DNA of 64,000 nt from Aphrocallistes beatrix (lineage: Eukaryota; Porifera; Hexactinellida; Sceptrulophora; Aphrocallistidae). Shown here piece after piece: positions 1 to 64,000 of the stretch. The notes below the pieces were generated by a model that was not told the DNA's origin, searched no databases, and worked only from the letters and a program-made list of their open reading frames with translations. The translations under genes and the position numbers were made by a program. Location: the NCBI GenBank assembly GCA_963281255.1, contig OY725497.1, positions 4,146,968 through 4,210,967 of the forward strand, in the 5' to 3' direction. How positions within the stretch are numbered: position 1 is the first letter of the stretch; every line of letters starts with the position of its first letter.

Positions 1-57
1 CTAAGAGATTAGTGTTAAAACCAGCACTTAAAGACCCCAACCATCGACACTACTCAC

Positions 58-3000
58 CTTCTGTAATGATAAATGGCTTGAAAAAGCACTCAAACATCTT
101 CAACAGACTGAACACCAAGTTAGCATCTGAAGTCGTTACAATCTCCTTGATTTGCTCTCGGATGAAGTTGATGCTTCTCTGAACGAACTTATCCAGCAGC
201 TGAGATATGGTGGGGATGTGGGGGTGGAAGTGTTTCAATGTTTTGTCTTTTTTTAATTTTTGTGTCCAAGATCTCAAGAAAGGAGACAAACCTTTAAAAA
301 ATTATGAAATAAATCTCAATTTCGCATTGCGTTATTTGTGTATACTGAAGAACTAACCGATTAGACTTGGCTCCAGATACACCATTCCACAGCGACTAAC
401 CGTTGCTGGGCTAGCTACAGCCAAATCCTGCACCTCAAACATGAGCGTCATCTCCTCTGTCAACTTTATGATCTCTCCACTCGTGAGACACAGCTTCTTG
501 TTGTCATCCAGTACCGTGTTCATGCTCTCGATCCACAGGGTGTCAACCGGACCATCAAACACGAACCATTTCTTGTCCGGAGTGTCGGCTGCCACACCCT
601 GACGTACCAGGGTGCTGAGAAGGCCATCCGTCCATTCGTGAGTGAGCGCATCAAACTCTCCATAGAGCTGTCCCATCGTGATGGATTTGGGATTCAACAC
701 AAATGTGAATACTTCCTACAATCAAATTTCCGTGAAATGATTTAAGTAAGTAGAGAATATTGTATATAATTACTTCGTAAGGCTGTCCGCTAGATGACAT
801 CTGCCCTTTCAGGTTGGTAAGGGCAGCCTTGAGGACTTCGTAGCACTTGGTCTTTCCAGAAGCGGTGGGGCCTACCAGCATGAGTCCATGCCTCACGACT
901 GTGGTCTCGTAGAGCTGGATGCACTTCACCACGAACTCGTCCACATCCTGCAGGCCCTGCTTCAGGGAGCAGCTCCTGATCTGGGACTCCAGGTCTCCGT
1001 AGTCCACTGCCTCATCCTTAACGTGAGGGAAGAGATCGGATACGATGCCGTTGAAGAGCTTCAAGTCCTCTCTCAGGAATTTCGGGACATTCGCCTCTCG
1101 TATAGCTCTGAGTAGAATAATCTCCTCGTCCATGTCTGGATGTTCTCTCTTGAGGTTACCAGCAGCTGATATCACCGTCTTCACTGCTCTCATTCCGAAA
1201 TCATAATGATCCTATTTTAAACACGTCATAGTTATCTGGCAATCAACCCTCGACCATTATCAGTGTATACCGACCTGTGTGCTCAGCTGCTCAGAAGATA
1301 GCTTGAATGTGGTGACTATCTTCTTAGACAAAACCTTAGCTTCAGAGAATCCGAATGAGAAGAGAGAAATCTGTGCAATCAGCGCGTAGTCTGGCACCAT
1401 CATAGCTACCGGTCTAAACAAGGCTTTCAGGTTGTCCGGCAATTCTGTTCTACCTGCATAGCCGGGGTTCATGGTGACAAAAACCGCACATGATCGTCTC
1501 AGCGGAAGCTCGATGCCCTCGAACCAGAACCTAGAACATATAATTTTTAAAATAAACGAATCTAAATTCCACATCCATGGTATATTCGTACCGTTCAAGT
1601 TGTGCCATCTGTGCCTTCTGTATGGTTGTTATCTGTTGCGCCACAACAGACAACACCTCGATGTCAATCCTGTTAAACTCATCGAAACAGGCCCAAGCGC
1701 CCGCACTAGCCAATCCTTTGAAGAACTTCCCCATAGCCATATAGTCCAGCTGGTCTGAGCAGTTGAACACGACGCACTGGATTGCCATCGCTTTGGCCAA
1801 GTCCTTCACTGTTTCAGTCTTCCCGGTGCCTGCGGGGCCTGCTGGGGCCCCTCCGAACCGGAGATGGAGAGCTCCGGTGAGGGTAAGGTAGCACCTAGGT
1901 AGCACAGATCCTGACACGGTAGAGCGAAAACAATACTTCCAAAAGAACTGAATTACAAGGACACAACCGATCAGTTAGAGGCGAAGACTAATGTAATGAG
2001 GACACTAATTTTTGGACAAAACCTATGTTAGTAAAAGGTCGCATGATAAAAAATGCGAATATCCCTGCAATAGTTTACCTGTCAGTGAGCGGAGTAATGA
2101 CAAGTCTTCCGGTGTTGCCTAGGTACTCGTAGCCATAGTTGAACTTAGCATTGACTGCCCGCATGATGGTATCATCCTCCCAGTAGTAGCGCAGCTGAGA
2201 GATCCACTCGAAAGCGTTCACATCCTTCACACCTTCTCCTCTCATATTCTCCACTACGTCCCGCGCATGCACTTCTATCACGATCAGCGCCGACATAATG
2301 GAGCGCTGCATCCGCGTGAGTTTGCCCCTCACCAGCACGACCAAGCCCTCTAGCTGCGTGAGGAGCAGTTCGCAGTAGGGGTCCAGACTGCCTTGCTCGA
2401 GAGTTTTGGTTACTTCTGTTGTCCAGTATGTCTGACATCCAGCTATGACGACCTAGCGATGGATTGATGTGTGATAGGTAATCATAGCATTCTCCTGAAG
2501 GGTTTATCAGCTGGTAGCACTAACTTGTCCAGGCCACTTCAGCACCCACTCAGATCTAGGCGTGGAGGGGTAGGCTTCTAGAGCCCGCTTGATGCAATCA
2601 CGAACAGAGTTGCGCATGGCACGCTCCACCTCCATCATCCAGAACTCCACGTTCCCCTTAGGGTAGAGCGGTTCAGAGAAGGGAACCATCTCTCCGTCTC
2701 CTGACCACATCTGGGACATTCGCAGATCTTTTTCAAAGGTCAGTTTAGCTACGTTCTCGAAGCACTTCCTGAGGTGAGGCTGTACTGCGGTGGGGTCCTT
2801 CGTCTGGGACAGGATCTGGAGCAGCTCGTCATCTGAGAGGAAGTAGAACCTGGGGAAGGCAGAGCGCTTCGTCTCCAAGTACTCGCTCAGTCCTTTTTGA
2901 ACCTGGATACATATAGCATAGCATAGCATACACATAGTGTATATGCTATAGTAACATCGTAATACCCTCATGTTGAGAGGGGGCAGTGGGCTACGGAGAT

Positions 3001-6000
3001 CTGGATCTACTCACCTGTTCCAGCAGCTTGTTGCACTCCCGCTGGTTCTCCAGCAGTCGCACATCCGGACACAGACTCACCACTTTCGGGTTGTTCTTCG
3101 CAGAGTTCATTATCTTCCTCCACATCCGCTCCATGGTCTGGTAGCGCTTGCTCTCCACTGGCAGCTGCTGGTTGATGTCCTCAGAGCTGAATATAGGCTC
3201 AAGGTAGAGCCACTGCCTCTGACACAGCTGCCACTCCTCAATCACGTCCTGCGTGATACGCAGCTTGTTCTCCCAGCTGGCGATACGCAGCTCGAACGGT
3301 TTCTTGTACGGAGAGAAGGACATCGACTGCGCCATCACGATGTGGTCGTCTAGCAGCTGTCCTACGTCCTCTCCCGCCTTCATTATGAACGTCCCTAGAC
3401 GAGCAGACTTAGCATTACTATGCATTAGGTGATTGGGACATAAACCTATGGTATCTGTGTATATTAAGGGAGATTGTTCAGTAGTATGTGGTAGGAGTAA
3501 CTGCCTGCTTACCAGTGCTCTTGTACGGTCTTATCTCTAAGATCTGTGGCTCCCATTCCTGCTCCATCTTGTCCAGCGCTTGCTCGATAGAGAATTCCTT
3601 CGCGGCTATTTCTGCAATCTTGGTGATTTCGTCTATTCTTCTATCCAATCCCATTTCCAGACACTTGGCGAATGTGAGGCTAGGCTTCGGCTTGATGACA
3701 GTTCCGAGCTGTGCCGACAGCTGTTCCCAGTGCCTGTTACGCATGCCCGGGTTCCTCAGGCTCTGGATCAGTGGGAGGAATGGACGGAACTTTTCTATCT
3801 CACTTTTGATTTCTTCTGCAACCTCCAAGCATCCTTTGACCTCCTATAAATCAGAATTATATACCAGCTTGACACACTCCAAGTCTGTGGCTTACTTTGA
3901 ACGTTTTGGTGCACTTGTGAATAGTTTTGAAGTAGAGTGTGACTTTCTGCTCCAATTCTTCGGGGTTGATATCCATGAGTGAGTTGTTCATCCAGCTCTC
4001 ATGGCAGTTGCGCCACTCAGCCGTGGTGGACCAGAGGTTCTTGTAGGGGTCGAACTCTCGGAAGAGTCTCGCAAGCTTGTCGTACTGAGTCACCTGCAGA
4101 GTGAACAGTCTCTCTCTGCTCTGGAAGAGACTTGAGTTGTCCTGGCACTCTTTGAGGGACCGTTCTATTCGCCGAACCTACCACAGTACCAAACTATATA
4201 ATACAAGTTCAGTGCACGTCTTCGTACATACTAATCAGCTCCATTACCCTGACTGCGGTATCCTGTGCTTTGGAGATGTCTTGGAAGGAATAGAAGTTGC
4301 TGATCTCTGAATCCAACTCATCCAGCTTGTCTTCCAGCTTGTTCTGATCAGCAACCAAATTCTTTCTGAAATGCTCATCATCTTTATCGAGTGTCACTTC
4401 AGCCTGTTCCATCTCGTCTGCAAGTCGAGACGGCCATGCCACCACATCCCATCGAGTGTCGAAATCTTCCTGAGACAGAGCGAAGTAGAACTCCTCTAAC
4501 AAGTTAAAGCCAAGAATCGATTTCTCTATCATACTCTGTCTCTCCTACATCAGAGAAGTGAGTATCAATAGTTTAGTGTAAGACACACTATATGCTTGAT
4601 TTAGCTCTACTCACTTGAAGGAGATCAGGTATAGAAGTGAGGTATTCTCGTTGCTCCATCAACTCCTCAGGAGAATTAGGCCGGATGTGAATCTTGTGCG
4701 ACACCTCCTTGAACTCATCGCATATCTTCTCACACTGGCTACGGAGGGTACTGCATAATACTGTTAAAAGTCGGGTTGCGATTTTCTTTTTCTTCTTTAT
4801 CAATTCACCGCGGATTGTTTCTGTATTAACGAAGAAGGGACCTGGGAATATATCTCAATAAAGTTAATGTAATTATGATAATCACGCATCACTACGATGA
4901 TACGTACAGGACATGGCAGTGACAAACCCTGATTAAGACTGGAGAAACGGACCCAGTTAATTAATACTCAACAAAATTTGCTTAAACTGTACAAAACATG
5001 GATTAAAGAGATGATAAATCCACTGAGAACTAATCCTGGTAATCCAGTACGATAGAGTGTTCTAACCAATAACGATGTTAGCTGGAATGCTAGCATCAAT
5101 AACATCTTTCTCGCTGAGGTGTTTATCAATCTCCGCTTTGATCTGCTGAGCTGTCTGCTCCTCCTCCATGAACTCCGCGATGTACTGGTCTATGTCCAGC
5201 AGGTGTAGCGGCATGTACTGCTCATAGCGAGCTGCGTACGCTCGCAGTGGGATCAGACTGTGCGTGATGGAAACGCGGATCTTTTCACGCTGTAGGCTTA
5301 CTGGCGGTTCTTTAGCACCTACCGACTCCAGGAGAGGAGTGTTTCCTTTCCAGAACAGCCGATCCATTATTCTGTTCTCAAGCTGAGGGATAGCCTGGAA
5401 GAAAATCTTTAAATTAAAACGCAATGGGTTTTTTGTTTTGTTTGTGCTAATTGATTGAGGAACTGGGAGGTGCTAGAAACGCGAAAAGGTAATTAATAAT
5501 GAATCTAGAAGGGAGTTCGAAAATCTATGTTTAAACAATTGTCGCACATGTTGCATTATTACAGAGAATTCAGATATACCTGTGTCACGTCTATTCCTTT
5601 ATCGAAGCAGCTAATGAGATTCCTCGCGAACTCTGAGAGTTCGGATGAGAAAGCGGGTCCTTCATCATGCAGCTCTAAGTCAATCAGGAAAATAGGTCCC
5701 CTAGCAGGTAGGAAGGTAGAGTGGAATATGTCGCTAGGCCATACGAACTCCTCGTCGATCTGAGACAATGTTTGAACCGAGATGAGCACCATCTCACAGA
5801 ACAGCGCTAGCGACCCTTCAATGAGGTACCTATGAAAGTGTGAATGAACCTCTATAACAGAATAGTGAGTGCGATACCACTAGGGCTTACAACTCCGAGA
5901 TCTCGAAGCATTTACTCGACTCCATATTTGAGCATGTTCAACTCCATATTAAGGACACAGTTTGCAATTGTAAGCCCTAGATACCACAGAATGTTAAACA

Positions 6001-9000
6001 GTATAGATACCTGATTGCATCCTGCATCGAGAATCGAACTACGTTCATCAGCTTCCTCATCTTAGAGACTAGGTACACATCCCATTGAGATTCCTCGAGG
6101 TTGTACGCTCCTTTGCTGTGTCCCCTCAAACAGTTGAGTATGTCTGAGACTATTTTCTGACTCCAGTCTTGCATCAAGTAAGTCTGAACTTGTACACATT
6201 GCTGGACCTAGAAAACTCGCAGCATTAAAACAAGTTATAACTCAAATCAATAGTTAAAATTCAATAGCAAGTTTAAACACATTTAAAAAACATGTTTAAA
6301 CGTGTTTAAACGTGTTTAAACATGTTTAAACATGTTTAAACATGTTTTTTAAATGTGTTTAAACATGTTTAAACGTGTTTAAACGTGTTTAAACATGTTT
6401 AAACATGTTTTTTAAACGTGTTTAAACATGTTTAAACGTGTTTAAACATGTTTAAACATGTTTTTTAAATGTGTTTAAACATGTTTAAACGTGTTTAAAC
6501 ATGTTTAAACACGTTTAAACATGTTTAAACATGTTTTTTAAACGTGTTTAAACATGTTTAAACATGTTTTTTAAATGTGTTTAAACATGTTTAAACGTGT
6601 TTAAACATGTTTAAACACGTTTAAACATGTTTTTTAAACGTGTTTAAACATGTTTAAACGTGTTTAAACGTGTTTAAACATGTTTAAACATGTTTAAACA
6701 TGTTTTTTAAATGTGTTTAAACATGTTTAAACGTGTTTAAACATGTTTAAACATGTTTTTTAAACGTGTTTAAACATGTTTAAACGTGTTTAAACGTGTT
6801 TAAACATGTTTAAACATGTTTTTTAAATGTGTTTAAACATGTTTAAACATGTTTAAACACGTTTAAACATGTTTAAACATGTTTTTTAAACGTGTTTAAA
6901 CATGTTTAAACATGTTTTTTAAATGTGTTTAAACGTGTTTAAACATGTTTAAACACGTTTAAACATGTTTTTTAAACACACTATGCTAGAAACTGGCTTT
7001 CAACGGTAGACATGGGGTTTTCAGTGGTGTAGATTTGGAATATCGTATTTTCGAGTAAATCTGATAATTCATTTGTTTACTTTTGTTTACAATAGATACA
7101 TAAAGTAAACAAATTACAAAAATAGGCCAGAGACTGGCTTTCAACGGTAGACATGGGGGTTTCAGGGGTGTAGATTTGGAATATCGTATTTTCGAGTAAA
7201 TTTGATAATTCATTTGTTTACTTTTGTTTACATTGTCATTTCAAATTGGTCAATTTAAATAAGATAAACAATCTGCACGATAGTATTCAATTTAAATAAT
7301 ATCACAAATGCTTTCGATAATTATACCCCTTTAGAAACAGCATGTACGTATACTTTATTATAATTTAATTGTTGAACCACACTTTATCACTTCACTGTTT
7401 CATTGTATACGTAGTCAATAGTATATTATCAACTCAAAATAAGATATCTTAACAAATTTTATACGTTTTCAGTTTCTTAATATTCAAGGATATAGTATTG
7501 ACCAGTATTGACCAGTAAAAACCGGGTTTTTCCCACTGTCCGTCCAAAACCAGTTTTGGACAGGACAAAACCCAACCCTGATAGCAACCGTAACATAATG
7601 TCGCAATGTCTCCCCCAATTCATTTGCCTATTAAATCACTCTAATCATATGCTTACCTGGAGCTGTTCGAACTCGTCTACTTTCAGCGGTTTGGCGGGTG
7701 ACGTGTTGAATAGGAACATCTCATGCACCTTGTTACACTCGTGTCTGACGCATACCTGAGCTCTGACAGCTTCCGGCGACGTCATCAGTGTGAGGAACAT
7801 AAACTTCTGAAACTGTGCCTGGTACGGATATTGGGGAACATCTGGGTGCTTGCCAGTGGGGGGAATAGGCGGGATCTCTTGTTTGGGGACACAAACATAC
7901 GGGAAAGTGTTCGGGTGTAGCTGTACAGTCCTAATGGATAATGAATGTGTCAATTCTAATAACGAGCCACCTAGCATATTATGCTTGTAAGTATGCAGGG
8001 TTCGTTTTGGCGTATCGGCCAAATACAAAAAATAACAAATTACTTGTCGAATATAATTCTGTTCATTGCCCGTCTGTGGTCTAGCTTAGCTTGCAGTTTA
8101 AGTTTGTTGAGACACTCTTGTAGTAGGTCTCTATCCTTCAGGCCAGGAGTGTCCAGCGCCCATGTGGACATCTTCTCCAGACTCCGAGGCTCAAGAGTGA
8201 CGTCCACCTCTTTGCAAGGCATGCAATCAATATAGAGATGGTACCTATAATGTACATTCTCGTAACAACACGTAATATTGACGTTAGAGCTATACATGAC
8301 TGTATTTGAGTCACCTCAAGTGCGCCTCAGTGATTCGTCGATCCCGAATCGCCTGGACGATCCTCTGCGAGAACACGCGTGGGTCCTCTGCCATGAAGAG
8401 GAGGTGAATCCTCGGCACCCAGTAGGAGGTACGGCCCCCTGTGTCCTCAACTGAGGTCACTACTCGTTTCAGTTTCCTCTTCTTTCTAGGCTTTTCAACC
8501 TCTTCAGATTTTGTATTACCATTAGCTCCTGCTGCAAATGTGCAATGAAATATAGTTCATTTCAATAGAGGATAATGCTAGACTGACACAACTACAGTCT
8601 ACGTACCAGATATGCCATTAGAGGGACTATCCGTGAGGCTATCCTGACCATTTCCGTTGTTGGAGCTAGGGTCAGAGGAGTGTCCCTCTTCTCCGTTGTT
8701 CTCAGCATCAAACTTCTCATTACTAGATGAGCTCAGTCCATTCTCAGTCAGAGAGTTAGGAACCACCGCTCTCTTCACCAGATACCGCTTGGTGTCTGAA
8801 CAATAACGTAGCACCCCTACCTCCACCCACTCGTAGAAGGGAGGCTCTCTGTCCTCTGCAGGGGCCTGCATCTTAGAGGCTAGCTCAGGGGCTGGGGAGG
8901 GGGAGAGGAGGCTGTGTCGGGATGAGGAGCATGAGGTGGGGATCGGATCTAGAGGGGTGTGCGCTCCAGATCGCAGAGATCTATAAATACTCGGTATCAA

Positions 9001-9871
9001 TGGATCCTCATAGATCTAGAATCGTGATAGAGTTAAGCATTCAGATATACCGCGAACTGCCTGGCCTTGAGAAGCGATCGCTCTCATCCTGCATGCTGCT
9101 GAGGGGGCGGGAGGGGGGAGGAGGGGGGTTCAGGTCCGGGAGAAGGGCTTTACCAGGAATTGGTTTACGAACTATTTCTCCACTCTCCACCACCTTCTCC
9201 AGTCCCAAATCCATCCACTCGTCTGGGGTGCGAGGGTCGAAGGATTCGTCATCAAAACACTCCAGGGGGAGGAAAGAGGGGAAGTGCCAAGATCCGGGCC
9301 TGGGTTTGGAGGAGGCAGTCGCATTAGGGACTAGTCTCCTAGGATCCTCCCCTTCCTCTTCGATCAAACTGGCTATCTGGTGTCTGCCGTACTCCCGCCT
9401 GCGTCTCTCCATCTCTACCTTGCGAGGCGTCTGTCCACTCAGCACGTGGAATGGAACCTATGGGAGTTATGTAGTAATCTCGAATGGGATCATTACAAGA
9501 ATATTATCCCTTCTGTTTACCTGCACTTTCGGGTCCCAGGCTCGCTTTGCATAGTCTGATATCCCGAGCAAGGCAGTAGAAGGTCCGTACGTCTGTCGGT
9601 CCAACAGCTCCCTGAATTCGTCCGGGGGAGGGACAGAGAAGGTGAGAGGGTCTGGGACGTAGTGCAGGGACCCCGTCTTCTTGAGGAGACTGTCTCCCTT
9701 CTTGGCTCTGGCCACCTGTCGCGGGTTGACAGCTGGCAGCTGTCTGTCGGGGTCAGGGTTGATCAGGTCGGAGTAGTAGCCGCGCTGCTGCGTCATCGCA
9801 GCTGGGACGGGGAACGAGTTGGCGGAACTCCGGCTCCTAGGGGTCCGGGGGTACCGCCGGTACTGACTCAT
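58..9871 (-). CDS. DNAH1: Axonemal dynein heavy chain, DNAH1 type (5' half, truncated by window edge)
   Basis: This is the inner-arm axonemal dynein heavy chain, the ATP-driven motor of cilia and flagella. I place 21 exons: 9871-9521, 9457-9051, 8980-8607, 8531-8315, 8244-8044, 7930-7657, 6207-6011, 5829-5580, 5394-5067, 4841-4615, 4544-~4218, 4177-3896, 3843-3513, 3394-3015, 2902-2525, 2452-2079, 1894-1592, 1530-1275, 1211-774, 715-358 and 291-58. Phases agree at every junction except the unusual donor near 4217. The protein shows the N-terminal tail, the linker (motifs [10 protein letters not shown] and [14 protein letters not shown]), the AAA1 P-loop GPAGTGKTE near 1835 and an AAA2 P-loop GPTASGKT near 875. 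Collinearity with remembered vertebrate DNAH1 runs from the [10 protein letters not shown] segment onward, so the paralogue call is firm. About 2,160 residues are here; AAA3 to the C-terminus lies beyond base 1. The ATG at 9869-9871 begins the conserved N-terminus. Confidence 0.93.
6271..6978. repeat. 10-bp minisatellite (TTTAAACATG/TTTAAACGTG) in a DNAH1 intron
   Basis: About 700 bp are built almost only from the 10-mers tttaaacatg and tttaaacgtg. They are punctuated at intervals by longer T runs (catgttttttaaa), giving a higher-order period of very roughly 100 bp. Each junction recreates the palindrome GTTTAAAC. The array fills half of the longest DNAH1 intron (6208-7656). I see no coding capacity in it. 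Confidence 0.95.
6988..7231. repeat. Tandem pair of ~103-bp direct repeats
   Basis: Two near-identical blocks start with ag-a-actggctttcaacgg and end in tttgtttac, at about 6988-7090 and 7129-7231. They differ at only a few bases and are separated by about 38 bp. They lie directly after the minisatellite in the same DNAH1 intron. The open frames that cross them are repeat artefacts. The rest of the intron, to 7656, is AT-rich with no recognised gene. Confidence 0.85.
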
Positions 9872-10081
9872 CCTATTTATATCTGAACTGACAGACTGGA
9901 TTCGCGGTTAGAAAGGTGTGTATTTGGATATGCGTTTCATTACGTATGTATATACCGTTATTCGTCACAATATCGTGTTGACCAATGTCTCACTCTTATT
10001 ATTAAATAGTTAAATGGTATACACTTCCCCTCCAAATTATACACAGAAAATTACAGTAAAAGGTATAAGAATCTTTGAAAA

Positions 10082-10495
10082 TCACTGCAATATATCTTCG
10101 ATGTATTTAATAAAGTGCGGTGACTCTATCTTTTCTCCGGGGTTGTAGAAGGGGTTAGAGATGAGTTGGGTGTAGGAGCGATGCAACTGTTTGAAGAGAG
10201 ACTTCACTTCCTGATCAATATTTTGACTCGTATTCTCCGTCATAACTAATATCTTCACTTTGGAATTGGTTACGTATCCGTAGATCTTGTACTGCTCGGT
10301 AGGGTAGAGCTGGCCGAGGTAGAGCTCTCTCTGATCCACAGCTGTGCTGCGAATAGTTAGTTTCTCCTCGATAACGTCGAGAGAGGAGTGAGCTAGGAAC
10401 ATCAGGTCAAGCTCTGAAGACTTGTACCCAGAAGAAGTCCGAAGTAGGAGGGGGGAGTTGTCACTTGAAATTATGGCAATACACACTGGATTCAT
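10082..10495 (-). CDS. TRAPPC2L: TRAPP complex subunit 2-like protein
   Basis: This is a 137-aa longin/sedlin-fold subunit of the TRAPP tethering complexes, which act in ER-Golgi and Golgi traffic as Rab exchange factors. The diagnostic block VDQRELYLGQLYPTEQYK is followed by YGYVTNSKVKI and NPFYNPGE, collinear with animal TRAPPC2L and of nearly the same length (about 140 aa). The start is the ATG at 10493-10495, giving MNPVCIAII as in the family. The frame stays open upstream to an ATG at 10636, adding 47 residues with no family counterpart, so I prefer the internal start. It is a single exon. DNAH1 begins 210 bp downstream on the same strand. Confidence 0.93.
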   Translation of the reverse strand: MNPVCIAIISSDNSPLLLRTSSGYKSSELDLMFLAHSSLDVIEEKLTIRSTAVDQRELYLGQLYPTEQYKIYGYVTNSKVKILVMTENTSQNIDQEVKSLFKQLHRSYTQLISNPFYNPGEKIESPHFIKYIEDILQ

Positions 10496-10830
10496 CCCTG
10501 CTAGTTGAAAGATTAAAGATTTGTCATAATTCTTTAGAGAAACGGTGAGCAACCTGTAGCCCTCGGGACCAATTGGTAGACCTAATTTCCAGAACGGAAC
10601 AGTACCATTAGGCGGTACGGTTCCGGGATGCCTCATTTCCCGAACAAATAAGTTTTGGCAATTAGGTATACAGTATTCCCTGAATAATCGAGGTATTTAA
10701 AATATTTTAGCGCATGCGCTGTTTTACTTTAGCGCATGCGCTGTTTTCATTTTAGCGCATGCGCTAAAACACTGTAGTGTTTCATATATTTAAAATATTT
10801 TAAATATATGAAACACTAGTGTTTTACTTA

Positions 10831-12156
10831 GGTCATTTCAAAAGTACTGATCACCCCCCACCAATTTGATATTAAGCAACGACTGATGTGTTATTTAATT
10901 ACATATTCTCGAAATAGTCTCCCTTGACGTGAATACACTCCTTTAGACGGTCTACCCAGCAGCGAAATGACTTTTTATACTCCGTCTGTGGGATCGATTT
11001 CAGGTACTTATGAACGGCGATTCCGATCTCCATTCGGCTAGTGAACTCCTTATCAGAGAGATAACTTTTCAGCTTTGAAAACAACCAGAAGTCACAAGGA
11101 CTTAGGTCAGGGGAATAGGGAGGGTGATTCAGTGTTTTCATCCCTATATCCTTGATGTATGCGGCGACTTGTTTAGTTTTATGGCTACTGGCATTATCAT
11201 GTAGAAGTTGTATTCCACGAGGACCAGTTCTCGGCCGACGCTCTGTGTAGTGTTTACTGATTTCTGTGAGCACATTAGTGCAATAAAAGTCCCCAGTAAC
11301 ATCCTGGCCCTTCGGAACGCAAACTTGAGCAACTGGGCCGTAGGCGTCAAATGCAATTGCGTACATTACCTTCTTGGCACGGAAATCTGGACGCGGTCTT
11401 TTAGGTCGGGGTTCGCCCGGATGCAGCCAACACTTAGATTTTTCCTTGGATTTAGGTTGTGAATAGTAAATCCAAGTTTAATCTATGGTTACTTTCTCAT
11501 AGAGTCGCCTTGCATCAAATTTTTCGTAATGTAGAGAAGATTTTCAGAACATTCTACCCTCTGTTTCATCCGGGCCTCTGACAGCAAATACGGCACCCGC
11601 CGAGCGCAAACCTTCCTTACTCCGAGATCTTCCTCCAGAATGCGGTAAATACTTCTCGTTGAGATATCCGTATACTAAGAAATCTCTCCAATAGAGCAGC
11701 AAGGGTCATTTCGAAGAAATTCACCAACCAACTCAATTGAGGGTTCACAGGTTGCAGATTTAGGCCTACCAGTCCGAGGCTCATCTTCAATGTTGTCTCT
11801 TCACTCTCGAAATAGTCGAGCCCATCTTCTAACCGTGGAATAAGCAAGTGCTTGATCTCCACAAACTTCCACGAGATCATTGTGGATGTTCCTGTTCGAA
11901 TCTTTAGCAGTGAACGAAACTTGATATACGCCCTTTGCTCTTGCTCAATAATTGACGATTTTGAAGCCATAAATGTACAAGTAGCCAAAACTGACAAGAT
12001 TGAAATGATGATTATAAGAAAAATACTTATGCTATCTTAAAAATTCTTTTAGATATTAGGAGAGAATGGGTAATGCTATCTGGATTATATTAATTGGTAC
12101 ATTCGATATTCACTAGCTGTCAAAAATCAATAGTGATCAGTACTTTTGAAATGACC
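10831..12156 (-). mobile_element. mariner-family DNA transposon, degenerate, 1,326 bp
   Basis: The terminal inverted repeats are exact over the visible outer bases: GGTCATTTCAAAAGTAC at the left end and its complement at the right. A TA target duplication flanks them (10829-10830 and 12157-12158). The length is typical of mariner. The internal transposase reads on the minus strand and is broken. The element sits inside palindromic repeat copy 1, so it is younger than that repeat. Confidence 0.93.
10899..11970 (-). pseudogene. mariner transposase, inactivated
   Basis: The C-terminal half reads LLHDNASSH and then HPPYSPDLSPCDFW. Exactly 34 residues separate the second and third catalytic aspartates, so this is the DD34D class. 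The N-terminal half starts at the ATG at 11970 with a helix-turn-helix region, then shifts frame near 11870. In the conserved first-aspartate motif (family form DETW), the codon after Asp is a stop (TAA near 11477), and further stops lie upstream. No full-length product is possible, so this copy is dead. Confidence 0.92.
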
Positions 12157-12265
12157 TAAGTAGCGCATGCACTAAAGTAAAACAGCGCATGCGCTAAAAT
12201 ATTTTAAATATATGACAAGTATGTATATTTCATATTGCATTTTGTAAAATGTCATGGAAAGTGTG

Positions 12266-12387
12266 TGTTGTGTTGTGTTGTGTTGTGTTGTGTTGTGTTG
12301 TGTTGTGTTGTGTCGTGTCGTGTCGTGTCGTGTCGTGTCGTGTCGTGTCGTGTCGTGTCGTGTGTCGTGTCGTGTCGTGTCGTGTCG
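12266..12387. repeat. Pentanucleotide microsatellite (TGTTG)9 then (TGTCG)15
   Basis: Nine TGTTG units (12266-12310) switch cleanly to ten TGTCG units (12311-12360). After a 2-base insertion come five more TGTCG units, ending at 12387. The open frames on both strands are by-products of the repeat. Confidence 0.97.
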
Positions 12388-12389
12388 AA

Positions 12390-12587
12390 TATTTTAGCGC
12401 ATGCGCTGTTTTCATTTTAGTGCATGCGCTAAAACACTGTAGTGTTTCATATATTTAAAATATTTTAAATATATGAAACACTACAGTGTTTTAGCGCATG
12501 CGCTAAAATGAAAACAGCGCATGCGCTAAAATAAACAGCGCATGCGCTAAAGTAAAACAGCGCATGCGCTAAAATATTTTAAATATA
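12390..12587. repeat. Palindromic GCGCATGCGC element, copy 2, with a 144-bp near-perfect palindrome
   Basis: Bases 12390-12461 and 12462-12533 are reverse complements with a single mismatch (tgcatgcgct against agcgcatgcgct). Further agcgcatgcgct boxes follow at 12537 and 12559. The centre is an AT-rich core around aaaatatttt. It is the same family as copy 1. A foldback of this size could form a hairpin or cruciform. It encodes nothing. Confidence 0.92.
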
Positions 12588-12854
12588 TGGAATAATCCCC
12601 TCAGGGTTTATTATTGCAGGTCCTAGTATAGCTAGTATAGATGCGTACTTGCCAGTTGCCAGTTTCTGGTGGGACATTCCGATTTGTTCACTCTTCTATT
12701 GAACTAATTTTCACGAGTGTCCCGCTTTTACATGATATTTCCCCATTATGTCCCGCTTTTTTTATGGAAATGCTTGTCATAATCGGCGTGTGACACCCGT
12801 ACATAGTACGTCCGTCTGCTCGCTCCTGGAAAATATATTGGACCAAATTGCACC

Positions 12855-13000
12855 GAGCATGCTCTCGACCTAAGAGCATGCTCTCGAACCTAAAGAGCAT
12901 GCTCTCGACCTAAAGAGCATGCTCTCGAACTAAAGAGCATGCTCTCGAACCTAAAGAGCATGCTCTCGACCTAAGAGCTAAGAGCATGCTCTCGACCTAA
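12855..13000. repeat. ~20-bp tandem repeat containing the palindrome GAGCATGCTC
   Basis: Seven copies of gagcatgctc, each followed by tcga(a)cctaa(a), run at a period of about 18-21 bp from 12855 to 13000. Unit length varies by an A or C, and one copy is partly duplicated (ctaagagctaag). The array lies about 190 bp upstream of the amidase gene start. Confidence 0.92.
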
Positions 13001-13191
13001 CCTTCATTGAACATGGAGTTTTCCTCATATTGTGCTCTGATATAGTTCATTAATGATCTCTAAATCCATAGTCGTGACTTAGATTGGAAAGTATGGGTTT
13101 CACATAACGTACAATATCCAAGTCTAGGAATTGTAGACAGATTAGTCATTAGTGAAGAGAATATTATTCTATTTGTCAGTAGCTTTTACGA

Positions 13192-15102
13192 ATGTGGTGG
13201 TACATATCATTTGCATTCGGTGCAGTATTTGCTGCATTTGTGCTCCCTCTCGTGTATTCAGTGGTGAAGGCACTCTTAGGAGTAGGACCTTCTGGCAGAG
13301 TTCATTCAGCCCCTCCCATCCAGGAAGTGATTGATGCAGGAGGAGGAGAATACAATGCACTTGAGAATCACGCACCTAAATTGACTGGGAAGCTCTTCAT
13401 ATGGTTTTGTAATTTCTTGTGGACTCCATTCGGTGAAAAATGGGTACTGCAAAAGCTAATGAACGATAATCGTCTGTTTGCTGCTAGAGAGCGTTACTTA
13501 CCGGAAGCAGCTACCTTCTACCCCACACCTCCATTTGTCCCTTTCCCTGAACAAACTGGAGGAGACAAGGAAGGGAGAGAGGAGAAGAGTAAGGAGGAGG
13601 AGATTGAGAGTTTGCTGCACTCTGATTCTCATGAAGAGTCAGGAGGAGGAGAGTTCGTGTTCCCCAGTGTGATGGAGTATCTGCGTGGTTACAGGTGTGG
13701 AAGTGTGACACCGGAAGCAGTGGCAGAGCGTATCATTGAGAGTATTGGTGCATCCGAGTCCCTGTCTCCTCCTCTCCGCGCCTTTGTCCAGTGGAACGAG
13801 TCTGAAATCCGTAAACAGGCTGCAGAGTCGACACGTCGGTATAAGGAGGAGGACAACATCCGTCCATTGGAAGGGGTGCCTGTTGGAGTTAAGGAAGAGT
13901 TTCTAGCCTCTAATTATAGGCTACTAAACGGGGCGGCATTCTTGCCAGTGTGTGCTCAGATTCTAGACAGACAGCGTCAGGAGAGTGTCCCTGTTGTCAG
14001 GCTGAAGAAGGCTGGGGCGATCCTTATTGGGATTACTAATATGCACGAAATTGGGATTGGGACTTCAGGGTCAAATGTCAACAAGCTGCACGGCACTGCC
14101 CGTAACCCCTATGACTTGAACAGATACTGCGGAGGAAGTAGCAGCGGGTCAGGAGCAGCTGTGGCCTCCGGACTCATCCCTCTCGCGCTGGGAACAGACG
14201 GAGGAGGTTCCGTTCGAATACCCGCTTCCTTGTGTGGCATAGTGGGTCTAAAACCAACGTTCGGAAGGATACCCTCCAAAGGAGCCTGTCCCGTTGGAAT
14301 GACTGTGACTACTGCTGGCCCTATGTGTACCTCTGTACAAGATGTAGCCCTCTCCTACCTGCTGATAGCTGGCATGGATGATGCGGACCCGACAGGTTTT
14401 CAGCAAGGGCCTGTAACCGTTGATCGGTACCTAAAGGCCGGTAGTAAGCTGTCGGGCCTGAGGGTGGGTGTGTGTAACCAGTGGTTCGATCATTCAGATT
14501 CAGATGTGAGGATGGGGTGCAGAATGGCACTAACCTGTCTGCAGGAGGCTGGTGCTGAGATAGTCGCCATCAAGATTCCAGAACTGAATCAGTCTCAAGA
14601 CGCTCACTTGACCATAATTATGAGTGAGATATATGCAGCATACAGATATGACCTTCCACAACACTTCCAGGATTTCAATAGAGAATCTATTTTGCCGTTT
14701 GCAATTGCCGCTCAGTTCTCAGCTGCCGACTATGTGGTGGCTAGTCGGCAGAGAACCCGGGCCATTAAGGTATTGGAGCATGTATTCAAACAAGTCGATG
14801 TCATCGCCTCTCCGTCCACGGCTGGAACCGCATCCCTCATTCCTCCACAAGCAGTTACATCTGGAGAGAGCAATGTGCAGAATGCTCTGAAATTTGCACG
14901 GTTTGTAATGCAGGCTAATCTCACCGGAATACCAGCCATCTCGGTCCCGGTAGCTTATGACTCTAACGGACTCCCTGTCTCTTTCCAGCTGATGGCCGCT
15001 TGGTGGCAGGAAGATCTACTGCTTCAAGTGGCGAGCGCAGTTGAGAAAAGAGTGAAAAAGCAAAAACCAAAGCTATTCTACGACATCCTCGGTAAGGTGT
15101 AG
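13192..15102 (+). CDS. Fatty acid amide hydrolase-like amidase-signature enzyme
   Basis: This 636-aa single-exon protein belongs to the amidase-signature family, whose FAAH branch hydrolyses N-acylethanolamines and other fatty amides at membranes. An N-terminal transmembrane segment (residues about 3-30) is followed by a charged linker rich in Glu and Lys (about 120-155). The catalytic domain has the Ser-cisSer-Lys triad: Lys234 in PVGVKEEF, cis-Ser near 316 in CGGSSSGSGAA and the nucleophile Ser340 in GTDGGGSVRIP. The product is about 100 residues longer than human FAAH2. The extra N-terminal block (HAPKLTG, FYPTPPF) recalls plant-type FAAH as I remember it, so I give no symbol. The ATG gives the hydrophobic N-terminus. 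Confidence 0.88.
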   Translation: MWWYISFAFGAVFAAFVLPLVYSVVKALLGVGPSGRVHSAPPIQEVIDAGGGEYNALENHAPKLTGKLFIWFCNFLWTPFGEKWVLQKLMNDNRLFAARERYLPEAATFYPTPPFVPFPEQTGGDKEGREEKSKEEEIESLLHSDSHEESGGGEFVFPSVMEYLRGYRCGSVTPEAVAERIIESIGASESLSPPLRAFVQWNESEIRKQAAESTRRYKEEDNIRPLEGVPVGVKEEFLASNYRLLNGAAFLPVCAQILDRQRQESVPVVRLKKAGAILIGITNMHEIGIGTSGSNVNKLHGTARNPYDLNRYCGGSSSGSGAAVASGLIPLALGTDGGGSVRIPASLCGIVGLKPTFGRIPSKGACPVGMTVTTAGPMCTSVQDVALSYLLIAGMDDADPTGFQQGPVTVDRYLKAGSKLSGLRVGVCNQWFDHSDSDVRMGCRMALTCLQEAGAEIVAIKIPELNQSQDAHLTIIMSEIYAAYRYDLPQHFQDFNRESILPFAIAAQFSAADYVVASRQRTRAIKVLEHVFKQVDVIASPSTAGTASLIPPQAVTSGESNVQNALKFARFVMQANLTGIPAISVPVAYDSNGLPVSFQLMAAWWQEDLLLQVASAVEKRVKKQKPKLFYDILGKV

Positions 15103-15411
15103 AGTCTGCCTCGGTAGAATTATTTCTAGTTTATAGTCAGCTACAAGAGAATATATGCGTATGATATGTCTTGTATATGATATCTTTAGATATTTAGAAG
15201 TGTGTCATAGTTGTAAATTAACGAGAATGCTTAAAATGCCACGATTTTCTCCAATTGTCGTTCTTAGGGTGAGTAGGGTAAGATAAATATTTGATATGGG
15301 ATATCTAGCATTTTAAATCTGATTCACTTCCAGATTTCAGAAATAGAATTTCTATTTCTCATTTGACATACTATTAATAACTATAGCTTTAGTAGACTTG
15401 TAATAGTTAGC

Positions 15412-16734
15412 ATGAGTGAGTGCGAGATGGTAAGTACTTCAGCCCCTGCAGTCCTGTCCCTCCAACCAACCTCTAGCTCTTCTCAGGAGAAGAAGGAGAA
15501 GGAGACAGACATAGCTCTAGGCTCTGTCTACTGGGTACGGAGGAAGGAGGAGGAATGGTTCCTGGGTGAAGTTATTCAGAGCAGAATAAACCCAGACAAC
15601 CTCAAACAAGAGTTCTACGTGCATTATAAAGACTTCGATCGACGCCTCGATGAATGGGTGCTCTCAGAGCGAGTGGACACAGCGAGGAGTCTTGTGGACG
15701 TCAGTGAAAGTACAACTCCTTCTAAACCAGAGCCTAGCACGCACCCAGAGAGGAAAATGACACGCACACTAAAACGTAAGCATGAAGAGTTCAACAACCA
15801 ACAATCCGTGTTCATGGATAGGAGCTGTGATGACTCTAATTCTCTGGCGCTAGAGAAGGAGCACGAGAACATTACTAAGGTCAAGTATATTGACAAGGTG
15901 GTCTTCGGTAAGTATGAGATCGACGTGTGGTACTACAGTCCGTTTCCTGATGAGTACAGCAAGCTCAACAGAGTCTTCATCTGTCAGTACTGTCTCAAGT
16001 ACATGCGTTACGAACGGACCTTACGGGAACATTCTCTCACCTGCTCCCAGAGACACCCACCGGGCCAAGAGATATACAGGAAGGGGCCGATATCTGTCTT
16101 CGAAGCGGACGGTCTGCACCACAAACTGTACTGCCAGTGCCTCTGTTTACTCGCCAAACTGTTCCTTGACCACAAGACCCTATTCTTTGATGTGGAACCT
16201 TTCCTCTTCTACTTGATGACGGAGGTGGATAGGGAAGGCTGTCACCTCGTCGGCTACTTCTCCAAAGAGAAAGAATCCCCTGAAGGCAACAATATCGCTT
16301 GCCTCCTCGTGCTGCCTCCTTACCAGCGCAAAGGCTACGGAAAGTTTCTTATCTCCCTCAGCTACGAGCTGAGCAAGCTAGAGAGCGTAGCGGGATCTCC
16401 AGAGAAGCCTCTCTCCGACCTGGGGAAGCTGACCTACCGCTCCTATTGGTCCTGGGTCCTTCTGAACATTTTGAAAGAGGCGAGGGGGGTGCTCACCATC
16501 CGAGAGCTGAGTGAGAGTACGTCCATCACACAGGAGGACATCATCAGCACTCTCCAGTCTCTTAACATCGTCAAGTACTGGAAGGGACAGCATGTCATCT
16601 GCGTCACGCCTAAACAAGTCGAGGAGATTATTCGCACCTCCATCTACAAGCCTCCTCTTCTCACCGTTGACCCTGATTCACTAAAATGGCACTCAAATCC
16701 CTCCAAAAAGCAGAAAAACACTCGTAAAACCTGA
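15412..16734 (+). CDS. KAT8: MYST histone acetyltransferase MOF (KAT8)
   Basis: This 440-aa intronless gene encodes the H4K16 acetyltransferase, the catalytic subunit of the NSL and MSL complexes. In order it shows a chromo-barrel (residues about 38-90, [15 protein letters not shown]), a basic linker, a C2HC zinc finger ([11 protein letters not shown] with a downstream His and Cys) and the MYST domain. The MYST domain has the acetyl-CoA loop [12 protein letters not shown] and the motif [12 protein letters not shown]. It is collinear with vertebrate KAT8 to the end ([19 protein letters not shown]). KANSL3, another NSL subunit, lies on the same strand about 2.3 kb downstream. Confidence 0.96.
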
Positions 16735-16870
16735 ATTTAACATTAATACTTATTTCTCAAATGACAAAAATAATATTTTATCTCATGCAACAGTTCTATT
16801 GTCTGAGTTAATTAAAGAGCACAATAATATGTAGAATTGAATAATGTCTGTTTCAAATTGGAGTAAGAAA

Positions 16871-17967
16871 TTATGATCTTTTGTTTAGTAAGGTTGCACT
16901 CAACGAGGAAATACGTGTAATTTGAAATCTGTGAGCTCTAGCTTGTTTATACTTTATCTTAATCTGTTCCCAGGTATACATGCTGTAGACCAGGAGAAGA
17001 GAAATGTTAAGCAGGGAGCCTCCTATGAATTGTGCATACACGGCTGTAGACATTAATATTGTAATGAATTGACTCCTCTCAAACGAGAAGTTGAAATCCA
17101 GATAATAAGTCACTCTGAACCAGCACGGATTGAATAGCAAGTTTCCTACTACTGCTACAACTAGAACCTCCATCGTTTGTCCTAATATCTCCATTCCATA
17201 GCCAAATATTAGAATTAGTGAGAATACTTTATGCGTTCTTACTTTCTTCTCCATAACCCAGAGCAGTTTAACTTCTGCTTCACTGCCATGGTTCTTTACC
17301 TCTACGCATTTCTTTTTAAAATTTGGTGTAGTTTATTGGCTGTAATAATGTATAGAATGTAATCAATGCTGAATACTGCAATATAGAAGATCTGTCCCAG
17401 CAAGAATGACCAAACTATGAACAGTGAGATGGGAATAAGCACGCATTTAACAATGCTATACAGAGTGTAGAATTTAAGATTCATCGGACTTAACACTCTC
17501 TGATGTGTAATGTGTATATTTATTATGTAAATCGAGAGAATGCAGACCAATGATAGAATGAAAACATTGCAAGCGTAGTTAGCCCCTATGAGACTGATGT
17601 AAGGCCATCCCCACGAGTAGAACAATTCAATACTGGTTCCAGCTTGTAATGAACAGTTTGGTGCTAAAGAAAATTCTGAGTTGATACCTTGTTTAGATAT
17701 GATAAACAAAATATCTGCTACACCCACAATCCTATAGAGCGTTTCAAAGAACAAGACTGCTAGTATTATATTGTCCCGTGTAAAGTTTTCTTTTGCGATT
17801 TGCAGTTCCTCTTTGGATTTAAATTTTGCTGCATTTTTTGCTTTATAATCTTTCCTTACCATTTTACTTGCGTAAATCAGGAACAGGATGGAATAACAAA
17901 GGATTGCTATTATTCCTGATAAGCCCATTAGAAGGATGGCATAATTTAACTTCTCATTGATTTCCAT
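16871..17967 (-). CDS. Seven-helix membrane protein of unknown family, interrupted by a frameshift
   Basis: The first frame (17967-17302, 221 aa) has five hydrophobic helices and ends at a TAG. A second frame (down to 16871) is open upstream of its first ATG at 17254, back through the T/A homopolymer run at 17312-17324, and supplies two more helices. One indel in that run would give a protein of about 360 residues with seven helices and a basic cytoplasmic tail, a GPCR-like layout. No splice pair fits the junction. It is either a sequencing error or a recent pseudogene. I find no rhodopsin-type DRY or NPxxY motif, so the receptor family is not assigned. Confidence 0.6.
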
Positions 17968-19043
17968 ATCAGAACTATGTATAAGGAATGATCCTACTTG
18001 TATATTTTTATGGTACGTGTTCGTATTTATACTACCGTACTTGGGTGGAAAACCTCGTAATCACACACAGAATATATACCTCGTAATCTGACACACAATA
18101 TATCCTGACGATTTAACAAAGAGTTTGATTTGCTTATATAATACATTACGTATTACGTATATAAAATAAGTATATACTATATCACAATTCACATGATGCT
18201 TATCAAACACATTGGGGACTTTTTATAGCATCATATTATTACTTGCATCATGCTTAGTTATATACAGTAGTATACGAGTAACCCTTACATTAAAACTCGA
18301 TTAATGTGTGTATATATCTATATCTGTAACGAATTGATTGAAGAAACTGCCTGGCACAGCAAGCTGATTTTTGGCATGTTGGAGTCTTTTGACTATGGCG
18401 CCACTAAGTTCTGACCTCAGACGGAAATGTCGACTCATCATGGGATTATGACGCCATTGTCACCTTTATAATTAGAAATTTCAGTTTTTCGACTATAATT
18501 CAGCCACTTTAGGTGATAGAAGGCTAAAAATTTAATAGAATGTGTATATTATTATACCTCACATATGATGCAACTATCATCAAAAAATGATGACTCATCA
18601 CTTTGTTATGACGTCATCATTACTCATCAAAAAATTTTAAAATTGACAAATTTGGTGATTTTTCGTGCGATATCGATTATAATAGTAGGACAGACGTATT
18701 TAGAGATGTTATCTCCCTTATAATTAATAAGCCCGTAGGGCGCCTCCGGCGGACACAAAGTGTCCGTCAGCCGCGCAGCGCAAGCAAGCGAAGCGCGCTT
18801 GTTTACTATAAATAGAAAAAGCCCCAAGCAATCTGGGGGATTAATTAATATATGAAAATAATGTTACCTCAAAAACAATTTTATTTCCAGAATATTATTA
18901 CATTCAAATCGGTTAATAAAGAAAAGTACGTATGAATCGAGTTCTACGGTGTAAGATCTATCCAAATACGCATGTCAATAATGAACCCTTGCTAGCACAT
19001 TTTCATAGTTTATTAGTTGACTTGAGGGAGTAACCTGCCACAC
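17968..19043. other. Gene-free spacer with a GC-rich hairpin-forming block
   Basis: This is AT-rich intergenic DNA. The exception is about 18727-18808, a sharply GC-rich stretch with the short palindromes ggacacaaagtgtcc and aagcgcgctt and repeated gcgaagcgc-like words. It looks like a fragment of foreign or repetitive origin. A CRE-like TGACGTCA lies at 18609-18616. The short open frame across the GC block is not convincing as a gene. Confidence 0.5.
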
Positions 19044-21441
19044 ATGGTCGAGGTCATTTTCAGTGAACACAAGTACAGCCGCCTCTATCCCATCTTCGGT
19101 CCAGAAGGGAGAGCAGTCAAGCACATCTGTCCTGACACAGAGCTATCCCGTCTGAGCTCGTTCCAGAGGGTGGGCGGGGATGAGTCAGAGGGGGAGGAAG
19201 TGGACGTAATGGGTCTGGAAGAGAAGCACGACAAATTCCAGTACGAGAGTCTGCACCGCATGAGCAGCAACCTCAGCTACTCACGAGGCGGTGTCCTCTA
19301 CTACAACCGTAAGACCATGTTCTCAGGCCTGCGGGAGACCAGCCAGCATTTGGACTTAGCCAAGCTAGCCATCCAATCCTCTCGAGCTGATTCCTACTCA
19401 GAAAGTGAGTGGACGTAGTTGCGTGGAGAGATTGGATCGTGTGACGTACTGCATTGTGTAGGTTCTACCAGGAGTAAATCACGGCATAGTATCACTCAGG
19501 AGTCAGAAGAAGCTGCCACCCCTCAAGAACAGAATATTGAGACGAGTGGAAATGATACTAATCTGGTAGGAGAGGAGATGAAGGAGGTGAGCTCGGGAGA
19601 AGGAGAAGAAGAGGGGGAGGGGGGTCTTAGTGCGGAGGAGTGGACGCCTATCCAGCACTCTCTCTTCACGGAGGTGAACTACTGCCTCCAGGAACTGTAC
19701 CTGCAGAGGCTATCCACCAGGGAGCACCCCCTGGAGCCTATCATTCGAAGACTGGACACGGAAAAGTATTCCGAAAAGGTACGGAGTTCATTAGCTAGCA
19801 CCAAATTGGTAGTTATGAATGGTAAGCGGAACTTTCGTCCCCGGAATTTTTGTCTCATTAGAGACTAAAATAAACGGGAACTAATATGTAAGGAACGGAA
19901 AGTGAGCCTTTTGGAGTGGAGTATGTTTGTAAAAAAGGGTGAAAATGAGGCATTTTGATTGAGAAATCAGTGGATGCGAAAGGGACATTTCAGGGGACGA
20001 AAATTCCAGGGACATTCGTTATGAATATGACTCGCGTTAGGTGCGCTCCATCATAACTCGCTACGAGTGGAACGAAAGACTGACCTCCTGGCTGCACAGC
20101 TACTTCCTGGAGCTGCTGGACAAGAACATACTCCCTGTCTATCTGGACATCCTGCAGACTCTGCACAACAAGTGTCCGCTGCTCACCCAAGCCATGCTAG
20201 GCTCCAGCATTCAGGGAGAGACTGGGGTGGGGCTGAGGCTCCTGCTCTCTAGGGTCTGGGATCCCGCCCTGGGAGGCATCCGATCTCTCGACCACTCCAT
20301 CGCGCAGTTTGACACGTCCCCCACATTCATCATAATCCCCTCCTGCAACCTGGGGGGCCGGTCACGCTGGCACCTATGGAGGAACCAGTTGCGTCGACTC
20401 GGCAAGGTACGCCAGTGCTGTCTCACCAAGAAGGTATTCGTTAACAAGCCCGGGGTGATCAAGGTGAGTCAGGTGGCCCGGAGGCTGATCAAGAGCGTCT
20501 ACAAACAGGTACCCTCTGTTCACCATTCATTTATTCATGTGTGCTTATGTGCATTGATGCTCTATTCGTTTCAGATTCGTATCGCGAGCAGGAAGTACCC
20601 AGGGAGTCCCATCATCCTACTGGGGTGGGGAGCAGGAGGCCTGGTGGGTGCTCGTCTCTTACACCTCCCAGCAGTGACGTCACTGGTGTGTCTTGACTAT
20701 CAGACGCGGGGCTGGCGAATGGAGCATCCAGTCAGCGAGGATCCTCTCTTCCAATCCAGCAAACCCTTCATGATCGTCGCGCCTGTCGGGAGTCCTCTCA
20801 GCTCCGAGGAGTACCTACGGCAGCTGAAGGAGAGCGCTCTGGACTTCTGCGAGCTGTGTCTGGTGGGAGGGGTGGGGATCGGACTCCTGGCCTCATATGA
20901 GGACCTCTACAGGAGGATTACCACCCAGAGCTCGATAGACGGGGCTATTCTGAGGGCAGTTCAAGAGTTCCTTATCTGCATCCTGCCCACTCGGTACCAG
21001 CCCGCTTTCCAGGTCCAAACAGGACAGGGAACAGACACCGAATCGAAACCTGCCAAACCATCGACAGAGCTCAGCTCCCTCAAATCTGCAACCGCCTTAA
21101 CAACTCTGCTCAAATTCTGCAAGAGTCGCTCCCTCTCTCCCAACAAGAAACACCCAAGAGAGACACCTTCCTCACATAAGCGCCCCGCCCCGTCGATCAA
21201 GCCCGGTTCCTCCCAGTCCTCCACCAACACGTCCCCCACTCTGCCCCCTTCCAAGCGAGTCCGCCTCGAGGACACGGCTCATAAAGAGAAATCCACTGTC
21301 GTTGCTGTTACGAAGATTCCCAGCGCTATGATGAAAAAGCTAGCCACTCCAGATGGAAAGTCCCGATCAAAAGAGAAACCCAAGAAGAGCATATCCCACA
21401 AAATACCCAAAAAGCACAAACTCTCTCAGCCTAAATTCTGA
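19044..21441 (+). CDS. KANSL3: KAT8 regulatory NSL complex subunit 3
   Basis: This is a scaffold subunit of the NSL chromatin complex with an alpha/beta-hydrolase-like domain. I place four exons: 19044-19404, 19462-19778, 20041-20508 and 20575-21441, summing to 671 codons with clean phases. The hydrolase-like core reads PIILLGWGAGGLVGARL, so the usual GxSxG nucleophile is missing (GWGAG), as in KANSL3, and the fold is probably non-catalytic. The segment WNERLTSWLHSYFLELLDK and the acidic N-terminal region fit the family. The C-terminus (about 500-670) is basic and Ser/Pro-rich with Lys clusters, suggesting nuclear localisation. The last intron is 66 nt with no stop, so retention would keep the frame. 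Confidence 0.82.
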
Positions 21442-21899
21442 AGAAATTTGTCTGATTTTTGTTAGCTGAAATGTTTTAAATGTTTTATATTAATTGAATA
21501 TTATATCGGACTATATCACTAAATTTAATTCAAACGTAAAAATTCTCTATTTTCCACTTTTTGGTCTAATCTATATTACCGAGTATTGTATACCGGCGTA
21601 TATGCTCCTAGTAGCCGGCCCTCGAATAATCGCCCCCCCCCCCCAAAGAGGGTTTTTTTTTGTTACTCCTTAGAATGAAGATTGAGGGTATTTCTTCCCT
21701 TCTACCATTTCTTGAATCACTCATGTGCTCACATTCATTGAAAAGTCTCTCATCTGAAATATTAATTTTCCTTCAAATGGTAAATGGAGCAATCGCCCCG
21801 GCTGCTATTCGAAGATGTACGTTATTCCATTCATTTATATCCTTATTTATACTTATTCAGAATTCTATTTGTCATTTTGTCTCTGATATTTATCTAATC

Positions 21900-22802
21900 A
21901 TGTTCAAACGAATTAAGAAGAGTGGGCGTTCTCTCTTGCCTTCAAATACCACCTATCGAGAACAAAGTATGGACCAGAGTAAGAAAGACCTTCCTTACCC
22001 TGGGAGAAACAAACCAGTTATCTCGAGCTGCCCTGAAGGAACAGGAGAAAGCGAACTAAGTAACCCCAGCGGTATAACGATACACCCTATCTCCTCCAAT
22101 CTCTACATCTCTGATACTAAGAACCGCCGAATTCAAATATACGACCCAGATGGAGTATTCATCTCCACTTTTGCTTCTTCTCCTTTGATGTGTGATCCAT
22201 GTGGAATCCGTATTGTAGCGGACAGAGTGTATGTCACGCAGAATCCAGGACACTATATCACTGTATTCCAAGAGGACGGTAGTCTGATTTCCACGTTTGG
22301 CCGCGAGGGTGGACAGCCTGCAGAGTTCAACCATCCCTATGATATCGATGTCGATCAGACGAACGGGGACATCTATATCTGTGATATGGACAATGGTCGT
22401 TTGCAGATATTTACTCAAGACTTCGAACTCAAAACGATGTTTGCGTTTGATTACATTAAAAGACCACACAACGTGAAAGTGATTAACAGAGAGCTCTACA
22501 TCTTGAATCAGAGCCAACAAGGAGAATTGATCTACTTCTGTGAACATGCGATGTCTGTTAAGAAAATTTGTACCAATATTGTGTATCCCATTGGCTTTGA
22601 TATCGATAAAAACGGGAATTTTTTGATACTAGAATACTATACACGCAAATCTATCACAATTTTATCGAGAGACGGTGTGTTTCTACAGAGAATAGAGATG
22701 AACACTTCTATGCCTCGCTCCATATCTGTGGACGGACAAGGTAGAATCTTGGTCGTATGCGGGACTAACGGTCAATCTGAGAACTGCCTCTATGTATTTT
22801 AA
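21900..22802 (+). CDS. NHL-repeat beta-propeller protein
   Basis: This is a 300-aa intronless protein. After a basic N-terminus it shows repeated NHL blades: LSNPSGITIHP, LYISDTKNRRIQIYD, FNHPYDIDVDQ, IYICDMDNGRLQIF and similar, about six in all from residue 45 to the end. NHL propellers are typically protein or RNA binding. There is no RING, B-box or other partner domain in this frame, so it is not a full TRIM protein. I start at the ATG at 21900. The frame is open upstream to about 21660, but that part is low-complexity and follows a poly-C/poly-T stretch at 21630-21660. Confidence 0.78.
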   Translation: MFKRIKKSGRSLLPSNTTYREQSMDQSKKDLPYPGRNKPVISSCPEGTGESELSNPSGITIHPISSNLYISDTKNRRIQIYDPDGVFISTFASSPLMCDPCGIRIVADRVYVTQNPGHYITVFQEDGSLISTFGREGGQPAEFNHPYDIDVDQTNGDIYICDMDNGRLQIFTQDFELKTMFAFDYIKRPHNVKVINRELYILNQSQQGELIYFCEHAMSVKKICTNIVYPIGFDIDKNGNFLILEYYTRKSITILSRDGVFLQRIEMNTSMPRSISVDGQGRILVVCGTNGQSENCLYVF

Positions 22803-22901
22803 TAGCCCATTGAGATGTTTATTTTGCTACAGATCTTCCAGCCAGTTGTATAAATATTTTCTTGTTTGTACAGTAATTATTAAATAATTAACTTGTTATT
22901 A

Positions 22902-22941
22902 CCGCAAAATAACGAAATATCCCTATTTCGCTATTTTGCAG
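22902..22941. repeat. 18-bp inverted repeat between genes
   Basis: Arms at 22902-22919 and 22924-22941 pair with two mismatches around a 4-nt loop. They lie about 100 bp beyond the NHL gene. It could be a small foldback remnant or help form the transcript end. The remaining spacer to 23437 is AT-rich with nothing recognised. Confidence 0.7.
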
Positions 22942-23437
22942 AATGTCTAAGTTCAGTTTCCAGAATATTTTCTATCTAGTACTACCACTCTACATCCTGA
23001 ATTATGTGACATAACACGGTGGTGCTATGAGTCAATCACATCAAGTTGTGTTATAAATTAATTATGTGAGAAATAATGAATAGTGTAGCTCGCCTATAAG
23101 CTACATGCCAAGTGACCAGCATTTCTTTTTTTACTCAATTGTGGCTTAGTTTACTAATTCATTGTCGTTAATACTTACTATTTACGATAAATTAATCACT
23201 TTTGATAGCTATTTATTGCCTAATTCCGTTTATATATACATTTTTGAATTTGTGACGTGTCAGGACCAGCATTTGGATTCTGCCAAGTTCTATGCTATAA
23301 GCTCTGCTCAATAGAAGAGACTTAGACTTTGTTATATCAATGAGTGTAGTTCACTGCATCCATACATTCTATATCTCTTGAATTAAAAAGAAACACTTTT
23401 ACCATTACTTTGTAGGTGTTAATATTCGTATTTTAGA

Positions 23438-24560
23438 ATGAGTGCGGGGAAACAGCACCAGACAGCGGGGGGCGCAGGGGCGGGCGGGGCACTCTCTCCC
23501 TCTCACAACACGATATACTTCGCCGGGTTCAATCAGAACCACGGCTGCTTCGCTATTGGGCTGGAGAACGGGTTCCGTGTGTACAACAGCGACCCTGTGA
23601 AAGAGAAGGTACGCCAGAACTTTGATTCTCCGGGCCTCGGCTTCATTGAGATGTTGTTCCGGTGCAACTACCTTGCACTGGTGGGGAGAGGGGGAGGAAA
23701 GGACAGGGATGAGTCTTTGAATGCCCCCAACCGGGTGGTCATCTGGGATGATCTCCAGAAGAAGGAGGCCATCACACTTGAATTCACTTCAGACGTGAAG
23801 GCTGTTCGATTGAGGAGAGACAGAATAGTGGTAGCTCTCTCTAAAGTTATCAAAGTAAGTTATGTACAATATCCTGCTATTGACTAGCGGCTTTAATTAG
23901 ACTACTTCACAGATATTCACATTTACTCAATCACCAATTGAGCTGCTCACGCTAGAGACAGGCATCAACGAGAGGGGAATCTGCGTCCTCTGTCCGTCCT
24001 CTTCAAACTCCATCCTCGCTTACCCGGGAATAGAGGTGGGTAAGGTGCACATCGTGGACCTGGGCGTGCTGGAGAACAACTGCCCCAAAATAATCCCCGC
24101 TCACGAGACCCCTGTCATCTGCCTCGCCCTCAACCAGGAGGGGACACAGCTCGCCACTGCCTCTGAGAAAGGGACGCTGGTGCGCGTGTTCGACACCGCT
24201 TCGGGGAGCCTGCTCCACGAGGTGCGTCGCGGCACCAGCTCTGCTAACATCTACTGCATCAACTTCAGCAAGGACAGCGCTATGCTCTGCGTCAGCAGCG
24301 ACCACGGGACTGTGCACGTGTTCCTACTGCACAAAGACACTCCCAACCAACCCAAGTCTGGCATCTTCAAACTCGTCAGCACACCTCGCAGCGAATTCTC
24401 CATCAAGATGCCGGAGCATACGGACAGAATCTGCGCTTTTACAGAAGATCTTCAAGGACTTGTTGTGGTAGGGTTGGATGGGAGTTACAAGAAATATGCG
24501 TTTGAAGACTTGAAAGGAGGATACCACGAAGAGAAGTCTTGCCTACTGTCTGATCTTTGA
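23438..24560 (+). CDS. WDR45B: WIPI-family PROPPIN (WIPI3/WDR45B-like)
   Basis: This is a seven-bladed beta-propeller that binds PI3P on autophagosomal membranes and acts early in autophagy. There are two exons, 23438-23854 and 23913-24560, giving 354 aa. It shows [20 protein letters not shown] at the N-terminus, [13 protein letters not shown] and the paired phosphoinositide-site motif VRRGT (the family L/FRRG). The blade [17 protein letters not shown] and the segment [10 protein letters not shown] are also family hallmarks. The N-terminal wording is closer to WIPI3 than to WIPI4, but the paralogue choice needs a tree. A Gly/Ala-rich stretch (residues 9-20) is extra. An AATAAA lies at 24741. 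Confidence 0.88.
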
Positions 24561-24740
24561 CAGCGAGTTCTGCTCTCTACCACTTTAAAGTTCCCATCCC
24601 CCTGCGATTTTCAACACACCTTGTAGAGATTGGAATGGACTGGATTAGAAATAGACTTGTATCTATGAATCTATTTTTATATTTGTTTGAGTATTGCTAT
24701 GGTGCTTCTCTATGTAACATACGCTTGCTTATTATCTATT

Positions 24741-24746
24741 AATAAA
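24741..24746 (+). terminator. Poly(A) signal AATAAA
   Basis: A canonical AATAAA lies 181 bp past the WIPI-like stop codon and about 70 bp before the Notch start, so it most likely ends the WIPI transcript. Confidence 0.5.
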
Positions 24747-24813
24747 TAGTTGAATTTAAGACTTTGAACTCGATGTTATAGTTTGTACTACAGATATTCT
24801 GATATATCTAGTC

Positions 24814-27800
24814 ATGTTATTGCCCCTCTTCTGCTCCCTCTTCTTCCTTTATTTCACAACTGCCACGCAAAATTCCACTTTATGCTCTCTCTGTTCGTAT
24901 CATGGGTCTTGCTCTAACCTCACGTGTGTCTGTCTCCCCAACTGGTCTGGACCTTCTTGTGCTAACTTCACTGATCCATGCAACGACACAACTTGTGCAC
25001 ATAGCGCTAATTGTACAGCTACGAACTTTCCCGTTCTATCTCACACCTCGACTCTCTCTCTAACGAATAGGACCAACCTCACTACGTACACCCCAACTAG
25101 AAATGATACTCAGTACCTCCTCAACCTGAACTGGGATACTTCACATCAGTGCAACTGCCCTTCTAACTACACTGGAATGAGGTAAAGTTATCTTAAAATT
25201 ATTTTTAATAAAGATTTCACAAGTTTTCTATAATTTCATATTTTAAAATTATTGTAAAATTATATTACAATTTTATGTTACAATTATTTTAAAATAGCTA
25301 TTTTAGACCGGTACTATCTAGTGGGATATATGAATGTCTCACTATTACTTGCTTCCCTCTCTCCCTCCCATCTGTCATATAATCGGTCTCATATCTGGCA
25401 CGAGTGCAGATGGCATTGACACGTGTTTGGTTGAGTTCTCAAAGCACCCAGATGAGACCATATCCCTCGACAACATTCATTTCAAGGTCTTAGCTAACCG
25501 TACCTACGCCTACCCCTCCTCGCTCAAACACAGACTCCTCACTATTGGCGAGGAGGGCAATGCGAGACAACTGTGCAGTATTAACTTTGAGTTGGGAAGA
25601 CACTTCGCTGAAGCAGTGACGCGTATTCTTAGTGATCCGGACACCCCGCCGGTAGTCCTAACAGCTGTAGGCTCACACGGACAGACGGTGTATCACGACC
25701 CTCCCACCAGGGATGGAAATGGCCAGAAATTCGGGAGTACTCTTCAGTTGGGAGAGTCCTCTTGTATCGCTAACGCCTGTGGCGTACTCACTGTGAGTGA
25801 TTTCCGCTATTCAGACATGTCCGTAGGCGGGCAAGGTGCGCCCCTCATGCCTATATTAGACCGGATGTTACTACAGCGGTCTTACGCTAGGACAGGTAGA
25901 CTCGCTGCTATGCTTAACATCGGTGGCATCTCTAACATTTCTCTGATGCACTCTGGTTGTAAAGGAGAGACAGAGATGCTAGCATTTGACTGTGGACCAG
26001 GGAATGTGCTATTAGACGCTGCCTGTAGGAGATATTTCAACAAGGAGTATGACGAGAATGGAGATATAGCCAAGAGTGGATGTATCGACTCAGAACTTCT
26101 AAGTTTCCTCATCAAACACCCATACTTGAATATGCCACCTCCCAAGTCCACAGGGAGAGAGGCATTCGGAGAGGAATACTTCTCCTCACTTCTCTCTCAA
26201 GTGGCAGAGAACGGGGTTATTCCTGCTGACGTCATCACCACTCTCACTCACTTCACATCTCACTGCATCTTGTCTGCTATCAGCAAATTCGTGGCGCCTA
26301 AACTAGATGCTACAAGCGGTACTGCCCTCAGATCTGTGTTTGTCAGTGGAGGAGGAGTTCACAATACTTTTCTATTGAATCTTTTGAATAAGAACAGCAG
26401 CTGTTTAGTGTTTGAGAGCAGTGCCATTCTGGGAATAGATCCGGATGGAAAAGAGGCGTTATGTTTCGCAATGTTGGCTTATTTAACCCTCAGCGGTTGT
26501 GCTGGGAATTTCCCTTCTGCCACTGGAGCGGAAAAGAAAGTAATATTGGGAAAAATAGCTTTTCCTCCACCATAATTTTCTAATTAGTTTACATAATGTA
26601 TCACTGATAAGATATCTCGTAAAAGCGACTACAAACCATATTACTTTTGTATATTGATAACTTCTTGACATAACAGCTGTTTCATTATGCGATTTAGACT
26701 TTATTAGTGAATTAGATGTTCAAATCAATTAATGAATAAACCATTACCCCAAGCTGTTTCATATAGGTGTGAGTTTGAGATTTGTGACTCCAGCCACTGC
26801 TACAACCACGGTCTGTGTCTACATCATCCCATAACTAACCTAACGCGCTGTCTGTGCTATCCCCAGTACAGCGGAGATAATTGTGAGAACTGTCTCCAGT
26901 GCCCAGAAGACGCTTCTCACCCATGCTCCTCCGTCTCCTGCACTCACGGGCACTGCGAAGTGACACCTGCCAATCACATCTGCCACTGCTCTATCGGGTT
27001 CCAGGGAAGCGACTGTGATGAGGATATCGACGAATGTTCACACCCTTCCATCTGTAACAATGGACGGTGTGCGAACACGATTGGAAGCTACTACTGTAAC
27101 TGCGCAAGTACGTACAAACTGCTTCCTAGCTACTAGCTCAATTAATCGAGTCTTACTGATGAACTCTCTCCTAGATACTGGCTTCAGTGGGAAGAATTGT
27201 GAAGAAGAGATCTTCGAGTGCGATCTTTCTCCCTGCAAGAACGGTGCTTCGTGCAGTGAGGTCCCGGGATCAGGCTACAGCTGTCTGTGTACGAGCGGCT
27301 GGTCTGGCTACACCTGTCAGGTGCATGCTTGTCAGCAGGCTGGTACGTGCGTACACGGGACGTGTAAGCGAAGTCCAGCTCCGTACACATGTGACTGCTC
27401 TCCTGGGTATGAGGGAGTCAGCTGTGACCAGGATATCGATGAGTGTTTAGGAGTGACGTGTCAGAATGGAGGAGTTTGTCAGGATGGATTGAATAGCTAT
27501 CTGTGTGATTGTAAGCTGGGATATACTGGAATACAGTGAGTTAGAATATCTTCCTAGCACAGTAGAGGTATAAATGCTTTAGTGTACTAATCTCTTTGTA
27601 GCTGTCAGAATCGAATTGACTACTGCGCATCAGAACCTTGTGCGCACGGCTCATGTGCCTCTCTGCTGGGTGGATACACCTGTGGCTGTGATCCAGGCTA
27701 TACTGGACTCGTTTGTGATACAAATATCAATGATTGCGATCCCAATCCATGTCTGAATGGTACTTGTCTGGACGGAGAGCACAATTACACTTGCCAATGC

Positions 27801-30800
27801 TACCCCGGTTACACTGGTAAGCTGATATAGTTACTGCGCAATTGAATCCGTTCTATATTTATCTCACTTTACCTTGTAAGGCATAACATGTGATAGGAAC
27901 ATTGATGACTGTGTCGGGAATCCCTGCGGAGTTCGTGGCGTATGCAGTGACCTCCTCAACACTTTCACTTGCACTTGTAACCTTGGGTACACGGGACAAC
28001 TGTAAGTGAGCTCATTCAGATTGTTTAGATTAATTTGTTCAATAATGCTAGAAAACAATTACTTGAATAGTATCAAAAAACTTAATTAATGAATTCTTCC
28101 GTTAATTACGTAGTCGGATAGACTAATCTAATTCGTATCTCATCTTTTCTAGGTGTGGAACCTCAATTAACTACTGTCTGCAAATAAACTGCTCAGATCA
28201 TGGCACATGCATTCAATCTAACTGTACTAATGCCTGCAATAGTTCCTCCGACTTCTTCCAATGTTCCTGTTACCCTGGTTATACGGGGCTTCTCTGTGGA
28301 GATGACATAGACTACTGCGAGAATCATGACTGTAGATATGGGGAGTGCGTTGAGGAGAGCGCTGGTTATAATTGTGTGTGTAATGAAGGGTTTTCAGGCG
28401 ACTTCTGCACTGTTAATGACAGCAGTTGTATTGATAACACGTGTGAGAATGGCAGCTGTATTGAAGTATTTCCTGAATATAGATGTGAATGTCTACCAGG
28501 ATTCGAAGGTGAGTCTTGTCAAAGTAAGATCGATCTTTGCGAGAATGTGACTTGCCTAAATGGGAGCTGCATAGAGAATGCGGGCGGTTCGTATTGTGTC
28601 TGTGAAGCTGGCTTCTACGGGGATATGTGTGAGAGTGTAGACCTGTGTTATGGACAGCCTTGTCTAAATGGAGGTAACTGTACACTCTCTAATGCAAGCT
28701 CTTATTTGTGTTTATGTCCAGCTAACTACTCAGGCTCAGTCTGTGAAACCTCCATACACTCTTGCGCATACGTTGAGTGTTCTAACAATGTGTCATGCAC
28801 TGATGTGCATGGCATAGCAGTCTGTATCTGTCCTCCTAGATATACTGGTCAGCTGTGCCAGAGTGAAGTAGAGCATTGCCAATCTGAACCCTGTCAGAAC
28901 AACGGAACATGTTTAGAAGCTTCAGACGGATTCAATTGTACATGTTCCAGTCAGTATGCTGGCGAGAGGTGTGAACTCGAATTAACACCTTGTTCTCAGC
29001 ACTTTTGTACGTCTGATCCTAATCTTGTGTGTGTAGATTCGAATATTCCCAATAATTCCTGTTACTGCCCCGATAATAAGAGAATATTTTCCTGTATTGA
29101 GCCCGGGAATTCTTGTAATAATTCCCTCTGCAAGAATAACGGAGTTTGTGGAGCTTTCAAGAACGGTACAATATGTATATGTACTGGTAATTATGCAGGA
29201 GAGAATTGTGAAGTTCTAAGTGATCCTTGTTTGTCCAATCCTTGCAATGACGGATATTGTGTAGCCACCAACCAGACCGATTATGAATGTACATGCTCCT
29301 CACCTTATACAGGAAAGTTTTGTGAATCCATGGTTATTCCTTGCGAAGAGCTGAATATTTGTTCTCTGAATGGAACTAAGTTGTGCATTCAGGATCCAAT
29401 CGGACATACCTGCATCTGTAATCCAGCTTTCTCTGGTGCTACTTGCTCCAATCTCTTCGAGTGCCCCACTCGGTTCTGCTCCCCGCCTTTACTCTGTGCT
29501 GTTGTAAATGGATCATTTGGATGTGTTTTCAACTCCAGTATTCATCCCCAGCCTCCTAATGTCACTACACACCCACAGGACACTACAACAACTGCCACCA
29601 ATTCAACCTCAACTAATTCTCCTACCAACTTCTCTCCTATTTCTACTAACACTCCTACTTCATTTTCTTCCTGCATTCCTCAACCTTGCTTGCATGGTAA
29701 CTGCACCTCTATTGGTGAGAGGGAGTATTCTTGCAAATGTTCTTCTGGATTCACTGGGACAGATTGTGATACAATGATTGACTACTGCTCACAGGTTAAT
29801 TTGTGTTTATTTATTTAAACGGAATCTAAACCAATTATTTTAAATTTCTTGTAACTTTTTAGGTTTTCTGTGCAAATGGAGGAACTTGCAAAAATGAAAG
29901 CGACTCTGCTAAATGTCACTGCTTACCTGCTTTTGCTGGTAGCTTATGTTTGTTCGAGTTGACAGAACCAGAACATATTTTTGACAAGTGCCCTCACAAG
30001 GAATGTAGACACGTTTTCAACAATGGAAAATGCAATGCATCATGTGCAGAACAAGAGGATTGCTTGTTTGATGGAATTGATTGCTTGGAAAGACCTGTCT
30101 GTCATAACACAGACTGTGAATCTTCCTTCGGGAATAGTTTATGTAACGAAGAGTGTAACAAAAAAGAATGCATTTTCGATGGAGGAGACTGCTTCCCAGA
30201 TTATCTGTCTGGTGACCGTCAGTTCGCCTCTGGAAATCTGTTGATAACTGTTGAATCTACAAAATCAATCTTCCCCTTCCACGTTCACGTTCTTCCCCTC
30301 ATCCTCTACCGCATCAGCTCCATACTGCATACCATGGTCGTACTGGATTATGTGAGTGAGGTAGAGCATACGTCTTCTCGAGTAAGGAGACAGCTGGCCA
30401 ATGAGTACGAGTACATCTACAAAATCAGAAGTAGGATCGATAACTCCCTTTGTGAAAATTATTGCTTTGGAACTGCAGCAAAAACGGCTGAGTTTTTGAA
30501 CGAATATTTTGTGAATTCTTCTATTGACACGGATCAATTTCGAGTTTTGCAGATTACCAGCACTGAGGTTGCTCCCTCTCAAGTAGCTGTTTGGCAGATA
30601 GCTACTGGAGTGTCACTCGTAGCGATCATAATTTTCGTTTTTGTTGTCATCGGAGGTGTTATTATTCGCAAGAAACGCCCCAGGGGCATCTATTTCCCTA
30701 GAAGGACATCTGTCCATGGCAATAACGAGAGAGCTGCTCTCGTGGAGTCTAGAAGTGAGGAAGAATCAGTTGCAGTCTCTCAATACCTTGGCTCGAACAA

Positions 30801-32385
30801 TCCCGCGAAACGAAGTAGGTTAGATCGCACTGCCACTGATAACAAATCTGTCATACCTCCCTCGTGTAGCCCTCCTCCTTATGAGGCGTTCCAGCTGTCC
30901 CAGGTGTATCTACCGAATGAAGTGTTCCCTCCGATCAACGCCAAATGTTCATATTCCAGAGCCGAACCTAGAGCAAGTATCGAGCTCGACCTTCTCCTGG
31001 TAGACCCCTCTCCTCCCACTGAGATTTTTAACCCAAGCCTAACCTCTCTCAACTCTAAAGCAGCAGGCGGTTACACCCCGCTAAGCTTGGCTGTCATTAT
31101 TGACAATCCAACCATGCGCAATGACCTCCCCTTCCCTGCCCTTCCTGACTGCCAGCATAGGATCATGAGCGGAATGCTGGGCGTGGAGGACCTTATAAAG
31201 ATGGGAGCTGATGCTAATCTAGCAAATGACGAGGGCGCTACTCCACTTCATCTGGCTGCTAAGTACAGACGCCCTGAAATAGCCGCCAGTTTAATTACTG
31301 CCGGGGCTCTGGTAAACAAGCAGGACAAACTGGGTCGCTCTCCTTTGCATTCAGCGGTTGCTTCAGATGCGAGGGACGTGCTCCAGATCCTCCTATCCAC
31401 TCGCAACGTGAATATCGATATTCAAAGTCATGACGGGTCCACACCACTGATGATGTGCGTGACGCACATTAACAACGAACTGCTAAGAGACCTGCTGCAG
31501 GTCCATGCCAGCGTAGATCTAGCAGACAAGCAGGGATGCACTGCGCTACATTGGGCAGCGAGCGTCAATAACGTCGTAGCTCTCCAAGCCCTGATTCCCT
31601 GCGTAATGGACATTGATTGCCAAGATTCCAGCGGGCAAACTGCACTCTTTCTCGCCGCAAAGGAAGGGAATCTAGATTGTGCCAGGATTCTACTTCAGAA
31701 GCATGCGGACCCGCATATTACTGATACTCTGTGCCAGGACCCGATACACGTTGCAAACCATAACTTGCATAAAGATATCGAACAGTTGTTGAGACATAGT
31801 TCATTTTCTGGTGATAATTCAGAAATATTGAACTATGATTCTAACTCGAATTGTGCTATCAGTAAATGTAAAGGGAAGTCTGGCTCTAGAAGTAAGCATG
31901 AACCCAAGAGAAAGAGAAAAGTGGCCACTTCTACTCCAAAGGTACACCCATCTCCCTTACGGTCTGTTTTGCCGAAATGTTTAAATATTAAACAGGAGAT
32001 TTCATCTCCCTCCTCCCAACTCTGCACCCCTTCCCCTCTACACCCCCTCGCTGCTGAGTACCCTACAGACCCACAAGAATACCAATCAAATAACCCAATT
32101 CTCCACCTGTCTCATTCACACCCGTTTCCCACTCCGCCCAACTTGCACAATGAAGGTCCGAAACAAATGCAAATTGATACGCTAGTTACAGAGACGTGTT
32201 ATGCTTCTAACTTTCCTTCTCCCGAATCATCCAGCACTACCTCTCCAACTGATAGCAAAATACATTCTCTAAAACGCCAGGCGAACAAGCCCATGCCTAA
32301 TGCCAGCTACCCGAATCACTTGCTGGATGTTAAGCCGTCCTCAGCAAAGCAGACTGAAGACCCCGCCAGTCCTCTCTGGGATTGA
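24814..32385 (+). CDS. NOTCH: Notch receptor
   Basis: The exons are 24814-25181, 26767-27107, 27175-27535, 27602-27816, 27881-28001, 28153-29794 and 29863-32385. They sum to 1,857 codons and all phases close. A signal peptide (about 1-18) precedes some 24-25 EGF repeats, several of them calcium-binding (DIDEC). A Thr/Ser/Pro-rich spacer interrupts the EGF array near 29530-29680. Two Lin-12/Notch repeats (residues about 1059-1126) follow, where most Notch receptors have three. Then come a furin-like site RVRR (about 1189-1192), a transmembrane helix (about 1261-1284, with GGVIIRKKR at the gamma-secretase end), an ankyrin domain (about 1417-1660), the basic nuclear signal KHEPKRKRK and a Ser/Thr/Pro-rich tail. 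Intron 1 (1,585 bp) hosts the AnmK gene. Confidence 0.95.
25334..26575 (+). CDS. anmK: Anhydro-N-acetylmuramic acid kinase, nested in Notch intron 1
   Basis: This is a 413-aa intronless ORF of the AnmK family, which in bacteria opens and phosphorylates anhydro-N-acetylmuramic acid during peptidoglycan recycling. Motifs in order: GLISGTSADGID (nucleotide loop), GSHGQTVYHDPP, DFRYSDMSVGGQGAPLMP (catalytic Asp region), NIGGISN, DCGPGN, KSTGREAFG and FVSGGGVHN. All key blocks are intact. It lies wholly inside a Notch intron (25182-26766) on the same strand, with AT-rich flanks. The family is essentially bacterial with scattered eukaryotic members, so I infer an ancient transfer. The host probably does not make murein, so the substrate may be dietary or symbiont cell-wall sugar. 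The neighbouring Notch exons and splice phases argue against contamination. Confidence 0.93.
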   Translation: MSHYYLLPSLPPICHIIGLISGTSADGIDTCLVEFSKHPDETISLDNIHFKVLANRTYAYPSSLKHRLLTIGEEGNARQLCSINFELGRHFAEAVTRILSDPDTPPVVLTAVGSHGQTVYHDPPTRDGNGQKFGSTLQLGESSCIANACGVLTVSDFRYSDMSVGGQGAPLMPILDRMLLQRSYARTGRLAAMLNIGGISNISLMHSGCKGETEMLAFDCGPGNVLLDAACRRYFNKEYDENGDIAKSGCIDSELLSFLIKHPYLNMPPPKSTGREAFGEEYFSSLLSQVAENGVIPADVITTLTHFTSHCILSAISKFVAPKLDATSGTALRSVFVSGGGVHNTFLLNLLNKNSSCLVFESSAILGIDPDGKEALCFAMLAYLTLSGCAGNFPSATGAEKKVILGKIAFPPP

Positions 32386-33220
32386 CTGGATTGGAGCTAA
32401 GTTGACTTTCTCATTTTCTATTTTGTTTTAAACGAATTTTTATTTTATAATTCATTTTCCACAATCACGTTTTGCCGCTACCAAATAGCCCATACAATTC
32501 AGATGACTCCATCCTAAAGCAATTAAACATTTCATTGTCACCCTATCTGATCATAAATTGCACACTTACGATGATTCAGCACTAAACCATGAACTGAGCA
32601 CAAACATGCCATCATTTACTAATTTTAGAATCGGTGTCCATTTCTATTCTACTATTTGCATGCGTCTCTCATGCAGTGGTCGCGACATTCATCCTAATCA
32701 TTTCAATTCTGAGGGTAATTCATCAGAGGCATCATTATCTCAGTTAATTATCTCATCAGTACTACTGACGTCATAAAAACAATCTCCATGATTCAACTAT
32801 TACATCGGGTAATAATCAACGATATTCCATTTCAAGAGAAACAAGAAATTGGATCATTAAGTTTATTTTTATTCCTTATAATCGATCATATCATGTTTCC
32901 AGCATTTTAGCTGTTATAACACGATCCAATTACGTCTCCTTGCATTAGTGGTTATTTAACATCTGCCGAATAACAGCTTGCTATTTCTAGTAGTATAACA
33001 CAATAATTCTTGGAATATGAATAATTGGAATATGAATAAGTTAAGGAGATTTTTATTGTTTGTCTACTATACTTTGTAAGTGGTTAGTCAATTTCTTAAT
33101 TCAGTTTTTGGCCATATTTTAGGAATAAACATTAAAGGTTATTATCTTGCTGAGTTGAACTTTAATATGCTAAACTAAGCTTTCGTATCGCTGATTAGTT
33201 TTGATAGCAAGTTATCCAGG
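32386..33220. other. AT-rich spacer between Notch and SKIC8
   Basis: There are no credible coding regions here. A possible ATTAAA poly(A) signal at about 32523 would serve Notch, and a CRE-like TGACGTCA lies at 32766-32773. The 72-codon open frame near 32558 has no recognisable features. Confidence 0.5.
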
Positions 33221-34150
33221 ATGGCACAGTCTAACACTCTTCTGTATCGGTTAGAGCATGCGCATGACGACGAAATCTGGACGGTGGCATGGATGCATAA
33301 TGAGCACACAGACAAAGAGTACATTGTGACGGGTGGAGTGGATGATGTGGTGAAGTGCTGGATTTGGGATGACACTGATTCCGAGTTGAAGAAGCATCAC
33401 ATCTTTGAGGGACATCATCTGGGGATTCTTTCCGTTGATATCGATCCCCTAGGTAGGTATGCAGCCTCTAGTTCGCTTGACAGTAACATCAAAATCTGGG
33501 ATTTAGAGGCAGGGAAGCTGAAGAAGAATATCGACGCTGGGCCTGTCGATGTCTGGTCTTTGGCATTCTCCCCAAATGGTCAGATCATCGCCACTGGCAG
33601 CCATAATGGAAAGATTAACTTATTCGGGGTAGAGTCTGGGTCGAAGGAGGGGACGCTGGACACGAGAGGCAAATTCCTCCTCAGTATCGCATTCAGTCCA
33701 GACGCTAAGATCATAGCTTCCGGTGCAATCGACGGAATGATATCAGTGTTCGACATCACCAATGGAAAATTAATGCATACCCTTGAAGGGCACGCGATGC
33801 CCATTCGTAGCCTCGCATTCTCAAAGGATTCAAAATACCTAGCCACGGCCTCTGACGATAAACACATTAAAGTGTACGAAGCTAAGTCCAGCCCAGCGAC
33901 CCTCGTAGCCACTCTCCCAGGACATGGTTCATGGGTACTCTCCGTGGCCTTCTCTCCTGACAATATACACTTCGCTTCAGCCTCTAGCGATAAAACTGTG
34001 AAAATATGGGACATACAAACAAAGAAATGCGATCAGACCTTTTCTGATCATCAGGATCAGGTATGGGCCGTGGCTTACAATCAGTCTGGAACTAAACTTG
34101 TATCTGTTTCTAATGATAGAAATATTTATGTTTATAGTGTTGCCAAGTAA
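33221..34150 (+). CDS. SKIC8: SKI complex subunit WDR61/SKIC8
   Basis: This is a 309-aa single-exon WD40 propeller, close to the usual 305 aa. The orthologue is a subunit of the SKI complex, which feeds mRNA to the cytoplasmic exosome, and it also joins the PAF1 transcription complex. Seven blades are visible, including [50 protein letters not shown] and [10 protein letters not shown]. The blade order and the [15 protein letters not shown]-like segment match WDR61. The ATG at 33221 begins the conserved N-terminus. Confidence 0.93.
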
Positions 34151-34497
34151 TTAACTACTTATGTTACGAATAATTATATCTCATATTACATTTAAATTCA
34201 TTGTCACAATTACATCGTTGTTTTGGCTTGATTATTAGATTCACTCGTAACTCTTGCATAACATCCATAACACCTTACTCCTCCCTCATCACCTTCAGAG
34301 CTACAGTTAGAGATTTGTCTCAATGATGAAGTTTTAATATCTCTAGACTTACAATATATAACATTCTCAAATTGTGTTCGACTGCCACACATATTAAAAT
34401 TACATAAAACCAATTACCACAAAATAATCAATATACTAGTATCCTTGTCAGAATCTATTTCCAAATATTTCTGTTGCTTGTTTGGGGTTGTGTGGCC

Positions 34498-35337
34498 TCA
34501 AGCTTGAGATATTCTGATTTGATAATTTCTCCCCTCATTGTTGTCCCAGTACTCTTGTGTCGCTGTCTTATACTGTATGGCAAATTCGATGCAACCAGAT
34601 ATGCACGGGAGATGGAATAAGAAGCTATCCGAGTTGTGGTTTTTGTTCCACTTATCTTCGAAGTATTTGGCACTTGAGTTGAAGCTATTCTTCCAGTTGT
34701 CCTTGGTCCATCTTATTGTAATTGTCTTCTCGAAATTGATGTTCATCACTCTAACTTTCCCTTTGAAGATGTTATTCTCAAGTTTTATTTCCTGCAAAGC
34801 AACCATGTGTTCGTGCATTTTCTCGATGCAATCAGGTTTCGCGTAAGACCATTTATTTTTTCTTTCAACTTGCTTTAACGTCGGAACCGGAGAGATGCTC
34901 TGTCTCGGGATTTCATCTGTAATTGGGTTGATTAACAAGTTCAACTCGTCATCTACGCTTTGCTCGAAAATGCTCAAGTTCGGAATTTCCTTAACTTGCG
35001 TCAACTCCTTTCCAATCGTATCTGCAAAAGATACTTGTTTCTTTGTTGGGATATTCTCTGTACCCTTTGCCTGATTTTTTAAAATCCCTCGATGTTTGGC
35101 TGGGTATAAGAAAGGTTGTCTTAGAAATAGCTGTGGTATTGCTGTTGCGGCTTGGGAACTGGAAGCTAGCAGCTGTGAGCTAGCACTGTACTTTTCTAGG
35201 AGTGTCGTCTTCATCGTTATCTGTGTGGGTCCAGCACCTACGCAACCACACCCCGAATAGCTGTGAACTGGAATAGTGTCGAAAGGTTTGAAAGAAGTTT
35301 CCGCACTGTTCCCTTTACTGATTACGAGTACCGACAT
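34498..35337 (-). CDS. Protein phosphatase 1 regulatory subunit 3 (glycogen targeting)
   Basis: This 279-aa single-exon protein tethers PP1 to glycogen so that it dephosphorylates glycogen synthase and phosphorylase. It contains the PP1-docking RVxF motif as KKQVSFAD (about residue 100) and a C-terminal CBM21 starch/glycogen-binding domain: GKVRVMNINFEKTITIRW, KNSFNSSAKYFED, CIEFAIQYK and EYWDNNEGRNY. These are the expected core residues. It resembles PPP1R3B/C/D rather than the long muscle isoform; the exact paralogue is unclear. The first ATG is at 35335-35337; the reading frame extends 7 codons further upstream without a Met. Confidence 0.9.
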   Translation of the reverse strand: MSVLVISKGNSAETSFKPFDTIPVHSYSGCGCVGAGPTQITMKTTLLEKYSASSQLLASSSQAATAIPQLFLRQPFLYPAKHRGILKNQAKGTENIPTKKQVSFADTIGKELTQVKEIPNLSIFEQSVDDELNLLINPITDEIPRQSISPVPTLKQVERKNKWSYAKPDCIEKMHEHMVALQEIKLENNIFKGKVRVMNINFEKTITIRWTKDNWKNSFNSSAKYFEDKWNKNHNSDSFLFHLPCISGCIEFAIQYKTATQEYWDNNEGRNYQIRISQA

Positions 35338-37015
35338 TGAATGATTATGTCTAGTCAAGAATTTAATAATCGTTATGGTATAGTAAATTACTAAATGTTT
35401 CCTTTATATAGTTGACTAATGTTTGATTCGATCTGCTTTTGAAATTAAATAGGCTGTTTGGATGTCGTATATCCCTAATCCTGGATCATATCAGTTCGGA
35501 TTGATATATTTAAATTCTTAACCAGGTCGCACAAGTCATATATTAGCCTAACTACTCATTAATTATATATCAATTCAGTTGCCTAAAAACCACAGCATCT
35601 CTGGCACAGAAGTATTTTTTTTCGTGAAAAGAATATTGATAGCTTGTAACATTTACATTAATTATACAGTAGGTACACATTTATTTCGTTATTGAATCAC
35701 TAACAAGACATTGCTAAAATCTACAGCTCATCATTTTTACCTGTTTAATTAATTAGCTTGAGACTACATTAAAAAAATGATAGCTTGAGACTACATTTTA
35801 AAAAATGATAGAATACGTGAAATAGCGGGATCTTCTAATTATTTGCATAGCGGAACATTTTTATGTCTATATATTGAAGTTATATTGATTAAAGTTATTC
35901 TGCTTAAACGCAACTGTAATTAAAGCGAATTGTTTCAGTCTACGCAATCTCTTCTCACCTAGTGATCTAGGTGTGAAACTGATCAAGAGCATAATATTTT
36001 TTAGAGTTGCAGAAACAACAGATAAAATTTAATTACGAGTATTTTGCAATGTAAACGAATCTCTTCCTTTGAGAGATACAAAACAATTCTGAAACAATTA
36101 ATGTTTTCTTAGCAAATACCTTATCTCCAAGCAAATTTTGATGATTGCAACATAAAATTCCACTTAAATATTTTTATTTATTTTATACTCCATTCTCTTG
36201 CTGACTGCTTTTCCTGCATTCTTCTTGGAAGATAAATAATACTTATCTTAAGGATCTCAAAATTATAAATCAAGTACCTCGGGTGACCGTATTTAACCGT
36301 TTCTGTCATTGCATTCATTGACTTGTGATGTGCTTAGATCTCATGAAATCTGATTGAACGATGACAAGCTTTATTTATGATGTGCCCCATCCCACGTAAT
36401 TTCTGATTTATTTGAATTCAAAAGTGCGCAAATCCTTGATTTTTTGCACCATATTCTCTACGATAACCTCTTAAGTATAGGCAATGGAATAACACTGTAT
36501 CTCACAACATAATTTTTACCCTTATTAATATATACACGTATCATAACTTTATAGCTAAAATCACGCGACGCGTCTATAAAATATTTATAAATACTTACAT
36601 GAGACTGTCTATTTTGTCTATTTGATCAGAAATGTGGAACTTCAATCCTAATTAATATACAAATTCCATATTTCTAGTAAAAATCTATATTGGTTTTCTG
36701 ATCAAAATTCTACATATTTTCTGATCAAAATAAGTCTCCTTTAAATTTATTTGAAGATAGATAGTCTCCCATTTCACAAATAAATTGTGCAATCTTACGT
36801 ATGTCTATTGTGTTAAAGGAATCATCGATTTCTATTATCTCGACAAACCACATTACAGCCGTCTGAATAATTTTATCATATAGCATCCTGGACTCTGGAT
36901 GCGATGTTTTACGTCTTTAATATGTAAGCAATAACTTTTGGAAATTGCATGTCCGTGTTATCTCACAGCAGTAGCATTCAATGTCTTGATTACATAGACC
37001 TGTGCTGTGGAAGTA
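35338..37015. other. AT-rich spacer, 1.7 kb
   Basis: This is mostly A/T-rich DNA with no open frame of interest and no RNA gene that I can recognise. A short imperfect duplication (about 30 bp, tagcttgagactacatt) occurs around 35755-35810. Confidence 0.5.
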
Positions 37016-37108
37016 CAGTAGAACCTCTGTCTCTACATTTGGGGCCTCTTAATGTGGGGCAAAGTGGGGAATGGGGGAGTAGGTCCCCCACTTATGGAGG
37101 TTCTACTG
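37016..37108. mobile_element. 93-bp MITE with CAGTAGAACCTC termini
   Basis: The ends are inverted copies of CAGTAGAACCTC, flanked by TA on both sides (37014-37015 and 37109-37110). This fits a non-autonomous Tc1/mariner-pogo type element. It ends only 38 bp before the ATG of the tetraspan gene, so it lies in that gene's promoter or 5' UTR. Confidence 0.8.
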
Positions 37109-37146
37109 TAATTAACATTAAATTTTAGTGATTTAAAGCTAGAGTC

Positions 37147-37692
37147 ATGCTGGAGTCTGTGAAGAACTGTGCCTGTGCTGTGTGGTCTCCTCCTCCTGCA
37201 GAGGACCAGTATACCAAAGAGCGGCTGTGCTACTTCCTCAAGCCTGAGGGGATCTTTAGGATAATCTACATAACTGCTTCTATCCTCATCATATTCCTAT
37301 GTTTCCCCCTCTACGAACAACCTTCTATGATTGGGTTCCTGCTTTACGAGCAACTATTCTGTTTCACATTGGTAATTTCATGCTTCATTTTGATTTCGTT
37401 TCGAGTTGCTGGCCTTTTCTCTGATAAGAATGCATACTTCAAGGCAGATCTTGTCGTTCAAATTGTGTTTTCTCTTCTGAACTTTGCTAATTTGATAGTT
37501 TGGCTAGTTTACACTGTCCTTCTTTCTCGTTATCATAGAGAGGCGAAGGGTGTGGGATTCAGGCGTTATGATGAGATCGCGCTCACAAATTTATTTTTCA
37601 CCATCATTCAGATCGTTTGTGCTATCTACTTTGTAGTTCTAGATGTTTACGTCATATCAAGACGTCTTAAGATACAGAAAGTAGCAGAATGA
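37147..37692 (+). CDS. Four-helix (tetraspan) membrane protein
   Basis: This 181-aa intronless protein has four clear hydrophobic helices, at about 37-53, 66-88, 104-126 and 148-170. The N- and C-termini are short and presumably cytosolic, the C-terminus is basic (ISRRLKIQK), and two Cys near the N-terminus (NCACAV) could be acylated. The layout resembles MARVEL-type or similar tetraspans, but no diagnostic motif is visible and I cannot assign a family. It stands alone between a MITE and the PWWP-like gene. Confidence 0.7.
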   Translation: MLESVKNCACAVWSPPPAEDQYTKERLCYFLKPEGIFRIIYITASILIIFLCFPLYEQPSMIGFLLYEQLFCFTLVISCFILISFRVAGLFSDKNAYFKADLVVQIVFSLLNFANLIVWLVYTVLLSRYHREAKGVGFRRYDEIALTNLFFTIIQIVCAIYFVVLDVYVISRRLKIQKVAE

Positions 37693-37993
37693 ATCAAATT
37701 AATTGCACCAAAACAACTTTTCACTTTCTCTATATATCTGACTCATACTTTGAGAGCAATCATCACTCAGCAGAAATTTTTACAATATTTATTTCACAAT
37801 TTTGTATCTTGTATGACTTATTTATGTTTCCTACACTTTTATAGCTTTGAGAATTACTTCAATAGCTAATTTTCTATACCCCTTATCATTTAACATTGTT
37901 TTTCCTTGGAGTCTGAACTGATGTTGATTCATCATGATAAGTAATAAGGTTCAAAAGATAATTTTTAATTTACAGCTATGCTGACGTTTAGCT

Positions 37994-39185
37994 ATGTCAC
38001 TTCTAAACCAAAGCCACTCTAGTCTGGCAGAATGCACAGAGGACACATCCGATGAGCTGCCAGAGCTGAAGCAGGCCTCTCGCGTCTCCTCTACGGTGCA
38101 GGCAGGGGACATCATCCTCCTCTGTCCTCCGAGGTGTAGGGCCAGATGGCCGGGGTTAGTCGATGCTACTAAGCCCAGACCGGGAAAGGAAAGATCTAGA
38201 GATACTCAGGCTGAAGTCAAGAGGTCAGCGAGGATTAAAAAGATCGCTCCCGATATGACAGCTGACTCGGCGTTTTCTTATGAAATATTGACAGTTCATC
38301 TGCTCAACTTTCCTGACGCTTCCCAAGCTTGGCGTACCCTCAATCCTCCTTTTAAAGTAGACTTCTATTCATCAGACAAACAGAAAGCCATCCAAACTGA
38401 GTGGGGGAAGAGCAAGCATGTAGAGTATGTGCCTCATCTAATCAAGGCTATTGAAGAGGCTGAGTCTTATCTCAGAAAGCGAATAGCTCGCGCACTCACC
38501 CCAGGCACACCCGTACAGCAATACATGCAGGTGAGTCTCAATCACAGTACTAGAGGTACTACCTGTTCCATTGTCCCACTCATTTTCTCTTACTTGAATC
38601 CTCTAGGTTAAACGTTCAAGGTTGGACTTCGACTTCAAAGGTCTTGATCATACGGACCAAGACAAGCAACTCCGTGTAGGGGACATATCAACCAATGACA
38701 TCGAGTCAAACGATAAAAGCGTCTCTGATCTCCTCGCTTGTGTCGGTTCTCCTGACCCGAACTCCAGTCAGGATAGAGATTCCAATCCGGACTTATTTGA
38801 TAACAGTATCGATCCGCGACCTAATTTGAACAATGACCAATTTAAACTGTTAACTGAACGGATAGAGAATTGTAGAGAGATTCTGCGAGACATCTATCTC
38901 GGAAAGCGCCACTCTATCAAACACAAGGCTTATTTCTGCAGTAACAGAGAAGACAAGAACTCGCTGCACATAGATCACCTCACTTCCTTCGATTCCCTCC
39001 CTTACATTCTAGATAGCGGACAGAAGTACGAGATCCATGACATAATGGTTAACTTCGCAAATCAATTTGTGAATCGCGATCCGCGCAAAATCAATTTCTC
39101 CGTGGCTAGTTACGCCTACGACGTCCTCCTCCCCGAATGCACGAGCATGTTAACGATAGAGCTGGGGAAGAACCCTATTGCTTAG
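37994..39185 (+). CDS. PWWP-like domain protein, possibly PWWP3/MUM1-like
   Basis: There are two exons, 37994-38530 and 38607-39185, giving 371 aa with matching phase. Residues about 37-60 (AGDIILLC, then ARWPGLVDA) look like the start of a PWWP chromatin-reader fold, and residues 125-175 (FYSSDKQKA, HLIKAIEEAESYLRKR) look like its helical end. The middle is acidic and low-complexity. The C-terminal helical block (REILRDIYLGKRHS, then ASYAYDVLLPE) recalls the C-terminus of the MUM1/PWWP3 family. This similarity is from memory and weak. Confidence 0.5.
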
Positions 39186-39342
39186 CTAAAGATACACCTA
39201 ACTTGTAGTATCGGATAGCTATTTGCATTCACTTTATGGAGACAAAATATTCATTTGCCACAGCGTAGCTTATTCAAGATCGTTTGATGTTGTTCAGTTG
39301 TCCAATTAGTAATTTGACACTATTCAAATTTGATTGTTTAAT

Positions 39343-41513
39343 ATGAATACTTTGAACTCTCTGTGCTGTTTAGTGATGGCTCAGCCCCAAGAACTGTACC
39401 ATCAGTTTTCTAGATATTCCAATGAGAGAGAGGAAGTTGCTCCATCGTTCCAAGTATCTCCACTTCTCAGAGACTTACTCTGCTATCTCGTGATACTACT
39501 CGTGTCCGCAGGTGTCTACACTAACTCATTGGATGCAGGGTTTGTATTTGACGATCACAGGGCCATCCTCACCAACAAAGACCTCGAGACAGACGGAGAC
39601 AGGACGGTATGGGACCTCTTTTTGAACGACTTCTGGGGTGGATCCATGTCCCGCACTCAGAGCCATAAGTCGTACCGTCCCCTGACCGTGCTGACGTACA
39701 GGTACCTCAACTACTGGCTCTGGGAACGGAGGCCGTTCTCCTACCACGCCGTGAACGTCCTCTTACACAGCGCCGTCTCTCTCACGGTCTACACTCTCTC
39801 CCGCCTGCTCGGGATGGAGCGGACCGCCTGTCTCCTCGGGGCGCTCCTCTTCTCCGTCCACTCAGTGCACACGGAGGCTGTGGCCAACACGGTGGGGCGG
39901 GCTGAAATACTGTCCGCGCTCTTCTACATGCTCGCGACACTCGTGTACCTCCGCGGGATGCGGTCGAACCGCCACTACCGCACCACCTGCCTCTCTGTCC
40001 TGCTGTCTGCCTGTGCCATGCTGTCTAAAGAGCAAGGCATAACTTCCGTCGGCGTGTGCCTTGTAGCCGACACTCTCGCACACTGGGACCCACTGATGTC
40101 CACGCTGCAACAAGTTCTGCAGTACATCGGCGCTACTAAGTTCGTGCAGAAGGAGAGATTTGGAACTGCTGCAGTTCTCTACAGTTTCATTCTCAGATGT
40201 GCCATCATGGTAGTTAGTGGCTGTGGACTGATGCTCTTCAGACTGAAGATGAACCAGGGCTCCCAGCCAATATTCAACCAGACAGAGCTCCGTCTCCAGT
40301 TCCACCCGGACAGACAAGTCCGCATGATGAGTATGGGGTACCTGTACGCTTTCAACTACTGGCTGCTCCTCTGTCCCTACCGGCTCTGCTGCGATTGGAC
40401 ACACCCATCCATCCCGCCGCTCCTATCTCTATCCGACCCGAGGAACATCTGCCTACCTCTGCTGTGCTTAGGGGTCTTTTTTCTTGTGATTAAACTTCTC
40501 ACTTCGAGAGAAGACAGGTTCTCTCTCGGGATGGCTATCTCCCTCACTATAATCCCATTCGTTCCTGCGATGGGAATATTCTTTAGAATCGGGTTTATCG
40601 TGGCGGAGAGAGTTCTTTATCTGCCAAGCATTGGACACTGTGTTCTTGTTGCTTATGGAGTCTCTAAGTTACAAAGGTAGAAGACAAGTTAAGAATCTTT
40701 TCGAGATTTAAAATATTATGTTATTCCTCATCTAGGAAGCTACAATATTCTCAATTTCGGCTGTTCCCGTACATACTCTGTCTTCTCCTCATCTTAACTC
40801 AGGGATACCGGACCTGGATACGGAACGAAGATTGGATGAGCGATCTCAACTTGTACAAAGCCGGGGTTAAGCTGAATCCCGCCAACCCGAAAATGCATAA
40901 CAATTATGGAATGGAGCTTAAGAACAGAGGAATTAACCAAGAGGCAGAGAAGCACTACTTCAAAGCGCTGGAGATTGAGCCAGATTATGCTGACACTTAT
41001 TTCAACCTCGGAAACCTGTATGCTGACTTAGGTAGGAAGTATGCGGATAATGCTTGTTTACAACATAATTTATATTAAAACAATTTAGGAATGAATGAAG
41101 ACGCTCTAAAGATGTTCATCAAGTCGGCGTCGTATGACCAAATGAGACCGAAGACGATGAACAACCTCGCCGCGATGTACATGAAGCTAGGCAGACACTC
41201 AGAAGCTGAGCGGGCTTTCCAGGAACAAATAGCAATGAATCCGCACCACAACATGGCGTACAACAACCTAGCGAGTCTGTACGGACAGATTGGGAAGTTG
41301 GATCTCGCGAAGAAATATTTCTTGAAAGCGCTCGAGATAGATCCGAATTACGCGGAGGCGTACTTCAACCTTGGAACGCTGTACTATCAGATGCAGGAAT
41401 TGGATGTGGCAGAGGAGCATTTTAGACGGTGTCTCACGATTAATCCTGGCCACAGAGGAGCGACCAATAATCTCAAAGTTGTCTTGTATGCTAAGAAGGA
41501 ACGCAAGAATTGA
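39343..41513 (+). CDS. TMTC-family protein O-mannosyltransferase (TPR)
   Basis: This is an ER multi-pass enzyme of the TMTC family, which O-mannosylates cadherins and similar proteins. The exons are 39343-40676, 40736-41031 and 41089-41513, giving 684 aa. After the first helix comes the catalytic-type motif FVFDDHRAILTNKD. Next are SYRPLTVLTYRYLNYWLW, FSVHSVHTEAVANTVGRAE and SKEQGIT, all TMTC hallmarks, followed by about ten membrane helices. The C-terminal third is a TPR array of about five repeats (DYADTYFNLGNLY, NYAEAYFNLGTLY). The first in-frame ATG is at 39343, with an alternative at 39376. Which of TMTC1-4 it matches is not decided. Confidence 0.9.
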
Positions 41514-42000
41514 TTTCTCATTTAACTATTCACCCCAGCAACCCAATTACTTCAGTGATAATATTAGCGGAATATTCCACTATATTCAGAATCACAGGTG
41601 AATAGCTCTCTTTTTATATTTGGACTTATTTTTTTAAAAAGCTGTTTTTCACACATTTATAGTTAATATTTTGATATTAGTAGTCTTTTCCAGATATCAT
41701 TCTACATAATGACCTTCATTCAGTGCTCGAAATTCTCGATTGTTCCTATGCCACACAGTATGCATAATACTGATGTAATATTTAAGATTGTCTTAATCAG
41801 AGGCGAATGTAAACAACAAACTATTTCATTGATTGGTTACAGCTATAGTAATAGAGAAATGCGAGTAAAAAGTAGTAGAGAATACGTTTAATAACCATGT
41901 AACTGTCTTCTTTATTCGTAGAATTAGCGATCACTCAAATTCCAAATTCAGCTATTGCGACTCTTTTCTATTAGGGTAAAAATAATTCTGATTTAATGGA

Positions 42001-45000
42001 TTAACTCGATTCGATTTGATTCGATTCTAGCTGGGAATCTTCTGTTAACTGTAGCTCCGTGTCCTCACTTGTTAGAGCACAACTTGGATTTTCTTGGTTT
42101 GGACAGATTTCTGGTTCGTTTGTCTCTGAAGCCAGCGTTAGGTCTGCTAACTGAGAAATATTGGATTCCGAAGCAGGAACGATATCCTCGCAGGACCGGA
42201 AACTCTCATAGCCATTTTCTCCTTCAAGAAAGAACCATAGTGATGACGAGGCTTGTAAAAAAGGCATCTTTAATACGTTCTCAGTCTGTTTGGTCAGCAT
42301 GTTGTGCAGCTCTATCATAAGGTCAATGTCCACCGTGCATCCTAGCTCGATTAGCCTCGCGAATAGACTGGCGTGTGACCACTTTATGAACTTAATCGGG
42401 CGTCGGTGAACCTTTGAGCGAGTTACAGTTTTGATGCTCATTGTGTCTTTGATATACGAGAGAATGTCTGTTCTCATAGATTCATCTGGGATCAGACTCA
42501 ACAGCTCATCCACTGAAGCCTGAATAATGAATGAGTGAAGTTAGGTATTTGTAATTTTTTATTCAATTCAGCATTTCGAATGCTAACTCACCATGGATAT
42601 AGCAGACTTCATTCCAGTTGCAAGTATATACTTCTTGATCAAAATATTTTGGTGATGCTTGATATGTGTAAATATTTTGACACGTCCTAAAGGTGTAACA
42701 AAGGTGTGCAAGGAAATTTCTTCTTCATTGAGTTCATTCAAGCGCTGGTTTATCATCTGACACATTCTTCCCATACACTGGTTAGGGTCTATCCCGTTCA
42801 CAACTACGTCACAGTACCGGATGAATCCATGCGTGTCCTCCGAGAAAGTGAAGCCTTGAGACTGCAGAATCCTTCCTTCACTTGAAAGCTCAGCGACCTA
42901 AAGAATCCGTGGCATTCTCATAAATTGAATTGAAGAAACGAATAAATAATTTGTTTTATTTTAAAAAATTAATAAAATTCGGAACTCACAATTTTCTGCA
43001 TTGGTAGGAGAGATTTGGGAATTTCATTTCTAGGCAAGAGAATCTTCAACGATTCGACATCAATCCAACCAAAAGTTGAAGTGGTTACCCTCCATAACCA
43101 GAACGGTAAGATGTCTGTGTTCTTGAGTGCTTTCCGCATATTCGTAATCACAAGCGGTTGGGGAGGAGGCGGGGATATCTGGGCCAGGTAGTAGGGGTAA
43201 TCCTGTGACAAGTCACAGAAGCTGGGGTCATTATCTGACCGCTCAGTGAAATATTCAAATAACCCTATATCGAAATATGATACGTACATTATTACAGCTA
43301 TACAGTTCTATTAGATTGATTGCTCCATCAACACAATGCTACTTTGTTGCATTATGCAGGATGGAAGGAACTTTCGGTTGCCAGAGTTGCTGTAAATTTG
43401 TGCATATGCAATGTATGATGACTCTATAATCAATGAAAAAATGAATTGAATTTTCATCATGACATTATAGGGATTTATTCACTTTAAATTCATTGTGGTG
43501 TGCCCAATCGATACACGATCGAACTTAAAGAAAACTGTTAAGAATATTGCTTACATTCGTCAAATTCCTCGGGTTTCGTCAGTAGAACAGCAAGAATTCC
43601 ATTAAAGCCAATCCAATTCGACTCCTTCACCATCCGCCACACTTCGAATGCATTCGCTCCCAGTGCCAGCAAGAGAATTATTAACCGCAAGTGTTTGTTC
43701 ATTTGAACCAGGACCATGGGTGCAATTTTCTCTGCAGTGAAATGTTCTATCTGTAGACTGAGGCACTGGATGTCTAGGTTAGTTGGGTCTCTGAACTCTA
43801 CTTTCAAGCTCTCGCACAGCTTAACTATTGTAAAGTAGTTCTTAGCATCGAATGCTCGTAACAAATCGGATGCCAGGACTACGCAGTGTGGAGTCGGTTT
43901 TTGCATAAGGTAGATATTGATAACATTTGTAAACTTCAAATTCTCTTTTGAAATTACTCGGATTGAAATGTCTTCAACTGTGACAGTTCGAATGAAGAAC
44001 TCTCTGTCCTTTCCTTCACCGGTGTTAACCAGAGCTGGGTACCACTTTTGCGGCCATCGTTCTGGCCTGTGTGCAAATAACTCGCGTATTTGATCAGGTT
44101 TCAATTTGCGAAGATAAGAAGCATCTCTGAGTAATTTCGTGTCAACGAAAGTACAGTGCTTAGAATTAGGAGGGAACTGAAATCCCTGTGAGGTGAGAAA
44201 TACGTGTTCGATTGAGTTGAGTTCTATTCTGCTACAGTTATCGTGATACCCCCTCTCCAATATATCAGGTGAGACTCCCAGAATGCTTGCAATCTATTGT
44301 TAATTCGTAATAACTAAAAGTTAACATTTTGATTCAATCGTGAATTTGAAACTGAATCCTTACTTGATCCACATTTACAGCCTCCGTATTGTCAATTAGT
44401 ATCCATTTCTTTATCCAATCAGAACGGTACCCCTTCTTACAGAGTGAGGTGAAGTCGTGGAGGTAGTGAGGATTGTAGCTGCTTAGCCGCTCCAGGTGTT
44501 GGAATATGTCCAATGCTACTGGACCAGGGATTCCAAGGTTGTAGAGCAAGGTCAGCTGCTGCAAATCGTCAACTCTTATCATTGTAAATGAGATTGTATT
44601 TGATTGGTTATCTACGTATATAGACACATTATATACACAATAAGTCGGGAAAATGCATTGCCAGGATTTCTAATTCAAACAAGTCATTTGATTTACTTGA
44701 AGCTTTACAATTTATTTTACGTGACTAACCAGCGAACTTTCGTCTGATTTTCTTGAATAGCATTAAGTTCCTCGTATCTAACAATTTGATCAGCGACACC
44801 TGCATCTCGACTGCCACTTCTTCTGCGATGTAATACATCTCATCAGAACCAGGGATCTTGTACACAGAACAGATGTGTCGGGATAGCACTTTACCGAGAA
44901 TACTCTCGGTTAACAGGAGTTTTGTATTATGCATACCTATGTCTAATTTCTCTTCAGTGAACATTGTTAGCGGAGCAGATTTCGATAATAAATCTGTCTT

Positions 45001-48000
45001 CTTATTGGAAATGATCTTTTTACATGCGAAATACATCAGCCAAACTTTGTGCTTCGGAACACCCATTCTTCTGAGAGCGATGAATAATTCTAAATCCTCG
45101 GTTGCTGGTAGCAGTAATGACACATTGCCTGAATTGGGGAAGCCCCTTGGACGATATATTCCCCCTCTCCCTAGCCCAATGTTGAGTTCCAGAGTTCTCA
45201 TTTGAACAAATTCTGCTATGTCCTCCACAATGAAGAATTTCTGGTTGATGTTAGGAACTGTGACAGTTTTAGGCAATGCTGTAGTGTTCTCTCGAATGTA
45301 GCTGTAGCTGTGTGGAACCTTGAACTTTATACGTTTACCATTTCTCCAAAAAGTACGGATGGTAAAATCCACATATTCGAACTCTCCTTCCTCAGTTTCA
45401 TAATCTTCATTATGAAAAGACTCCTTATTCGAAGTCTTTGTTCCAACGAGGATCAAACTCTTCGAATGACTTCTTCCCTGATCTGTCTCGCTTGGGACTA
45501 GGTATAGTGATACATCTTCAATTTCTTCCAGTGCTAGCTTGATACTCTGTAAATCCTCTCCTTTAACCTTCATATCGATAATGCCACCCACCACAGACAG
45601 AGGAACTAACAGCATCTTATTGACCAAAAGTTTCGCACCTTGCTCTGCTAGCTCAATGTAATCATCTACAGCGGATAGCGGGAAGAGGTGAGGATGGAGT
45701 CTGGTCTGCACGGTGCTGTAGGTCCAATTTAGGAAGTACGCCAGCTCGGACACGAGGATCCACTCTCCAGGCCTGCTTGCCAAGAGATAGTGCGCAGGAA
45801 GAGTTTTCAAACTAAATTTTATCTGAGCGGTTCCGGGACCCTTTTTTATAATCTTTTCGCTCTCATTTGATTTATTGAAACTTGATGATGATGATTTGGG
45901 TATTTTCGTCAGTGGACATCCTGCTGAGCTATCGCTCGGTCTTTTTATTCCTTTGTCAGGAGGAGCGGTCGGTTTAATGGTCAAGAGAATTCGTTTCTGT
46001 TGCGGTGGTGATAGTTTGATCATCTTATAGACATCTAACAACTTTTCATTGAAGAACCCAACTTCTCTGAGGTGTAGTAAGCTGTTCAGATGCTCTAGTT
46101 GGTACATCGTAGTGTGTTTCAAGTAATGAGGGACCCCGAAAGTGTGTAGCTGATTGAAATAACGTTTGAAAGTAGCTTGACTCTCAACATCAGTGCTGGT
46201 GTTGGATAGCGAGGGTATGGAATAGTTGTTTAGGATTGCTTGCAAGCGGGTTAACGGGATGTTAGTGAAGCGAGCCAGATCATGCAACAAGATGAAGCTA
46301 ACCTTCCCGTTCTCCTCGCTATCTATATGGTAGACCATAATCTGCTCTCTAGACTTGAATAGGAAGTGGTCATCAAATATCTTAAGAATGATTGTCTTTT
46401 CACACGCGGCATCTCGAATCGTGTGAATCTTGAAGTCAACTGAGTATGTGTCTTTGTAACTGGATTTATTTTGTTTGGTGCCTTTTTTGTGGTAGATATT
46501 CGACGTTAGAGCGATTGTTAACTGATTCTCATTCGTTGTTTGAATTAAGTTGAAAGTTTCTATAAGTTTTACGTTATAAAATCCGATTTTTCGAAGTAGT
46601 AGCAGTTGCTCCAGTTCATCATAAGGATATATTGTAACGTTCCTGTACTTGGGCACTCCTTGAGACTTCAGTTCTAAATTGTATTGCTCAAACTCGCTTC
46701 TTAGCTTCCCAGTGGGAGCTGTGCTAGAGTAGTAGGTTATTCCGTAGCTCAGCAGGAACAGGAACAGGCTAGACTGTGGGATGTGGGTGTATTCAGCTAG
46801 ATGGTGCGATATCACTACTCCTTTACCACTCACTGTGTATACTTTGATCGGAATGTGCGGTTTTCTTAGCTTTTCTGAATCCATTATTTTAAGTTTTATC
46901 TTTTTGTTGGAAAATTGTAGACTCAAAACTTTACAGTCGACAGTTAGGAGCTGGAAAACATTGTACTTGAACATTTTCACAGGGTCCACTTGGGTCTTCG
47001 TCAATTGGATAGAAAGATCTTTAAGTTGGAGTTCAGTTTTAGGGGGCGATTTAGGGCGATTTATCTTCCTATTTTCCTTTGTCCTTGACTTGAAGTTTAT
47101 TGTCTCCTTCTTTGCTTTCATGTCCAGGATCCACTTGACCTTGTTGTGATCGATCATTCGAATTGGTTTATTCGTGTATTCTTCAAGATTAAATCCCTGA
47201 TGGGATAGAATTGTTCTGTCCTTGTCGGACTTGACATCATAAATGTACACTTGGTATGTGGTTTCCAATACCTCCATCGGAATACTGGCATACTCCCCAA
47301 GATCCTCTAGCATTATGTGTTTCTCTTTCATATTCGGGATAATCCACAGCCTCGGCGCATCACCCTTGTTCGTTACACTTAAAGTTGAAATATTTAAATC
47401 GTGTGACGGGGGGTGATTAATACTTTCAAGAATTTGATTAACATGGGAAAAAGCTAAGAACTTGGTTTCATGAATCATTTGTACTCGCTGATCTTGCGCG
47501 AATACGGACTCAATCTGCGTCTCACTCCACCCGAGATAGGTACCTAGATCGCCGAGGGAGACGAATTGTTCTTCTGTTTCAGGAGCAAATTGTCTTTGAA
47601 TCGAGTTATCTCTCCTCTCCTCATCCTCGCTGGATATGGTAATAGGATCAGTCCTATTGGCGTCACTGCTCGAGTCTGGAGTTTGCATCTTTTGGAAAAA
47701 TCTGTTTATTAACATTTTCCCACGAACCAGTCCTGTTTTAGAAACATATTCCAACTCGTTCAATCCCTAAGGAATAGCGATATAATCTCAATATTAGTAC
47801 CAGTAACGTAGATAGATACATTGATGCGAAAGAACTTACTATTTCGAGCTGTTCGTTGTATAGACACACCATGGATTCAAGGTAGCGCGGGTTCTTTTGA
47901 ATTTTGTTTACTATGCTCTCCCACTCCTTTATCCAGAACAACCCCTGGTTTTCGTCCAGCTGATAAACCTTGAGCTTCATAACTAGCATCATATCTTGTA

Positions 48001-51000
48001 AAGTAACGTTCATCTTATTCATCAGTTCACGGATAATGAAGTAAGTGTTATTCCGATCATCTACGAATTGGAGAAAATTACTCCATTTATTGCAAGAACC
48101 TTTCAGTATTCCTTGAGGAAAGCCCTGCCTGAAAATATCTGCTATCAGCTTATTTCCTTTGTTGTTCTCCCCCATCGATTTAAGTTCTTTGATCTCTTGA
48201 TATTGAATTAAAAAGAAGGGGTATCTATGGTTTTCATGGACTTTGTAAACCTGTAATAATATACATGCAATAATGTGTAAAGCTATTCTATAGTTTTTAT
48301 TAAACTACAATGCCTACCTTAAAGAGGTGGTCTTTTTCAGTTTGTCCAGCTCTTATTTGTCTTAGTGAGTGGAATAAAACTTCAAAAGTATCCTCACACC
48401 AACCCAAGAAAATGCACAGTTCACGCTTGATCACATATTGCTTGAACATGAGTGATGGAAAGTGGTAGGATTTGAGTTTACAATCTGAGGTTGATTTCAA
48501 CTTAATTGAATTGAACATATTTGTAATTGTGGGAGTGCCTTGTGTTGGGGTCTGTGTTGGTGTACTCTGTGTTGGCGTATTCTGCGAGGGAGATATTGGA
48601 GATGTGGGGTATAAAAATACTGGTTCTTGGTTGGAATCTGAATATGTACTTTTGAGCTTCTGATTTATAAGATTCTCCACCTAGTGGATATACATACGTA
48701 TATACTTATGACTTTGACAAAATGAGTTTAAGTAGCTACCTCTTTGAAGGGGACGAGATGGGTTATAGGAACGCCTATTGGTGGCATGCCTTGGACACAC
48801 AGTGCTTGGATGTCTTTTTCTCCAGCGATAACGATAGTGAAGCACTGGAATAATCGAGTATAGGAAATCTCTAAGAAGTCTGCAGTGTGGAGAGCGAGTG
48901 TGAACTGTCCCTTCTTCCCTGTAAGTCCGTATTGCTTTGGGACTGTTCTTACAATCCGCATACTCTCTCCAGTTTGTTCCTTGTACAGCAGTTGTACATA
49001 CTTTGCCATTTCTTCACTATCTCGAAATGCCTGTTAAAAAATACTTAAATCCGTTACGTTAAAGATATATTGACCTGCGTCCAGTCCACAGGGTTATGAA
49101 CAAATGAATGAAGATATTGAGCTGGGATCTTATCGTTACGATACAACACGAATTACTTGTACCAGTATTTTATTAGGTGCATCTGTTGCAAGTTAGTAAT
49201 GAACCTGTTTAATAAGATATGAAGTGTAGGGTGGTTACCTGAGATTTGGGCACATAGACACTGAGGAAAGTGTGGATAGTCTGCAGGACAGAATGTGCCA
49301 TTTCGGTTAGTGACGCGTATGAGTTATTCTTCAAGTTTAATTTAACATCTGTTAATGTAGGAAAACTCTTTTCATTCAGAGGCGGCTTCAGTCCTGCGGG
49401 CGGGAAAAGGAATGTAAAGAGCAATACGCGGGAGTTGACATCCCGGTAGTTCTCAAGTGCTTGAAAGAAATTGTTGAGTTGTTGCTTCTTGCTCCATTTA
49501 TTGTTATTCAAATTGTTTTCTTCTTCTTTTGTTTTGCCGCTTACTGAGGTTAGATCAACTAGGTGAAGAATGTGTTCATAAAATCAGATAAATGTGTAGT
49601 ACAGTTAGTTGTTAGTGCACCTACCCACGTCATCTTCTTTAACTAGCTCTTTTACCATGTTGGTCATTAACTGTCTGAGTTTGAGCGCGTCTCTTCCGAC
49701 GAAGGATCGCAGTTGGTGCAGTTTAATATTGTTATCTAGCATCAACTCCAGATCTTTAACCAAATCTTTCAGTGAAGCGTACCAACAAATTTTAATTTTC
49801 AGAGCTATGGTTCTCATGTCGATAGGCTGTCTTAATCTCCTAAAAATAGATCCGTGAGCTAACGATTACTCTGAAGTTTAGATTTTAGCTAAATCATAGT
49901 TTTGCACTACTACAATACTACATACACATTTTCATCTTTGTTGGCTGTGTGCTCCAGGAAGTGACTACAGAGGTGGTGTCCCTCTGAGTCCTTCTGAGAG
50001 GCGATGTAGTTGTAGAGAGCGAACTGCTTGGCGAGATCTCCCTCCACGCTGACCAGGGGCGGAGGCTGGAGCACTTCTAAGTGTTGTGGGATCTTGAAGC
50101 GGACTCCTTGAGTTCTCTTGGAGATATCAGTGCCAAAAAACGATGAATTACTAACACTGCTGACACTGGTAGCACTGCTAATGCTGCTAATAGTTGATAT
50201 GGGAATAGGATCGGGGAGCTGGAGTGTAGACTGTTTTGTGAATGAAGTAAATGGCGAGAGCATGTGGATTGGAGGCTGAGACACGACGATCTAAAAAGTT
50301 CGGTGTAAATCTTTTGTTAATTTGTGTTACTAGTTTTGAGAGGGATGTTCTCACCTGTCGACTCTTCTCTGCTTGATTGATGAACTGCGGAGTGGATGGA
50401 CTGCTCGTGTTATTGAAGGAAGCAGAGTTTCTAAAATCTTGAAGGTTCCTGATCAACAGTCGACTTTTATTCCTTCGAGTGTTCCTCAAGATGCTCCTGA
50501 TGCGCTTACGAACGTCATGATACTGCTCTGGGTACATAACTGATGCCTGTCGTAAATTTAAGTTATCGAGATAGTGTTGTTGTTTTGTTTTTTTATACTT
50601 AAATTCATCCTAGTCTAACCTGTTTTATAACCATTTCCAGGTTTTCTTTCTTCTGCGATGTAATGGGTGTGTCCTTATCCAAGTATTTCTCAACTAAGAA
50701 ACGCATATAATTCTCAAATTCCCCTCTAGGCTTATTACTTTTCTGTTTCTTTAACGCAGTAGTCATCGTGTACCCCTCTTCTGATTCCTCAGATCTGACC
50801 TGTATCGACTCGGGCGCAGAGGATGTGGGGATATGTTTCGTCGGTTCTGTGATGGGAGTGGAAGCTGTGGGTTGGAACTGTGGAAACTCAGTCTGGAAGT
50901 TGTTGGAGATTATTGTGGTAGACAGTAAGTTGAGTCCTGTAGCCAGCTTCGCTTCTCTTTTCTCCTGAATAAAAGAACAGAATCAACATGAATAGAAACT

Positions 51001-52181
51001 CAATCCTGTTAATAGAACGAAAATACGTACATCGTCGCTTAGAATAACAATAGGTGAGTGAGTTGTTGAAGAAATCGGATCTTGAATAATTGTTTTATTT
51101 TTAACAATTTTCTTTCTCAATTTCAGAGGAGTGATCGGTTTTGAAGGTACGTGTGTGACAGTAGTTGCGTATAAAGGATATAGCACTCTCCCGAGCTCTT
51201 TGTCTACCGCCAAACAACCAACGACCTCGGAGTAGAAAATCCGTTCCAGTCTGCTTAAACTATTCAGGGTGCGATACAATTTTAACAGTTGTAATTTCTT
51301 TGTCATGAGAGTAAATACTTTGTTCATATCCATAGAGAGTTGCATGAAATTGGTGTAGCCGTCTCGATCACTCCTCGCTTTTATCGGGATGAATTTAGAC
51401 ATGACCCAACCTTCCCCCAAATGGTTTGCGATCTTTCGCATTATGCACTCTCCCTCATTGTCCACAGCAGATTGTATCTATAACATTATAGATTTAAATA
51501 ACAGACAAAAAAGTAGTTGCTACATCAGTTCAGACAACATTAGCATGATCTGTAAAATGCTTATACTGATAACCAGTACTATTAGTCTATACAAAGTACT
51601 GTGGAATCATCTGAGGATTTTTAATTGTAAAAGGACGAGTATGAAAACAAGTATTGATTAAATGATTAGTTGACACTTTGATAGATTAATGAATCTTCCT
51701 TATTTGATAAAGTAATTACCTTCAATATGATTTTCTTTACTGCTGCATTGAATAAGCTGCCATTGCTTTCAATCATACAACCTGTAACTATCCCGTTGTC
51801 CTTAGAATCAACACTACTTTTTTTCTGTGGAGAAGTGCTGGGCGATTTCGTTAGGTATCTGATGTTAACTTTCGCTTGGGTTGGAACGAATGAGAGTTGA
51901 TCCGGAGGTACCCGCGTGATCGGAAACGGGCGTATTGGGGTTTGAATACTTGGTGTACAGATACTATTCAGATTCACATAATTGTGCTCTTTTAGAATAA
52001 TCTTAGGCAAATCCTTCTTAGGTAAATCCATCTTAGGTAAATCCTTAGGTTTCTTTGGAGTCAATTTTATTTTTTCTCTTTTGAATATCTTTTTCGTTCG
52101 TTTCTTTCGCATACAAAGTTTGCTTGCAAGTTGTTTCGGCGGAAGTTTCACATGCTCGATATCAATCGTCAGGCGTTTCAT
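42001..52181 (-). CDS. Giant repeat protein with degenerate bromodomain-like segments, unknown family
   Basis: I place 17 exons: 52181-51720, 51477-51031, 50964-50620, 50546-50355, 50290-49926, 49839-49625, 49558-49239, 49128-49075, 49030-48740, 48680-48318, 48250-47840, 47766-44730, 44611-44364, 44293-43555, 43264-42990, 42897-42592 and 42519-42001. They sum to 8,589 nt, or 2,863 codons, with every phase consistent. Residues about 1-150 are Lys/Pro-rich. About 565-672 (KDSEGHHLCSHF, RQPIDMRTIALKI, DLVKDLELML) and about 700-800 read as bromodomains like those of polybromo, but the acetyl-lysine Asn is lost (His or Val instead). From about 970 to 2270 two short motifs recur. One is [FVI]xxx[DE]LAx[YF]xxI; the other is LxxLLxLRxxGFxNxKL. 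The C-terminus is acidic. I do not recognise the family; a nuclear, chromatin-associated role is only inferred. Confidence 0.72.
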
Positions 52182-53377
52182 GTTGGTAATACGTGTAATT
52201 AACAAATTTTTAACTATTTATGAGAAAAAATATCGTTCTCGCTTTCCTTCTTTTCTACTATTGAAGGCCCTATTTCAAGTAAATATGGGTTAATTTCAAT
52301 CATATTACTATATCGTACTGAGACTATTTATACAATGTGGCCAATATAGATTTTAAGACTTTTGGTTTATCTATAATTGTAGAATCCATAGTTACTAGTA
52401 TCTAGTTACTCTAATTCGATGTAGGATTAATATCTCACATCTTCTATCTGATATTAATAGTGCAGCAATTGAATCTGCGATTTCACGGAGTTTTTATAAA
52501 AGTTTAAGTTATTTACATTTTGTTATAAAAGTATATTAACAAGCGAACTTTATTGAGGACAAGTTGCAATTAAACTCGTGTGTACTGTAATTCAGTGGAA
52601 AGTCATTCCGTTAGTGTTGTGCGACCTGATCATCCTAACAGCCAATGCTGGTCGCACTACAGTTCAACTTAATCTCAGTTACTGAACCTTTTTTTCCTGG
52701 TCCCCAGGTGGTTCGGGTTATCATGTTGAACTGTGGTTGTGATTAATTATTGTAGCTGTATTGGGTAGCAGGTAGCGAGCTGTCAAGTTTGCGTGTTTTC
52801 CGATTGATTTTCAGTAACCACTAATTGACTATTTTTGTCGAAATTAGAAGATGCATTCAATTTAATGACCTGTCATAAATCAGCACATTTATTGATTAGC
52901 TTTACAATATTATAGATTCAATTTTGTTTACTTATTTGTAGTTAATACATATCTAAAATAAAAATATGTTTTTGCTTTTATTGACTAAATACTACAGCAT
53001 TTCTCTGAGTTCACTTGTTTTGTATACATAATTGTAAATCACAACTGTGTTTGCGAACAGAGTGATTTATAATCACATCGTCTACAAACTCAGGACAGGA
53101 AACTCGTAGATCGGAACAATGATGAATCAAATAATACGTTATTCTTTGCATACGTAGTAAACTCAAGTGGGGCAGCAATAGCTAGCTGCTACATAAAATG
53201 TTTGTTATAGACAGTTCGTATTGATTAATAATTTGAATAATTATTTTTACATTTCTATCCACTCCCTTGCACTCTAATGATCCTCAGTCCTTTAATTAAT
53301 AATGTTATAATATGCGGACACACTCAATCACTAAAGTTTAGGTCTTACACTGTGCTGAACAACAGAACTTTCAATGT
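52182..53377. promoter_or_regulatory. Divergent intergenic region between the giant gene and LIG1
   Basis: The two flanking genes point away from each other, so this 1.2 kb must hold both promoters. It is AT-rich apart from the foldback segment at 52619-52734. I see no clear TATA box or other firm core element. Confidence 0.5.
52619..52734 (+). ncRNA. Candidate structured RNA or foldback
   Basis: Several nested stems can be read. GTGCGACC (52619-52626) pairs with GGTCGCAC (52650-52657). ACAGTTCAAC (52659-52668) pairs with GTTGAACTGT (52725-52734). Inside the second stem GAACC pairs with GGTTC, and CCTGG-TCC-CCAGG forms a hairpin. This is more pairing than I see elsewhere in the spacers. It could be a small non-coding RNA or an old transposon fragment. 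I recognise no known RNA family, and the strand is arbitrary. Confidence 0.3.
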
Positions 53378-56113
53378 ATGTTTTGCCTTCGAGGCATTAT
53401 TCTGACAGCTGAACTATTCACACAACCCAGTCACTTGCCACTGTATTACTGCACTCGTCGCTCAATGTCGTCAGCCAGCATAAAATCTTTTTTCAAACCT
53501 CTGAACCCGCCAGTGTCTCCTCCAGCTCCAGGAGACAGGCGCTCTGACAAACCTTCTAAACCCGATCCCCTCCCCGTCCCCAAATCTCCCAATTTGGAGT
53601 TGGGTGCCTCTCCCATCCTGTCTGGTAGCGTGTGTAAAGGCGCCAAGGAGCTCAGTGCGGACACCCCTATCCTGAGGGGGAGGAAGCGGAAGTCTAGGGC
53701 TAGGTACCTGGATAGTGATTCTGAGGAGGATATCGCTGAGACTCAAACAATCAAAATTTCAGAAAGAAAGCTAGCTAAAGTTAGAGTTGATCTTATCAAA
53801 CGAGAAAAGGAAACCGAAAAGTCTAAAGCTTTTGAAGGATTCAAAAGTCCTGACAATCCCTTAGCTATGGTCACGAGTCCCATGAGTACGGCGGTCACTC
53901 CTAGCCCCAAACTCACTCCCGCCATGAGCAAAGGCATGAAAAAACTGAAGATCAGTGGAGGGGGGGCGGTACCGAGTAATAATGGGGGAGAAACAGGACA
54001 GAATATCGTCACCCCAGACCTTCCTAAAAGTGAGAATGCGATGGATACTTGTCTAGGAGGGCTGGACTTAGTGACCGAGTCTCCTGTTCCCAAAGAGGAA
54101 GCGTGCAATCCTGATTCGAAACCTATCCTCTCTGCCTCCACAGCTCCCAAGCCCGCCCTTGTCTCGGAGTCTGACTACGCCCCCGATCAGCAGCGGTACC
54201 ATCCTGTCAACAGCGCCTGCTGGGACACAGGGACACCTGTTCCCTACCTCGCGCTAGCTCGCACCTTCCTGGCTATTGAGAGCACCTCGTCCCGTCTCCG
54301 CATCCAGACTATCCTCTGTAACTACCTCCGCTCTGTGCTAGCCCTCTCCTCGACGGAGGAGCTACTGTGCTCCGTGTACCTTACCCTCAACAGACTCGGC
54401 CCCGCCTGGAGTGGGGAGGAGCTTGGGGTGGGAGAAGGGGCTCTGATCCGCTCGCTCGTACAGTCAACTGGTCGGACTCAGAAAGCGATCAAGGCACAGC
54501 TGGCAGAGGTGGGAGACATCGGAATAGTGGCCGAGTCCAGCCGCTGCACTCAGAAGATGATGTTCAAGCCTGCGCCTCTCACCGTGAAGGCTGTCTTCTC
54601 CAAACTGCAGGAGGTAGCACGCTGCACTGGGGTGTCTTCCCAGCAGAAGAAAGTGGAGAAGATCTCCTCTCTGCTGGTCTCCTGTCGGGAGATGGAGGCT
54701 CGCTATCTCATTCGCGGTCTCACCGGCAAGCTCCGGATTCGCCTCCAGGAGCAGACCGTGCTCACCTCTCTAGCGCACGCCAGCCTCCACCACGAGACGG
54801 AGAGGGAGGAGAGGAATGTGAAGATGGAAGCTCTGAAGGAGAGGCTGGGCGAGGCGGAACAGAGACTCAAGAGTGCCTACTGTCAGCTGCCTGACTACGA
54901 GCGAGTCATCCCAGCTCTGCTCCGGCATGGACTGGAGGCTCTGTCTGACCATTGTTCTCTCACGCCGGGCATTCCCCTAAAACCCATGCTAGCCCAGCCC
55001 ACTAAAGGTCTGAGCGAAATATTCAAGAGAGTAGACCAAGCGGCCATCTCTTGCGAATACAAGTACGATGGGGAGAGGGCGCAAATTCACGTGATATCTC
55101 CCGGGGAAGTGCGGATATTCTCGCGCAATCAGGAGGAGATGACGGGCAGGTTTCCAGACGTGATAGAACGAATCCATCGCCATCTTGGTGAGAATGTGAC
55201 CTCGTGTGTCCTGGATTCTGAGGTGGTGGCGAGGGACACCGAGAAGAATCAGAAACTCCCCTTCCAGGTACTGACCACTAGGAAGCGCAAGGGGGTAAGT
55301 CTGGAGGAGATCAAGGTACAGGTGTGTGTGTTCGCGTTCGACCTTCTCTACCTGAACGGAGAAAGTCTGGTCCACGAGCCGTTCCGGAAACGGAGTGAGA
55401 TTCTGCGGAACAGCTTCAGACCGGTCGAGGGAGAATTCTCGTTCTCTGAGCGGAAGATCACGAACTGCACCGAGGAGATCCAGCAGTTCTTCGAAGGGTC
55501 CCTCAAGGACCAGTGCGAGGGTCTCATGATCAAGACTCTGGACCACAACGCCACCTACGAGATCAGCAAGCGCTCCTTCAACTGGCTCAAGCTGAAGAAG
55601 GACTACTTGGAGGGCACCGGCGACACCATGGACCTACTGGTGGTGGGGGCTTACCTCGGCACTGGGAAGCGCACGGGACACTACGGGGGCTTCCTGCTCT
55701 CCTGCTACGAGCCGGACAGCGAGGAGTACCAGGCCATCTGCAAGACAGGGACCGGCTTCTCTGAGGCCCAGTTGGAAGCTCAGTACAACCTCTTGAAGGA
55801 GCACGTCATCCCGCGGCCCAAGCCCTACTACAACCTGGGCACGTGTCCTGCCCCCGACGTGTGGTTCGATTCTAAGTACGTTTGGGAGGTGAAGGCGGCC
55901 GACCTGTCCCTCTCTCCCATCTACCCTGCCGCGATCGGACTCGCAGACCCGGAGAGAGGCATCTCACTTCGCTTCCCGAGGTTTGTTCGGACGCGAGAAG
56001 ACAAATCCCCTGAAGACGCCACCTCGGCTGAGCAGATAGCGCAGATGTACTTGAGTCAGCAGTCTGTGGCGGCTACCATTGGACCAGCCAAACACGGAGA
56101 CGATTACTACTGA
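53378..56113 (+). CDS. LIG1: DNA ligase 1 (ATP-dependent replicative ligase)
   Basis: This 911-aa intronless gene encodes the enzyme that seals Okazaki fragments and long-patch repair nicks. The N-terminus carries a PCNA-binding motif, SIKSFFKP (34-41), and a disordered Ser/Pro/Lys-rich region to about 265. Next comes the DNA-binding domain (YHPVNSACWDTG onward). The adenylation domain has active-site Lys562 in CEYKYDGERAQIH, and the OB domain has WLKLKKDYLEG and GAYLGTGKRTGHYGG. The C-terminus is SLRFPRFVRTREDK. Met1 precedes a basic, aromatic leader ending at Met30 (53465), which starts MSSASIKSFF as nuclear LIG1 does. The leader looks like a mitochondrial presequence, so two isoforms from two starts are likely. 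Confidence 0.96.
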   Translation: MFCLRGIILTAELFTQPSHLPLYYCTRRSMSSASIKSFFKPLNPPVSPPAPGDRRSDKPSKPDPLPVPKSPNLELGASPILSGSVCKGAKELSADTPILRGRKRKSRARYLDSDSEEDIAETQTIKISERKLAKVRVDLIKREKETEKSKAFEGFKSPDNPLAMVTSPMSTAVTPSPKLTPAMSKGMKKLKISGGGAVPSNNGGETGQNIVTPDLPKSENAMDTCLGGLDLVTESPVPKEEACNPDSKPILSASTAPKPALVSESDYAPDQQRYHPVNSACWDTGTPVPYLALARTFLAIESTSSRLRIQTILCNYLRSVLALSSTEELLCSVYLTLNRLGPAWSGEELGVGEGALIRSLVQSTGRTQKAIKAQLAEVGDIGIVAESSRCTQKMMFKPAPLTVKAVFSKLQEVARCTGVSSQQKKVEKISSLLVSCREMEARYLIRGLTGKLRIRLQEQTVLTSLAHASLHHETEREERNVKMEALKERLGEAEQRLKSAYCQLPDYERVIPALLRHGLEALSDHCSLTPGIPLKPMLAQPTKGLSEIFKRVDQAAISCEYKYDGERAQIHVISPGEVRIFSRNQEEMTGRFPDVIERIHRHLGENVTSCVLDSEVVARDTEKNQKLPFQVLTTRKRKGVSLEEIKVQVCVFAFDLLYLNGESLVHEPFRKRSEILRNSFRPVEGEFSFSERKITNCTEEIQQFFEGSLKDQCEGLMIKTLDHNATYEISKRSFNWLKLKKDYLEGTGDTMDLLVVGAYLGTGKRTGHYGGFLLSCYEPDSEEYQAICKTGTGFSEAQLEAQYNLLKEHVIPRPKPYYNLGTCPAPDVWFDSKYVWEVKAADLSLSPIYPAAIGLADPERGISLRFPRFVRTREDKSPEDATSAEQIAQMYLSQQSVAATIGPAKHGDDYY

Positions 56114-56366
56114 GCACTTCTCAATCCGGGAACGATGCTGTGTTGACACGAACAGCCAACGGATTTAGCTCAATCATTTCATTTGTAATGTACACGATTG
56201 TAAACAAGTTTGTGGTATACGTCATTTATTAATTAACTCACTCACAAGTCACAACATTCGTATTACTACAACGTTATAACAATAGAATTAGAGTAACTAA
56301 ATTCGTTTGCTACTATTTCAGAGATACTTTAATTAGTTATAATTAGCTGTCCGAATTCAGAACGAA

Positions 56367-56972
56367 ATGCCGCTTAAAACAAAAGGAGCAGATAAGAAAT
56401 CCCAGTCAGGTGGCGCCGCACGGAAGCCGCAAGCTAAGAAGCCAACCCCAGAAGAGTCCAAGTCGAAGAAGAAACCGGACAAAAAGATAGACACGAGCAA
56501 GATCAAGAAGGTGTCCGCCAAGAAAGGTTTGTCTAAGAGTAAGCAAGTCAAGTCCGCTTTGAAAGCTAAAAAAGCAGTGAACAAGGGTGTGCACGGCATA
56601 AAGAAGAGGAAGATACGGACTTCAATCAAGTTCTACCGACCCAAAACCCAAAAATCTCCCAGACGCCCCAAATACCCGCGTAGAAGCAGTCAGGGACTGA
56701 GAAATCTCAAGTTTGATCACTTCGCGGTGATTAAATTCCCACTCACCACTGAGACAGCGATGAAGAAGATTGAAGACAACAACACCCTTGTTTTTATCGT
56801 GGATCCCAGAGCCAATAAACCGAATATCAAGTCTGCGGTGAAGAAGCTGTACAAGATAAATCCCATTCAGGTGAATACCCTTATCCGTCCTGACGGTACC
56901 AAGAAAGCTTATGTGAAGCTGAATCAAGCTGAGGACGGACTGGATATCGCCAACAAGATCGGGATTATATAG
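56367..56972 (+). CDS. RPL23A: 60S ribosomal protein L23a (uL23)
   Basis: This 201-aa protein has the complete uL23 core: [18 protein letters not shown]-like [56 protein letters not shown] and the C-terminus IANKIGII. uL23 sits at the polypeptide exit tunnel. The N-terminal Lys/Ala/Pro-rich tail is about 45 residues longer than in mammals (156 aa). The gene appears intronless, which is unusual for an animal ribosomal protein gene, so a retrocopy is conceivable. The intact frame argues that it is functional. ATTAAA lies about 70 bp after the stop. Confidence 0.95.
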
Positions 56973-57320
56973 GAGCAATAGCATTAGCATTCTAGTTGTG
57001 AATTAGACTAAGTTATTAGGAAGTATACTGCGATATGAAATTAAACTATCTGCTAGTTTCAAGGGAGATGGATATTCTACTGGTTCTTGAAGTTTTGTTA
57101 GTTATTTGTTCCTGTTGCAGAATTTCTCAAATCAAATTTGAATCCTGAATCCTGCGTCCATATTATGGTGGAGCAAATGCCTTCAAAAATGGGAAATATT
57201 ACAGGAAATTTTCTGCATCAAGAACAAAGCTAAGAACTGTAATTAGCACAAAATGAATCTTGTTACTTACATTTGATACTAAAAAATGGAGATATTTTGA
57301 GATTGACTTTACACCAGTTA

Positions 57321-60300
57321 ATGCTGCGTTCACACCGATTAGCTACGCGTGCAATCCTCTCTGCACTCAGATGCACCTCCGTACCACATCACACCCGGCG
57401 CCCCCTCTCCACCCGACCCCATCCCAAGATCACCACCCACTACACCGTGGTTCCGAGAGGAAGCGACAAGAGGTGGGACGGGGTTGAGATGGACAGGGTG
57501 TCAGACGAGTTCGACGTCGTCATTGTGGGTGGAGGCCCTGCTGGCCTCAGCGCAGCCATCCGACTGCAGCAGCTGGCTCAGGCGCGGGACGCAGAACTAA
57601 GTGTCTGTGTGGTCGAGAAGGCAGCAGATCTGGGGAACCACACCCTCTCCGGGGCCTGCCTCGAGCCTCGAGCTCTGTTCGAACTGTTCCCGGATTTAAA
57701 AACAGTCCCCATGGGGACCCCTGTGACCGAAGATAAGTTCTCTATCCTCACGAGTGGTTCCAGGATACCAGTGCCAGTTTTGCCGTGAGTTACACGCCTA
57801 ACCTGTGATAGTAGCCTCCGAGTATGGAAGAACTGATGCGTGAATATTGTGTGTAGATTCCTACCTATGAACAACCATGGGAACCAAGTGCTGCGTCTGG
57901 GCCACTTCGTGAGATGGCTAGGCAGCAAGGCTGAGGACCTGGGGGTGCAGGTGTACACGGGAATAGCTGCGAGTGAGCTGCTCTTCCATGAGGATGGGAG
58001 CGTGAGGGGAGTGGCTACAGCGGATGTAGGGATCCACAAGGACGGGTCTCCTAAGGAGAACTTTGAAAGGGGGATGGAGCTGAACGCAAAAGTAATTTCC
58101 TATTACGTACTTGGACATTTAATTAATTACATAATTGTCATGCTGATCTGTATCATGTTTCTAGGTGACGTTCTTCGCAGAGGGTTGCCATGGTCACCTG
58201 GCCAAACAGCTGTACAGCAAGTTCAACTTGAGGTCGGAGTGCCAGCCTCAGACTTATGGTCTCGGACTGAAGGAGTTGTGGAAGGTTCCCCCCAGCCAGC
58301 ACAGGGCGGGGCTTGTAGAACACACGGTCGGGTGGCCACTGGACAGAAATGTGTACGGAGGTTCCTTCATGTACCACCTGGCAGAAGACGCCGAGACGGA
58401 GGCTAACCTGGTGGCCTTAGGGTTCGTGGTAGGTCTGGATTACTCCAACCCCTACGTCAGCCCCTTCCAAGAATTTCAGAGGTAAGTTTTTAGTCTTCAA
58501 TGTAACGTACGTATTTTCTAAGCGATAATTAATAACACAGCCATGCTGGAGACTGCCAAAGTGCATTGTCAAACTTTTTTAAGTCAAATTATTGCGAAAT
58601 TCTGAGAAAATATGCTCAGTCATAGAGCCTATAGTAATACTATATTGCATCTATGGCTCAGTTTAGACCTGAAAACTTGAAAATATTAGTCTTAAAAATA
58701 ACCAGCAGTCTCTTAATGTGTTATCGTGATTATTGTACTCAGCACTTATACTAATCAGTATTAGAGCAGAATTGCAGTAGATAATTTAAATGTGCTCTTA
58801 TATTGCATAATGAAATTAAAATAGATTCATATAATATTGCACTTATCCTCCTTCATTCTCCTGAGCCCTCTTAGAATGTATAAATTCAGAAAAATAGAGA
58901 AATTAATAGAACCAGATACAGTACACCCTCGATAGTCCGAACCTCGCCAATCCGAACCCTCGCCAATCCGAACCCTCGCTAATCCGAACACTTCATTCTT
59001 AAAATCCGAACACTCAAAATATAATTTTATTCGCATCTATGCTTTAAATAAACGTTTATAAACTTAAATCTATCAAGATTGGGAAACCTCGTTAAATAAG
59101 TAATAATAGCGAAATAATAGCCTTAACATTCTAACAATACAAATTTATTATAATTAATTCCCTATTGAATTAGTGTTATTTCACTAATCGGAACAAATTC
59201 ACTAATCCGAACGATTTTTTCGATGATTGGAACAGAGCTGTTCGGATTAGCGAGGGTGTACTGTATTGTAATACGTCAATTTAATTCTTAATTAAGTTTG
59301 ACAAACTACTTTAGCAGCAGATCATGGTTTTCCAATTATTTATCTCCTATACCTATTCAGATTCAAGTTACATCCGTACGTGAGACGCGTACTTGAAGGG
59401 GGAGAGCGCCTCTCCTACGGAGCGAGGGCGCTTAACGAGGGAGGAGTCCAGTCCCTCCCCCGGCTGGCATTTCCTGGCGGTGTTCTGATCGGTTGCAGTC
59501 CGGGGTTTATGAACGTCCCCAAAGTGAAAGGCACGCACACCGCGATGAAGAGTGGAATGCTAGCAGCAGAGACGGCTTTCCAAGCTCTAACTGTCTCAGA
59601 GGGAGAGAGTGGGACGGGGCTGTTTCTTGAGGATTACGAGAAGCAACTCAAGAAGAGTTGGATTTGGAAAGAACTGTATGCTGCTAGGAACGTTCGCCCA
59701 TCCTTCTCCACTCCTCTCGGGGTTTATGGGGGCATGCTCTATACCGGAATGTCCTCTCTGATCGGCGGGAGAGAACCATGGACCTTGAAACATCATGGCG
59801 CTGACTCTGCCAGTTTGAAACTTCAATCTGACTGCAAGCCGATTGGTGAGTCTAATACTCTGATACGCACTGTGAGAGGAGATATTTATTTTACTTGAGT
59901 GAGTGTTGAGCAGGTCGCCATTAACTTGCGAATAACCGCGTTGATAAGAGCCGCAAGCTTTAAGCCACACTTCCCTGTAACTAGTCATTACAGGGAAGTG
60001 TGGCTTAAAGCCGGATACATTGGGTTTGTCCCATTACCGATTTTAAACGTACTCAAATAGTAAGGTTCGTTAAGTTATATTCACTTTCAGGCCTTAAGCA
60101 AGCTAATGATCTTAATTGCGTTCCTCTACCCCAATGGCAAATTCTGTAGTAAGCAATTAGGCTAGTGAACGACCGAAACCAGGATTTTACCGAATTTCAG
60201 GCCGAAACATATGGCATAGTCTACCAATTGAAAAACTACGTAGATTGTGAGTGTTGATTATTTATTCAAGATTCTTGATAAATATTCTTTCCTTACTATA

Positions 60301-61872
60301 AATGCAATATTAGCATGATTTCGGTGGAGCAACCGATACCGAAACCGAAATTTCGGTCGTTCACTAAATTAGGCGAACCCCACTATACTATATGATATTC
60401 CCTCAGTTTAAACCCTAAATATAGAATCAGGATTGAGTATAATCTGCAATAAATACGATGTATGAGCATGCATACACACAATTATTGTTGAAGAATTGAG
60501 CAGTGATTAGATAAAAATGGTTAAATGTTGAATTAAGAAAATAAATTGAACCAATTAGTCGGTGTTGCACTAGCCCTGCATCTCACTGATGAAGACCACC
60601 CCGAGTCTCTGTATGCCATACATCACTCCTGTTTGGAAGAGGATGAAGAGTCCGAATTGAGTGTAAGTGAGCTGATTCATTAGCGGGTATACCCAGAATC
60701 CAGCGTGGTACCGTATCCAGATTATCCATGTCGTGTAGCACACCACTGTCAACAAGACCACTAGCGACTCTGCCACTAGGTTCACTGGGCGGGAGCGAGG
60801 GATGAGTAGGACATCTAGTAGGATCAGCACCACTATGAAGGTGTGACAAGCGTGGTTCAACAATAATGGAAGGTATAAATCTAGAAAACTAGGATATACC
60901 AGCTCGCGATTAATCGCGAATATGACCCAAAAGACCAATGCCACCAGGATTCCAAGCGGGAGCACCGCAGAGGTGAATAAGAACTCACAAAATTCTCTAA
61001 AGCGTTCGTGTCTCGTGAGGTGGGCAGAGAAGGAGAGGAGGAAGTAGACGGATTGCAATAACAAGTTGAGAGTTGTTAGATATTTGAACTTTCCTCCATA
61101 CGTGTTGAACCCGATCAAATTCCGGACACCCGTGGAATTGGGGAGGGAATTGATAGTTTCTGTGACCTGCTGATCATACAGAGTTAGTAGTGTATAGTAA
61201 AGCACACACACGCCATAAAACAGAACTCCCCAGCCCCACCTAGTCTTCCTCTTCACTTCGTTCTCTTCGTTGTTTAACTTGAACATAATCCTAACAGTTA
61301 GAATTCTAAAATGATAAAACTCTCATCAAGCGAATAAACTATTTCGATCAGTACACGAGATATCCCACTGCCTATATTACTCTCTAGTACCAGCACGATA
61401 ACATTCATTATATGATTCCCGATAGACGTTACGTAGTTAATTGACCGCATTACGATGGTACTGAGTTGTCTTGCACTTGATAATTAGTATAAGGATTAGT
61501 ATACGTGTGTCTAAAGACTATACAAATTGTCTAGATTACCCCAAGCCAGACGGTAAGATAACATTCGATCTGCTATCCTCCGTTGCGCTGACAGGCACTA
61601 ACCACGAGCACGACCAACCCGCGCACCTCACCTTGCGAGATGACTCAGTTCCAGCTGAGAAGAACCTCGCACTGTACGCGGGTCCTGAACAGAGGTTCTG
61701 TCCCGCGGGGGTTTACGAGTTTGTCCCCAGGGAAGACGGAAAAGGGGAACGCCTACAAATCAACGCACAAAACTGTATCCACTGCAAAACCTGTGACATT
61801 AAGGATCCTAGCCAGAACATCAACTGGGTGGTGCCCGAGGGGGGAGGGGGTCCCGCTTATAACGGTATGTAG
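57321..61872 (+). CDS. ETFDH: Electron transfer flavoprotein-ubiquinone oxidoreductase
   Basis: This inner-mitochondrial-membrane enzyme passes electrons from ETF to ubiquinone. The exons are 57321-57784, 57857-58091, 58165-58481, 59361-59845 and 61535-61872, giving 612 aa (human 617) with all phases closed. It starts with the presequence [18 protein letters not shown]. It shows the FAD dinucleotide fold [47 protein letters not shown] and [22 protein letters not shown]. The 4Fe-4S ligand cysteines are in FCPAGVYEF and [15 protein letters not shown]. The C-terminus [10 protein letters not shown] is exact. The frame is open 16 codons upstream but has no ATG there. Intron 3 holds a MITE; intron 4 (1,689 bp) holds an antisense gene, an inverted repeat and a hAT MITE. 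Confidence 0.96.
58919..59263. mobile_element. 345-bp MITE with CAGTACACCCTCG termini (pogo/Tc1-like)
   Basis: The terminal inverted repeats are 24 bp (CAGTACACCCTCG, then CCGAAC) with two mismatches, flanked by TA at 58917-58918 and 59264-59265. Sub-repeats of aatccgaac extend inside both ends. There is no coding capacity. It lies in ETFDH intron 3. Confidence 0.88.
59958..60010. repeat. Perfect 23-bp inverted repeat with 7-nt loop
   Basis: Arms at 59958-59980 and 59988-60010 are exact reverse complements (ctttaagccacacttccc at the left). The repeat is in ETFDH intron 4, about 110 bp past exon 4. It is probably a young foldback insertion. Confidence 0.92.
60163..60366. mobile_element. 204-bp hAT-type MITE with perfect 8-bp target duplication
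   Basis: The termini are exact 16-bp inverted repeats, TAGTGAACGACCGAAA, at 60163-60178 and 60351-60366. The flanks aattaggc at 60155-60162 and 60367-60374 are identical, which is the 8-bp duplication expected of hAT elements. It is non-coding and in ETFDH intron 4. Confidence 0.93.
60570..61286 (-). CDS. AIG1/ADTRP (FAR-17a) family membrane hydrolase, nested in ETFDH
   Basis: This 238-aa intronless multi-pass protein belongs to the AIG1/ADTRP family, atypical membrane threonine hydrolases of FAHFA lipids. It has about six helices. The family's catalytic threonine segment appears as [16 protein letters not shown] and the catalytic histidine segment as [10 protein letters not shown]. The motifs [15 protein letters not shown] and GFWVYPLMN also match. 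The N-terminus is polar and longer than in AIG1. It is encoded on the strand opposite ETFDH, wholly inside ETFDH intron 4. Confidence 0.85.
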   Translation of the reverse strand: MFKLNNEENEVKRKTRWGWGVLFYGVCVLYYTLLTLYDQQVTETINSLPNSTGVRNLIGFNTYGGKFKYLTTLNLLLQSVYFLLSFSAHLTRHERFREFCEFLFTSAVLPLGILVALVFWVIFAINRELVYPSFLDLYLPLLLNHACHTFIVVLILLDVLLIPRSRPVNLVAESLVVLLTVVCYTTWIIWIRYHAGFWVYPLMNQLTYTQFGLFILFQTGVMYGIQRLGVVFISEMQG

Positions 61873-62087
61873 CTCCGATGTGTAGAACTGATAGGAATCT
61901 GTTATAATGTATCTCGATTCGGTAATCTCGTCTGATCATTATGTGCAATTATAATTATATTCGAAACACACTTCCCATTATACATAAGCTATTGGAAAGT
62001 ATGCGATACAGCTATGCACATTGTTCTAACATATATTATTTTTAATTAGCAAGATTTGTATTATAATCGTTATTTAAGCATACCCTG

Positions 62088-63506
62088 ATGGCGGAATTGC
62101 CTGAGGATATTGACGTCCAAAACTCCATCCAGTTCAATGTGTCAGCACAATCACGGTATTTTGTTGATATACTACAAGAGAAAAATCTAATTCCTCCCTG
62201 GAAGCCCCCCACTACAGCTGAGGTGGGCGAATGGGTCTCAGACTCAAGCGATAGCGAGGTTAGTGAAGTAGACAACGGTGAGGAGCTAATCGAGGTAGAT
62301 TTAGCGCCTGGATTAGGCAGACACAGTCGCAAGGTTTTGCCTCAAGTCATCAACAGTTCTGGAATACAGAAGGTCCCACACCAAGAGCCCGTGCTTGTGC
62401 TGACTGATGACAGAGCAGTGGCTACAAAGGCCTGCCTCTACGGTCTACTCACTTGCTACCGCTACTTGCAGAAGAGTAGCATCCGCTCCAAAATGGATTC
62501 GATCGGTGTGAAAAAGAAAGTCGAGACAGGGAGCTACGTTGATCACACATCTGAGTACCTGTACCTGCTCTATAGTTTCTCAGACCAGAAGTCATTTAAG
62601 GACATGTGCGAAAATTTGAAAGCGAACGCGTTTAAGTTTGCGAAAAGTAAATCTAAAAGAAGCGACAGAATTCCATTGTCACTCCAACCCGCTCGTCCTA
62701 TTTTCTCCAAACTTAAAGGTTGCCTTGAATTCTACATCCCTCTCATCTCCTTCAAGAAGGTAGCGGAATATCTGGATCCTCTCTTCACCACCTTGGAGCA
62801 GTCTGCTTTCTTTTTGAGTGCCAACTCTAGGTCAGAGAGCAACAAGGAGTTGCAGCCTTACGATCCAGCATTTGCTATAAAAGGCGAGGATGAACTCCCT
62901 TCTTTTGCTATCTGCATACAATTCATTAACAAAACGATAAGAGCAGATACAAACTCACTTTTTAACAAGAGGGGTTGGAGCACATTCACACCGTTGCCAA
63001 GCAACGAATCTCTTACATGCTACGTAAACATGGCTTATGGCAAACAGCTGCCATTCATATTCTGTGAGCCAAATATTGATCCAGCTCTTCACTATGCCAC
63101 AAAGGGAATCAATTTTGCAATCTACATCTTTGTCCCAAAGGGAACCGAAGCTTTGGCTAAAATGACGTCATTCTACAATACACTACTCTCAGATACTGGG
63201 AAGGATTTGAAAAGGGGTAGAGTCATGTACCGTCTGTTAAATCTAAGTCATAGCGATAGGGAACTCATACTCATCGAGGTACCGCCGAGCATAACTATAT
63301 TTCGTCAGAATGCCCTTACATTGTATATCCACACCACCAGCATCCTCTCACTGATCTGTAATCTCCAGTGCGAAGTAAAGGGACACGGGAACAACTGCGT
63401 GTCAGTGGAAGACCCTCTGGGTAACACGGTGGTACTGAGGGATCTCAGTTCTGCGACTTATTTCAAAGATTTTAATCCCTCAGACCCTAATTCTGGAATG
63501 GCATAG
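62088..63506 (+). CDS. Uncharacterised protein, possibly FAM124/glyoxalase-like
   Basis: This is a 472-aa intronless soluble protein. Residues 45-75 are acidic and disordered. The middle (about 100-270) is helical with no motif I know. The C-terminal third has alternating strands and helices: INFAIYIFVPKGTEALAKM, FYNTLLSDTG, YRLLNLSHSDRELIL and SVEDPLGNTVVLRDL. The last resembles the DPxGNxxxL ending of VOC/glyoxalase modules, and the spacing recalls FAM124 proteins. That link is inference from pattern only. Confidence 0.4.
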   Translation: MAELPEDIDVQNSIQFNVSAQSRYFVDILQEKNLIPPWKPPTTAEVGEWVSDSSDSEVSEVDNGEELIEVDLAPGLGRHSRKVLPQVINSSGIQKVPHQEPVLVLTDDRAVATKACLYGLLTCYRYLQKSSIRSKMDSIGVKKKVETGSYVDHTSEYLYLLYSFSDQKSFKDMCENLKANAFKFAKSKSKRSDRIPLSLQPARPIFSKLKGCLEFYIPLISFKKVAEYLDPLFTTLEQSAFFLSANSRSESNKELQPYDPAFAIKGEDELPSFAICIQFINKTIRADTNSLFNKRGWSTFTPLPSNESLTCYVNMAYGKQLPFIFCEPNIDPALHYATKGINFAIYIFVPKGTEALAKMTSFYNTLLSDTGKDLKRGRVMYRLLNLSHSDRELILIEVPPSITIFRQNALTLYIHTTSILSLICNLQCEVKGHGNNCVSVEDPLGNTVVLRDLSSATYFKDFNPSDPNSGMA

Positions 63507-63579
63507 GATTGAAGCTTGTTTTTATCAATCAGTACTGTGTGTATTTCTTGTTCTATTCTAAGCTTTTATGCATGTGTGT

Positions 63580-63581
<2 letters not shown>

Positions 63582-63638
<57 letters not shown>
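63582..63638. repeat. (TA)n microsatellite
   Basis: An uninterrupted TA dinucleotide run of about 57 bp lies in the 3' flank of the preceding gene. Confidence 0.97.
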
Positions 63639-63640
<2 letters not shown>

Positions 63641-63782
63641 TATATGATTTGATGTTTGCTATTTCTTTATATAATTCTGTTCTAGAATATAGACATTTTA
63701 TTGGTCGAGGTACGATGTGACAATTATTAGACAATATATGTTAAATATAATTTTAGTAAACACTATTAGAGAAACTTCGCGA

Positions 63783-64000
63783 ATGGCTGAAGTTGAAGTG
63801 AAGAAAGAGACAGCGAGTGCCACGGAGCCTAAGCCTGGGGAAGTAGACCCTGAATTTGTGTTCGTCCTGCGAGACATCAACAAAGAGATGGTTAAGGCTT
63901 GGCAAGAAGTGTTCAGAGCGGATCGCTATAAAGGATACTTCGAAATAAGTCAGGGAGATATCTTCAAGAAGGCGCCTCGAGCTGACACCATTGTGTCCCC
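63783..64000 (+). CDS. Macrodomain-like protein, N-terminal part (cut by window end)
   Basis: The first 72 codons are present. After a charged N-terminus, VFVLRDINKEMVKAWQEVF is followed by YFEISQGDIFKKAPRAD and TIVSP. This is the start of an ADP-ribose-binding macrodomain, in which the GDI aspartate contacts the adenine and the (A/V)SPAN-type loop follows. The remainder lies past the window, so the enzyme type is undecided. The ATG at 63783 is the first in frame. Confidence 0.65.
   Translation, partial: MAEVEVKKETASATEPKPGEVDPEFVFVLRDINKEMVKAWQEVFRADRYKGYFEISQGDIFKKAPRADTIVS

Follow-up and report, generated by a model that had tools for sequence, protein, structure and literature searches.

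The window, the whole stretch of 64,000 nucleotides of Aphrocallistes beatrix DNA that was analysed, carries a gene whose predicted product of about 2,844 residues, probably nuclear, combines a basic tail, a NOL4-type domain, a worn polybromo-like bromodomain pair, about ten winged helices and an acidic tail; we lean towards reading it as a multivalent chromatin scaffold, with its nuclear location, scaffolding role and partners all inferred. The units of the array appear to be divergent members of the INI1 (SMARCB1)/SKI/SNO/DAC/BCOR superfamily of winged-helix domains, an assignment made from a predicted structure for unit R5 and from sequence profiles for the other units. The features, in window positions, are as follows.

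42001..52181, minus strand: whole gene, one frame, 16 coding exons, 8,535 nt, 2,844 aa, 15 of 15 introns GT-AG
52181-51720, 51477-51031, 50964-50620, 50546-50355, 50290-49926, 49839-49625, minus strand: exons 1-6
49558-49239, 49030-48740, 48680-48318, 48250-47840, 47766-44730, 44611-44364, minus strand: exons 7-12
44293-43555, 43264-42990, 42897-42592, 42519-42001, minus strand: exons 13-16
51720..52181, minus strand: basic Pro/Lys-rich N-terminus, residues 1-154; pI 10.3, K+R 22.1%, P 10.4%
50463..50718, minus strand: NOL4-type helical domain (PF23079), residues 386-446, spanning the exon 3/4 junction
49686..49978, minus strand: bromodomain a, residues 587-655; PF00439 28.1 bits, cut-off 21.7; acetyl-lysine Asn replaced (YN to LH)
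48974..49517, minus strand: bromodomain b, degenerate, residues about 690-801; acetyl-lysine Asn replaced (YN to VY)
48654..48964, minus strand: winged-helix-like unit Rm1, residues 805-888; P 2.7e-7, 75 columns
48167..48485, minus strand: winged-helix-like unit R0, residues 945-1028; P 9e-4, 36 columns only
47407..47586, minus strand: winged-helix-like unit R2 (short), residues 1198-1257; P 2.6e-5, 50 columns
47107..47364, minus strand: winged-helix-like unit R3, residues 1272-1357; P 2.3e-5, 77 columns
46498..46968, minus strand: full two-part unit R4, residues 1404-1560, putative beta hairpin, then winged helix 1438-1533; P 2.9e-8, 78 columns
45970..46452, minus strand: full two-part unit R5, residues 1576-1736; sole unit with a predicted fold
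45559..45810, minus strand: winged-helix-like unit R6, residues 1790-1873; P 7.7e-5, 27 columns; shuffle z 5.3 to same-genome INI1
45010..45384, minus strand: full two-part unit R7, residues 1932-2056, both parts in common with R4/R5; P 3.3e-4, 25 columns
44529..44886, minus strand: winged-helix-like unit R8, weakest, residues 2098-2177; P 0.023, 29 columns
44096..44426, minus strand: winged-helix-like unit R9, residues 2212-2298; P 3e-4, 65 columns
42004..42255, minus strand: acidic C-terminal tail, residues 2761-2844; pI 4.1, D+E 21.4%

The predicted winged-helix array

Comparison of the protein with itself identifies one strong pair of repeats, residues 1401-1558 and 1568-1733 (R4/R5; 31% identity, E about 1e-15). 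R7 is a third copy with both repeat parts. The long series of two-part repeats proposed in the earlier note is thus upheld for two clear copies and this third one, but the other seven units carry the second part only and are visible by profile. The units were picked by eye at ten places and each was compared with a profile built from the other nine, a test in which R4 and R5 strongly prop up each other; the P values lie between 2.9e-8 and 9e-4 for nine of the ten units and reach 0.023 for R8, with R0, R6, R7 and R8 aligning over 25 to 36 columns only. The second half of R8 gives P 0.005 against a profile of R4, R5 and R7. Sliding-window profile scores were not used because the units themselves are in the profile and produce self-matches. 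A further two-part unit, chosen by eye at about residues 2329-2475, scored 11.5 against the profile and was dropped.

Pfam scans of nine units (all but R2) yielded nothing above the cut-off and no match to PF21459, the INI1 winged helix; NCBIfam gave sub-threshold matches only, and a phmmer search of PDB sequences with the largest exon returned 0 matches. In a loose first look for a paralogue of this exon in the same genome, the sole candidate was the exon itself, and a search of viral contigs with the R5/R4/R7 alignment produced 118 pattern matches, 0 of them confirmed.

The predicted model of R5, the one unit of ten that was folded (pLDDT 86.4, pTM 0.81), finds its best solved-structure matches in SMARCB1, SKIL, SKI, BCOR and DACH. 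The trait of this superfamily, a winged helix whose wing contains an additional helix, is present in the R5 model and is suggested for the other units by profile. An extra beta hairpin is likewise predicted in R5 and, judging from like sequence, may be present in R4 and R7. The closest likeness is to the N-terminal winged helix of INI1/SMARCB1 (also the SAY domain of PHF10), with a similar predicted fold and helix-strand order in R5, a profile match over 78 columns and the best structural rows. Unlike INI1, however, the window gene has about ten copies, a mostly non-basic recognition helix and scores under the Pfam INI1 cut-off, and Pfam scans of residues 1-1001 and of the individual exons 10-16 detected no SNF5 repeats (a domain split by a junction could escape them). 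The same genome carries its own SMARCB1 gene, the only locus detected by a genome scan with PF21459 at E up to 10. The SKI/SNO/DAC (DHD) domain and the BCOR PUFD belong to the same fold family as the R5 model (VIA-align rows 3 and 6 to 11), but Pfam scans did not find the other portions of those proteins in the window gene, which has a tandem array.

The SKI and BCOR domains of this superfamily act as protein-docking surfaces. Protein docking is favoured here because the conserved basic DNA-site residues of INI1 are mostly missing and the bromodomains are worn. The recognition stretch holds 0 to 4 Lys/Arg in nine of the ten units, compared to 6 in same-genome INI1, and R2, R3 and R9 each have 4 acidic residues there. 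These counts speak against a multivalent DNA-binding array, in which every winged helix would contact DNA in the manner of INI1, with the protein coating or bridging chromatin. INI1 itself is described as binding DNA (PMC4509781), and some units are basic, namely R8 and R7 with 7 and 4 Lys/Arg in the recognition stretch and R4 and Rm1 with pI 9.4 and 9.1; the overall charge of the units is no argument against DNA binding because the same-genome INI1 domain is itself neutral (pI 6.8). A fully DNA-binding array is a minority reading, albeit one of some substance, and docking may well be combined with DNA binding. Under the preferred scaffold reading, the basic N-terminus, probably disordered over residues 1-154, and a few basic units would anchor the protein to DNA or nucleosomes, the worn bromodomains, like the winged-helix array, would offer protein-docking surfaces, and the whole protein would provide a chromatin complex with a multivalent scaffold.

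Bromodomains, NOL4-type domain and the relation to polybromo

The basic Pro-rich N-terminus, the acidic tail and the two bromodomain-like segments devoid of acetyl-lysine residues, all described in the earlier note, were recovered here; in the alignments, both bromodomains have replaced the YN motif, which we take to be the site of the conserved Asn that binds acetyl-lysine. Bromodomain b alone scores 12.9 bits against PF00439 (E 0.11), under the cut-off of 21.7. The best match of the bromodomain region among PDB sequences is human polybromo-1 (PBRM1), with E 2.9e-28 summed over four stretches; one alignment runs continuously from PBRM1 BD4 through the linker to BD5, collinear with the window pair. 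In 500-shuffle tests, bromodomain b reaches z 7.1 with PBRM1 BD5, 3.7 with BD4 and 2.0 with BRG1, and bromodomain a 12.3 with BRG1, 10.7 with PBRM1 BD4 and 8.8 with BD5. Despite the resemblance to BD4-BD5, the window gene yielded only two bromodomains, neither of which has the acetyl-lysine Asn. Pfam scans of residues 1-1001 and, exon by exon, of exons 10-16 gave no BAH or HMG match with E up to 10, although a junction-split domain in those exons could escape. The BAH matches of this genome sit on other contigs, two of them in a polybromo-like gene at C1:239552-241493. In that gene, two bromodomains were found (one by Pfam, the other by phmmer), followed by two BAH domains; human polybromo has six bromodomains.

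The bromodomain pair raises the possibility that the gene is a PBRM1 duplicate that lost BAH and HMG, gained the array and has kept a role in chromatin remodelling within a PBAF-like complex. INI1 belongs to SWI/SNF, and its winged helix is described as shared by PHF10, which is named as a PBAF subunit (PMC4509781); both points are compatible with such an origin. This origin is nonetheless unlikely, given the separate polybromo-like gene, a bromodomain tree of 14 rows whose branching left the polybromo placement without resolution, the fit of bromodomain a to BRG1, at least as good as that to PBRM1 BD4, and the failure of both the Pfam scan and the genome BAH scan to find BAH in the window gene.

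The PF23079 match (profile positions 9-66 of 95) was detected with E 5.9e-7 in the scan of residues 1-1001 and, scanned alone, with E 1.8e-8 and 35.2 bits, above the cut-off of 26. The likeness to the NOL4 family rests on this shared domain, but a better NOL4-type match (56 bits) lies at a separate locus of the same genome, C16:1358546-1358725. One phmmer match of residues 155-482 among PDB sequences and weak Pfam matches to Pox_A51, FF, E1_4HB and ANAPC2 were taken as chance. No domain was assigned to residues 155-385 or 2299-2760.

Fold assignment, gene integrity and genomic surroundings

The units might instead be ordinary helix-turn-helix domains of another kind, the likeness to INI1 and SKI being merely a common arrangement. 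This is quite improbable: helix-turn-helix sequence matches span just 26 to 33 residues with lower structural scores, whereas VIA-align rows 1 to 11 and Foldseek ranks 1 to 13 of the R5 model all belong to one superfamily.

Dynamic programming from the ATG at 52181 gave an initial model of 17 exons and 8,466 nt. Two of these exons were merged because the frame between them is open and a stronger donor is present at 47839, resulting in the final 16-exon model with a single terminal stop ending at 42001. The gene as proposed earlier (17 exons, 8,589 nt, 2,862 aa) was right in being intact and consistent in frame but differs in exon count and size, the two proteins being 18 residues apart. Exons have a GC content of 41.9% versus 30.5% for introns, the CDS contains 201 and 189 stops when read in its other two frames, and the largest exon has an open frame of 1,012 codons, compared to at most 195 among 500 letter shuffles; composition, off-frame stops and this long open exon indicate real coding sequence. 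The 15 introns are 59 to 290 bases long. Glass sponges are reported to have a small genome with short introns (PMC10282587).

Six of the 15 predicted splice junctions are spanned by alignments to homologous domains: 3/4 (NOL4 domain), 5/6 (bromodomain), both in Pfam alignments, 6/7 (polybromo BD4-BD5 alignment), 7/8 (second bromodomain), and 8/9 and 12/13 (units Rm1 and R9, profile alignments). The R0 and R8 alignments stop short of their junctions. Although nine junctions, including 4/5 and 10/11, have no bridging aligned domain, a fusion of two neighbouring genes in the model is very improbable in view of the single frame, whose introns agree in phase and have GT-AG borders, the six bridged junctions and the similar winged-helix units on either side of junction 10/11. 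At the sequence level, the minus-strand gene is confirmed as multi-exon and intact.

Elsewhere in the window, a long frame at 53342-56113, which contains the full set of three ATP-dependent DNA ligase domains, is divergent from the giant gene, and a TMTC O-mannosyltransferase-like gene with TPRs (39334-41513) ends about 0.5 kb from its stop. Two long frames at 28127-32385 are jointly Notch-like (EGF repeats followed by LNR and ankyrin repeats), and a MYST-type histone acetyltransferase frame with a Tudor-knot and a MYST zinc finger is located at 15367-16734. The frame at 25334-26575 matches anhydro-N-acetylmuramic acid kinase, a family known mainly from bacteria, almost over its full length. 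At 6288-6970, the 10-base palindrome AAACATGTTT, with variants, is repeated about 65 times in an array, and further arrays of palindrome-bearing units are found at 10703-10765 and 12493-12576 (AGCGCATGCGCT) and at 12855-12978 (GAGCATGCTC). The mitochondrial cox1 on contig C28 (18.0 kb) contains 11 in-frame TGA codons; residues 305, 306, 307, 309 and 310 are encoded by ATA, AAA, ATA, AGA and TGA. If the motif at residues 305-310 is, as we assume, IKIFSW, AGA reads as Ser, AAA as Lys, TGA as Trp and ATA probably as Ile, which is the glass-sponge pattern.

Family status and implications

At the level of domains, the protein can no longer be regarded as belonging to no recognised family, as initially suggested: the NOL4-type domain and a bromodomain score above Pfam cut-offs, the bromodomain pair best matches human polybromo, and the R5 model resembles INI1, SKI, DACH and BCOR. 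The architecture as a whole matched no known family in the searches made, in which the only eukaryote genome was the window's own (100.5 Mb, 28 contigs). Among the literature matches listed, titles and the beginnings of abstracts mention neither such a protein nor a tandem DHD array, a weak negative. Animal proteins that carry the DHD/INI1 winged helix are SWI/SNF subunits, SKI-type co-repressors and BCOR. To our knowledge, this module of co-repressors and remodellers is present in single copy only.

There is perhaps an even chance that the gene represents an undescribed class of animal chromatin scaffolds, possibly limited to glass sponges, in which some ten DHD/INI1-type winged helices, worn polybromo-like bromodomains and a NOL4-type domain turn a single-copy module into a multivalent platform. 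With the unit profile and the model of R5, divergent members that escape curated sequence models can be sought. If the class is real, about ten copies behind polybromo-like bromodomains would mean that the fold is usable as a repeat scaffold, and the gene would be an example, from an early-branching animal, of the parts of remodellers and co-repressors recombining.
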